A stretch of 64,000 nt of DNA from Ricordea florida (Eukaryota; Cnidaria; Anthozoa; Corallimorpharia; Ricordeidae), in assembly GCA_949710005.1 (NCBI GenBank), contig OX453274.1:14694697-14758696 (forward strand), given 5' to 3'. The notes beneath the pieces are model-generated. The model was not told the DNA's origin. It did no database searches and saw only the letters and a program-made list of their open reading frames with translations. Below, in pieces: positions 1 through 64,000 of the stretch. The translations under genes and the position numbers were made by a program. Numbering within the stretch: position 1 is the first letter of the stretch; every line of letters begins with the position of its first letter.

Positions 1-432
1 ACATCGAAAGGTGGCGGTTCAAACGTACCAACAACGCCTCCTTCGGATTCAAGTTCATTAGCATCTCCCAGTGGCTCCTCAGCCACAACCACCCCGCAAC
101 CCTTACAATCGACACCTGAGTCGATAAACTCGCAATCGAGCGCTAGTACGCCGATGGAGCAACTTCAGAATACCCGTACGCCGATAGTTCCAACAAGGCC
201 CACAAACGAGGGCGGCCGAATCAATCGTGTTCTCGCGCCATTGCTGGACGTGAACGCGGATGAAAGTGTACAAGGAGGTCAAGTACCAGTGGAAATTCTT
301 GACCACCTTAAATCATTTATACAGAGACAGGAGGAGTTCAACCAGCGCCTCGAACAGAGGATCGAAGAAAACATCACCCAAAGCCAAAAAGGGCGGGAAA
401 AAAAGTCAAGACGCTTGCCCAAGGCTCTTACA
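1..432 (+). CDS. Host gene A, exon (5' end outside window)
   Basis: The frame is open from base 1 to a splice donor (ACA|GTAAGT) at 433. It encodes a low-complexity Ser/Thr/Pro-rich stretch followed by a charged, probably coiled-coil segment rich in Glu, Gln and Arg and a basic end. The exon ends in phase 0, which fits the next exon. I do not recognise the family. Ser/Pro-rich linker followed by a helical basic region suggests a nuclear protein, but that is inference. Confidence 0.55.
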
Positions 433-1276
433 GTAAGTTTAACACTTCTGTAGTTTTCACCTTTTTTCGGATTTTATTTATTATTATCTTTTTTCGCTCA
501 CACTTGAAATTTCAAGAACCCCCGTATCAACGAAAAGAGATAAAAGCTACGTGTAGGCCTGCAAAAATGTTCAGAGGCATTTCTGTGACGTCATAAGGGC
601 AATGTGAACCCATTGTTAAAAATTACAGTAGTAGTAACCCTTATTTGCATGCCAAAAGCAAGGGGAAATAGTGATCCTTTTCCAACTGACTGCCCATACC
701 ATCTACTGAGAGATAAAGAAATCCATAGGGTCAGAATTTCAAGGGCCATTTCTGAAGGGAGAAAGATGTTAGAACTTTGATTCTCTGTTTTCTTTAGGGT
801 AATAAAAATTTAAATCTTTGAAAAGGTAAAATTCGAATGCCCTCAATAGCAGAGGGTGGGGGTGGAAGTAACCTGAGATCAGGCCAATTTTAGCAGTTCT
901 CATACATTCTCTATTTTCATTTCGCCTTGCCCACCGGAATGTTATTTTCAAAGCGAAACAAAAATAGAGCCTGATCTCAGGTTAGGGTTAAAGAAAATAA
1001 TGGCTGAGTTGGTGATTCTTCAATATTTGTACTGGCACCTTCTTTGACAAAGAAAAAATAAGGTGAATGTTAGGGGAATTCAAAGCTATTATATAACTTA
1101 AACTGAGTATGGATAGCCAGCTACAATTACCTAGTTCTTGCCCTTCTTTGAATTTTTTTTGTTATTCTTTTGTTGACTCTCCTTCCTCCATTAGACCCCA
1201 TTTAACAGCTGTAATAATTTCAATATTACTAGTAGCTGTTTTTTTTTTTTTATCATTTACATTTTGCATTCAATAG
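433..1276 (+). other. Intron of host gene A
   Basis: There are GT...AG ends and AT-rich sequence. The short open frames here have no coding character and I see no repeat family. Confidence 0.4.
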
Positions 1277-1350
1277 GCCAATGTTCGAGAAGTTTACAAA
1301 AGCCTTGTTGGAGATGATGGAGCACAAATCCTCTGGGACTTTTCCAAAAG
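1277..1350 (+). CDS. Host gene A, exon
   Basis: A 74-base exon between an AG acceptor at 1275-1276 and a GTAGTT donor at 1351. Read from phase 0 it gives an open peptide containing REVYKSLVGDDGA and ends in phase 2, matching the following exon. No known domain is recognised. Confidence 0.5.
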
Positions 1351-1474
1351 GTAGTTAATGTACCATCTTTCTTTTGATTAATTTTTAGTTTCAAACTATA
1401 ACAGTGAAATTTTATTTGATTTGGTCTGATTGGTGCTAATATACATGTAACAGTGTGGACTGTTTACATTTTAG

Positions 1475-1566
1475 CTTTGATGGACCTGAAAACAAAAATG
1501 TGAACCAGCTAATTTTAGCTGGAGTACAGAGCACAGATGGTGTAACCCCAGTTAGCACAATAAAAG
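1475..1566 (+). CDS. Host gene A, exon
   Basis: A 92-base exon preceded by a pyrimidine-rich tract and TTAG, followed by the donor GTAATG. It continues the frame (FDGPENKNVNQLILAG) and ends in phase 1. The phases 2 to 1 fit both neighbours. Confidence 0.5.
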
Positions 1567-1937
1567 GTAATGCTTGTTTTTGTTTTTTTCCTTTTCTGGA
1601 GCTTTATCAATTAACTGATACAGTTCCATTCTTAATTTAGTTGATTGTTTAGTTTGACTACCATAAAAAGGAAAAAACCTTCCGCTTCAATGCAGGAGCA
1701 GACCCTTTTTTCACTCTGGTTTTGTTGCTCTATTCTCTGCTGGTGAAATGAGAGCCGTAAAAAGCATCTGCTCCAGTAGGCTACCCCTCTCCAATTCTTC
1801 AATAGTTTATTGGAAGTGTTTGTGTCCCTTAATTATCTAATACACATGTGTGTTTTTTAATCTAACAAGCAAAATATCTAAGAACTGTAGCCTCTCTCTA
1901 CTACTAGTATTGCAACAACACTGAATTTCTGTTTTAG

Positions 1938-2044
1938 CTGCCATGAGAGTCCACTTTCGAACAAAGCGGAGGCAGCACCAAAACTCAAGAGATGACAGTG
2001 GGGCTGCCTTGAAACAACAGAGAGTCCGAAGCCGCCTTAACACG
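1938..2044 (+). CDS. Host gene A, exon
   Basis: A 107-base exon between TTTTAG and GTACAT. It enters in phase 1 and leaves in phase 0, and encodes a very basic peptide (MRVHFRTKRRQHQ, then RVRSRLNT) that could bind nucleic acid or act as a nuclear localisation signal. Later exons are not visible, because the Helitron relic, an N gap and E1 follow. Confidence 0.5.
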
Positions 2045-2334
2045 GTACATTATATTCTAAAGTGCATGCAGTTTTGTTTTTTATTATTATTATTTCCCAT
2101 CTCCAGAGCAGTCAGATTGCAATAGAACCCTGACACTTGCAAGAGCTCTGGGGCTGAGTTGTTCAAAGCTGGGTTAAGATAAACCAGGGTTAGTGCAGGA
2201 TTTGAATTCTGATTTGAAAGCTTAAAAAGCATAAATCAGTTTTAATTCTTTTTGTCTACAAGTTGATGATTGGAAGCTTCAAAAATAACAAAGAAAATTG
2301 TCTGAGAAAATGCTTTTGAACACAAGAAAAAGAA

Positions 2335-2534
2335 NNNNNNNNNNNNNNNNNNNNNNNNNNNNNNNNNNNNNNNNNNNNNNNNNNNNNNNNNNNNNNNNNN
2401 NNNNNNNNNNNNNNNNNNNNNNNNNNNNNNNNNNNNNNNNNNNNNNNNNNNNNNNNNNNNNNNNNNNNNNNNNNNNNNNNNNNNNNNNNNNNNNNNNNNN
2501 NNNNNNNNNNNNNNNNNNNNNNNNNNNNNNNNNN
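2335..2534. other. Assembly gap (200 N)
   Basis: Exactly 200 undetermined bases, the usual size of a placeholder. Its real length is unknown, and it interrupts the Helitron relic. Confidence 0.99.
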
Positions 2535-2943
2535 TTTTGAAAATCAGTACAATATGTGTCAGAGTTTTGTACAAATTCACTCCAATCCTCATGGTCAGCA
2601 GATTGTGAGCTTATATTATCTACCCATGTATCTTGTACTTGTATACCCTCACTTTTAAATAAATCACTTGTTTCCACAAGATATTTGGCTGAATCTAACA
2701 CTTTGTTAGTTCTTAAATTCTGAAACTGATAATGATGCTTGTAGGCCAGACGCGTTTTGAGTTTTACTGGAATGGTTTGTGGTTCGTTAATAGGCCTTGG
2801 CAAACACTGAACAGTTGAATTTACATCACTTGGTACATTGACAATACTTCCATAAATAGACAACTGACCACCCCTTGGTTGAATGGCATGAAATTTGCAT
2901 GAATTGGATACGAGGTGATATTAACCGTTCTTCCAATGGCGTT
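2535..2943 (-). pseudogene. Helitron-type replicase/helicase polyprotein relic
   Basis: On the minus strand one frame shows PLEERLISPRIQFMQI and the next shows PRGGQLSIYG, NVPSDVNSTV, LPRPI and IPVKLK. These motifs are typical of the region ahead of the helicase-like domain in animal Helitron proteins. The two parts lie in different frames, so there is a frameshift near 2895, and the 3' part is lost in the N gap. It is a decayed copy. Reverse coding and the absence of splice sites argue against a host exon. Confidence 0.6.
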
Positions 2944-3320
2944 AAATTTGATACGTTAGGCTTCTTAGAAAGCTCATTTTATTGGCTTTAGCACAGGTGG
3001 GCAATGGAAGTCCATTCGTCGAGCAGTTTAAGACGCCAAACCAGCGGGAGTACTTCCCAAGGTAAAAGAAATGCCAGACATATGAACAAAGGCTTCCAGA
3101 ATAAGACCCTGCGCCACTAAAAATCCGTCGTTTCCAAAGTGGTGCTATAGAACAACTTTGGTTACAAGACAACATTTCTCCATCGTTTCTCCATGCGAAA
3201 TCGGTATTCCGGAATTCTGTGGGTCTGCGGTCACATTTCTTATCAGCGGAAACCCAAATCCTCAACAGCAATTGAGGGACCAAGTGACGAAAGTGCAATT
3301 TCTTTTCCACTGCTATAACT
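2944..3320. other. Intergenic flank left of E1
   Basis: A 137-codon open frame on the minus strand crosses this stretch and runs into the E1 terminus. Its composition is not protein-like and it crosses the target-site duplication, so I do not call it a gene. No other structure is seen. Confidence 0.35.
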
Positions 3321-3325
3321 CCTTC
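3321..3325. repeat. E1 target-site duplication, left (CCTTC)
   Basis: CCTTC directly abuts the outer end of the left terminal inverted repeat and recurs directly after the right one. A 5-bp duplication fits the 5-6 bp reported for Mavericks/Polintons. Confidence 0.85.
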
Positions 3326-3679
3326 TGATGTGTGATTATGGGGACGCTGGCACACTTTTTTATTTCAATTTATTTCAATTTTATTTCGACTTTATTTAAA
3401 TTATAACAAGGATTTTATAAACTGGACGAGACGGGGCTCTTGTCAAAACTTCATAAATACTTCATCAATCCCTCACCAAACCCCAACCAAGCCTCCAACA
3501 AACCCGAGCCAAGCCTTCACCAAGCCTCTGCCAAGACTACGCGGGTCATGGTGTAATCAAACCCTTGTCAAACCATGGCTAATATGTTACAAAAATCGAT
3601 GTGAATATGATACGCGGTCCTGGCACATTTAATAAAAATTTAAAATAAAAAATGATTTAAAGATTGAAAAATAATAATT
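3326..3679 (+). repeat. E1 left terminal inverted repeat (354 bp)
   Basis: It matches the reverse complement of 18104-18456, with a one-base difference in an A run the only change I noted. The outer part has an AT-rich tract and a block of degenerate CCAAGCCT repeats (about 3478-3535). A second copy of the terminal GCTGGCACA-like motif lies near its inner end (about 3615-3632). The inner end contains the promoter box GATTTAAAGATT. Confidence 0.92.
3654..3665 (+). promoter_or_regulatory. Promoter box of the E1 SAP/Zn gene
   Basis: GATTTAAAGATT, 18 nt before the ATG at 3684, inside the terminal repeat. The same box is found at the other end of E1 before the polymerase gene. Confidence 0.7.
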
Positions 3680-3683
3680 AAAG

Positions 3684-4145
3684 ATGGAAAAATTAGAAAC
3701 TTTGAGTAAAACAAATTTGAAAAGAATTGCGAGTTATTTAAAAATTAAAGGAAGATCAAAACTATATTTAAGAGAAGATTTTATTAATGAGTTTAAAAAG
3801 TTTGAAGAAGAAAAAATTATAAATTTAATTGAAAAAGTCACCACTACTTGTCCTTATATTTGCATACATGAAAAACATAAATATTTTTGCAAAGAATGTA
3901 GAGGATCTCAAATATGCATTCATGATAAAGTTAAATATTTTTGCAAAAGTTGTAAAGGAGCACAAATATGTATACATGGAAGAGTTAAGTATCGGTGTAA
4001 AGAATGTGGCGGGTCACAAATATGCATACATAATAAACAAAAACAACAATGTAAGTATTGCGGAGGATCACAAATATGCGAACATGGTAAACAAAAAGCT
4101 TCTTGTAAGGAATGTAGAATAAAATTAAAAAAAATTATGATTTAA
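3684..4145 (+). CDS. SAP-like domain plus CxH/CxxC zinc-knuckle repeat protein
   Basis: A 153-aa protein. Residues 1-40 look like a SAP/HeH-type helix-loop-helix (SKTNLKRIASYLKIKGRSK). From about residue 53 there are five repeats of the pattern C-x-H-x7-C-x2-C with GSQ linkers (for example CIHDKVKYFCKSC), which should bind zinc. Similar CxH/CxxC repeats occur in giant-virus and algal proteins. The role is unknown; nucleic-acid binding is inferred from both domains. The E2 homologue is at 50762-51244. It is the outermost gene next to the TIR, transcribed inwards. Its N-terminal domain resembles that of the polymerase at the opposite terminus. Confidence 0.75.
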   Translation: MEKLETLSKTNLKRIASYLKIKGRSKLYLREDFINEFKKFEEEKIINLIEKVTTTCPYICIHEKHKYFCKECRGSQICIHDKVKYFCKSCKGAQICIHGRVKYRCKECGGSQICIHNKQKQQCKYCGGSQICEHGKQKASCKECRIKLKKIMI

Positions 4146-4150
4146 AGATA
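4141..4150 (+). promoter_or_regulatory. Promoter box of the E1 WHP gene
   Basis: TTTAAAGATA, 20 nt before the ATG at 4171. It overlaps the stop codon of the preceding gene. Confidence 0.6.
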
Positions 4151-4170
4151 TAAAATAAATTATTTAAAAA

Positions 4171-4698
4171 ATGGATGATGAAAACGGATTTAATGAGTTT
4201 TATTATCTTAATGAAAAAAGACTAGGCGTTCATGATTTTATAGAATCAATCAAGAAAGATTTGTTTAAAAAGATCTTAAAAAATATTGGTTTTATTGAGG
4301 GAATTTCTTTTGAAATATCGTATGGTAATATGTCTCGTTTTGATTTTTCTTATGATATAAAAAATTTTTTCGATATTGAGGTGTTTAATGATAAGTTTAC
4401 TAATGATATAATATATTATTTAAATGGAGAACAAGAAAGATATGATTTTATGATGAAATTTCTTTATGATGATGATGATGATGATGATGAACAGATAAAA
4501 TATAATATTAATAATGTTATTATTGATTCATTTAAAGCTGAGATGTTCATGGATTTTGATAAGATATTTCATAAAGAAGAATTTTACAAAGACTTACATG
4601 AGGATTTAATGGTTGAAGCATGGCATCCAAAAAGAGTTGTGGATTGGTGTTATGATATTGAGGAACAAGAAATTTTTAATTCTTTACCGGATGAATAA
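4171..4698 (+). CDS. WHP-motif hypothetical protein
   Basis: A 175-aa acidic protein with a run of seven Asp around residues 99-105 encoded by a GAT repeat. The C-terminus carries FYKDLHEDLM...AWHPKRVVDWC. This motif is shared with the E2 homologue ([11 protein letters not shown]) and, as I recall the family, with small proteins of giant viruses and Polinton-like viruses. The function is unknown. The N-terminal two thirds is poorly conserved between E1 and E2 and the tail is well conserved, so the tail is probably the functional part. It is convergent with the penton gene, and the two are separated by a hairpin. Confidence 0.7.
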   Translation: MDDENGFNEFYYLNEKRLGVHDFIESIKKDLFKKILKNIGFIEGISFEISYGNMSRFDFSYDIKNFFDIEVFNDKFTNDIIYYLNGEQERYDFMMKFLYDDDDDDDEQIKYNINNVIIDSFKAEMFMDFDKIFHKEEFYKDLHEDLMVEAWHPKRVVDWCYDIEEQEIFNSLPDE

Positions 4699-4725
4699 TC
4701 TTATATTTCTGTTACTAATAATTAT

Positions 4726-4755
4726 GTTATATAACCTAAATAATGGTTACATAAC
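4726..4755. terminator. 30-nt hairpin at a convergent gene junction (E1)
   Basis: Read on the minus strand it is GTTATGTAACC, an 8-nt loop, then GGTTATATAAC: an 11-bp stem with one G-U pair. It lies between the 3' ends of the WHP gene (+) and the penton gene (-). The same stem recurs twice in E2 at convergent junctions. It is likely a transcript 3'-end signal. Confidence 0.7.
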
Positions 4756-4761
4756 AAAAAT

Positions 4762-5397
4762 TTACCTAAATCTTAAACTAAAAGTTATGGGAGAACCATT
4801 CAGATCAAGTTTTTCCCATTTGTTATCTAAGATGGTTAAATCAAAATGGTTTATAACGCTATCATATTTTCGAACTGGAATTGTTGGATAATCCTTTGAG
4901 GGTATGTTTGCAAGTAGGTTTGATGGTGTGAGTTTCACAAGTTCTCCATATTTGGTTTTATTCATATATGAAGACTTATTATCCACTATACTACACATAA
5001 GTCTCAGCGGCTCCTTAATCTGTATATTTATAGGGTATAATTTACCAGGATTTATAACTTCAGGCACCCCCAATCCAACCGCTAACCCTCTCGTAAGTTT
5101 AATGTTAAAGTTCTTATTTGAATATAGATAGTCAACAGTGTCTGTCTCAATGATTGTTATCTTTGCCTTATCAGTATCATTAAGAAAGATCGATTGAATA
5201 TCACGCAACGAATATGTACCGGGTTGAATTATTATTAAGGCTTGATTCTTTTCATTGTATAATATCTGTTGATCCTTGAAATTAATCAATCTTTTGGTTT
5301 TTATATTACAATCCAGGAGTTGTATCTCCCGAAGATTTTTCAGCGGAGGATCTAAATAAATCCTTGTTTCAGACTCATACATGGTAATGCTTAACAT
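4762..5397 (-). CDS. mCP: Penton-like minor capsid protein
   Basis: A 211-aa protein. The order of motifs matches Polinton penton (PX-type) proteins: an early strand pair (LREIQLLDCNI), GTYS with a helix, NIKLTRGLAVGLGVP, then LRLMCSIVD, a Y/V-rich middle and a C-terminus ending TFSLRFR. These are known to be single jelly-roll vertex proteins. The assignment rests on pattern, not search. It is the last gene of the late block. The E2 homologue is 49584-50213. In E1 a double hairpin (5401-5430) sits between its promoter box and ATG. Confidence 0.6.
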   Translation of the reverse strand: MLSITMYESETRIYLDPPLKNLREIQLLDCNIKTKRLINFKDQQILYNEKNQALIIIQPGTYSLRDIQSIFLNDTDKAKITIIETDTVDYLYSNKNFNIKLTRGLAVGLGVPEVINPGKLYPINIQIKEPLRLMCSIVDNKSSYMNKTKYGELVKLTPSNLLANIPSKDYPTIPVRKYDSVINHFDLTILDNKWEKLDLNGSPITFSLRFR

Positions 5398-5400
5398 TTT

Positions 5401-5430
5401 CCGCGTAGCGGGGAGGTCTTTAGACCGATT
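5401..5430 (-). repeat. GC double-hairpin element, copy 1
   Basis: Hairpin 1 is CCGC-GTA-GCGG, the spacer is GGAG, hairpin 2 is GGTCT-TT-AGACC, and the tail is GATT. It lies three bases before the penton ATG. Subtracting its 30 nt from the 52-nt box-to-ATG distance gives about 22 nt, the normal spacing, so it looks like a clean insertion into the leader. Its second hairpin, read on the minus strand, contains TCTAAAGA, which mimics the promoter box. Confidence 0.75.
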
Positions 5431-5650
5431 TTTTGATTACATCATATTCATCTTTAAATTTGCATTGACGTAATCACATTCCTGAGCGACGTTAGAAACC
5501 GACCTTTTTGAAGTAAACATAAAATCTACTTTTCGATTTCAAATCCACTTTACATTTTGCTTGTTGCTACGTCGTAAAAGTATGCAATCTATTGTTCTAC
5601 ACGTGAACGCTAATCCAAAAACAATGATAATCACGTGAAATGGCCATGAA
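5431..5650. other. E1-specific spacer between 521-aa and penton genes
   Basis: E2 has 34 bp between these genes and E1 has about 253. The promoter box for penton (minus strand ATTTAAAGAT) is at 5450-5459. About 190 bp upstream of it has no counterpart in E2 and no coding potential that I can see. Confidence 0.5.
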
Positions 5651-7216
5651 CTACCGAAATAGATACCACGCAAATACGCCAGTCGCAATTATAATTGCTA
5701 ATATATTATCTTCATGTTGCGTGGTCACGTCCGGTTTTACGCGTAGCGAGTCTGAGCCTTTGTCAGGCTTTTCATTTTGCGTTGGAGAGATTTTTGGTTT
5801 TGGATTTGTCTCAACTATTGAATGAGGTAACTTTAACTTTGAAGATCCTAAGTTATGACTTATTCCAACCGGTTTTGCTTCAGTGTTTAGGGAATTATTC
5901 GCCCCAAATTTCATATCATTAGTCGCTTTCATAAGTTTGTTATTATATCCAACCACGCTTTCAGTGTTAATTATCATATTACTTGGCATCAACCACAAAC
6001 CTGGAGCAATAGCTAAATCAAGGCGTAATTTCGCTTCTTGTACAGATAATTGATATCTTTGTATAGAGCTAGAAATGTCATTCTCAATCACACTACTCTC
6101 AAATAAAGCTAAGAATTCTTGTTGTGTCTCGATTGCTCCTCCACCATTACCATAAATCGAGTTTCTAGTGTTAACTTGTGCTCCCAATATACAGTAAACA
6201 AAAGCTTCAGCGGATCGATTCAATCTACCGAGTCCAGCTTTAGTGAGCCCATGTCCACTTGTTGGGATAAACCAAGCATATTTGAAATCAGCAAAGTCAT
6301 CATTACGAATAAATGAGATAAGATTACCCTTTTCTTTCTTACCACCTTCATCAGCGAATTTACCGCCTTCACCAGGCCATTGATCTGCTTCATAATCATA
6401 ATTTCTTACAACATGAACATTTTGATATCCTCCACCTTTTCCATGGTATCCAGAACCATAATCAAGGAATATATCTCCTAAGCCCCCGTTTCTACCACCT
6501 TTCCATCTAAAATCAGAATTATTACTAACCCCAAATTCAGCACACAATCGTTGATATGCAACTTTATTATATGGATTATTATTTATCACAAAAGGTTGTT
6601 CATCTGGCAAAGGCAGTTTCATTTCATACAATATTCGCCTTATTGTGAAATATATATGAAACTTTATAAAACTACTAATTACTTTAGGATAATTTAGACT
6701 CTCGAAAGGACTTATCCCACAACCAGATGTCGCACACCATACCGCAAAGTTAAGTTGTTGTGGCCAATAATTCATATCTGGTTTATTTAACCACTTTCTA
6801 CTTTGTTTTCCAAATTTGAATGTTACAACTTGTGATGTAAATATGTTTCTCATTTTTGCTGTGAATTTCTTCGTATTTGAAACATATATATCTAGTGAGG
6901 TTAGCATTTTTGTTACATCAGTTGTAAAGTCATCAAAGTTAATAGCTGGTATTGGGTAAGTTCGATTGGTTATGGATAAACTCTTTGGAAAAGATGAAAC
7001 TACTTCCGGTAAACTTAACCCTAAATCTTCCCATAACAATGTTTTCAAATTAGGAGAAAGAGTATCGGTCCATGTTTTTCCAGTAGGATCATCATTAGAC
7101 ATGACAGTCATCTCATTATATTTCCACTTAATATATCCTCCATATGAATCATTCACAAATGTAAATTTATCAAGACTAGCTTTTGGGTATCTATTTTTGA
7201 AATTCTCGAATAACAT
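5651..7216 (-). CDS. Large late protein with C-terminal membrane anchor
   Basis: A 521-aa protein of unrecognised family. The N-terminal and middle parts are globular, with conserved blocks (WLNKPDMNYWPQQLNFAVWC, RWKGG, GLGRLNRSAEAFVYC). A variable Ser/Thr/Pro/Lys linker covers about residues 450-500. The last 20 residues are a hydrophobic helix ending in Arg, a tail-anchor layout. The E2 homologue is 47948-49549 (533 aa). Its place between the membrane proteins and penton suggests a virion or entry-related structural protein, which is inference. The linker contains a possible decayed GC hairpin (5740-5769) missing in E2. Confidence 0.65.
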   Translation of the reverse strand: MLFENFKNRYPKASLDKFTFVNDSYGGYIKWKYNEMTVMSNDDPTGKTWTDTLSPNLKTLLWEDLGLSLPEVVSSFPKSLSITNRTYPIPAINFDDFTTDVTKMLTSLDIYVSNTKKFTAKMRNIFTSQVVTFKFGKQSRKWLNKPDMNYWPQQLNFAVWCATSGCGISPFESLNYPKVISSFIKFHIYFTIRRILYEMKLPLPDEQPFVINNNPYNKVAYQRLCAEFGVSNNSDFRWKGGRNGGLGDIFLDYGSGYHGKGGGYQNVHVVRNYDYEADQWPGEGGKFADEGGKKEKGNLISFIRNDDFADFKYAWFIPTSGHGLTKAGLGRLNRSAEAFVYCILGAQVNTRNSIYGNGGGAIETQQEFLALFESSVIENDISSSIQRYQLSVQEAKLRLDLAIAPGLWLMPSNMIINTESVVGYNNKLMKATNDMKFGANNSLNTEAKPVGISHNLGSSKLKLPHSIVETNPKPKISPTQNEKPDKGSDSLRVKPDVTTQHEDNILAIIIATGVFAWYLFR

Positions 7217-7335
7217 CTTATTCTTTGTGTTTCAGATAATCTGGTCTTTAGATTAAGAATAAGATGTAAATTGTTATCAATTAATTTCTTTTCTAATGCC
7301 TGCAAAACAATTACAACCCACATCAGTTCTTTCAT
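7153..7335 (-). CDS. Small hydrophobic ORF conserved at its start in E2
   Basis: A 60-codon ORF that overlaps the start of the 521-aa gene in another frame. Its first dozen residues (MKELMWVVIVLQAL) resemble the 21-aa ORF at the same place in E2 ([14 protein letters not shown]). The remainder overlaps the promoter and next gene and is not conserved. It may encode a micro-peptide, or the similarity may only reflect conserved leader DNA. Confidence 0.35.
   Translation of the reverse strand: MKELMWVVIVLQALEKKLIDNNLHLILNLKTRLSETQRIRCYSRISKIDTQKLVLINLHL
7243..7254 (-). promoter_or_regulatory. Promoter box of the 521-aa gene
   Basis: AATCTAAAGACC on the minus strand, 26 nt before the ATG. This is the TCTAAAGA variant. 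Confidence 0.6.
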
Positions 7336-7344
7336 ATGATATTT

Positions 7345-7941
7345 TTAATGAGCGGGAGTGGTTAACTCTTTTAATAGATCTGCACGAACTTCTCTTCTTA
7401 TCTGCGACATGTTTAAGTTTTTTTCTGTATCTCTCCTAAATTTTTGTCTGATTTCTAGTTTTAGTTTTTGAAACTTTTCCAACTCTGCTAAAATTATAGA
7501 AAATTCTTGATCAGATATAACATTATCTTTCAATGCCTTTGAAACCAAGTCGTTAATGGTGTTTAATTTTGACTTTGCTATAGAAGCAGTCTGTTCATGT
7601 TTGCTAACTTTATTTGAAAGTCGTTTAGAAGCAGCACCGAATCCAACCGATATTCCTCCACAAATTCCACCCACAACACCCAACGGAACACCAATAATAG
7701 CACCAAAACCGGTAAGAGAAGTCCCCAGCCCGCTTGCGGATAGAATAACAGAAAGCACTCCACTACAAACACTGATTTTTGTAAATATTCCTCTTGCTCT
7801 ATTGTATTTTTTCCTTACATCTTCATAATGTTTAATTTCTTTCTCAAGATTTTGTAATACTTCACTTGATTTTTGTAGCCTGAAATTGACTGGATCTGAA
7901 TTATTAGGTAATCCAGGGTAAATTCTATTGTATTCATCCAT
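7345..7941 (-). CDS. Coiled-coil protein with glycine-rich membrane hairpin
   Basis: A 198-aa protein. Residues about 20-50 form a charged helix, about 55-105 form two hydrophobic Gly-rich segments ([17 protein letters not shown] and VPLGVVGGICGGISVGFG), and the C-terminal half is helical and Lys/Glu-rich. It probably inserts as a membrane hairpin with cytoplasmic coils. The E2 homologue (47231-47848) is highly similar. No enzymatic motif is seen. Small membrane proteins of this kind are common in Polinton late blocks, and a virion membrane role is inferred. Confidence 0.65.
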   Translation of the reverse strand: MDEYNRIYPGLPNNSDPVNFRLQKSSEVLQNLEKEIKHYEDVRKKYNRARGIFTKISVCSGVLSVILSASGLGTSLTGFGAIIGVPLGVVGGICGGISVGFGAASKRLSNKVSKHEQTASIAKSKLNTINDLVSKALKDNVISDQEFSIILAELEKFQKLKLEIRQKFRRDTEKNLNMSQIRREVRADLLKELTTPAH

Positions 7942-7965
7942 ATTGTATTTTACTGAACGGTATGA

Positions 7966-7977
7966 TATCTTTAAATT
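7966..7977 (-). promoter_or_regulatory. Promoter box of the 198-aa gene
   Basis: ATTTAAAGATAT on the minus strand, 24 nt before the ATG, followed by the imperfect palindrome TACTGTTCAGTA-like element. Confidence 0.65.
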
Positions 7978-7979
7978 TG

Positions 7980-8969
7980 TTACTTGCTTCGCGGCCCAGA
8001 GGGTCTCTTTTTTATACTTTCAACAAAATACAAAACCACAGCCATTATCAAAAGCCAAGCATTCTTACCTAAAAATCCAATAACCTCGCCTGCTGTTTTG
8101 AATAGAAAGCTAACTATTGCACCAACCATTCCAGGCAATATTTCACCCAGTTTTTTACCAAGAGCTTTCAACCCATTACCAACGCCTTTACCTAATGTTG
8201 ATAGCCCTTTAGAAAGATTAGAAACTATAACCCCAATAACCAAACCTACAGCACTAATAACAGAAAAGACTGTAAAACCATACTTTTTGAAGATTGACTT
8301 AATTCGTTCTCTTAATGACATTCTTTCTCGGATTTGCTCACTCTCGCGATTCCTAGCAGCCATTTCATTATCATCATCAGCAATTTCTCTATATAAAGTC
8401 CCTATTCTTGCTCTTTCCTCTGGTGTTTTCAGTGGTTTATCCTCAAGGAATTTTTTCTCCTCCTTCTTTTTATTTTGTGATTCTTTTATCTTTTCAACCA
8501 CACGATCATTATCTTCAATGATATCTTCTGCTCTTGGCCCTAAAGCATTTTTTAGTTGGCCATCACGAAGTTTAGCTCCACTTTTAAGATTTCTAAATTC
8601 ACCACCTCTAAGAACATATGTAGCCGCATTAGTTCTACCTGGTAATTTAATTGCTGGTAATTTTATTCCTTTCCCGACATTTTGTAAAAATGTTATAATA
8701 TGTTGAAATTTTGGTTTTGGATATACAATTTTTATATCATCTTCAGCTTCTTTTTTTTCTTTAATCTTTTTAAAAAGGAGATCATTTTCATTAACACCAC
8801 CAAACGATGTTTCTACCCGCTCATCATCGTGGTTAATTAAACGAGTGGTTGATGATATTGTATCCAATTCCATATTTTGTTCATAAATATCATCATTATC
8901 ATCATCATCTTTTGGTTCATTTAGTTCAGTTGGGTCTAAATCTTCTGGTAAATATCCTCCTTCTGCCAT
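7980..8969 (-). CDS. Acidic/charged protein with amphipathic glycine-rich C-terminus
   Basis: A 329-aa protein. The N-terminus is acidic (runs of Asp), the middle is highly charged, and the C-terminal ~100 residues are hydrophobic and Gly/Lys-patterned (GLSTLGKGVGNGLKALGKKL), followed by a final membrane helix and a basic tail. The pattern recalls membrane-active capsid proteins such as adenovirus pVI, but that is analogy only. In E2 the corresponding gene is split by a frameshift (46010-46402 and 46332-47195). A GC hairpin (7986-8007) encodes the last residues here. Confidence 0.6.
   Translation of the reverse strand: MAEGGYLPEDLDPTELNEPKDDDDNDDIYEQNMELDTISSTTRLINHDDERVETSFGGVNENDLLFKKIKEKKEAEDDIKIVYPKPKFQHIITFLQNVGKGIKLPAIKLPGRTNAATYVLRGGEFRNLKSGAKLRDGQLKNALGPRAEDIIEDNDRVVEKIKESQNKKKEEKKFLEDKPLKTPEERARIGTLYREIADDDNEMAARNRESEQIRERMSLRERIKSIFKKYGFTVFSVISAVGLVIGVIVSNLSKGLSTLGKGVGNGLKALGKKLGEILPGMVGAIVSFLFKTAGEVIGFLGKNAWLLIMAVVLYFVESIKKRPSGPRSK
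7986..8007 (-). repeat. GC hairpin element, second type, copy A
   Basis: GC-TTC-GC followed by GGCCC-AGA-GGGTC. It forms the final codons (RPSGPRSK) of the 329-aa protein; the E2 homologue ends without it. Confidence 0.65.
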
Positions 8970-8990
8970 GATTTTTTACTCAACAGTAAG

Positions 8991-9003
8991 AAATCTTTAA
9001 ATC
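8991..9003 (-). promoter_or_regulatory. Composite late promoter of the 329-aa gene
   Basis: GATTTAAAGATTT on the minus strand, then CTTACTGTTGAGTAAAA (an interrupted palindrome), then ATG 21 nt after the box. Confidence 0.7.
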
Positions 9004-9019
9004 GCACACAGTGAAGTAT

Positions 9020-9412
9020 CTATAAAAATTTACTAACCATATAACCCAATGCCAACATACCGCCACCCACATATACCATTTCACCCATCTTTTGATTGTC
9101 GTTAGGTCTGTAATAATCTGAAAATTTAGGTTCTTGCATTTGACTATACAAGTTAAAAGCTTCATTTGTTTTTGAAATATTTTTTGATGCTTGATATTTT
9201 TCATCTTTTTTATTCATTTTCCAATCCATTAGTTTTTGTCTTTTTTCCTGATATTCTGCATAATCTCTTTGGTATTTTTCTAATGCTTTATCGTGTCTTA
9301 TTTTTTCTGTATCAACATTTTTCCCTGATAAATATTTTGCAAGATAGTTTCCACCAACAAAAGCTGTTGCATTTAATACTGCTCCCCCAAGCATCATTAA
9401 TATCGTTGTCAT
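9020..9412 (-). CDS. Small protein with two membrane segments and a coiled linker
   Basis: A 130-aa protein with a hydrophobic N-terminus (residues 1-25), a charged coiled segment ([20 protein letters not shown]), a conserved FSDYY motif and a hydrophobic C-terminus. E2 has a close homologue (44632-45030). The start is 3 nt after the stop of the 72-aa gene with no clear promoter box between, so both are probably read from one transcript. Role unknown; a virion membrane component is inferred. Confidence 0.65.
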   Translation of the reverse strand: MTTILMMLGGAVLNATAFVGGNYLAKYLSGKNVDTEKIRHDKALEKYQRDYAEYQEKRQKLMDWKMNKKDEKYQASKNISKTNEAFNLYSQMQEPKFSDYYRPNDNQKMGEMVYVGGGMLALGYMVSKFL

Positions 9413-9415
9413 GTT

Positions 9416-9634
9416 TTAATTTGGAAGTATCTTTTGTTCCTCTAAATATGTTTTTAGATACATACTACCAGACAGGACAGCCACCCATTTTGCATAATTT
9501 GTAATACTCGAGGATGGATCATTCATGAATGATTCTTTCATAGCCTTTTTAACCACATATCCAACTCCAGCTGCTAATCCAATAAGGGCCGCTGAATCAG
9601 TAACAGTTTTCACAAGTTTATTTTCGCTTGACAT
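9416..9634 (-). CDS. 72-aa membrane protein
   Basis: A short protein with two hydrophobic segments (ALIGLAAGVGYVVKKA and [12 protein letters not shown]). It is nearly identical in E2 (44414-44632), which supports a real gene despite the small size. Function unknown. Confidence 0.65.
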   Translation of the reverse strand: MSSENKLVKTVTDSAALIGLAAGVGYVVKKAMKESFMNDPSSSITNYAKWVAVLSGSMYLKTYLEEQKILPN

Positions 9635-9654
9635 GATTTTTTACTACATCAGTA

Positions 9655-9669
9655 AGAAACTTTTAAATG
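9655..9669 (-). promoter_or_regulatory. Composite late promoter of the 72-aa gene
   Basis: ATTTAAAAGTTTCTT on the minus strand followed by TTACTGATGTAGTAAAA and the ATG 20 nt after the box. Confidence 0.65.
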
Positions 9670-9704
9670 GCTTTATGTAGTAAAAAATAATTTATAATTT
9701 ATAA

Positions 9705-10157
9705 TTACATCATTCCAATTTTTGGTCGATCTAGGGGCGGTGCTTGAGTATTTGTTTGTGGTATTTGAGGAACTTGAGATAAAACAGGTATTCTATTTTT
9801 ATTATCCTCCTTTTGTCGGTATCTCATAAACATATCAAATGCTGTAAACCCTATTCCAATTATGGATAAAACAGTAGTAAAAGATAATTCTGGAAGCCAC
9901 GCTTTTGTATTTTCTTCATTATTTTCTGGTTTATTTTTTATATCCTCTCGTTTCATTTGCTCCGCGGCCCGTTGGGTCTCCCTGGCTAATGCTTCTCTAG
10001 CCATTTTGTTATATTCAGCTAATTTCTTACCAGAAGCGACTTTTTTAGGATCTTTTGCCTTTTTTCCTGTAGTTTTTTCTTCTTTTGGTGGATCTCTTGT
10101 AATTTGCTCCGCATAGCGGGGAGGGGCTTCGCCCCGATCAATAACTTCTTCAGACAT
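9705..10157 (-). CDS. Basic membrane-anchored protein carrying two hairpin insertions
   Basis: A 150-aa protein counted from MSEEV. An in-frame ATG five codons upstream overlaps the promoter and is also present in E2. The N-terminal half is Lys/Glu-rich. About residues 85-115 hold one hydrophobic segment (TTVLSIIGIGFTAFDMFM), then a Pro/Gln-rich tail follows. Against the E2 homologue (43953-44369), E1 has an exact 7-residue insertion (TQRAAEQ) from the hairpin at 9959-9980 and an extra block (DRGEAPPRYA) from the double hairpin at 10107-10139. Role unknown. Confidence 0.6.
   Translation of the reverse strand: MSEEVIDRGEAPPRYAEQITRDPPKEEKTTGKKAKDPKKVASGKKLAEYNKMAREALARETQRAAEQMKREDIKNKPENNEENTKAWLPELSFTTVLSIIGIGFTAFDMFMRYRQKEDNKNRIPVLSQVPQIPQTNTQAPPLDRPKIGMM
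9959..9980 (-). repeat. GC hairpin element, second type, copy B
   Basis: GC-TCC-GC then GGCCC-GTT-GGGTC. It accounts for seven extra codons in the 150-aa protein: E1 reads LARE, insert, MKRE, where E2 reads LARE then MKRE directly. Confidence 0.75.
10107..10139 (-). repeat. GC double-hairpin element, copy 2
   Basis: CCGC-ATA-GCGG, GGAG, GGGGC-TTC-GCCCC, GATC. This is the best-preserved copy. It lies in frame near the start of the 150-aa gene. Confidence 0.8.
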
Positions 10158-10177
10158 TATTTTACATATCATTAAGA

Positions 10178-10189
10178 AATCTTTAAATC
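10178..10189 (-). promoter_or_regulatory. Promoter box of the 150-aa gene
   Basis: GATTTAAAGATT on the minus strand, 20 nt before the MSEEV start. A downstream TTAATGATATGTAAAA element is identical in E2. Confidence 0.7.
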
Positions 10190-10202
10190 AATCGTATAAT
10201 AC

Positions 10203-10769
10203 TTAGTAGACAGTATCAGTACCGCTAGCATCTTGCTTAGTAGACTGCTCAGTTTTGTTAGAATCATCTGTAATTGTCCTTGAAACTTCTTGTATTTTGT
10301 TGAATTTGATGTGTTTAGCAACCTGGAACAGCCCGCTAGCAAGTGCTGCCAGTCTTCCTGCTTTCAATGCTAAGAGCCCTACAATGTTTGTTAGTTCGCG
10401 ATTAACCAAATCATCATTCTTCAAATCCACACAAAGAGCTTCTATATCATCTACAGGAACCATGTAAGAAATGACTTGTGAAACTAATTGAAGAGATGAA
10501 TCTACCAACCCACCGCTAATTTTCTTACCCATTACCGCTTGATAACGATTAAAATATTTTTCAATATCTTTGTCTGATAATTTTTTTATATCTCCCAGAC
10601 TCATATCTACCCCTAAATATTCCTTTGTGGTTCCAAGAGCTGCTAGAATTGCTAGTGATTCTTGTTTTATTTCAAGTTCATTATCATCATTATCTTTTAC
10701 CTTTTTTGTTTCTTCAATATAATCTTCCGGCCCTGCCGGGGAGAGATTCGCTCGATCAACTTCTGCCAT
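10203..10769 (-). CDS. Helical late protein of unknown function
   Basis: A 188-aa protein. The N-terminus is acidic, followed by conserved helices ([47 protein letters not shown]). There is no classical membrane span. The E2 homologue is 43363-43884 and is very similar after the first 30 residues. E1 residues about 4-14 (DRANLSPAGP) come from a GC double hairpin. It follows the packaging ATPase in both elements, so a packaging or capsid role is possible but unproven. Confidence 0.6.
   Translation of the reverse strand: MAEVDRANLSPAGPEDYIEETKKVKDNDDNELEIKQESLAILAALGTTKEYLGVDMSLGDIKKLSDKDIEKYFNRYQAVMGKKISGGLVDSSLQLVSQVISYMVPVDDIEALCVDLKNDDLVNRELTNIVGLLALKAGRLAALASGLFQVAKHIKFNKIQEVSRTITDDSNKTEQSTKQDASGTDTVY
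10727..10757 (-). repeat. GC double-hairpin element, copy 3
   Basis: CCGGC-CCT-GCCGG, GGAG, a weakened second hairpin (GAG...CTC) and GATC. It is in frame within the first codons of the 188-aa gene. Confidence 0.7.
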
Positions 10770-10793
10770 ATTATAATTTTCTAATAATACAAA

Positions 10794-10809
10794 GATTCTT
10801 TTAAATCGG
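10794..10809 (-). promoter_or_regulatory. Promoter box of the 188-aa gene
   Basis: A GATTTAAAAAAGAATC form on the minus strand, about 24 nt before the ATG. It directly adjoins a small GC hairpin (CGGC-TAC-GCCG, 10809-10819) that supplies the last codons of the ATPase. Confidence 0.5.
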
Positions 10810-11439
10810 CTACGCCGGTCCGTTTGGAATTTCCAAATAACAATTGAATGGGTAACGTAAACATAAACATAGCCTAGAATATTTTTCTGTTTTCAGTAGA
10901 TGCATAAACTTTTTACCTAATTCGTAATCCAAATCGCCACCATAATCTTCGAAAAACATTTTCATACCTTTTTGTGATGGATTATGGAAAGTAACAACGC
11001 AGGCTACATTTTCTCGGAATGGTTTTGCTATTGATGTTAATTGTTGAGTGAGAACCCAAACTGATAATCCATGATGTCTTCCAGAGAATGCTAAATCTAT
11101 AAACTTGTTTGATCGCTTCTTCAGATCGTTAGATACAGCACAATCATCTAAAATTATTAATGTATTTGTTCCAGAGAATAAAGTTTGACAATCAGTTAAC
11201 AATTCATTAATCTCATCAATGTTACTAGCATCTGGTGATAATACATAGAAATGTTTATCTCCTCGAGCAAAATTATGATAAGTTTTATTTTTAGAATAAG
11301 TTGGACATATTAAAACAATGTAATCAAAAATTTTTCGGAATGGTCCTCTTAGCTGATTAATGAGGTATTTTGTTTTCCCACAATTTGTTGGTCCGGTTAT
11401 GATACAATGGAATGGTATTTTTTCTCGTAGTTCTTCCAT
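10810..11439 (-). CDS. ATP: A32/FtsK-like genome-packaging ATPase
   Basis: A 209-aa protein. Walker A GPTNCGKT is at residues 16-23, Walker B TLIILDDC at about 93-100, and a sensor-like [15 protein letters not shown] follows. This is the compact ATPase of the A32/FtsK-HerA type that drives DNA into capsids in Polintons, virophages and large DNA viruses. It sits directly after the major capsid gene, as is usual. The E2 homologue (42713-43339) is almost identical. The C-terminal NGPA differs from E2 because of a GC hairpin at the stop. Confidence 0.9.
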   Translation of the reverse strand: MEELREKIPFHCIITGPTNCGKTKYLINQLRGPFRKIFDYIVLICPTYSKNKTYHNFARGDKHFYVLSPDASNIDEINELLTDCQTLFSGTNTLIILDDCAVSNDLKKRSNKFIDLAFSGRHHGLSVWVLTQQLTSIAKPFRENVACVVTFHNPSQKGMKMFFEDYGGDLDYELGKKFMHLLKTEKYSRLCLCLRYPFNCYLEIPNGPA

Positions 11440-11460
11440 GATTTTTGTATCATAACATAA

Positions 11461-11473
11461 TATTTTTTAAATT
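11461..11473 (-). promoter_or_regulatory. Promoter box of the E1 ATPase
   Basis: AATTTAAAAAATA on the minus strand, 21 nt before the ATG. The leader between box and ATG (TGTTATGATACAAAAATC) is the same in E2. Confidence 0.55.
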
Positions 11474-11478
11474 CGCTT

Positions 11479-11525
11479 CCAGCTTTGCTGGGGAGGGCTC
11501 CACCCGATCGCGGGCCCGGAGGGTT
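11479..11525 (-). repeat. GC double-hairpin copy 4 plus second-type hairpin copy C
   Basis: CCAGC-TTT-GCTGG, GGAG, GGG-CTCCA-CCC, GATC, then directly GGCCC-GGA-GGGTT ending at the capsid stop codon. The two hairpin types are joined here in one 47-nt block, in the 3' spacer of the capsid gene. E2 has an AT-rich spacer at this place. Confidence 0.75.
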
Positions 11526-12770
11526 TTAGTACTTAATGGAGCGTAAACCTGAATTCATAATCTCCATCATTGCATCAGCTACAACAAACATATGACAGGT
11601 TATAGTACCAGACCCACTTTGTTTTCTTTTAATTTCAAGTTTTACACCATCTTGTGTATTGTTTAATGCTAAACCACCTCCATGAATACCATTATCTGGG
11701 TGAGTTCTCATATCAACCCAAAGAGCAAACTTATCAGCATAAAAATCCTTTTCTTTTACGGATGGAGGACTATAAACATCATCTCTCTCAAATCGTTTCT
11801 TTACCGACTCCCATAGATCAGATGGTATCATTCCCTTAGAGTATAAACGATTTGGTACACCATCAACATCTATATTAATCGAGGTTATGCCTGGATTGTA
11901 AAAATTCTCAGAGTTACGTGCTCCTGCTGCAAATGGTGATGTAAACAAACATAATATCCCCGTCATTGATCTTCTAGGTAAATTAATATGCTGATTTATA
12001 ACATCATCACCGCCTATGGAAAAGGTAAAAGTTTTGTGGAGAGTAACATTTTCATAAAAGAATCCTTTACCAACCTGATATGTGGCTTGTGCCTCACGAG
12101 CCAAGTATTCACTTGAAATGGAAGAATATTCTAACTCTAGGTTTTTGATTGAATAAGATGGAGTCTTAGTAGTGTCAGAATAAACAACAATATCATTAAT
12201 TGGAGCAAGTGTAATCTCAAAGATTAGATGATTATCTAGTGCCTTTGGATAGAAAACTCCATGATCGTTTAGAATAGGATGGTTTAGTGGTATACGATAC
12301 TTGGTATTATGTACTGATGCAAGGGTAACTGCCCTAACATCTTGGGTTTTCTTATCACCCGCATTTGTCCTTAGCTTTCTCATGTTTTCAGAAGAAATGC
12401 CTTGTTTTAATCTATCTTCACGTTCTTCATCTGTTAAGAATAAATCATGGTAAGTTTGAAAAAGATCATATCTTTGAGTATCCTGTAATGTTTCACCTCC
12501 AAAAAGAACTCTAAGTCTAGATACAAGATTACTACCTACATTATTTACAAGTGTATTATTAGCATGCCCATCCACATCTAAATCAAATAATAGAGATACA
12601 CTTCCAGGTACAATCACTAAATTCTCAGAAAGTTTTGGTATATTTATATATAATGTTTCTCCGGGGCTGGCTGATGATGGATTGAGAGTAATTCGGTTAA
12701 TTGTTGATTCTGCTTTCAAACCAAATGGCTCTCTAGGAATTCTATTTGGATTAATTTTTTCAGACGTCAT
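11526..12770 (-). CDS. MCP: Major capsid protein (double jelly-roll type)
   Basis: A 414-aa protein. The N-terminal block has the repeated strand pattern of Polinton/adintovirus hexons ([55 protein letters not shown]). The centre contains long beta-rich stretches ([22 protein letters not shown]) and the C-terminus ends [16 protein letters not shown]. Its length is typical of compact double jelly-roll capsids, and it is immediately upstream of the packaging ATPase. The E2 homologue at 41427-42668 has one residue fewer. Assignment is by pattern and position. Confidence 0.7.
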   Translation of the reverse strand: MTSEKINPNRIPREPFGLKAESTINRITLNPSSASPGETLYINIPKLSENLVIVPGSVSLLFDLDVDGHANNTLVNNVGSNLVSRLRVLFGGETLQDTQRYDLFQTYHDLFLTDEEREDRLKQGISSENMRKLRTNAGDKKTQDVRAVTLASVHNTKYRIPLNHPILNDHGVFYPKALDNHLIFEITLAPINDIVVYSDTTKTPSYSIKNLELEYSSISSEYLAREAQATYQVGKGFFYENVTLHKTFTFSIGGDDVINQHINLPRRSMTGILCLFTSPFAAGARNSENFYNPGITSINIDVDGVPNRLYSKGMIPSDLWESVKKRFERDDVYSPPSVKEKDFYADKFALWVDMRTHPDNGIHGGGLALNNTQDGVKLEIKRKQSGSGTITCHMFVVADAMMEIMNSGLRSIKY

Positions 12771-12794
12771 TGTAATTTATAAGATACTTTGGTT

Positions 12795-12805
12795 AATCTT
12801 TAAAT
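12795..12805 (-). promoter_or_regulatory. MCP promoter box overlapping the integrase start
   Basis: ATTTAAAGATT on the minus strand, 24 nt before the MCP ATG. The integrase ATG (12804-12806) on the other strand overlaps the box. The same arrangement exists in E2. Confidence 0.7.
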
Positions 12806-13877
12806 GAGTAACGAAAAGATATCACGAAGGGGCTCTCTCTTCGATCGGACGAAGTCCTCCCCAGCGGAGCTGGAGCGTATATATTATTCAACTGAAGGAT
12901 ATTGGAAAGGATATTCCGCTATTAGTAAATTAGCTGATAAGGCGAAAGTAAGTCAAGATGTAGCGAAACAATGGTTAGAGAAACAAGCAATATGGCAAAT
13001 TTATCTTCCAGCTCCCAAGTATATTCCAAGACCACACTGGACTGTAGAAAAACCTAATCAGATTCATCAAGCAGATTTATTATTTTTACCGCATGATAGA
13101 GTTGGAAGAAAAACATATAAATATGCATTAGTTGTGGTTGATATCGCCTCGAGATATAAAGATGCTGAACCATTAACCTCAAAAGAAAGTAGAGAAATTT
13201 CAAATGCTTTTGAAAAAATATATTCTAGAAAGTTAAAATATCCAAAAACATTAATGGTTGATCCTGGAAAAGAATTTATGGGCGAAGTTACAAAACTTAT
13301 GAATTATCATAATGTGAAAATACAGAGAAGTGAAGCAGGAAATCATAGAGCTCAAGCATTTGTTGAAAACGCAAACAGAATATTAGGTGAAAAATTATTT
13401 AGCCATCAATATGCGCAAGAAATGATAAGCGATGATCGACGATCACGGGTATGGGTGAAAAGATTACCTGATATTTTGAAAACTTTGAACAATACGCCAA
13501 CAAGAATAACTGGCAAAGATCCTGTTAAATCTATAAAACAGAAGGAGGTTGATATTGAACCTAAAAAGTATAATCGAGTTGTTGGTCTTGATGAGGTTAG
13601 ATTGTCTCCTTATGTTAACGTTAGATATTTATTATTTCCCGGCGAACTTGAAGGCGGCGAAAAAAGGAGGGCAACTGATCCTATTTGGAGTATTAAAGTT
13701 TATAATATTTATAAAAGTATAATTTCACATAATCAACCGGTTTTATATTATTTGACTGATGGGCCGAGGCGTGGATTTGTAAGGGAAGAATTGCAAGTTA
13801 TTCCTTATGATACGCAGTTACCTCCTAATTCTGTTTTAGTTAGATCCAGATCTGCGGGGGAGGGCTCCGCCCGGTAA
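12804..13877 (+). CDS. INT: Retrovirus-like (rve) integrase
   Basis: A 357-aa protein. An N-terminal helical region (KLADKAKVSQDVAKQWLEKQ) precedes an RNase H-fold core with the acidic triad D91 (HQADLLF), D153 (MVDPGKEF) and E188 (AFVENANR). D153 and E188 lie 35 residues apart as in retroviral integrases. The tail ([26 protein letters not shown]) matches E2; no chromodomain is seen. It should insert the element with 5-bp duplications. Compared with E2 it has extra residues 8-24 (RRGSLFDRTKSSPAELE) from a GC double hairpin and an altered C-terminus (SAGEGSAR) from another. Confidence 0.92.
   Translation: MSNEKISRRGSLFDRTKSSPAELERIYYSTEGYWKGYSAISKLADKAKVSQDVAKQWLEKQAIWQIYLPAPKYIPRPHWTVEKPNQIHQADLLFLPHDRVGRKTYKYALVVVDIASRYKDAEPLTSKESREISNAFEKIYSRKLKYPKTLMVDPGKEFMGEVTKLMNYHNVKIQRSEAGNHRAQAFVENANRILGEKLFSHQYAQEMISDDRRSRVWVKRLPDILKTLNNTPTRITGKDPVKSIKQKEVDIEPKKYNRVVGLDEVRLSPYVNVRYLLFPGELEGGEKRRATDPIWSIKVYNIYKSIISHNQPVLYYLTDGPRRGFVREELQVIPYDTQLPPNSVLVRSRSAGEGSAR
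12843..12876 (+). repeat. GC double-hairpin element, copy 5 (reverse orientation)
   Basis: GATC, GGAC-GAA-GTCC, CTCC, CCAGC-GGA-GCTGG, AGC. It is in frame in the integrase N-terminus and, with the preceding GC-rich 20 nt, explains the extra residues missing in E2. Confidence 0.8.
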
Positions 13878-16800
13878 TGACCATATGGAAGAGTACGTAT
13901 TCCATCTTCTTGAATGATTCTCTTATCATCATCAGCAGATAGTGCAACTTTATTAACAGTTTCAGTATAAACAAAATGCTTATAACTTCTTATTACTGGC
14001 ATTTCTCTCATCTGCTTTGCTTTGCTATCCAAACATTCCTTGTAATCATCAAATCTTATACTATTTTCTACAACTGATTTCTTCATTCCTTTATCCTTTT
14101 TTATCTCTTCACCATCATCCATCCTGAAAGCGTATAGCTTAGCTCGTAGACCAACAAATTCGGTTATTATTCTACCACCAGCTTCATCTTTAAACTTACC
14201 AATTACTTTTTTGTTTACGCCTGTCTCAATGCCTGATGGATGATTTTTAGGGTAATTGCTGGTGTCAAACATTTCTCTAACATCAGGGCTTATATCCTTA
14301 TAGAAATCCACAGTTTCTATATCATATACAAGACTATCTGTATCCGTCATAAGTAATTTGGCTTTTTCACCATATTTTGGTTTAATATAATTATAATGAA
14401 AGTCATACATCATTGCTTTACTTATATCTAAAATACACATTCCTAAGTAAATAGGTTTATTGTATTTTATATGTGTTCTATTCATATGTACCGCCATAAG
14501 ATTTTCAGAAAAAATAGTACGACGATTATAGTTAGCTTTTGATATTAATTTTCTTGCTTCTTTCTCATTTGTTACTAATCTTATATCAACCCTTTTTCTA
14601 AGATTTTCCATTGTTTTACCAAATACAGAGTTGTTCATAAGTTTGAAGAAATCTTTTTCAAAGTCGTTTTTCGCTTGTGCTCTCAATTTTGTATTCAAAT
14701 CTATGTAAGGTTTTAACCATGCTGACTCTTCAAATGTAATTCCTCTGTGAATCTTTGTTACTTCTAACCCAAGACTTTCATATTTTTTTAGAGTTTCATG
14801 GTGAACTACATAATTCTTTTTATTGTTGAGGTTTGGTATCAATTTCTCAACTCTATTAACCTTAATTCTTTCCGGGGCAAGAGGATAATCACTATGTAAA
14901 TCATGAAGATGTTGTGAATATTTTAAATCAACCTCTAATATACATGGTATATTTCTCCAATTTGTTAGTTCTTTTTCAATCATCCATTTTAAATCATGAG
15001 TGGGTAGTGGTTCACTCATTGCCCCACCATATAAATTATTTGCATCTAGATATTGTATATAATTTGTAACCATTTTAGGATCATATTCTTTCATGTACGG
15101 GTTATTTGCTTTAGCATATCTGTTTGATATTTGAGCTATACCACCTCGAACTCCTTTCTCAATCATAATTAACATATCAATGTCGATTATCATCTCCAAT
15201 TCAATTTTGGTTAACTTTAACATTGCATCCCAAGCTAGTCCTGGGGCTGTATAATACCAAGCAGGATCCAAACCATAATTTGTTTGGCAAACATCTCTAA
15301 AGTTTTCAAAAACATCTGCTAATAATAACACATCAGACTGTAGATATAGATTAAGGTAATCTCTCATTGTTTTCATATTAAAAGTTTCCCATACCTTTTT
15401 AGCATGTTCATAATCTTCATCTGAAATATCTTCACCTCTAAGTTTTGAGTAAAAAGATTCCTTTGGTGGAAGTTGAGTTTCGTTTAATTTATCAAAATCA
15501 TCAAGCCAATCATATGGGAATACTCCCTTTCTCAATAATAACTTTAATTCTTCACCTTCAAAATACTTTGTAATTTCATGTAGGTTTTTATCTGTTGGAT
15601 TAAGACACCTACTTCCTTTTATTACACCTTTACAAACATCACACTTTCCACATTTAGTAAGATTACTAGACAAACTATCAAGACTTGATGACATAAATTT
15701 TAATGAATCTATAAACTTTATATCTCTCTTAACATCTATCATCTTATCACTTTCTTTATCTTTGTAGCTATCAACCACAATCTCTTTTGAGAAAGAAATA
15801 TACTTTTCCTCATTATTTGGTATAAGTTTTATTTTACCTTCTGTTTTTGCTAGATTATTAATAAATAGATGAGCATCATAGCCTGATAAATTGTGAATTA
15901 TAACTGGAAAGAATTTTGGAATCTTATAATTTAAATTGCATTCATTATGTGCTGCTCCTCTATACTTTCCTGTAAGATGACAGTGATCTATTACCTTATC
16001 TTCACCTAATTCTTTCTCACATATATGGCAATGAGTTGCGTTTTCATAGTTTATTTTTTCATCTTCAGTCATATTCTTCTTATTAAACTTTTTGAATCTT
16101 TTTACATTATAACTAATACATTTTTTATAAATTTCCTTAAATTCTTTCTCTAGATATTCAACAAATTTCTGTGCTACATCATCTTCTGAAGATTTAGCCG
16201 TATATCTATAAAATCTTGATTTACATATATTTTCATTAAAACTCTTAATATAACAACCAAATGCGATGGGTTTGTGGGTTTGATATTTATTTGTAAAACT
16301 TTTGCTTTTATCTAGAGGCTCATTATTTTTTATTTGTTTCAAAACACACTCAAAATCAGCATACGCAACAAAAGGTATTCTCATTTTTTTCACAAAATTT
16401 TTAAAAGAAATAAAACAAGGATTTCCATCTTTATCTTTTAGCATATCAATCCTTGCTTCATTGTACAAATAACAATATCCTTCGTGCTTTTCCAATGAGC
16501 TTTTTAAGTGAAAATGATGCAAACAATTATCACAAAAATACAACTTACATTTACGTTTAGTAACTTGTCTGCGTATAAGCGCACTAATATTCTTTATTAA
16601 AACAAAATGTTTATTTGGTTCTTCATCTTTATTTTCTTCATTTGTTTCTTCTGTTAATAAAAGTAATCTAATCAATTTAAATCCTCGTTTACTACTTCTT
16701 TTTATAGGATATACTCCTATTTTCTCATCATATCCATATATGGCGATATCATAATCATTTTGGTTTTCAAAATTAACAACATCTTGTATTGCACTTGGAA

Positions 16801-18076
16801 AATTAATTCCATTCCAATTAAAATTCTTAGATTGTTCTTTCAATTCTTTAGTTATTCTTTGAGGATTTTTATCGGTTGGATATACAGCTCGTGTTACACA
16901 CCACTTAAAACATTCATCATCATTATAATTCTGTGGATTAATAATCGCATTCCTGTTTAACAATTCTTTTGGCAATTGAATATAAGATCCTCCTAAAAGT
17001 GGAACAAAACGATCTATGAAAATGTCAAAGAATAGTACGCGTTCAAATATCCAACCAGACCCATTATTTATAAAATCATCAAATAATCTAAGTTGTCCAT
17101 TTGTTAATCTATCAAATAATTCTGATAAATCTGTTGCCTCGAGAACAATTTCTGATTTTTCAGAAGGAAAGGGTCTATCACAGTATTCAATTTCTCCAGT
17201 GTCAAGATTTTTTTTCTTGAACATACATGAAAATATAAATTTTGTCTTTAATGATTTTTGTGATTCAACTCTCTTTCTAAGTAAATCTATAACTTTTGGT
17301 TTTATTTTATGTAAGAATGTTTTTTCATCAATCTTTTCTTTTCCTTCAATCCTATAGCTTATATAATTACCATTAATAGCTGATTCAAATTGCCTTGGCG
17401 TAAAATCTTCTTTTTCCTCTTTTCTTTTTATTTTTGGTTTCGCGCCCTCCTTATTATAATCTCTTTTAGGCGGTGACTTTATTTCTTTGGGCTTATTTAC
17501 TTTTTTATATCTTTCTATAAATTTTTTAGCTAATTCTTCTGCTTTATTTTTTACTTTTTTAGGAATATATGGTTTTACAAAATTCCAAAACTTGTTTAAT
17601 ACATTTCCTAAAACAGGAGTTTGTTTTGTTTTTGTATTTTTCGGGGGTGGACCTGGTGGTGTTCTTCCGCGACGATTAGGTGGAGGGCCTGGTGGAGTTC
17701 CCGGTCGACGATTAGGTGGCGGACCAGGTGGGGGGCTATCTGGATTAATTCGACCTGGTGAACTAGGCATTGGTTGAGGAATAGTTAAATGTGGTAAATT
17801 TGGCCGATTTGCTTGTCTTATTTGTTGTGGTTCAATTTCTGGAATTGGAAGAGGTAAATTTGGTTGATCTATTGGCCTCATTGGTGTATTACGTAGCTCA
17901 TTAACAATTCCAGCAATATTAGTAATAATTTGTTGAATATTATTAATTACTTCAGGAATATTACTCAACTCTCGAACAAAATCTATTTTATTAAAACGCG
18001 ATCGGCCAGGAATATTATACCATCTAGCCAATGATTTTAGTTGAGTAACATTTAATCTTCTTAATTGTTGATCCAT
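13805..18076 (-). CDS. pPolB: Protein-primed-type family B DNA polymerase
   Basis: A 1423-aa protein. A SAP-like segment covers residues 1-40, and a Pro-rich linker about 105-150 (repeated TPPGPPPNRR). A C2H2-like finger is at ~510-535, Exo I AYADFEC at ~570, an HNH/treble-clef-like Zn site (CHICEKEL...DHCHLTGKYRG) at ~677-705, Exo II NLSGYDAHLF at ~726 and Exo III LQSDVLLLAD at ~908. Pol A is DANNLYGG at ~1010, Pol B MNNSVFGKT at ~1145 and Pol C MTDTDSLVYD at ~1243. The catalytic residues are present, so it should be active. The natural end is probably near LPYGHYR; a hairpin insertion has extended the frame by about 20 codons into the integrase gene, which it overlaps by 73 bp. It is unlike the E2 polymerase outside the core motifs. 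Confidence 0.92.
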   Translation of the reverse strand: MDQQLRRLNVTQLKSLARWYNIPGRSRFNKIDFVRELSNIPEVINNIQQIITNIAGIVNELRNTPMRPIDQPNLPLPIPEIEPQQIRQANRPNLPHLTIPQPMPSSPGRINPDSPPPGPPPNRRPGTPPGPPPNRRGRTPPGPPPKNTKTKQTPVLGNVLNKFWNFVKPYIPKKVKNKAEELAKKFIERYKKVNKPKEIKSPPKRDYNKEGAKPKIKRKEEKEDFTPRQFESAINGNYISYRIEGKEKIDEKTFLHKIKPKVIDLLRKRVESQKSLKTKFIFSCMFKKKNLDTGEIEYCDRPFPSEKSEIVLEATDLSELFDRLTNGQLRLFDDFINNGSGWIFERVLFFDIFIDRFVPLLGGSYIQLPKELLNRNAIINPQNYNDDECFKWCVTRAVYPTDKNPQRITKELKEQSKNFNWNGINFPSAIQDVVNFENQNDYDIAIYGYDEKIGVYPIKRSSKRGFKLIRLLLLTEETNEENKDEEPNKHFVLIKNISALIRRQVTKRKCKLYFCDNCLHHFHLKSSLEKHEGYCYLYNEARIDMLKDKDGNPCFISFKNFVKKMRIPFVAYADFECVLKQIKNNEPLDKSKSFTNKYQTHKPIAFGCYIKSFNENICKSRFYRYTAKSSEDDVAQKFVEYLEKEFKEIYKKCISYNVKRFKKFNKKNMTEDEKINYENATHCHICEKELGEDKVIDHCHLTGKYRGAAHNECNLNYKIPKFFPVIIHNLSGYDAHLFINNLAKTEGKIKLIPNNEEKYISFSKEIVVDSYKDKESDKMIDVKRDIKFIDSLKFMSSSLDSLSSNLTKCGKCDVCKGVIKGSRCLNPTDKNLHEITKYFEGEELKLLLRKGVFPYDWLDDFDKLNETQLPPKESFYSKLRGEDISDEDYEHAKKVWETFNMKTMRDYLNLYLQSDVLLLADVFENFRDVCQTNYGLDPAWYYTAPGLAWDAMLKLTKIELEMIIDIDMLIMIEKGVRGGIAQISNRYAKANNPYMKEYDPKMVTNYIQYLDANNLYGGAMSEPLPTHDLKWMIEKELTNWRNIPCILEVDLKYSQHLHDLHSDYPLAPERIKVNRVEKLIPNLNNKKNYVVHHETLKKYESLGLEVTKIHRGITFEESAWLKPYIDLNTKLRAQAKNDFEKDFFKLMNNSVFGKTMENLRKRVDIRLVTNEKEARKLISKANYNRRTIFSENLMAVHMNRTHIKYNKPIYLGMCILDISKAMMYDFHYNYIKPKYGEKAKLLMTDTDSLVYDIETVDFYKDISPDVREMFDTSNYPKNHPSGIETGVNKKVIGKFKDEAGGRIITEFVGLRAKLYAFRMDDGEEIKKDKGMKKSVVENSIRFDDYKECLDSKAKQMREMPVIRSYKHFVYTETVNKVALSADDDKRIIQEDGIRTLPYGHYRAEPSPADLDLTKTELGGNCVS
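13846..13874 (-). repeat. GC double-hairpin element, copy 6
   Basis: CCAGA/TCTGCGG, GGAG, GGGC-TCC-GCCC. It lies where the integrase and polymerase genes overlap tail to tail and rewrites both C-termini relative to E2, where the genes are separated by one base. Confidence 0.7.
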
Positions 18077-18103
18077 TTTGTATATTAATTCTTCTTCTTA
18101 TTA

Positions 18104-18456
18104 AATTATTATTTTTCAATCTTTAAATCATTTTTATTTTAAATTTTTATTAAATGTGCCAGGACCGCGTATCATATTCACATCGATTTTTGTAACATAT
18201 TAGCCATGGTTTGACAAGGGTTTGATTACACCATGACCCGCGTAGTCTTGGCAGAGGCTTGGTGAAGGCTTGGCTCGGGTTTGTTGGAGGCTTGGTTGGG
18301 GTTTGGTGAGGGATTGATGAAGTATTTATGAAGTTTTGACAAGAGCCCCGTCTCGTCCAGTTTATAAAATCCTTGTTATAATTTAAATAAAGTCGAAATA
18401 AAATTGAAATAAATTGAAATAAAAAAGTGTGCCAGCGTCCCCATAATCACACATCA
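18104..18456 (-). repeat. E1 right terminal inverted repeat (353 bp)
   Basis: Reverse complement of 3326-3679, ending CACACATCA. It contains the promoter box that serves the polymerase gene. Confidence 0.92.
18118..18129 (-). promoter_or_regulatory. Promoter box of the E1 polymerase
   Basis: GATTTAAAGATT on the minus strand inside the TIR. The ATG is 41 nt away, the longest spacing seen apart from the hairpin-interrupted penton leader. Confidence 0.65.
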
Positions 18457-18461
18457 CCTTC
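18457..18461. repeat. E1 target-site duplication, right (CCTTC)
   Basis: Matches 3321-3325. Joining the two sides without E1 gives a simple empty site. Confidence 0.85.
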
Positions 18462-19856
18462 ATTGCTTCGCATTCACGAGTTAAAAACTGTAACCGGTAT
18501 TTCATTCGACCAATTAAATTCGGCGTTTAAAACCAAGTCGTGCTACAGTCGTGCTGCAGTCGCGCTGCAGTCGTGCTGCAGTCGTGCTACACTCGCGCCA
18601 GCTAAGCACGGCAGTAGCACGACGTTTGAAACGGGCCTTAGATTAAACACAGCGGTTGATCACTTGAGCAACTGATTGACGTTAACTAGATTTCAAAAAG
18701 TTTGAGGAGAATGTATTTAGTTATCATTTTTCAGTTTAACAATTTACTATTGATAGCAAATCAAGTATCTATTAGTGTCCAAGGCTTCCTGTGATCAATA
18801 ACTAACCGCTATTCGGTAAACTGAGCCCGCACACATAACAGTGGAAGCTAGAATAGTGGATTTTCTCGATTTCAGTTCAGATGCTAACAGCCGATGCGAA
18901 AGAGATATTTTAGGATATCGCAATTCATTTTTGGATATCTTGGCGAATGATAAGTTATGCCTTGTTCCAAATACTGCAGAGAATCTCTTTGGCCAAGTAT
19001 TGTGGCATTGCTTTTAGTACTCTCACCACTAGTACTTGGATGTAAGTAGCGCCTAAACATTATCAAACATCTACTACCTACTCTCACATATATAATATTG
19101 ACGTTTATTTGCTGTAGGTAGATAAATTAAATTATGCAAGCCACATTTAACATACTTTCAAAAGCTGTTTTGCCAACCTTATGCTTCCAACAAATTCAAA
19201 ATGTAAGTTGTTAAAATTTTCAACACTTGTCAGTTTACGATCAATCAGCTTCCGGTGGATTTAGTAAATCAGTAACTCGTTCATGGTTACCAATGCAGTT
19301 AACCAATTTCTCCGAGCATAAGCTTAGGCTTCTCAATCTACATGAATGGCCCTAAAGTTCATTGAAAACGATATTATTATATGTAACATCTTTCGTTCCA
19401 AACCACTGCATGTGTTACTAGCGTGACGCTCAGCTGTAGCAAGGGTTAGAATAATTTTAGTGTATTTACATGATGCACAAGCTTACAAGTTTTTCTTCTG
19501 CTTAAGCACTCCTTTTAAGTAGCATTTCAATTTTTTTTTTCGTCATGGAAACCAAAGATACAGCCAGTCTCTTGAACTGAACTTAGTAAAAAGCATTTAC
19601 ATATAAACTTCCTCATAAGTATCCGGCTTGTCTACAGCCGATATCTCTTGATTTCTTTACAGTGCCGGCGGCGATTAGATTGCAAAAGGTCTCTTAAGTG
19701 TAAGTAAAACTGCAATGGCGGCAAAAAGTAATGCTGTGCTTTTGGGAGATGATCGCTTTTAATATTAAACGTGATTATTTCAAGAGAGTCAGTGGCGTCG
19801 GCGACAGGACGTAAAAAGTTTGATGTGATTACGTATGCGGAAATAAAAAAGAAATC
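18462..19856. other. Host spacer right of E1 with an 11-bp tandem repeat
   Basis: At 18536-18600 there are five to six degenerate copies of AGTCGTGCTGC. The remainder is AT-rich, with no ORF or splice pattern that I can support. Confidence 0.5.
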
Positions 19857-19914
19857 ATGACATTCAGATATCTGGCTTTGTTCATTTGTTTTCTACATTT
19901 GAGTTTAATTCACT
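19857..19914 (+). CDS. Candidate signal-peptide exon of the RTK gene
   Basis: An ATG opens a 20-residue peptide with a typical hydrophobic core (MTFRYLALFICFLHLSLIHC), which looks like a secretion signal. Two possible donors (after 19914 and after 19965) both leave phase 1, the phase needed by the first Ig exon. The donor sequences are weak, so the exon end and its link to the RTK are uncertain. Confidence 0.35.
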
Positions 19915-21863
19915 GTCAGCTCTTCATAATTGATTTACAGCCGTTTAGTTGGACGCTGCATCCATGTGAAAGATCAAGCCTCCGTTCAGTATCCTTTCAT
20001 TAGTAGTGCGCTTCATCGTCTCACGGGATGACGTTAGGTTACGTTTTTGCTGCAGAGGTCACAATGTCGCTCTTTCGGTATGCGAATAATAGTTGTAGAG
20101 ACTGTGACTGCCATGTCTGGCAGGACTGAGTGAATTTGCTAGCCAGAACAACAAATTCCCTGGTGCTGAAGAGCATCTGATTTTGTATTTGATTACGAGT
20201 GTTTGACTTTTATCGGCTAACATTATTGGCCCAAGGTCTAGGCCAGCGATACGTCGCACCCATGTGCAATATAGTTTGATTTCAAAAACGAGTTCGGCTC
20301 ATTCTTAAACATCTCTTTAATGTACTTGTCAATTGTTCTCGAGTTGGTAAACCAGTCTAAGAATTAAAGGTGGAAAACGTAGCCAGTCGAAAAAGAACTC
20401 ATACTTATACAAATCTCTTCAATTTGAATCAGTCACAAACCTAGAGCTTTTACCCAAAGGAATTGGAACTGCCATTTGTAGCATACCATTCCATATATAT
20501 TCAAGTGTCACCATGAGCGTTTTCAGAAACTTGACCGAGCAAAATAAATGAATGACAACCATTTCTGCACAAGGTCTATACAATCCTTGTTCCAATTTGT
20601 GCAGCACTTTCATAGCCCTGGCTACACTACTTTATGCAAAGTTTATTTCGGAACGCGATTATCAACAGCAAATCACAGACGCTCCTGTACATAGGCTTCT
20701 TATGCTTATGATTTTTTTCACGCCAGTTTCCCTTGCGAAATAAATAGGCACAGCACAAGCACAAGAAGAAGAAAAAATGTTTCGCGCCGGTGTACATGCT
20801 TCAGCATACGCTTGTGATTATCTTGCAAGTGTGAACCAGGCTTTACTCATCGCGAAGGAAATGCGACGGATGTTTCACCATGGGTGCTTCAATAACATCG
20901 ATATGAACTGCATCAAGTTTGTAACGGGACACAATTAGCTCCACACATCCAGGTCATAAAGGCCACAGTAGCAGTTATACCAAAACGCTGGAAACGTTCT
21001 TGTAGAAAGTTATCTTCGCCTGCCGTCTCTGTCACATTTTGACCGGAATTTTCGGCAGTAGTTTTGTAACGACAAAGCACAGGTGCACAATTATTAAGCT
21101 AATCGACGTCTTAACGTTAAACACATTTTGAAAATTCCCCATCGCGAATTTAGCTGTTTCATTTCGTCGGCGTTCCATTAATTGTAATTATAACATAGTT
21201 ACGTTCATATGTGCGCTCTGATTGGTCAAAAATCCACGTTTTTATAGCGTATAAAACATAGAAAAAGCGTTTGAGTTTATTGTTTTAGTCACATTACCTC
21301 TAATTAACTCTATAAAATTTAATAAAAACAATTATTTAATTCCCGCTGGTTTGATATGAGATTAGTGGAACCCCCATATTCAACGCGCGCTCATGGAATA
21401 ATTGTTAACTATGGGCTCATTGTAGGTGTGCTATAACTTCGAAAATTAAGTTATTTCATGTTCTGCGCGGGAAATCTATCTTAACTACAATCACTAGGCG
21501 AGCAGTAAAAATATGTCATCCAGCAACTGCAGTGAAACCTCTTAAGCTAACCAAGAAAATGGTAGTCTCAAATCCTCGTTCCCCCTCTGTAATGTTATTG
21601 AGACCCGGAACAGTATCTCTGACAAGTTGCGAACATGAAATCAACATTGCATATGGGTGGAGGAGGTATATCAATTAACGTATAAAATTACGTCTTTTGT
21701 GCCAAGTATTTGTTCCAAAAAAGTTAAAAATGAAAGTATATATGCATTCAGGATGGAACTTGGGAACTTATTTTGTTTACGGGAATTAGATAAGGGCAAA
21801 AAATAAACAAATAATTCCATGAAGCGCTAAAGCTGTTTTCTTACTTTGTTTATTTTGAAACAG
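19915..21863 (+). other. Candidate RTK intron 1
   Basis: There is no further exon or repeat that I can support. Isolated AT-rich and CA-rich sequence only. Confidence 0.3.
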
Positions 21864-22220
21864 CTTTCAGATTCATTCAGGAACCAAGTGATCCAAGTTA
21901 CTTTAAGAAAGGAAGCAATGCTACGCTGGTTTGGGACTACAGTGTGGATAATCAACAAACTGAACTAGAAGGGGTAATCTGGAGCGTAAACACTGGGTCC
22001 CAGTTCATTAGTATTCTCGTAAAAATTGGTACTGCTGATCCAATACCTCATCCAGACATACCATCTGCTTATAAAGGAAGAGTTCACATTCAGGGAAGAG
22101 CTTCTCTTATCATTACAAACGTCAGCTTTCAGGACAACACTGTATACAGATGCACACTGTCTGCAAAACCAGGTTCAAGACTGGTAGACGAAAGTAGTGA
22201 TGTTACACTGATTGTTACAG
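21864..22220 (+). CDS. RTK exon: Ig domain 1
   Basis: A phase 1-1 exon with donor CAG|GTAGC. A V-set-like pattern ends in a DNTVYRC motif (cysteine of strand F), and the strand-B position has Leu-Val-Trp rather than a clear Cys. Confidence 0.75.
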
Positions 22221-25200
22221 GTAGCATTTTATGCTTCAGCAACATTCACGAATCAAGAAAAAAATATTTTATTTGCGCATTAAGGATAATTACCTACAAT
22301 ATTAATATTATGAATTAAAATTTGGTTTCAAGTGATTGCAAAGAAACCTTAAAACGAACGGGACTTATGCAATCTGCCTTAAAGCAGATAGGGTACTGAT
22401 CTGTTATGTTGGATGTTGCTCCTTCCAAGAGTAAGGTGATGAACCAGGTATCTTTCATTCAGAAGTTTCGCCGTTTCTGAATGTCCAAAAACATCAGGTT
22501 ATTTCCTCGTAGCCAGCAAAACGAGGCCGATAATTCCAAAATATATATTTTTGGCTACTAACGCTAGGCTTATCAATGACATCAAGCATCGATAGCTTTG
22601 GCGCGCAAAAAATGGCTGGCAGACATTTTAAAACGTTGAATGGGGAAGATATTGTCGAATGACATTGTTCAATAAAGAGCATTTAACAAACGCCATAGAA
22701 AGGTAGTGAGGGAAGTTTTTAAAGTCTTAAAATTATAAACTCATGTGAGGTAGCTCTGAGGGAACGAGTGGACTACATCGGTGAGTGAGCATTTTCACAG
22801 ACTTGGTTGTACTGATTTGCATTTAACAGTTCAGGATTCCCGCCTTCGAATTTGGAACTCATTGATGTAGTATTTTGAATGATCATGATTCGTTGTGAAT
22901 ATTGAAAAGGCGATGACACACGCTTATTGGCCAGCGTACCCCCTTTCCACGTTCTCTGTAAATTGTTCTAAAACTAACTAGATCTGCGAAAATGCTAACT
23001 CAAAGGGAAATTATACATGAGAACCTTTTGGCAGCTTCCCTATAAGACTGGCTCTTTAGGCGGGTGTATTGGGAACATATTTTTATGTTAATACTCTCAT
23101 ATTTTGACCACCCCAGAATAACAACATTTTAAGTCTCCCCAAATCCGACAGAAAATTTGATGGTACTGATAGTTAGCTTATAATATCCTCAAAATGGCTC
23201 TGCCATAATATTCTTTTACTATAGTTAGGGGCGGTGATTTCACCCAATTAAACATAAGTAAACCAAAATGTGTCTGACTTTAGAACCTCCAGTGGTGAGT
23301 CCAGTGTCAGTAGCTGGCAGTTATAGTGAAGGATTCCAAGTTAGCATCAGTTGCCAAGCAACAGGAACACCAGACCCGGATGTAACTTGGATCAGGAATG
23401 GACAGGTGAAAAGTACTGGAAAAAAGTCCGCTTTACTGACGTTTAGCAGTATTCTCAGGACGAACAGCGGACAGTACACATGTAACGCCAACAATTCTGC
23501 TGGAAGCACAGTAGAGCAAGTCACACTTGTGGTTCGATGTAAGTCCTATATTTGAAGCACCTAAGGCCCACAAAATCTAAGTCAGGCACGTATTACACTG
23601 CAATGAAGTGAAAAACAGCTTTCTTTCGTTAAACCGATTCTGCAGTATCACGGTAAATTGGCAAATGACGTTAAGCCTTGTAAATTGGCACTGCTCATCG
23701 ATCTAGCAACGCTCAGAGATCAATCAATCAATCAATCAATCAAGTGCTTTACTTCAACACTATGAGAAAAATCAGCATTGCTGGTGGAGACGTGCATATT
23801 TAAGACCTATCAACAACATTTATACTCAGCATCTCTAGTTTTAATTGTAGCTAAAATAGGTTAGAAATTCATTTTGTCAACGTCAAATTTTGCAAGACAA
23901 CGTTTGAATTTTTTCTGGGTTTGTACCATTGTTTTCTTGCCTGCTAAACCACGGGTAGCCTAAACTCAACGGTCTATCTTGACCTTTGTAATGTAAAGAC
24001 CATCGTAGTAGTGGAATTATAAAGCTTTGCATGGAGGGAAAAACGGATCGGATTTAAAGGGAAACTTAACAACGTTTCTCAATAAAAACTTCCCAATTTG
24101 ACTCATTTGTGGTACTTTTTGTATCCTGTGTGGTTCTTGGGCCGATATGAAGGGAATTGATGGAGTTTCAGTTCCAACGGTTTGTCTCGGCATATATATC
24201 TTTCCAAGGTTGGCTAGTCCACCAGCGAAACGACCGGATCCGCTGACGGAAAACAGCCATAAATTCGTTCGAAAGATTCTAATCGCCTCGAACGTTCACG
24301 TGGTCCACGGCAGAAAAGAACAGAACGCATCCGTTGTTGGCTTTAGAGGTACATTAACATAAAAAGGGAATTATTTCTCAATAAAGTCCACAACTGAGCC
24401 ATCAAAACAGGCTTGATTCAAATGTCTTGGTCCCCAACTGTTTCAAATTTGCAAAAATAGTAGGGTTGTAGGATGTGGCTTAAAATGACAACGTCAAAGT
24501 GTACAAGCGTATGTTAAAGCCACGAGCATGCGCACTAAGGCGACAGTGGTAGAGGGGATAAGACTACTATTTTTCCATCACCATGATATTCATCATGTCG
24601 GAACACAAAGCTCATCAGCTGCCAGCTGTGCCATGCTGATGAGGCCTAACAAGGCCGAAACAACTGTCCATGGTTGCTGGCTTTTGAGCTCTTACTATTT
24701 TTCTTTTCTTTTTCTTTATTTGTTTTTTGGTAGCAACAGGGTATTATCGCTTCTACCACTGTCACTTTAGGCGCATGCTTGTGGCTTAACATACCCATAC
24801 TACACTTTAACGTTTCAAATTTTTCTTAGCGACCCGGCCTAGGAATTAAAGTTTGTACTCACCCGGTGGCCAACGATCGCTAGGCCAAATTTGAAACAGT
24901 TTGGGGACCGAGACATTTGGAACAAGCCTCTTTTGATGGCTCAATTGTAGACATTATTGAGAAACAATTCCCTCTCCACGTTAATGTTCCTCTAAAGCCC
25001 ACAATGGTTGTGTTCTGTTACTATCTGCCGTGGTTCACGTGAACGTTCGAGGCGATTGGACCTTCGAACGAATTTATGGCTGTTTTCCGTCAGCGGATCC
25101 GGTCGTTTCGCTGGTGGACTAGCCAACCTTGAAAAGATATATATGCTGAGAGAAACCGTTGGAACTGAAACTCCGTCAAATCCCCTCAAATCGGCTCAAG

Positions 25201-28200
25201 AACCATACAGGACACAAAAAGTATCACAAATGAGTCAAGGTGGGACGTTTTTATTGAGAATCATTGCTAATCTTCCCTTCAAATCCCAGCGATACGTTTT
25301 TCCCCTTACAAAGCTTTATAATTTCACCATAACGCTGGTGTTTACATTGCAAAGGTCAATACAGACCTTGGAGCTACCTGTGGTTAAAATATTCCATGCA
25401 ATTGCTCCTCTGTAACGGATGGAGTTTCTGAAAAAAAAATTGTTTCTGGACTGACTTGGAAGATTGATATCCTCATTTTTCCTGCCGCCTGTATTCGTTT
25501 GTAAAAACAAATCTTTAAGTTGCGCGACGGTGTATCATTTTATACATTTGAAGACGAACTCCTTTGTCAAACTTTATACATTGTTTGCAAACTGTTCCAT
25601 GAAGGTCGCGATAAGACATTTTCAGCACCAGTGTCCTATGACAATCCATATACAATTCGTCCAGCCCTTAAAGATCAAAGACATGGTTAAGTTCAAGGTA
25701 GAAATCGAGCGCTCCATATAAAAGTTTGCCTATTGTTATGGTTAGAATGGTACAAAACAATGCGTCATTTGCTCTGTTGTTGCATATTTCAATGCCCAAC
25801 TTTTCTATTGTGTTTTGAGAAATAGCGTTCAGGCTTTTATCGAGTTCAATCGCCAGTTTTTCGATGAGGACATTTTTTAAAACGGTGGTCCTGTGAAAGA
25901 CATTTTTAACTAATTCAGAAAGCGACAGGGTGTAGGTGAGTTACTAGTCTAGGTGTATTGTCATCATTGACTGCGCACATTTGAGAAACCTCAATGACAT
26001 TTTAATTGGAAACCTTTCTTCAACAGACAAGTAAATTTCGTCAGTTACCTAGTAATTATCAAGTGCCTGCCAAAGAAGATAAGCTGAGCAACTTTTTTTC
26101 CATTTCAGTGATTTTATTGACGAGGAAACTACAAAAAAGGGAAAATTTACAACATAATTGACTAGTGCTTTGGAGTGAATAACATAACTGAACAAAACTG
26201 CAAACCTTAAACAAATTCACTGCTCACGAATCGGGGGAAGTTGTCTTTGCAGTTCTCGCAGTAGTATATTGTAAATAATCCTTATTTGTAGGGTGGCTGT
26301 AAAGGAAAATAATATAATAATAATTGACAATTTCCGGCTCCCTTCTCCTCTCTCCTTGCTTTGGCACAAAGTCCACGGGAAATAAAATAAAATTTACATT
26401 TTCAAGGTCAAAATCAATTTAGGTGTAGGGCCAGAGCAGATTGGTACGATTGTAGACTGGGTGAATGCAATAAACATCGAGGCAACCAGAACGGCAAGGC
26501 AAAACAGATGAAAACTCGGCGTGACCGGTGCAAGGCGGCGTATGTGCAAGGGAAAAGAAAGACGTGTCAAGAGGGAGCAGTTGAGTTGAATTAGACTCTA
26601 AAAGTGGTTAAGGCTAATTTGAGCCGATGGGACTTGCTGCTTTTTCCCGATCTTTGTCTTGTAAATCTGTGCGTTCTATAGTTAACGCTTCATAGCATTC
26701 TTCCTTGCCACTCGTGGCCAAGATTTGGGCCCATAACATAAAGATGAAATGGGCAGACATGTTTCAAGGACTAACTTTTGGCTCGAGTGTCAATGAAACT
26801 ACTTGTAATGTCGCCTTAAGACAACTAAGATGGCAAACTTGTTTGCAATCTATTCATCAGCCAGATAAAAGGTGCTCTGCTTGAATAGACATTCAAGCAG
26901 AGCGGCAACCTTAAGAAAGAACACTAAATTCTTCGCGAAGAAATCGTTTTACTCTTGAAAAAGAAAAGCGATGCCGCCTTCTGAATAAACTATTTAAGGG
27001 TATTTTTCAATAACAGAGCATGAATAAATCATGCAACTCTTACGTATAAAGAACTTCAAACAAAGTTAACGAATAACTTTTCCGCAATCTAAAGTTAAAG
27101 AACAGCAGTAAAGCGCTCGGCAAAGGCACATATACTTTTGACCGTGTTCAATACCTCGTTCGCTGGCGTGGCTATGGAAAAAAACTAGGACAGCTGGGTA
27201 GACGAAGGAATTACTAATGACGTCTAAGACTAGCGTTCAGATCGCGCCATCAAGGTGAGAATTTCAAATGTTTGACACCGTGCTTCAAAATCGATCGCTC
27301 TTTTATCCTGAGTCACGTTTGGTTTTGTTCCATAGGATGTGCAGGCTTGCTGCAGTCGTTATCCTTTCCAGTCGCTGAATTGCTGAACATGAAGAAGCCG
27401 CCTGAGTCCAGCATAGTTAGACGCATCTCCGTTACCATCTGATAGATGCCGAGAGATTTTGGAAGCTTTTCACGCCTCCTTCCGCGCCAAATAATTTGCA
27501 GATTGTCGGAAGTATAAAGTTGTCAATGCCCATTAAAGATCTTGACATCATAATGTCTAGCGGATGGTCATTAAACATCTTCAAATCCTCAACGACCTGA
27601 CGATTACAGCCTGGCCAGCCTGTTTAAGAAAGTTTGTTTTTTATGACCATTCAAGGAGATAACTTTGTGAAGGTGGCCATGGAGGTCCCGTTTCTGGCAA
27701 GAAATGTGGTGTGAAAATTAGTTTTTTGTACAACTTCTTAAAAGGTTTCTTTTTACCGAGAACGGAACAAGCAAGACCATCGGAAGCATAAAGAGCGCAC
27801 AACGTTGACTTGGGAAAGAGCCATAGCTGCCCAGCAGTAAACGGTAGTCATTCAGTCTCAGCAACACTTTAAAAAATTCGGCTCCTATAGGAGCCACTGC
27901 AAGATAATAAAGCAATGACTAATTTTGTGAGTCACGATCATTCTCAATAAGCAAAATAAAATTTATTGCCAATTAGGGCGCTCTTCAAAATTTCGGCTTA
28001 TCTCCAGTGTAATATGTTTTTTTCACACAACTGACGTAAAATAAAGGACACAAAGCATTCTTAACAATGTACCTGACCCTAAATAACAAAGAAAAGGAAT
28101 AAATTATATTACACTGGAAATAAGCCAGAATTTCAGCCCAGGTCTTCAGCAGAACGCAGTTTTGTCTTCTTGGATGACGCCTGTACAAATGCATAAAAAA

Positions 28201-31200
28201 TTTGTATTGTCTAATACGTTCTCTCACAATAAGGACTTGTACAGAATCGCCTTATTTTAGACTGTCCCCCGTAAAAAAAAATTCAAATGCGTTCTTAGAG
28301 AATAAACTTTGGCATAATATTCGTTCGCTGATCTCACAAATTCTCCAACTTCCTTCGGACCTTCCTAGCATACCGCAGAAAAGACTAGAATTCTTCTACT
28401 CTCGCTTGCGTTCGTGCTACAAAATGGCTACTGCTTGTTTCAAAACCAACGAGGTTTTATTTTTCATGGAGTACTCTTCTTCCCTTGCAAATCGTTGCTC
28501 GGATTTTCAATTCTCTAAAGCATTTGTCACTAATTACGCTTTCAGGTTAAGCGGTTGACGTTACAAAGGATTGTTGAAGTAAATGCTATTATTGAAGACT
28601 GTTTATAAAATTTATGGAACTTGTTTTTTATGATATAGTTCTTGATAATTATTGTAGTTGTCAAGACTGAGCATTGATTAAAGCACTATAGCACTATATT
28701 GGGAGCCTTCGAACGGAACTCAATCGTAGAAAACTGTTGAATAGCGGAAATGAACCGGTTGAAATGAGTTGACTTGAACAGACTGGGATGAGTTGATTCA
28801 GATGAGTTGATTGAAATGTGTTGATGTAAGTTAAGTTGATGTAAGTTGATCTGAGGTGGTGGCTCGACTGTAAGAATAAATCACATATATGGATGAGAAG
28901 AAGATAGCGGTAGCCGAAATGTATGCAAAAAAATACTTACAAATGCTTCCCTTGTGAAGCTAAAAATGAAAGTGCTGACTAACAAAAATTGAATTTGAAA
29001 TGAACTTTAGTGTTAATGAAGGTGCGTGAAAATTAAAATTAGGAACTAATGCATGATCGGGGGTGGAATGCAAAAAGTTGCACGTTTGAATCCTACAATT
29101 ATGACGGCAAAACGACTAAGAAAGCGATTAACTTAGAGACTGTGTTTGTCAGCTCTTCTCAGCCTGGAATTCCCTCGACTAAGATAGCGATTAACTTAGA
29201 GACTATGTTTGTCAGCTCTTCTCAGCCTGGAATTCCCCCGGGCTTCTTCAAAACCATGTCTGGGTTCTTTTTATTTATTATAATTTTGACCTAAATACTT
29301 AAGTGAGAGGGTATGCGAAATAAAAGGTAGACCACCCTTCTGGGATATATACTTACGCTGCATTGAAAAATATAATACACTACAATGAAAAGTCCAATCC
29401 AATAGACAATACAGAATAACGATGATAAATAGTGTTACAAATATAAATAGCATAATTCTTGGCAACATTCACTTACTTCTGATCAGAATAACCCTAACAC
29501 TCCTCTTAAAAAGTTTTAACACTAGGTGCCCGACAAACTGAGTGTGGCAGGGAATTCCACATGCTTGTAATCCTGTTCAAATAACTATATTTAAAAGTAT
29601 TAGTTCTTGTACAGTTCTTCATTAGTGTACAGTCATCTCGGTAGTAAGTTTTGATCAGATTTTGTGAAAAACTGGACATATCTGCCATTCGAGGCTTTGT
29701 AGACGAATAAAACGTCAAATAAGAACTTTCATTGTTCTAAGAATAGTAAGTCAATCTTTCTCTTCGTTTCTGATATTTATCTGTGGTCTCGAGAATAGAA
29801 TTAGTTGCTCTTTGCTGAACTCGTTCCAACTTCATTGTATTTCTTGCTTGATATGGGGACTATATACGACAGAGCAAAACCCCTATTGAGACCTAAATAA
29901 GGCAATGTAAAGATATCTGAGGGTAGAAACATATTTAAGTCCTCTACAAGTTATTTTAATAAGTCCCAGGATCTTGTTCGCCTTGGTTGTTATTTTTTCA
30001 ATATGATTGACGGATTTTCTCGGTTTAAAATAATGAGAAATTCAGCCGATGTGCACCGTTTGCATTCTCAAAACCACCGCTCTTTAGATCTTTCCTAGAG
30101 AAATACTAGCCTTTTTCTACAAGAAACCGCTCGATGAATGTACGGTGGATCAAATGTAAGGAAAAGTTAAGGAGTTCATAGTGTGACTTTGTATTATATA
30201 AATTATCTGGGACTCTTAATTTCTTGTACTTGTACTCTTTTATTGAATTTATTTAAACTTCCTTTTACTTTTAAAAAGGGGTTCTAAATCCGCCGAAGAA
30301 AGATTATTAAGCTCGACATGATCCACACGATTGCTATTCCTTTGGAAGGGCGCAATTTTGTTTGGAAATTATTACGGCAACGAAATGTCTCTAAATTCTG
30401 GTAATGAGAACTGCCACATAGATGTACTGATAAGGTTCCCCCATGGCACATAATATTATTCCCTCACTCATCATCCGTCAGTCCGTTCCTAGCTTAACGA
30501 TTTATACTGTACCCTACCCTTAAAGGGTTGCATTTGTTCCATTGGCAAATCAGGAATCAAAGATTTTCGAATTTTTCGCCTCGATAATCGGCTTTTCCGT
30601 CGGTTCTTTCTAAACATTGTTTTACGTACAATAGAGAATTAAAACTTAAAAAAAGTGACCGTAAACGGAGTTCTTCTATTGTGTACTCAAAATCCTAACT
30701 CAAAGTTTGATATGCCCCAAATTCTAACCATGGATATTATGAACAAGGCGAGCCAAATGAAGCCTTCAACTCAAAGTTGCTCAACCATTCATTACGTATA
30801 CATAATTCCATTTTGCTGCAGATGTCGTAATCTAATTAAAGAACGTACTATTTTAACAGACCCAGCTGGAATCACTAGTTATTCTCCTATTGCTTCCAAG
30901 TCATGGATTGGTCAGATAGTAAAGTTCAAGTGTGTATCATATGGCGTTCCAACTCCAACAGTCGCGTGGTTCAAACCTGATGGAAATGAGCTACTCAGAG
31001 TCACAGCTAACGAAAACACAGAGGATGTGAACATGACCAGAGATAGAGATTTTGGTGACTACAAATGCATGGCTAATAATGGCCTCTCTCCTGTTGATAC
31101 TGTGACAATCACTGTACAGCAGATAAGTAAGTTTGTGTTTCTAAAAAGTTCAGTTTATTGTCCGGGCCACAAAGGGAGAGTAGTTCAGCATTACACCTGA

Positions 31201-34200
31201 GGTTAGTAGTGACGATTTAGCAGTGGAAAGGTACTAGTACGTAACTTCTTGTATTCAAAGCATCCGATGTAAAGTATATTGTTGTATGCCCGTCACTGGT
31301 AGTGGGCACGATCCACCAAATCCTGCAGTGTGAATGCTTACTTGGACAGCTGTTTAGCTTATATTGAAAGCCTTATTACGTAAGCGTAACGTCGAGATGG
31401 CACGATACTGGCCTCGTGATTTCTTGCGTTTTTAAGCTATTTCGAGTAAAACCTCTGAACAAGAACACTTCAAGTACCCAAGCGTCATGCCTACACTTGG
31501 TGACTAACTCATATCGATATCCCCCTCAACTGAACTTGCATGGTTCTAACACCTAGTGTCAATATCCTTGGTCACGTTGAACAGAATCGTAATAATTTTA
31601 GAGCGTTTCTTGGTTTTGCCTAGGATGCTGTTTGGTTGTCTATGTATCGTGGATAGGCAATTGTAGTCACTTAATGTTTGGCGCCACTTGCAACCGTTAA
31701 GAATTGAAGCAGCCGATGACTATGTTTTGAGAAATAACCACACTGCTTTGCTGGAAACAAAAGGGCGTGGTATCTTTCTAGTCTTCTTTGCAACTTGTAG
31801 TATGTCTCGTTTACGTTTACATAAAGTAATACATATGTATACTTTGGGGGGTGTTACATGATGTTGGGGTATGTGAGCGGGAGGATCGGTCATGTTAAAT
31901 TTAAAAAAGTATTTATGTTGTGGTTTAATCCGTGTCCATCTTGCTGTATCTGTTCCAAAGATTCTACACAACTTTGGTTAGAAATGTTTTTAAGGGTTTC
32001 TTCCAACTCATTTGAGCTCAGTTAAGGCCTGCATGAATTAAATACTTGAGGAGTGGAAGCAACTGAGTGGGATTTTTGACTACATTCAATTTATAACGAC
32101 TGGACTTGTTCCCGTGTTACTTGTGATAGTGCATTGCACGGCCTTTAATTCAGACGATTCTAGCGTGAGTGAAGAATGTATTGAATTTGAGAACGTGTTA
32201 ATAGTATAGAGAATTAATTCAAACCTTGAACTGCCACACACAGACGGTACGAAGCGTTTTTTTATTTAAAAGTACTTAAGTTCGATGCTCAAGATTTTCT
32301 TAGATGACACCTGAGTTTGTCGTTTGGAGACTTTGTTTACTGTAGAAAGTATAGTCCTCGGTGGTGATTCTGTGAGACCCTTGGACGACTTGCTTATATT
32401 TTCGATTTTAATACGACCGTTTGAAATTCTTCCTATGAGGACTATACTGCTCGGGAAATTTGCAAGGAACATATCGATATCGATCAAAAACTATCTATCG
32501 TCTATCTGAGGTTTTAAGAATCTCCAAAAATTCTGGTACAGTTTCTCTCGAATCTAAGTTTGTTTTGTTTTGTCGCTCTCACACTCCATGTCGAACCGGC
32601 TAGTGCTAGAATTTTAGATTTTCTCATATATAATTATTCAGAGTTATCGTAATCTTCTCTTTATCTGAGCTTTTTGGTTGCTATAGAGGAGCCAGGTGCA
32701 CCAGAGATTACGTCATCAGATGCAGACATTCAAGCCACATCACTTACAGTGAAATGGGGTGAACCAACTGATGATGGAGGGAGTCCTATCTCAGCATACC
32801 GAGTTGTGATACTAAGGACTGGAACTGAGATAAGGAATGAGAATATTACAGACCCCAGTACAACAAGTCTTTCCGTTGGAGGTCTGGACAAGGATACTAA
32901 ATACATTGTGAAAGTGTTTGCTAGGAATTTTGTGTTTGAGGGACCGGCGGGAAGTAACACAGTTCAGACAAAATATGAAGGTGAGAAAATGCGGAGATTG
33001 GACTTATTTTATTGAAACCAAGTTATAATCTATAGACATCTCCAGATCAAAATGTCGTATATTTAACGAATAAAGAAGCCTCCACTGCGCTCTGTTCTGT
33101 TATAAAATACGCAGGAGCTGACGAGAGCACGAAGGAAGAGTACGGGGAAAACGCGAGCTACAGGCGAGTGTTTCTCCTTAGTTCTTGAGTGCCCTCGTGA
33201 CCTCCTAAGTGCTTTATGACAGAACTAAGCATAGTGGATGCTTCTTTATTTGTTTTATAATAACACTCAGGATTCTGTAACACTGTAATTTATCTACAAA
33301 ATGCTCATTTATTTGCGATGTACCTCTAAAATTGTTTTCCAGAGCTTGAACTAAATGTCGTAAGCACCGTCCTTTCTACTAATAATGTACAGTAATTTGA
33401 GTCAATCAAATTACTGAACTTTAAAAGGATAGGTCCAACGCTCTCATTGGTTAAAGAGACAAAGGCTGTCCGACTATCAAAGTTCGAACGCAAAGCACTG
33501 AAACGCTTTTGAACGCGAGACTTTTTCAGCTCAGTCAACATATTTTTAAACATGTACGAGTTTTGAGTTGATGGAAATCCAGTCGAATTACGACCCATAA
33601 AAACTTTATCTGCTTCTGTTTTTCAAGCGGTAAAGAAACCTTTTGTGTAATTTCGAAAGAAGGAAACAAGCTAAACGAACTGCTTAATGCTTGTGATTGA
33701 AACTCCAGAGGCGGTGACAAGTTTTCTGGATGAACAACGCTCAATTTACGTCAACGAGAAGACTACTCTTTTCTTTCACTTTCGTGCTTTTAGTCTCTGC
33801 TTTAATTATAATGTCGTGGAGAGAGGAATTTGACGCGCAAGGAAACCTCGTGCTTAAAACATACAGTTAGTTGTTTTTACTAACTGCGACGTTAGGAAGC
33901 TTCAGCAGAAAGGACGACAACGCCGGGGACCGTAACAATGACAAAAAATAAGTTTGCTCTCCTCGTCTACTGTTGACGGTAGGCAAGTTTCACATCGTTT
34001 CCAATTTTCTTTGAAACTGTATAATTTTCCACTTGGTACTGTCAGTATTCCATTTAAAAATTTTGCTGTCAACTCTGACGTCAGGAGAAGACTGCAAACT
34101 GGTCATTTCACATTGTTGTTTTGCATAGCTTGGCACGGAAACCAACCAAACTGTATTTTGCATGGGAGTTTTATTGTGTCGTCTTTTCAAAAACGAAATT

Positions 34201-37200
34201 ATTTCATTGATACCGTCCTGGTTAACGTCGTCGTCCCGTTTTTCTTGATTTAACTTCTTGTTTTTACAAGTGTTGGCTGAGCTGTTAGATCAGTTTCTAT
34301 ATCTACATTTTCCTAAAGCTCTTCGTCTTCGCTGTCGTCTAAGTTTTTAAGGGATATTTTGTTCAAGCCCGCCCAGAGTATTCAACGAAAATTCGGGAAA
34401 TTGTTCGAGAATTTCTCCCATTTACTTCACTGCGGAACGATTACTCGAGCTCCTTCCTTTATACTCTCATAGAGGACGCTACTCGGACCAATCATATCGC
34501 GCGTAGTATTGGGGCTGTACTATAATAGTTAATTATAATTATATTAATTAATTGTTTCAATTAAAAGGAATTCCAGAAGCGGCAGAGCTGATTGATGTGC
34601 CCATTGAAGTAAAGGGTGAGAAATTAATCTTAAAATGGGTTGAACCACCAAACAATGGAGAGGAGATCACGCAATACACTGTTTACAAAAGAACCGTGAA
34701 TTCTAATGGTACAACAGGAGACTGGACCACAGTGGTGAACATCACCGATGTTTCAGTTCGTGAATATACCATAAAGCTGAACAACTGCGAGATATGTGAG
34801 TTATTGGTGACGGCAACAAACAAGTTTGGTGAAGCATTGAAGTTACAAGAAAAAGTACAGAGATTCAAAGTAACATCAGGTTTGTTAGACAGTTATCTGG
34901 TTCTGATTTTGGTTTTTATTTATCTTCGATCGGTGGACTGCACCAGTTTTAAGCTTGCATCTCCATACCAATATCTATATAACGCAAGTGCCAGTAATCT
35001 CTGTAGAAATAAAATATCGCAGAGTAAATTTATCTATTGCTGCTATTTAAGATCCGTTTAGAGCTATAGTAAAAACGCTGTCTTGGCAAACAAGCAGCGA
35101 TTACATGGTTTGTATTGTTTGTATTGCCATTCTCAAGGCAAGGGAATGACTTTACTTTTTCTCCGTAAGTGTCTTGCGGGATCTAACTGCAGTGTAGGAA
35201 TCCCGGACTTTCTCAGTCCCGTTCCTATATGCCATACTTACGAGTCTAGGAAGATGCAGCTCTCCTTCCTCTTTCCGTTTTATTTAACTCGTTTTAAGGT
35301 TACTGTCTACCTTCAGATCGGCAATTTTCTTGAAAGTTGGATTTTTAGGTTAAAGTAATGATCGAAATGTGGTCTCTAATTAGAAAAAAAAAAATTATTG
35401 AAAAAGGCCTAATATTGGCGGAGAAATAGAGGTTTTACGCTTTGGCCAGAGTAAAAATTACCCAGCTGATTGACATTCTTAGCGCTGTTTTCTTGACAAT
35501 AGAGTGACATGGGAAGGGGACACTTTAAAGAGTTAAAACTCAAATAGGATTTGTTCGTTTGAGTAGTATGTAAGCGTGTTTATAAGTACGTTTTAGGTTA
35601 TTTTTTAAATTTGACAGAAAAATCTTTGTTCTTTTTTTAGCTTACAGGTTATTTTTAAAATTTGACAGAAAAATCTTTGTTCTTTTTTTAGCTTACAGGT
35701 TATTTTTAAAATTTGACAGAAAAATCTTTGTTCTTTTTAGCTTACGGGTTATTTTAAATTTGACAGAAAAAAGATAGGGATTTTTAGCTTAAATTTATAA
35801 GTTCATTTTCTTTTTTATCAGAGATTTATCAGAAAACTAAACAGAGATTTTTTCAGATTACAAAAATAAAAAATGATATTTAAAGATTAGAAAAATACTC
35901 ACAGAAAGTAATTATGGATAAATTAAATGTTCATCAATTAAAGAAAATAGCTAAGGAAAAAGGTGTTTATAACACCAAATTAATGGTTAGATCTCAACTT
36001 ATCGAGGCTTTGAATAATATACCGGGTTTAAGAATTAACGTGTCAGAAATACTTACTGATAGACAATTAAAAACGATAGCAAAAGATTTTGGCATTAAAG
36101 ATTATAAAAGCATGAGCAGAAATCAACTCAAGAAAGTTTTAGGTAATAGATCAGAACTTATAATTGAAACCCCGTCAATTAAAACGCATGAAACAGAAGA
36201 GGAGAATATGGAAAGAAATTATGAAAAAGAAGGTGCAAAACCTAAAAGGAAAAATATTACAAAAAGAAAACTCGCACCTACTTTTATAAAACCCAAAAAA
36301 CGATCAAAACAAATTTTTAATTGGGGAAATTATTCATTTAGGGTAATGGATAAAGACGAGTTTTCCAAAAAGCTTGAAGAATTAACAAATGAAAATATCA
36401 TAAAAATTAATAATAATAGGCAAACTAAAACAAAAGGAAAGGTAACTATATCTGATAGTGTGAGAGATGAATTGAAGGAAAAAACTAAAAAGAAAAGAAC
36501 AATAGTCCTTAAAATATTTTCAATAATCCAAAATGAAGACCACCCCCCAATTCGTAATACCGAAGGAATAAATGTAAATATTATTAGATTTAGGAGGGAT
36601 CTAAATAATGATTTGACAGAAATAATTTATAATGAATTGGAACCCAAAATAGAAATGGGGGCAAGAATTGTTTTCAGTTTTACTGCTTTGATTCAAAGAG
36701 GAAATGGGGAAATAGCTTATCACGTACACACATTTAGAAGTGGAGGAACTTTTAACTCCCTTTCAGAAATAAAAGATTATATAGAAAGGTGTGAGGGTGA
36801 GAGATTGAGTTTAGAAGGAGCTGCTTGGAGTAGGGCATATTTACCCCCCGAAAAGAAAATTAATAAACCAGGTGTTCATGAGGGCGGGGTTGAGTTTAGG
36901 GAAGTGCAAATAAAAGTTATTCTCACTAGACAACCTTTAATTGGGTGTGGAAGATTACCTGACGAGCTACGCAAGAAAAGATGTATTTACTCCGTAGATG
37001 ATAAAGACGATAATCTATGTGTATGGAGGTGTTTAGCTATTCTCATGAATATTATTGCTGGTAAACAAAACCCTGAAAAACGAATAGAGAAACAAGCGCT
37101 AAATTTAGCTAAAGATTTTTATGACAATAAAAAAATGAAAAAGACAGATGTTAGATCAACGAAATTAGTTGATTTTGAGAAAATTTCAAAGGTTTTTTCT

Positions 37201-40200
37201 ATAAACATCCGGGCTTACGAGCAGAAAGATAAAGCAAATTTTAAAGTTTGGAAACTGGTGTTTGGGAAAAATAATTTCAAAGATAATTTACCAACTTTAA
37301 ATTTAGGGTTTTATGATGGGCATGGGTTTTTCATTATTGATCTAGACCTTCTTGCTGAAAACTGGGTATGTCAAGGATGTAAACAAAAATTTACCAGACA
37401 CGAAGATTTAAAAAGGCATTTTACTAATGAAACATGCACAGGAGGAAAGACAAAAATATTATGCACAGGAGAAAAGATAAAACATATCAGGAATGAATCT
37501 GAAAAAGTGTTTTATGGGGGTAAAAACCAATTTAGTTATAAAGCTTGTAGGTGGATAGAAAAGCAATCTGAAATTATAGGGAAACATATTCATCACGAGC
37601 TTTGTGGTCACGGTGGTGAAAGGTGTGGTAGGGGTGAAGGAGGGAATGAGATTTTGTTTGATGGGTATGAACCTGAGACAAATACTGTTTTTGAGTTTTA
37701 TGGTTGCAAATGGCACGGGTGTCCGTGTTCAACAACCGACAAAATTAAATATAATGAAACTATTGAAAGAGAAAAGATGATAAAAAGCTTGGGTTATAAT
37801 CTAGTATCAATTTGGGAGTGTGAAAATCCTGAATTGATCAATATATGGTTTAAAAAGAAATTTTTTCCATATCCATATAATATTATTTTCGATTTTGAGT
37901 CAATATTACAAAAAGAAGATAAACATATTACTGATGATTTAAGTTTTACACATATCCACACCCCAGTTAGTGTTGCAATAATCGATAATTTAACAAACAA
38001 ACGAGTTTTTATTGAAAATCCAAACCAGGATGCGCTTATAAAAGAATTCATTGAAAAATTGGAGGAAATAAGAAAAACCATTATTGAAAAAGTTAAAGAA
38101 GAATACCCGCTACCTGATCAAGATTCTTTACAAAAACATGTTTTACAAAAATATGAAGAATGGTGTAACCAAGTCCCTGTTTTAGGGTTTAATAGTGGAA
38201 AGTATGATATCAATTTGATTAAAAGATATTTTGTAAAACACATGACCAATCAAACTAAAGATATTTTTGTTGCAAAGAAAGATAATAAGTATATGTTTTT
38301 ATCAACACCCTATTTCAAATTCTTGGATGTAATGTCTTACTTGGCCCCCGGACTTTCTTTTGATAAGTGGTGTAAAGCAAATAATTGTGAAGCAAAAAAA
38401 CTTGTACTTCCGTATGAATGGTTGGATAGTTATGATAAGCTTTCTCACGTCGGGGTAGTAAAACATGAAGATTTTTACTCAAGTTTGAAACAGGAAAATA
38501 TTTCCCTAGAAGAATATGAAGAATATTTGATTGAATTTGAAAAGAGGGGTTGTGTTACAATGCTGGACTGGTTGAGAGAGTATAACCTAAACGATGTTAT
38601 ACCTTTCAAAGAAGCTTTAGAAAAAACCAGGGCATTATATTATCCAGATGAAATAGATATATTAAAAGACGCAGTTTCTATCCCGGGAGTCTCAATGCGG
38701 TATGTTCTAAATAAATATCAAAAAATGAAAAAGAAAAGTGATCCACAATTATTCGCTCCTGGGGAATACGCCTGTATTCATAGATGTAATAAATCTTGTA
38801 TTACTTTGTTTTGTAAAAAATGTAAAAAGATAAGTAAAGATTGTAAAACATGCGATAAAAACAAGATTTATAAACTATTGAAAACTGGTATGATTGGAGG
38901 GCCTAGTATTATATTTACGCGATATTCAGAAAAAGACCAAACAAAGATTCGCCCCCATAAATATAAATTTCCAAAAAACTGTGCTCGAATTGCTGGTTAT
39001 GACGCAAATGGTTTATATTTATACTGTGCAGGACAAGAAATGCCATGCGGAAAAGAAGAATGTATTGAGGTGAAAAACCCAGCGTGCAAAGAAAATATTA
39101 AGAATATTTGTAAAGAGATTCTTATCGGCAAGCTTTTCGGGTTTTTACAAGTTGATATAAATGTGCCTGAAAATATAAAGGAAAAGTTTGAAGAGTTCTC
39201 ACCTCTATTTGTTGTAGATAGTGTTACTGAAGATTTGGTACCAGACCACATGAAAGAATATCAAAAATCGACAGGAAGAAAACATCTAAAAAATAATAAA
39301 AAATTGCTTGGTGTTACCAAGGCAAAAAAGATATTGTTATATACACCTATATTAAAATGGTATCTTAATCATGGTTTGGAGATTACAGCTATTCACCATA
39401 TTTTGAAATACGAATCAGGAAGGCCTTTTGAATGGTTCCCAAAAGAGGTTTCAAACGCGCGAAGAGATGGTGATATAGAGGTTATGTTGGAAAAATTAAG
39501 TAAAGCTTTTGATGAAAACAAGATTGATGATGTAGTAAAAATTACTAATGAATTAAAACAATTCCCTGATATATTTAAAATTATTGAAGATAACAAAGAC
39601 ATTAAAGTATTGATTGAAAAACTAAAACCAAAGTATAAAGGCTGTAAAGAACTAGCCGACACTAATAAACTGAAAGGGAATTCATTCTATGGAAAAATGA
39701 TAGAAGATAAAGAAAAACATAAGAACACAAGGTATACTCAGGATGAAGAAGAGGTTGAAAAAGCCTTAAGATCTACGTTCTTTGAAGATCTTACAGAAAT
39801 AAATGAAACATATGAAATAGTAAAACGAAAAAGACAAATAAAAATAGACCGCCCCTATCAATGCGGAATCGCGGTATATCAGCTAGCTAAACTTAGTATG
39901 TTGGAATTTTATTACGATTTTCTTGATAAATATGTTGATAGAAAGGATTTTGAGCTCATTCAAATGGATACAGATTCTATGTACATGGCAATCTCGTCTG
40001 AAAAGCTGGATAATATTATAAAACCTGAAATGGAAAAAGAATACTTTAATGGAGGAAAAGAAAAATTCCTATCAACATCTAAATATCACGACAAGACCCC
40101 AGGCCTTTTCAAGCTGGAGTTTGATGGAATTAGAATGATTGCCCTTTCATCAAAATGTTATTACGCGGAGGATGAGAAAGGTAAAGCAAAGTATAGTTGT

Positions 40201-43200
40201 AAAGGCACAATTCATAGGCAAAATGAAATGAACTGGGATAGGTACATGTCATCTTTAAAAGGGGCAATTGATATGGCACAAAACACAGGATTTAGAGTAA
40301 ATGACAATCAAATTGTGACATATAAACAAAATAAAAAAGGATTGAATGCATATTATGATAAAAGATGGGTTGAAGAAGATGGAATTCATACATATCCAAT
40401 TTTTTAGTTTATTTCAAAACATAATCTGGAGGTAACTGAGTATCATTGGGTATAACCTGTAACTCTTCCCTTACAAAACTTCGTCTTGGTCCATCTTGTA
40501 AATAATATAAAACCGGTTGATTAATAGAAACCCTACTTCCAGAAATATAATAAATCTTAATACTCCAAATAGGATCTGTGGCTCTTCTTCTTTCACCACC
40601 TTCAAGTTCGCCTGGAGATAATAAGTATCTAACCCTAACTTCAATTGGTAGTCTCACCTCATCAAGCCCCACCACACGTTTATAATTTTTATTTTCAATA
40701 TCTACCTCTTTCAGTTTTATAGCTTTATCAGGTTCTTTACCAGTTATTCTAGTTGGTGTATTATTCAAAGTTTTCAAAATATCTGGCAATCTTTTCACCC
40801 ATACTCTAGATCGGGTATCACTTATCATTTCCTGCGCATATTGATGACTAAATAATCTTTCTCCCAATATTTTGTTTGCGTTTTCCACAAATGCTTGGGC
40901 TCTATGATTACCAGCTTCACTTCTTTGTATTCTTACATTATGGTAATTCATGAGTTTACCAACTTCACCCATAAATTCTTTTCCAGGATCAACCATTAAT
41001 GTTTTAGGGTATTTCAATCTTCTAGAATATATTTTTGTAAAAGCTTCTGATATCTCTCGACTTTCTTTTGAAGTTAATGGCTCCGCATCTTTATATCTCG
41101 AGGCGATATCAACCACAACTAACGCATATTTATATGTTTTTCTTCCAACTCTATCATGCGGTAAAAATAATAAATCTGCTTGGTGAATATGATTTGGTTT
41201 ATTCACAGTCCAGTGTGGTCTAGGTATATACTTTGGAGCTGGAAGATAGATTTGCCATATTGCCTGTTTCTGCAACCATTGTTTTGCCTCATTTTCACTT
41301 ACTTTAGCCTTCTCAGCTAATTTAGGAATCGCGGAATATCCTTTCCAATACCCTTCAGCCGAATAATATATTTTTGTAAAGGTAGAACTCATTTAAAGAT
41401 TAGCCAAAGTATCTTATAAATCAAGTATGACGTCTGAAAAAATTAATCCAAACAGAATTCCAAGAGAACCTTTTGGTTTGAAGGCAGAATCAACATTAAA
41501 TAGAATTACTCTAAATCCATCCACAGCCAGTCCAGGAGAAACATTATATATAAATATTCCAAAACTTTCTGAGAATTTAGTGATTGTGCCAGGAAGTGTA
41601 TCTCTTCTATTTGATTTAGATGTTGGGGGTCATGCAAATAATACGGTTGTTAATAATTTAGCCAGCAATCTTGTAACCAGATTAAAAGTTCTTTTTGGAG
41701 GAGAAACATTGCAAGACACTCAAAGATATGATTTATTTCAAACATATCGCGATTTATTTTTAACCGAAGAAGAGCGAGAAGATAAATTAAAACAAGGCAT
41801 CTCTTCTCTAAATATTAGAAAACTCAGAACAAAAGCTGGCGATGCAAAAACACAAGATGTAAAAGAAGTTGCTCTTGCTAATGTTCATGGAACAAAGTAT
41901 AGAATACCAATAAACCACCCAATTTTAAAAGATCATGGAGTTTTCTATCCGAAAGCATTGGAAAATCATTTAATATTTGAGATTACTCTTGCTCCAATTA
42001 GTAATATTCTTATTTATTCTGATACAACTAAAACACCGTCATATTCAATCAAAAACTTAGAGTTAGAATATTCTTCAATTTCAAGTGAATACTTAGCCCG
42101 CGAGGCGCAATCAACATATCAAGTTGGTAAAGGATTCTTTTATGAAAATATTACCTTACACAAAACTTTTACATTTTCTATTGGTGGTGATGGAGTTATT
42201 AATCAGCATATTAATTTACCGAGAAGATCAATGACTGGGGCATTATTTTTGTTTTTATTACCTCAAGCTGCAGGAGCAAGGGATTCTGAAAATTTTTATA
42301 ATCCAGGTATATCTTCCGTTGAAATTGATGTTGATGGTGTGCCAAATAGAATATACTCTAGAGGAATGATTCCATCCGATCTTTGGGAATCCGTGAAAAA
42401 ACGCTTTCATAGAGATGATGGTTTGCAAATTTCGTTGAAAGAAAAAGAATTTTACTCGGACAAGTTTGCTCTTTGGGTTGATACTAGAACTCACCCTGAT
42501 AACGGTATTCATGGCGGAGGACTAGCGCTAAATAATACTCATGATGGTGTAAAAATAGAAATAAAAAGGAAACAAAGCGGATCTGGAACTGTAACATGCC
42601 ATATGTTTGTTGTGGCTGATGCTATGATGGAAATAATGAATTCAAGTTTGAAATCAATTAAGTACTGACTGAAGGGAAGAATCTAAAAACATAATGTTAT
42701 GATACAAAAATCATGGAAGATTTACGAGATAAAATTCCTTTTCATTGTATAATAACTGGACCAACAAATTGTGGAAAAACAAAGTACCTAATTGAACAGC
42801 TCCGAGGTCCTTTCCGAAAAGTTTTTGAATATATTGTTTTAATTTGTCCAACTTATTCTAAAAATAAAACATATCATAATTTTGCTCGTGGGGACAAGAG
42901 ATTCTTTGTATTATCACCAGATGCGAGTAATGTAGATGAGATTAATGAATTGTTAAATGATTGCCAAATTTTATTTTCTGGAACAAATACATTAATAATT
43001 TTAGATGATTGCGCTGTATCCACTGATCTGAAGAAAAGATCTAATAAATTTATAGATTTAGCATTTTCTGGAAGGCATCATGGTTTATCAATGTGGGTTC
43101 TCACACAACAATTAACTTCGATAGCAAAACCATTCCGAGAAAATGTTGCCGGCGTTGTTACTTTTCATAATCCATCGCAAAAAGGTATGAAGATGTTTTT

Positions 43201-46200
43201 TGAAGATTATGGGGGTGATTTGGATTATGAATTAGGTAAAAAATTTGTAAAACTCCTGAAAACTGAAAAATATTCTAGACTTTGTTTATCTTTGCGCCAT
43301 CCATTTAATTGTTATTTGGAGATCCCTGAAGTGGTCTAAAAGAATCAATGTTGTATTACAAAATGTCAAAAATTGAAGATTACATTGAAGAAAAGACAGA
43401 CCAACCGCAGGGAGGATCGGAAAAAGATGATGATGAACTTGAAATAAAACAAGAATCACTTGCCATTCTCGCCGCGCTCGGAACAACAAAGGAATATTTG
43501 GGGGTTGAAATGAGTCTGGGTGATATAAAAAAATTATCAGAACGCGATGTAGAAAAATATTTTAATCGTTACCAAGCAGTAATGGGTAAGAAAATTAACG
43601 GTGGGTTGGTAGATTCATCCCTACAATTAGTTTCTAAACTTATTTCATATTTAGTTCCGGTTGATGATATAGAATCTCTTTGCGATGATTTGAAGAATGA
43701 TGATTTGGTTAATCGTGAATTAACAAACATTGTTGGGCTCTTAGCATTGAAAGCAGGAAGATTGGCAGCACTTGCTAGCGGGCTATTCCAGGTTGCTAAA
43801 CATGTTAAAATAGGTAAAATACAACAAGTTACAAGTAAAAATATAGATGATTCCAACAAAACTGATCAGGATACTGTTTACTAAGCATACTATTATTTTA
43901 TTTACATATCATTCCTAAGCGGTTTAAAGATTTCTTAATGATATGTAAAATAATGTCTGATCAAAATGAACAAGTTGAGCAAATTACTGCTGATCCTGCA
44001 CCTGAAAATAAAGATTCAAAAAAGAGGGAGAAAGATCCTAAAAAAGTAGCGGCTGGTAAAAAATTAGCAGAATATAATAAAAAAGCAAAAGAAGCATTAG
44101 CTAGGGAGATGAAACGTGAAGAGGAGCAAGACCAACTGAAGGAAAATGAAAATACAAATATGAAATCAAAATCATGGATACCAGAGTTATCTTTTACTAC
44201 TGTTTTATCTGTTGTTGGATTAGGATTTACAGCATTTGATCTTTTTATGAGATACCGGGAAAAAGCTAGAGATGGATACACTGAATATAAAAATAGGATA
44301 CCTGATTTAACACAAGTTCCGCAAATACACCAACCTTCAAAAATTCCAAAATCTTTAGGAATGGAATAATCTCTAAAGTCATCTAAAGCTTTCTCTTTGA
44401 TTTAGTAAAAATTATGTCAAGCGAAAATAAACTTGTGAAAACTGTAACTGATTCAGCTGTACTTATCGGATTAGGAGCTGGAGTTGGATATGTGGCTAAA
44501 AAGATGATGAAAGAATCATTTTTGAGCGACCCATCCTCAAGTATTACAAATTATGCAAAATGGGTTGCTGTATTATCAGGAAGTATGTATCTTAAAACAT
44601 ATTTAGAGGATCAAAAGATTTTACCAAAATAATGGCATTTGTATCAATAGCAATGATGGTTGGTGGAGCAATATTAAATTCAACGGCATTTGTTGGTGGA
44701 AATTATCTTGCAAAACATTTTGCAGGGCGTAATGTAGATACAGAAAAAATACGCCACGATAAAGCAATGGAAAAATATCAAAGAGATTACGCTGAATATC
44801 AAGAAAAAAGACAAGAAATGCTTGATTGGAAAATGAAGAAAAAAGATGAAAAATATCAAGCATCAAAAAATATTTCGACTACAAACCAAGCTTTTGAATT
44901 GTATAGTCAAATGCGAGAGCCAAAATTCTCTGATTATTACAAACCAAGCGATGAACAAAAAACAGGAGAAATGGTATATGTTGGAGCTGGAATGTTAGGT
45001 TTAGGTTACGCGGCCAGTAAATTATTTTAAATTATCATTTGTTATGTAACCAGTAATTTGGTTATATAACACAAGTATATTTATTATTGGGTTTACATGA
45101 GACTCCCAACATCAGAATCTTCTTCATATTCATATTCAGATTTTTCCATTTCTTCAGCAGAAGATTTACTATCTGAAATAGTTAAGCATCTAAGTTTAGT
45201 TAATCTTTTCATTTCTTTGTTTGGTTCTATAACTGCTTCATAAAGTTTTACTTGAAGCGCAATACAAGAACCAATAAATATTGATTCAATTTTTATTACA
45301 CTTTCTTCAACTCTACAACCTTTATTTAATAATTTTAATGGATCAATTAACTTATCATTTTTAGAGTTATAAAACTTAGTTAAAATTTGGTCTTGTTTTT
45401 TATCCCAAATTAATTTTGCATATAAAGTTGGACCTCTATCTGGAACTCTAGCCATTGAATATTTTTCCAACTTCCAATATAGAGGATTTAAACCTCCTTT
45501 TTGTTTTTCAAGCTCATTTCTTTCCAACTCAAATTTGCCAATTTTTGCTCTATTAATAATCAAATGATCAATGCAATTGTCAACTATTTCATTGAATAAA
45601 TCAATACATTTTTCTTCTTCGGGTGTTGGACTGCTTCCACTCCATAAACATAATGGAAACACATATCCTGCAATTGCACCTGTTTGTTGATTTGTGTTTG
45701 TAGAAACACCAAAAGAATATAAATTACCGGTTGGAATAACAAGTTCTCCTTCTGTTTCATCATCATTTTTTGTAAAAATTTTAATTCGTTTAAATTCAAC
45801 CCTTGGTTTACTTTCAGGAATTTCACCAACAATTGGTTTAGAAAAAATCATTCTTACTTTAGGAATATAACTATTAACATCTATTAATTGTGTAGTTTCG
45901 TTCATCATTTTATTTTTATATATATATTTTTTAATCTTTAAATCAAGTTTTACTTTTGTTTTTCAACTCTAAGGGATCTAAAGATTTCTTACTGATGAGT
46001 AAAAAAATCATGACAGAAGATATACCATTAGAAGATTTGTCAAAAGGAACTGATGATGATAATGATGATGATGAGGATGGCACATTTTATCAAAGCCCAA
46101 ACACATCCACTTCCATTCCACCTTACCCTGATGATTATGAGGTGGCAGAAACTTCATTTGGTGGCCGTGAAACTGATCCATTGTTGGATATGGAAAATGA

Positions 46201-49200
46201 AAAAGATGAAGTGTGGAGAGCTATTTTAAATAAATTTCCAAATGCTAAACCTAGTTTTCTTTTCAGATATAATGAGTGGGGTAAGATCGAAGTCGCAATT
46301 CCTAGAAAACCAGGAGTAAAAGAAACGTGGTATGAATTATTCAATGCAAATGGAGATATTAATAAAAAAACTCCCTATTACCATATTGAAAGCTCTGGGT
46401 AAAAAAGCAGAAGAAGTTATGCAAGCTAATGACGATCTTTTATCACAATTGAATGAAAAAAATGAAGAAATTAGGGATTTACATAATGCATTAGATGGTT
46501 TAAGAGCAGTAGCGGAAACAAGTCAATTCGAAATAGATCGATATGTTTCAATTGAAAAAGAGTTGAGAGGTATGATTGAACGACATCAAACCACAATCGC
46601 TGAAAAAGATAGTTATTTAGAAACTGCAGTTAGAGAGAAGATTGATGCAAAACAATATATAGAAACTTTACTTAATGATTTGGAAGAATATAAAGCCGAG
46701 AATGATAAGAACAATAAAGATTTGGTTAGCTTGAAAAAGATTGAACAAAGTCGAGAAAAGTTGGCGAAAAGGGTTAAAACGTATGATGAACTATCGAGAA
46801 AACAGTTAATATTAAACGAAGATCAAATGGCTGATATCAAGAGAAAAAATGATGAAATATTAAAAAATATGCCTCTTCGCGATCGTATTAAGGTTATCTT
46901 CAAAAAGTATGGTTTTACAGTTTTTGCTGTTATGAGTGCTGTAGGCGCCATCATTGGGGTTATAGTTTCTAATCTTTCAAAGGGTTTATCAACATTAGGC
47001 AGGGGGGTTGGAAATGGTTTGAAAACTCTTGGTAAAAAACTGGGTGAAATATTACCGGGAATGGTTGGTGCAATAGTTAGCTTTCTATTCAAAACAGCCG
47101 GCCAAGTTATTGGATTTTTAGGTGAGAATGCTTGGCTTTTTATAATGGGTGTGGTTTTATATTTCGTTGGAAGTATAAAAAAGAAAAGAAAATAAATCTA
47201 AAGATATCACATTGATCAGTAAAATACAATATGGATGACTACAATAAAATTTATCCTCAATTACCTAATAATGTTGATCCAAATTCCTCTCTTCATTCGG
47301 TTAATTTCAGACTGCAAAAATCAAGCGAAGTATTACAAAATCTTGAGAAAGAAATTAAACATTACGAAGAAGTAAGGAAAAAATATAATAGGGCGAGAGG
47401 AATATGTACAAAAATTAGTGTTTCTGGTGGTTTGATTTCAGTTATCCTATCTGCAAGCGGGCTTGGAACTTCTCTCACGGGTTTTGGTGTTATTTTTGGT
47501 GTGCCTTTGGGAGTTATAGGTGGTTTTTTTGGTGGGTTGTCGGTTGGATTTGGTTTTGCTTCTAAAAAACTTTCAAATAAAGTTAGTAAACACGAACAAA
47601 CCGCTGCAATTGCAAAATCAAAATTAAACACAATTAACGATTTAGTTTCAAAAGCTTTGAAAGATAATGTTATATCCGATCAAGAATTTTCTATAATTTT
47701 AGCAGAGTTGGAAAAGTTTCAAAAACTAAAACTAGAAATACGACAAAAATTTAGAAAAGACGCAGAAAAAAACTTCGACATGTCAATTATAAGGAAGAAA
47801 GTTCGCGAAGATCTATTAAAAGAACTTACCGGAGGGAAAGGACATTAAAACTTGTATATGAGAAAACTGAAGTTGGTTGTAATTGTTTTGCAGGAATTAA
47901 TTAACATTTTATTCTCGATCTAAAGATCAAGTAAACATAAGAATAAAATGCTTTTAAATGATTTCAAAAATCGTTATCCAAATGTTAACCTTGATAAATT
48001 TACATTTATTAATGATTCATTTGGTGGATATATTAAATGGAAAGTTAATGGAACAACAATTATGTCTGATGATGATCCTTCTGGAAAAACATGGACTGAA
48101 AATCTTTCTAATAATTTGAAAACATTATTATGGAAAGATTTAGGGTTAGAAAATAAAGTTAAGTTTAGTTCCTTTCCAGAAAGTTTATCATCTGCAAACA
48201 AAACATATCCAATACCTGGTATTAAATTCGATGAATCTGCAAAAAATGTAACAGAAATGTTAATTATTTTAGATATATATGTTTCAGATAAAGATAACTT
48301 CACTGCGCCAATGAAAAATGTATTTAAAAATCAAACTGTAGGACTTACTAGCGGTAAAGAAGCTAGAGCTTGGTTGAATAAACCAAATATTAATCACTGG
48401 CCGCAGCAATTAAACATGGCGGTTTGGTGTGCAACATCAGGATGTGGTGTAAGTTTAAATGATAGTTTAAATTACCCAAAAGTTATTAGAAGTTTTATTA
48501 TATTTCACATATACTTTACAATAAGAAGAATATTATATGAATTATCTTTACCATTACCCGGCGAACAAACTTTTTCTTTAAAAAATAATCCATACAACAA
48601 AAATGCTTATAATCGTTTATGCGGAGAATTTGGTTTAAGCAATAATCAAGATTATAAAGGATTAAATAAACCTTTGGCCGATTTTAGATGGAAAGGGGGA
48701 GCAAATAACGGTGTTGGAGATGTGTTCATTGATTATGGAAAAGGATATGTACCTCCCGGAAGCGTTCATGGCCAAGGAGGAGGAAATCAAAATGTTAGAA
48801 TTATAAGGAGCTACGATCCTGATGCAAATATTTGGCCAAGCAGCGCAAATAGATTTTCCGATGATGGGGGTAAAAAAATAAAAGGAGATTTAATATCTAT
48901 GCTTCGAAATGATTATTTTGTTGATTTTCAATATGCTTGGTTTATACCTAAATCTGGATATGGATTAACAAATGCTGGATTAGGAAGAATAAATAGATCG
49001 GTTGAAGCTTTTGTTTATTGCGTTTTGGGGGCCCAAGTTAATACTAGGAATTCAATTATTGGTAATGGAGGAAGAGCATTTGAAACCCAGCAAGAATTTA
49101 TAGATTTATTTGAAAGCTCTGTGATTGAAAATGATATCGCAAATTCAAATCAAAGATATCAAACAGCGGTTCAAGAATCAAAAGTACGGCTTGATTTGGC

Positions 49201-52200
49201 TATAGCTCCTGATGTTTTGTTGATGCCAAGCAATTTAATTATAAATACAGAAAGCGTTATTGGATACAATAATAATCTAAAAATAGCAACAGAAGATATG
49301 AAATTTGGTGTAAATAATTCATTAAACAATGAAACAAAAACTGTTGGAATAACTCATAGTTTAGGAACATCAAAGGTTTTATTAAATACTAATGCCCAAC
49401 CAAGGAAAAATATAAATCCTAAATTAAACAATAGCGATGAATCAAACAAAACAGATGAAGTTAGTAATATAGAAACATCTTCTCATCAAAATACTCTTAT
49501 TGTTTTAATATTTGCTGGAGGATTATTATCTTGGTTTTTATTTCGATAAAAATTAATCTAAACATATACCTTCTAAATGAAAAATGTTTAGCATTACAAT
49601 GTATAATTCAGAAACTAGGGTTTATTTAGACCCTCCAATGAAATACGTTAGTGAATTACAACTTTTAGATTGTAATATTAAAACAAAAAGACTAATAACT
49701 TTAAGTAATCAAGAAAAAATAACTGATGAACAAGATAAACCTTTAGTAATATTTAATCCAGGAATATATTCCATAAATGATATAAAAATATTAATTGATC
49801 TCAGCGAAAAGGGTAAAAATATAACAATGATTATCGGAGATAATTTTGCTTACATAATCAACAATAAACCAGTTAACATTAAATTTAGCCAGGGTTTGCA
49901 AAATTCTTTAGGGCTGCCAGCGGTTTTATTTAAAATATTTCAAATAGATATAACTATAAAAGAACCTTTGAGACTTTTATGCAGCATAGTTGATAATAGA
50001 ATGTCATACATGAATAAAGGTAAAAATGGAGTCCTTGTAAAAATACAACCATCCCAATTGCTAGCAAACATTCCATCAAAAGATTATCCATCTATTCCAA
50101 TTAGAAAATATGATAACTTGATTAATCACTTTGATTTAACCATTTTAGACTCTGATTGGAAAAAGTTTGATCTAAAAGGAAAATCTGTAACTTTTAGTTT
50201 AAGATTTAAATAAATTTTTGTTATGTAACCATTTATTGGGTTATATAACATAACTTTTATCAATCTTCTTCACCAAATACCTCTTCTTCCAAAAACTTTA
50301 ACTCTTCAAAATCAATACACCAATCTAAATATCTAGATGGGTGCCATGTTACAGCCATTAAATCATCATACAAGTCTTTATAGAATTTCTCTTTATGTTC
50401 TAACTTATATTTATCTATTCTTATTTGAACCACTATTGAATCCAAAACAATACAATTAAAAAATTCTAACTCATCATCTTCTTCAAAAAAATCTCTAAAA
50501 AAACCACCATAAATTAATTTTTCATCAAACTCCAAACCTTTTTTAAGATCTAAAATAATTCTACCTCTATAAACTCCATCATTTTTTATAAAAAAAATAT
50601 TGCAATATCCATTTTCTTCAACAATAAATTCGCGATATTTTGATATCTTTTTTAACAAATCTTTATTTATTGAATCTATAAATTCACGAATAAGAAAACC
50701 TTTTTCATTAAAAAACTTTAAAGAAAGTTGCCCGTATTTTAATAAAAATTTATCTTCCATTTTATTTACAATTTTTTCTAATCCTTAAATCATAAATTAA
50801 TTTTATACGACATTCCTTACAAGAGGCTTTTTGTTTCATGTGTTCGCATATTTGTGATCCTCCACATTCTTTACATTGTTGTTGTTGTTTATTATGTATG
50901 CATATTTGTGATCCGCCACATTCTTTACACTTTTGTTTTTGCTTATTATGCATACAATATATTGATCCTTTACATTTTTTACAAGCATACTTAATTCTAT
51001 CATGTTTACATATTTGTGATCCACCGCATTCTTTGCAAAAATATTTAATTTTTCCATGAATACAAATATAATCGCTAGTAGTAGTAGTAGTAACTTTTTC
51101 AATTAAATCAATAATCTCCTCCTCTTTATATTTTTTAAACTCATTAATTAAATCCATTCTACCCATTTTTGATCTTCCTTTCGTTTTTAACTCTCTTCCA
51201 ATTCTTTTTAGTTCATACAAACATAAATTATTTAATTGATCCATAATTACTTTCTGTGAGTATTTTTCTAATCTTTAAATATCATTTTTTATTTTTGTAA
51301 TCTGAAAAAATCTCTGTTTAGTTTTCTGATAAATCTCTGATAAAAAAGAAAATGAACTTATAAATTTAAGCTAAAAATCCCTATCTTTTTTCTGTCAAAT
51401 TTAAAATAACCCGTAAGCTAAAAAGAACAAAGATTTTTCTGTCAAATTTTAAAAATAACCTGTAAGCTAAAAAAAGAACAAAGATTTTTCTGTCAAATTT
51501 TAAAAATAACCTGTAAGCTAAAAAAAGAACAAAGATTTTTCTGTCAAATTTAAAAAATAACCTAAAACGTACTTATAAACACGCTTACATACTACTGTTT
51601 GCCATTTTCGCAGTGGCTAGTTAAGCATATTTCGAAGCAGTTTTTCTCCGAGAGCGATTGTTGTGCGATCATTTCACATTTTTTTTAAACCGATTTCGAA
51701 AATGTTGTGTAACTTTTCACTGAGTATGACAAAACGCAGACACGTTATTTTAGCACTTTGGGTCCGTAAACTGTAGCGAAGGACAAAATTCGCTTAATTG
51801 ACTCGTCATGTTGTAATTCCCGTTCAAGAGCTCAACATATATGTGCTATTCTGTCGCCTGTACTTGATGTTCTCTTTAAAACAAAAAAAAATAGCATTAC
51901 TTTTTCTTGTTTGGGTGTCCTCGGAGATCTAACTGCGCAAATCCATTGCAATATGAATATAACTGGCCAAAAATGAAAGAGATAACATTGTTTGTTAGTT
52001 GCAACTTTTTATATGAGCTGCTGCTATTTATTATTTTTTATTCCTCGCGAAGCGAGGCCGAAGGCCGAGCGTAGCGAGGTTACTAATCGTGTCGGTTCCG
52101 GTCAGACCACGTGGCTCGCAAGCCCGAGTAAATCGAGCCGGGAGTTTTTATATATGTATATATATATATTTATATATATGTTTATATATATCTATATTTT

Positions 52201-55200
52201 AAAGGTGTCCGTTCGCAGGCCAGGTTACCTGGCAACATTACTCCATGTGAAATTCCGACATTACGAATTCCTTGAATGATGTTTTGAAAATAATGCGAAT
52301 TTTGTGGAAACCGATTTCACTCGTCTTGGAAGTACATCCCAGCAAGAAGATCTCCGACATATACAAGAAAGAATGGTGAGAGATCGTCGTCGAGTAAGTT
52401 TGAATGCCGCACGGGAAGCGGCGACTCAAAGCAGAGATTGAGAAACGACGGTAGGGACGATAACAAGAGACATCGCAGCTAAGACAAGAACTGCTCGCTC
52501 AAAAAAAACAAAGGAATCAGCAAGGAAAAGGACCAGGAATACCATCAAGTTACCATCAAGTTAGATTGGATATTGAATTTGTTATGGATAGAAACAAAGA
52601 CTCGTTTTAGGTATACAGGACATGAGCAAGCGATTACATAACGAAATTGGCGAACAAAACTTAGCAAAATGACTTAGAACGGAAACCGAGTAGGAACGAC
52701 TTCCAGCATGCAGACAGAATCAGGGCTCCTACTCCGTGTACCGGCACAGATGACGTAGCGCATTGTTTCATCATTGTGTGTAAAATTATTCAGTAACATG
52801 TTTGTTATTGTCTGGCTTTGATTTACGTCATCTGTGCCGGTACACGGAGTAGGAGCCAGAATCAGAAGACGAACGACAAAACAGATTACCATACCGTCGT
52901 GAAAAAAGTGCCAGGAAAGGGGAAACAGAAACCAACCGCAAAGAAATGAAAGATGACAGTCACGTAGTATTAATACTGCAATGAGAATGCAAGTAGGTAT
53001 TTTTCGTAGTGAAACGTTTGCCTTCCATTTGAAAGAAATTCCCAATACAGAGATTGCAGTTGTGATAGCAATTATTTATAATTATGTGATCTGATATCAT
53101 TGCAACAGTGAAAATATATTGTAGATTTGTTTGATGTAGCAGTTATGTTCAGCATTTTCAACAGAATAGATACCAAACAATAAGTTACCGGTTCTGCAAT
53201 ATTATCACTGTTCAATGCAATTATTTGTAAATAAAGCAGATGTCGTTACGGACTTCTGAGTAGTATTTCTCTTTGCTCTATTTCTTTGCTACATATATGT
53301 ATTACGTAATTAAAAAGTTTCGTTGGGACAGACAAGTTCCATAGCCATTTCAAAATGGGTTTTTACCTTTGAGTTCCATGCATTCCTGGGAATTACTCTC
53401 TTAGCACCCACCCTTTTCCCACAAATGAAAAGTTAATTTAAGCCCTAATTTGCAAAATTAGACAACATCTTAACCTTTTTCCTTAATGCTGTTTAATTCA
53501 TTTTAATGATGTCAAATACAAATATTTAATAACAACCACAATATGCAGTTGACCTTTTACATTGGAAAAACTCTACAAGGGAGAAACTAAAGTTTGAAAT
53601 GCTAAAAGTTTTAGCTGTTTTTCTGTTTGCTGTTTTATGTATTCATTGCAAGGGTGCTGTATGTAATAACAAGTCTTTGAAGTTTCCTAAATGCCCTATG
53701 CTTTCAATCATGATTTTCCACACTAACTGTATGGACAAATGACTGCACTGGCATGATTGCCACAGGTCAGAAAATGGTAAGGGAAAAAATTCTTCAAGGT
53801 CAGTGAAAAGTAAGGGAATTTCAAATCAAGTCAGGGAAAAGTGAAATTTAATACTACTAATTTATTTCTTGCCAATTCAGCTTTGGTTTGGTGTGGTCAA
53901 GAATGTGACATGAAATGTGTTGGATTGGTAGAATTAAATGACAAGCTGATTTTGGGTTTCCAAGAAAATCAATCCTTTTTCCATGAATTGGTTATTGTAA
54001 GAAACTATCAATCCACGTACACTGTATGTGACTTTCTGAAAGCATATTAAATAAATGGGTGGAGAGGTTGGTTGTGAGAGGAGGTTGGAGGTCACTACCA
54101 GGACTAATTTGTGACTTTCCTAATTTAGTTGGTAAGGGAAATTTTACATTTGTCAGGGAAAAGTCAGGAAATTTAAAGATCTTATGGCTGTGGCAACCAT
54201 GACTAGATTCTAAGCTTAAAAGAAGAAATGGTATTGTTCAGAGTTGAGTAATTTTTACTTCCTATGATACAAACCCTATTCACAAGAAAAACAGAATTGC
54301 ATGTTGTTGTAGAGGAACAATACCTTTTCCCAGATTAGGACATACACCCCAACCCAATAACAGTATATTATGTTAAACATAAAAAATAACAATACTAATA
54401 ATAATATCAATACCAGTAATAATATTAAAAATGATAATGATAATAATATGATAATAATAATCATGATAATTGCAAAAAATGAGAAAGTACAAAAAGTAAA
54501 AATAATATAATAATAAGTAAATACGTAAATTGGGGTTTTATACCTCATAGGAAAAACCATTAGGAGTCCTTTACAAACTAGCTTCGCGAGGTTTTGCGGG
54601 AGTCGTATTTCTAGTCTAAGTATTTATTTATTTGACATTCTTAGTGATGGAACACTTCCTCTGTGGAAAACTTCTAATCTGAGATTAGATCTGTAGTCAC
54701 CATATATTGTTAGTTCCTGTTTTCAACTTTATTTCCTTTGTAAGGGTCCGACATTACACAGAGCAATCGGAGACCGGATAACCAAACAGGTAAGATGTCC
54801 AGCCCTTTTATTGTTTATTACAGACTTTTTTTTTGACCCATACTAGTCTCATTGCTGCAGTTTTCGTTGAGATCTTAAGCGACTATTTAGCGTTTTCTTG
54901 AATGTGTAAAAAATATAACTTTTGGATTTTCACTATAATTAAATTAGTTCTACAGCATATGCCGTAAAATTAGCTCAGTAAAATTAGCTCACGAATTAGC
55001 GATGACGCCTGTGTCCTGCTCTACTGTTAAGAACACTGTTCAGCCTCTTTTCACAAAAACATGCTCTCTCGATCCACTTCCCTCCTTTGTAATAAAGAAC
55101 TACGTTGATCTATTATCTCCTATGATAACTAGAATAGTCAATCAGTCACTGACAACGGGGGATTTTCCGTCACCCTTGAAGTTATCATACGTAGAACTAC

Positions 55201-58200
55201 AGACATGTTGCTAATGTTCCGTTCCTTAGCAAATTGATCGAAAAGGTTGTCGCAACACAAACGTACAACTACCTTGAAGCTTACAATTTGATGCCAACAG
55301 TGCAGTCTCCATATAGGAAACACCACTCTACGGAAACGAGCTTGCTACGTGTGACAGACGACATTCGTAGAACGATTGACCGTCGCCAAGATGTTGTATT
55401 AGTACTACTCGATTTATCAGTGGGGTTTGATACTATTGATCATACGATGTTGGTGGAAAGACTCGATTCCTACTTTGGTTTCTCAAAACAGACACTGCTG
55501 GTTCAGATCGTACCCTGAAAATCGTCAGCAATCAATGGTTACTAGAGATCGAATGTCCAGTCGTTGTGCTCTACGTTATGGTGTCCCACTAGTGCCTATA
55601 CTTGGACCATTACCTTTCACCCTGTATATCACCCCCTTTAAGATGTCATCGCTCGCCACGACTTGAATTCTCTGTTTTATGCAGATGACACTCAACTATA
55701 TATAGCGATTGATCCTGCAAATCAGACTCTATCTCTGACTGCCCTCCAAAATTGTATAGAGGATGTAATGCGATGGAACACGCAAAATATGCTAAGAAGT
55801 AATTCTAAAAAGACGGTCGTTATAATATTTACATCCCGGTTCACCAAGACACCTAATATCGAGAGCTCTCTTTTGAAAATACCGTCATTTAATTAACTGA
55901 GAGAGAGTTTGTGATCTTGGCGTTAACTTAGATAGAAACCTATCACTGACATACCATATAAACGTGACGTGTAAGAAAGCAACTAACGCCATCAGATCCA
56001 TAGATCGCATTCGCTATTACATCACCAAGCAAAATCACACCTGGACTACTGTAATAGTATCATTTATGGTCTCCCAAAACATGAAGTGGATAAACTTGAA
56101 AGAACCCAAAACACTGACGCACGCCTTATCACTGGAGCTAAACGATATGAGCACGTCAAACCTGTCTTTCGAGAACTATACTGGTTACGTTTTGAGTCAC
56201 GGCTTATATTCAAAGTTCTGCTTATCACTTTTAAAGTTATCCATGTACTTTAAAAACAGTCGTCCCTCCTACAACAACACCACCCGCAACGAAGCCTACT
56301 CATGTCCTTTAAACTACTTTTTGCTGTCCCCGTTGTGAATTCTGTGACATAACGGTGAATGTGCCTTTTCTTTCTCTGCACCTATATTATGGAACAGTCT
56401 ACCGGACTCTATACAACATCTCTTTCATCTTCTAAATCTGCCGTCAAAACATTTCTGTTTCGGAAATTTTATTTCTGATTTAATTTATGAGGAGCTTTCA
56501 TGTCACCTAACTTGTAAAGCAACTATTTTCATCTATTTTACTTATTACTGTTATAAGAACATTGTAGGTTTAAGATTTTAACTAATTTCTGTAAGCGCAC
56601 TGAGGTTTTTAAGTGCGCTCAAAAAGCGTTATTATTATGATAATTATTGTTATTTTTAAAATGCTAAATGCTTAATCAATACGAAAACAATAATTGATTA
56701 ACAACCATGTTTTCGAATATATAATTTTCTTGTCTTCCAAACTTCAGAACCAACGGAAGTGCTTTTGAGGTTTCATTGTACAGGCGCTCGTGGGTGAGGT
56801 AATGGGGAAAAGTATATGCGAAGTTGGTATGCGCAATGCGGTACCAAGAAATCACCTTAAGTTTGGTTCACATTTCAGGTTCAACTTGTAAACAGCAATG
56901 CACAACACTCCACGCTGTTTATCTTGCTGTTATCGCAGTTTTACTGCTTATGAACATTGTGTTCTGTTGGATGCTCTGGAGAATTCGTAGGAGTCCAGGT
57001 AACAGTTTTACTCTGGTGTTATCAAAGAGTGTAATACTTCCAATGCGCTGTTCTTGTCTTTTCTCTCACGATTTTCTTTAGAGAAGTGCCGAATAGTTCC
57101 TCGCGAAATGAGGCTGCTAGTCGTGTCGCTTCCGGTCAGACCACGTGGCTCGGAAGCCTGAGTAAATCAACCCGAGAGATCTTATGTACTTATGTACATA
57201 TAAGTATGCATATATATACACCCATATATGCATATATATAAATACACCTGTATATGTTGCGGGAACAAAAGACACACAAATAAACTACACGTTCATCCCT
57301 ACATGCCTGTTTCAGGGTTGGTCACTCGTCAGATCCGAAAGTTTCTATGTGTGTTTTTTTCTCCCGCAACATCTACGTCGCTCTACTTTCATGTCTTGAG
57401 CACTGTTTTACGTTATATATATATACATATTAAAGGTGTTGATTCGTAGGCCTGGTTACCTGGCAACAGTACCGCATTTGAATTTCCCCCATTGCGAATT
57501 CCGTGAATGCTTTTTTTGAAATGTAAATTTTGTGGAAACTGATTTCACTCGTCCAGGAAGTACATCCCAGCAAGAAGATCTCCGAGATATACAAGAAACA
57601 ACAGCGAGATATCGTCGTCGAGAATACTGTAAAAATCAGCTCACTATCGAAAAGCGCGATTCGATGAAGGGATACACCTACAACGCCAGGGAGAATAAAA
57701 ACAGACATCTCAGCAAAGACAACAACTGCTCGCTCAAAAACAGGCCTACGAAACAGCAGGTAAACGGACCAGGAGTTCAACCAAGTTAGGTTTGAAATTG
57801 AATGTGTTATCAGGATAGAAAAGAGATAAAAACTCCCTTTAGCTATACAGGATATGAGCGAACGATTACATAAGGAAACTGGCGAACAAAATTTACTGTG
57901 CAAAACGACTTAGAACTGAAGCCGGGTAGGAACGGCTTCAAAGATTGAAGAGGTGTCGGAAAAATGGTTCTATCAGTCTACAAACGGAATCGGAAGACGA
58001 ACAATAAACCAAATTGAAAATTCTTCGGAAAAATTATCATATCAGAGTACACTGTTAGACATAATCCGAAGGCGAACCACAATGAAAACAGATCGAGAAT
58101 TTGACGAAAATTGTGACAACAGCATGCAGAAAGAATCAGGAGACGAACGACAAAACTGATTTTCACATTGTCGTGACAAAAGTGGTTGAAAAAAGGAAAC

Positions 58201-61200
58201 AGAAACCAACCGCGAGGACATGAAAGATTACTGTCATGTATTAATTATATACTGCAATGAGAATGCAAGCAGGTATTTTTCGTAATAAAACGATAACCTT
58301 TCCATTTTGAAGAAATTCCCAATACAGAGGTTGCATTTGTGATAGCAATCATTTATAATTATGTCATTTGATATTGCAACGTTCAGTGGAAATATTGCCA
58401 ATTTGTTTGATTTGTTTGCGATTATGGGAAGCGTTTTCAACAGAAAAGATACCAAACACTGAGCAATGGTTCTGCAACATTATCAGTGATCAATGCAAAA
58501 AAGAGGATGTTGTTACTGACTTCTGACTAGTATTTATCTTTGTCATATATCATTGCTATATATGTATGTAATTAAAAGGTCTCGCTGAGACAGATAAGTT
58601 CCATAGCCTTTTCAAAATAGGTTTTTACCTTTGAGTTCCATGACCCCCTGGAAATTACTCTCCTAGCCCCCTGCCCTATTCCCACAAATGAAAAGCAGGA
58701 GCCCATGTGAAAAGTTAATTTAAACCCTACTTTACCCGTTTTCCTCAATGCTGTCTACCTCATTTTCATGATATCAAATACCAATATTTAATAACAACCA
58801 CAATACACAGTTGACCTTTTACATTGGAAATTCTCTGTACTGTGAGAAACAAATATTTGTTATGCCAAAAATTTTATATCTTTCTTTGTGATACTTACAT
58901 TCATGTGGTATCTATATTCAGAGGAAGGGGATACTTTTTTCTATACTCCTCATAACATCATTGATACCAAAGAAGGTTAGCCAAAAGCATACATTCATTG
59001 CAAGTGTGCTGTATGTAATAACAAGTACTTCAAGTTTTCAAAATGCCCTATGCTTTCAATTATGATATTCTACACTTACTATATGGAAGAATTACAGGAC
59101 TAGATTCTAAGCCTCCAAGAGGAAGTGGTATTAATTAGAGCTGTTTAACTAATACCACCTCTGATACAAGCCCTGTTCAGAAAAAAAAAAAAACTTTGTT
59201 GCATGTAATGGTGGTGGTACAATTCCTATTCTCAGATTATGACACACACCTCCAATCCCATAAAAAATATCGTACGTTAACAATAATGATAGTAATAAAA
59301 ATATCAATACCAATAATAATAATACTAATAATAACAATAAAAGTACATATAGTGATAATGATGATATAATGATAAGATGAATACAATACTTGGGGCCTTA
59401 GCTCTGATAGGAAAAAAACCATTACGGATTCTTCAAAAACTACCTTCACGAGGTTTTGCGTAGACCGTATTTCTAGTACAAATGTAAATAAGATTTATCT
59501 TAGAAAGTATTAGGAAAATATTTAACGCCCTTTGAAATCAACCTCTTCATAATGTAGTTAAATATAGCTGTGACTTTTAGCTGATCCATTTTTTAAAATA
59601 AATTTTCAATGCATTTAATGCAATTCTTGTTATTCGTTTTATTTTTTTTTTTCTAGAGTTCAAAAGAGCAGATCGGTGAGTTTGAACCAGGGTTTGTGTC
59701 CACTATAAATGATGAGCGTACCTGACATTGTAATTTAAGCAAACTGAAGTCTCCGACTTAATACGATTATTAACTTGTGCTCCAATTCGTTTCAGAAAAA
59801 CATGTTCTCGATGCGAAGAGGTTATATTAATGGTACGTCTTGTACTGTGGCACATTTTCAGCTCTATCTTCTGCTTTAATCTGAATGAATTAATCTCTTT
59901 AGTTTTCGTGCTAAAGCTTCAATACCATTTTCGTTTGACGATTTATGACTACATCTCTGTAGAATTCCATGGCAGCAGAGAATAGTGTCCAGTCCACAAG
60001 CAGTGCAAAACCCGTCAATGTGACTTACGAAATTCCAGAAAGTGAAGTTTATACGTCACCTTGTCCATCAAGTAGAAGCTGGGAAATGAAGCGGAAAGAA
60101 GTCAACATTATTAAAGTAATTGGTAAAGGAGCCTTCTCTCAAGTTGCCAAGGCAACAGCGCAAGGCATAAGTGAGGATAAAGGAGAGATGACAGTAGCAG
60201 TAAAAATGTTAAAAGGTGCGTAGCATACAACTTTATTAATTTCATCTCAAGGCAGTAAATCATACCGCGTACTTACCGGCAGAAGCATGTATACAATGCT
60301 GTGTATAATGTTCTTTACGTTACACGATTACCTATCTGATATTCATACCCACACCTTGAATGATTGATTGTAAGCACATATGTGTTCCGCAAATAATAAG
60401 CAACAGCAAAGTAAATGAAAATAATGTTCAAGGGTGAGTTATGGATTTGTGTGTTTTTGGTGATCAGCGGATGCTCCTGAGTCAGACAGGAAGGACCTGT
60501 TGTCAGAACTGGAACTGATGAAAAAAATGAAACCTCACCCTCATGTTATCAAGTTGATTGGATGCGTAACAGAGTCTGGTAATTTGGATTTCGATTATAA
60601 CTGCTGTAGAGGAGTAAAACGTTATTCACTGTCCATGTTTCTATTTGTGTTTGTATTTTTTCTAACAAAAAATTCATTCAGTTTCCTTTCCTTCGTCTCT
60701 TTTTCCAGATCCATTGCTTGTTGTTATTGAGTATGTGCCGCACGGTGATCTGCTGGGCTACTTGAGAAAGAGTCGAGGGCTCAATGACACCTATTTTAAA
60801 GACCCGGATGTGAAGCCACAAACGAGTTTAACAGCGGAACAGCTTTTGAGGTTTGCCTGGCAGATTGCTGATGGAATGTGTTATTTATCCTCTAGAAAGG
60901 TACACTAACTAGTCTTTTTTCGGGCTTCTTTTTGTTGGAAAGAGAACTATTTTTCCTGCTGTCAAATTGCCAGTTTACTCTCGAGACTTTTCAGCGTGTA
61001 ACCATAAAGAAGTAGAACTCTTGTTTTACGAATTTTGCCTCAAGAACAGCTCATTGCTAATGGCATTCTTTCATCTTAACATGTGTTTGAGCCTTTTCTC
61101 TTTGGGTGAAATGTCCATCACAGAGTTCGAAATTCAGATATGACGAGAGAATACTTTTTCATTTGCAAAGCAACTTGCAACTTGTAAATAGTAGAGAGAC

Positions 61201-63264: not shown

Positions 63265-64000
63265 GCAATAACCGGAAGATTTCTGCCCTTGTTGATGATA
63301 GTAGAAGTAAAACTTTGAGCAAAAGTTTGTACACTGCATGCAGTTCTTGAAATATTTTGTTCCAATTACCGGCTTCATGGGCAATAATTTTTCTTCCATA
63401 TGACAAGATAAAGTCATGGTGTTTCTGATTTATTACTATGTTTTAATAATAGTAATGACACTTTCATTCAAATTGGCAAATTCAATTTGTATTTTCAAAT
63501 GTGCATTGTAGGCATGTCTAACTACAGTAAACTGAGAAATATTAAAGAAGTACAATCCTTGAAAGCACCGAAATGAAATAGTTAATAATACCAACAGAGG
63601 GCTTGCTTAAAAAAAGTTGGGTCTTAAGAGCTCGCCTAAAATTATTTTGCTGAGTTTTAATGGTATACGTAGCTGATCCCAAACTTTTTGCGGGCAGCAG
63701 CTACGAAGGTCTATCCCCGATGGTAGCTAGAGTCTTTACAGTAGGTTGTAGCAGAAGTAGTTCGACATCTGATTTGAGGCTCTAGTTTGATTTTTACTTA
63801 ACAGATATAAGTTCAGACAGGTACTTTGGAGCCAGTCCATGGATAGCGCTAAGAGTAATTAAGCTAATCTTGAAGACAATACGAGGCTCAAAATGTAGCC
63901 ATTATAGCTCTAACAAAAAGGACGAACAAGGAACAACGATGAGGCAATCCATAAGGAAGTCAATTAAATTTAATTGGATTCAAGTTAGCTTGATATAATC
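63265..64000 (+). other. RTK 3' UTR and downstream
   Basis: AT-rich. The polyadenylation site is not clear. The last 400 bases show no gene that I can support. Confidence 0.4.

Follow-up and report, generated by a model that had tools for sequence, protein, structure and literature searches.

Double-hairpin elements in Polinton/adintovirus-like proviruses of the corallimorpharian Ricordea florida: a probable family of tiny mobile elements

The window, the whole stretch of 64,000 nucleotides analysed here, lies on the contig labelled C3 of the Ricordea florida assembly (538 Mb in 48 contigs). Two related Polinton/adintovirus-like elements are found in it, surrounded by host DNA. The host DNA encodes immunoglobulin, fibronectin III and tyrosine-kinase-type domains, a content that appears compatible with an animal. 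The two elements are the following.

3684..18076 (outermost open reading frames), no strand: E1, a Polinton/adintovirus-like element that holds all six double-hairpin copies of the window
35914..51244 (outermost open reading frames), no strand: E2, a related Polinton/adintovirus-like element in which no double-hairpin copies were found

The proteins of E1 include an rve integrase, an A32-like packaging ATPase and a polymerase-like protein of 1,423 aa; one of its proteins gives a weak match to a capsid N-domain. The integrase of E2 is 85% identical to that of E1. In the polymerase-like protein of the E1 type, Pfam places an endonuclease VII domain at residues 670-715 (window 15932-16069); for the protein of the E2 type it gives a Rho_N match only. 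Each end of E2 (35595-35791 and 51371-51572) has 51-nt tandem repeats, and the two sets are inverted relative to each other. Near one end of each element (3853-4122 in E1, 50836-51065 in E2) lie 54-nt repeats that code for a Cys-rich repeat protein. The assembly contains at least 128 integrase matches, and none of those listed has an internal stop. The lengths of the integrase reading frames rise in steps of about ten residues: 328, 339-340, 349-350, 360 and 371.

The six double-hairpin copies of E1 are the following.

5401..5430, + strand: double hairpin with a 4-bp first stem, directly upstream of the start of a 211-aa gene (5397, - strand); 20.2 bits
10107..10139, + strand: double hairpin in the 5' part of a 155-aa gene (9705-10172, - strand), the opposite strand reading DRGEAPPRYA in frame; model hit 10109-10139, 23.4 bits
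10727..10757, + strand: double hairpin in the 5' part of a 188-aa gene (10203-10769, - strand), translated DRANLSPAGP; 41.5 bits
11479..11509, + strand: double hairpin in the gap that separates the ATPase start (11439) from the capsid gene end (11526); 47.6 bits
12843..12873, - strand: double hairpin near the 5' end of the integrase gene (12804-13877, + strand), translated DRTKSSPAEL; 49.1 bits
13846..13876, + strand: decayed double hairpin where the integrase (SAGEGSAR) and polymerase (YRAEPSPADLD) genes converge at their ends; 39.5 bits

A covariance model (R1) run over the 64-kb window returned exactly these six, at 20-49 bits. The four other listed hits scored at most 9.8 bits, and the model found no double hairpins in E2 or in the host DNA of the window. 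Its alignment included four of the six copies, or sequence identical to them; the two outside it, at 5401 and 10109, are also the two that score lowest. A strict mechanical scan found five double hairpins in E1, none in E2 and none in the remainder of the window, where 300 first-order simulations of E1 gave a mean of 0.027 for E1 and a maximum of 1. The copies are 60-74% GC and E1 as a whole is 32% GC. Four of the six lie inside reading frames. A single hairpin, CGGC-TAC-GCCG, occurs at 10807-10817 in the 3' end of the ATPase gene (7 bits), and is perhaps half an element.

An earlier sequence-only reading of this DNA had described six copies of one layout. All six are present by model and scan, while the layout had been misread at three of them. 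At 5401 the second stem, given as GGTCT/AGACC, is actually GGTC/GACC with a 4-nt loop. At 10727 the predicted fold of the second stem has three pairs only, and at 13846 mismatches break the first hairpin and the tail is GGTA. Folding of single copies is not remarkable (z -0.4 to -2.0). Such fold energies do not discriminate; the support for the family comes from covariation and from precise insertion.

The first hairpin of the unit has the form CC..C nnn G..GG; the linker GGA(G) joins it to a second hairpin, and CGAT forms the tail. Compensatory changes in the stems, claimed from the six copies, are confirmed by two larger comparisons. In the first, pattern counts were taken across the genome for pair 3-11 with the other positions fixed. 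They gave A-T 398 times, G-C 140, G·T 28 and A·C 10, and the reversed control of every version gave zero. Most of the G·T copies (20/28) sit in arrays on contigs C1 and C2.

The second comparison is an alignment, A6. It takes in three window copies and 29 31-mers from a set of 38 that are distinct and fully paired; the nine others, with long or odd second hairpins, were excluded. In A6, 97.6% of cells are paired and 29 cells are changed on both sides, and neither value was reached by any of 500 shuffles; sliding the partners gave 28-52% pairing. Of the five measures taken, two are unexceptional: pairs with a two-sided change number four (reached by 27 of 500 shuffles and equalled by one slid version), and further pair types number eight (reached by 402 of 500). 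Because the 29 31-mers had been preselected for a paired stem 1, that stem is not independent in this test; the second stem, no part of the selection, is independent, and both the pairing and the two-sided changes extend to it. Compensatory variants can also be seen at a single site, cluster 2, where CCGCC/GGCGG and CCACC/GGTGG occur along with the mispaired CCACC/GGCGG.

Further copies in the host genome had been expected, and hundreds of pattern matches exist in the assembly: the pattern CCNNCNNNGNNGGGGAGG occurs 439+445 times, compared with 81+68 for the reversed control. The context of the matches was studied in the first 100 CCNNCNNNGNNGGGGAGG places, which extend to position 48.2 million of contig C1, using pieces of 2.6 to 6.6 kb. 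Context therefore comes from C1 alone, except for three short C2 pieces and the window, which is on C3. A place was counted as lying in a Polinton if a match to an E1 or E2 protein (tblastn) occurred somewhere in the same piece.

Both free pairs of stem 1 are paired at 68 of the 100 places, and each of the 68 is in a piece with a match to an E1 or E2 protein. Eleven places lie in pieces without a Polinton protein match, and none of these eleven is fully paired. The other 21 are in Polinton pieces and incompletely paired, 16 of them coming from two inverted arrays (C1:1306237-1318896). Within the sampled 48.2 Mb, fully paired copies are thus confined to Polinton pieces; the proviruses are related to one another, so the copies are not independent. 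A polymerase match occurs in 18 of the element-bearing pieces, not counting the window; in 17 of these the polymerase is nearer to that of E1, and in one (L069) it is nearer to that of E2.

Some matches belong to a tandem-array variant with a poorly paired first stem and steps of 44 to 97 nt.

C1:1306237-1306862 and C1:1318460-1318896, inverted pair: tandem arrays that flank one provirus
C2:26430422-26430847, C2:26449412-26449633 and C2:26454402-26454474, no strand: tandem arrays, of which positions and strands only were recorded

The arrays on C1 give the impression of an insertion into a terminal repeat that was followed by amplification.

Searches of viral contigs with the capsid protein, the integrase alignment and the element pattern gave no relative. 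One place in a viral contig that fitted a looser pattern was rejected as chance: its reading frames look phage-like, it scores 12 bits and the first hairpin is absent. In prokaryote contigs, one exact pattern of the double-hairpin family was found at no place.

The boundaries of the unit were determined from 81 copies, comprising 75 of 115 model hits and the six window copies; addition of a copy in L090, a piece of a C2 provirus, brought the total to 82. The hits left aside were 35 weaker ones, some of them perhaps real, and five of 25 bits or more whose spans were odd or which lay in the L065 repeats. In 80 of the 81 copies the base before the element is T, a position used by neither the pattern nor the model. 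Written as T-[CC...CGA]-T, the unit is 30 bp long in 67 of the 82 copies, 33 bp in six (with a longer second stem), 32 bp in two, 29 bp in one and 28 bp in six. One T at each end of the insert forms the flanking repeat. The target was at first read as TC; this was dropped when the L082 site and the copies with a GATA tail left T alone in common.

Related elements had been expected to show matching empty sites, and exact ones exist. The opposite outcome, in which relatives carry the same sequences at all the same sites without conserved structure or a model search finds no more copies, is the reverse of what was found. An exact empty homologue is available for 53 of the 82 copies and for 16 of 30 site clusters, with flank identity up to 99.3%; the counts are the same once 30 alignments to filled copies are removed. 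For the other 14 clusters no exact empty site was found in the pieces compared. The clusters are over-split, since 13/14 (perhaps with 16), 17/28 and 26/29 look like single sites, and about 25 is a safer count than 30.

The integrase copy of E1 provides the clearest pair. Compared with L090, the sole indel is the 30-bp element, and six substitutions are seen in 1,198 aligned bases (99.5% identity). The site at 10727 shows a clean 30-bp absence in L089, a C2 relative, and the element is also absent from the E2 homologue. The site at 10109 has an exact empty counterpart in L001 at 92.5% identity, with no clean absence in L089. At 11479 an exact empty site was not found among the compared pieces; the element occupies the identical place in 10 loci of C1 (cluster 1), and L089 has a diverged 17-bit copy there, which was left out of the counts. 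At 13846, L034, L041, L055, L084 and L086 carry better-paired copies (cluster 3), and the C2 provirus is also filled. Two empty positions lie in the window itself.

7286..7426, no strand: E1 empty counterpart of a filled site in L074, 99.3% identity over 141 nt
43371..43380 (approximate), no strand: E2 position homologous to the insertion at 10727, empty

The copies are precise insertions.

The reading to which we give most weight, with a probability of roughly 80%, is that the copies form one family of tiny mobile elements that live in the Polinton/adintovirus-like proviruses of this host and are confined to the virus. It draws on the covarying stems, the precise presence and absence, identical elements in different contexts, both orientations, nesting and in-frame insertion. 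Movement would be by copy-and-paste on viral DNA. Arrival at new sites is suggested by comparison between proviruses, and precise loss or recombination could account for some of the differences.

The distribution of the copies over sites bears on this point. The most populated sites have 12, 11, 8 and 7 members, and both orientations occur. One identical 29-mer recurs in three contexts: between the capsid and ATPase genes (cluster 1), between the 329-aa and the 198-aa gene (clusters 13/14) and within the 155-aa gene (cluster 15). A second is present in the integrase gene and in the 521-aa gene (clusters 5 and 9). In L082, at 1488-1518, a copy is nested within another copy, and the uninterrupted host copy is present in L023 and L061. 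Clusters 1, 13 and 16 have different gene contexts and yet have about 9-17 flanking bases in common (GCTT...GCGG(G)CCC), so that transfer by short homology is possible there. Between the other contexts that hold identical elements (clusters 1 vs 15, 5 vs 9) no common flanks were seen.

Rates of change within shared sites were compared between parts of the element and its surroundings. Over six shared sites, at positions that the pattern left free, differences per base are 0.020 in stem 2, 0.011 in the tail and 0.178 in the loops; ungapped 50-nt flanks at these sites differ by 0.212, a value inflated by indels. At four sites with aligned 300-nt flanks, the flank values are 0.156, 0.076, 0.140 and 0.131, the loop values 0.242, 0.115, 0.244 and 0.095, and those of the unfixed stem positions 0.088, 0.015, 0.098 and 0.067. 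Loops thus diverge at about the rate of the flanks, and stems more slowly. The slow divergence of stems could reflect selection on structure after insertion, or the repeated arrival of structured elements at one site. At the same four sites, loop differences do not track those of the flanks (rho -0.20, 0.37, -0.32 and -0.21; Mantel p 0.95, 0.09, 0.93 and 0.86). Descent from a single origin at a site is therefore doubtful, and the evidence leans towards repeated arrival or transfer.

Transfer between proviruses is also suggested by their mosaic structure. When E1 is compared with the C2 provirus (window 9979-13963 vs C2:1317150-1321150), the integrase piece mentioned above differs by 0.5%, and the pieces neighbouring it differ at 55 of 804 positions (6.8%) and at 75 of 790 (9.5%). 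Adjoining segments that diverge so unequally mark the proviruses as mosaics, and the contrast suggests recombination between them.

The copies might then be old insertions, merely reshuffled by recombination or by homing-like gene conversion at fixed sites, with no current movement to new ones. The mosaicism, the independence of loop variants from their flanks and the common short flanks of clusters 1, 13 and 16 all agree with this. Reshuffling alone cannot make many distinct sites or a nested copy, and identical elements stand at sites whose flanks are unrelated (clusters 1 and 15, 5 and 9), which leaves it an unlikely account of the family.

Another explanation is that the double hairpins are functional cis elements of the virus, such as signals for RNA processing, termination or packaging, which are inherited in place, the differences between relatives being losses. 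Sites common to many copies would be expected of such elements, and so would paired positions that vary little beside variable loops. On the other hand, the copies fall into many site clusters, in both orientations and in coding as well as intergenic DNA; E2 has none that could be found, and one copy is nested. Identical elements occur in different gene contexts, and near-identical proviruses are found with and without a copy. Functional cis elements are accordingly improbable, and the family of mobile elements remains the preferred reading.

Insertion into coding sequence can be followed at the protein level. In the 188-aa protein, E1 reads M-AEV-DRANLSPAGP-EDYIEE and the E2 homologue is without the insert. 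In the integrase, SLF-DRTKSSPAEL-ERIYYS of E1 corresponds to SLF-ERIYYS in the homologue P0001. In the 155-aa protein, MSEEVI-DRGEAPPRYA-EQIT of E1 corresponds to MSEEVV-EQIT in P0141, which is exactly 10 residues shorter. Likewise, the polymerase C-terminus of P0121 is ten residues shorter than that of E1, at the tail-to-tail overlap of the integrase and polymerase genes. Similar peptides occur elsewhere in homologues, for instance SDTR-PAKGGEGSAR-SRVW (P0003) and YMRY-RAEPSPQSGY-RQN (P0183). Among the matches listed, 12 of 260 proteins share a word of six residues with the translation of an element, P0061 probably by chance.

A copy was scored as coding if a reading frame similar to an E1 or E2 protein spans it and has an ATG upstream. 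By this simple rule 49 of the 82 copies are coding, at least one of which (L026 409) lies upstream of the point where its gene usually starts. They lie in the integrase, the polymerase, the capsid protein (L066) and the 521-, 329-, 198-, 188-, 155- and 130-aa proteins; one copy, at the 211-aa gene, is doubtful as a coding copy. The length is a multiple of three in 44 of the 49 coding copies and in 29 of the 33 non-coding ones. As the non-coding copies are also mostly multiples of three, these counts do not demonstrate selection for frame: 30 bp is simply the natural length of most units. When 37 elements are read in six frames, 203 of the 222 frames are free of stops.

The byp elements of Magnusiomyces mitochondria are skipped during translation. 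If coding copies of the double hairpin behaved in the same way, the proteins would be unchanged. Hairpin inserts inside coding genes, including those for capsid and integrase, recall the byp case, and stops do occur in the remaining 19 of the 222 frames. Inserts that are mostly 30 or 33 nt long and free of stops in most frames make skipping unnecessary, and it is very improbable here.

For the family of mobile elements preferred above, a mechanism may be proposed, which as a whole is tentative. Polinton-type viruses are thought to use a protein-primed polymerase for replication. During such replication the double hairpin would form on single-stranded viral DNA. A structure-specific nuclease would then release or copy it, and the hairpin would be joined at a nick after a T, with a fill-in of one nucleotide. 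Recombination among provirus copies may afterwards carry the element to homologous sites. The tolerance of genes for the inserts would be explained by their length, a multiple of three, and by the scarcity of stop codons.

The rve integrase of Polintons produces flanking duplications longer than one base, and the single T of the flanking repeat argues against it. A candidate for the putative enzyme is the endonuclease VII domain in the polymerase of the E1 type. That this domain is needed in cis is unsupported, as one of the 18 element-bearing pieces, L069, has a polymerase of the E2 type; Pfam gives no endonuclease VII domain for that type, and L069 would need help in trans. A system like REP/RAYT, in which a Y1 (HUH) transposase moves hairpins, can be set aside as scarcely credible, since PF01797 was not matched in the assembly by a search that was positive in 5 of 14 control genomes, although the size, the hairpin and the G-rich tetranucleotide do recall REP units.

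Several known systems resemble the family of mobile elements in part. The sequence-only reading had compared it with mitochondrial double-hairpin elements and with the palindromic elements of Rickettsia, and both comparisons are apt as analogies. By its features the family is best read as analogous to these elements and as a member of neither. Like the mitochondrial double-hairpin elements and GC clusters of Allomyces, Schizosaccharomyces and yeast, it has GC-rich hairpins, conserved pairing, patchy presence and short flanking repeats. Passages of PMC4478555 describe AG or ACT flanking repeats for yeast mitochondrial GC clusters and, for GC42, a single target in sites without the element at 25 of 89 homologous positions. 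The double-hairpin elements of fission yeast are placed between genes or in rRNA genes in an excerpt of PMC10085805. Unlike mitochondrial GC clusters, the sampled copies are in provirus pieces on a 48.6-Mb contig, have a repeat of one T, are mostly 30 bp long and are frequently inserted in frame into protein genes.

The Rickettsia elements are also palindromic inserts that stand in frame in protein genes. They are bacterial and about 150 bp long, nearly half lie within reading frames and a fusion protein can result (excerpt of PMC10969869), whereas the present elements are 28-33 bp long and found in proviruses; the two are set apart here by description. Sponge mitochondria have repetitive hairpins and double hairpins (excerpt of PMC2800124), which likewise are repeated in an animal-hosted genome, but these are mitochondrial and were compared by description only. 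Passing mention of byp elements is made in an excerpt of PMC10701893. Like MITEs, the elements are short non-autonomous repeats with empty sites. In contrast to MITEs, no terminal inverted repeats were seen in the copies and empty sites inspected, and the flanking repeat is 1 bp. No description of such elements in Polintons was found in titles, in the openings of abstracts or in the abstract of PMC5799277.

The movement of such minimal hairpin elements is unsettled in mitochondria as well: passages of PMC4478555 leave the route of yeast GC clusters undecided, weigh cut-and-paste and RNA routes and call for experiments. For the present family, the 48 contigs of the assembly supply matches by the hundred, filled and empty sites come in near-identical pairs, and the unit that follows a T is defined. 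Since paired copies in the sampled contig occur only in Polinton-type virus DNA, the search for the enzyme is narrowed. It is conceivable, and we advance it with reserve, that the elements represent a class of mobile DNA found in viruses alone, which has no gene of its own and consists of 29 nt and one duplicated T. Such DNA would transpose through single-stranded double hairpins while the virus replicates, and would lengthen viral proteins, capsid and integrase among them, by pieces of 10 residues. The family would also exemplify mobile in-frame inserts that reshape the proteins of a eukaryotic DNA virus.
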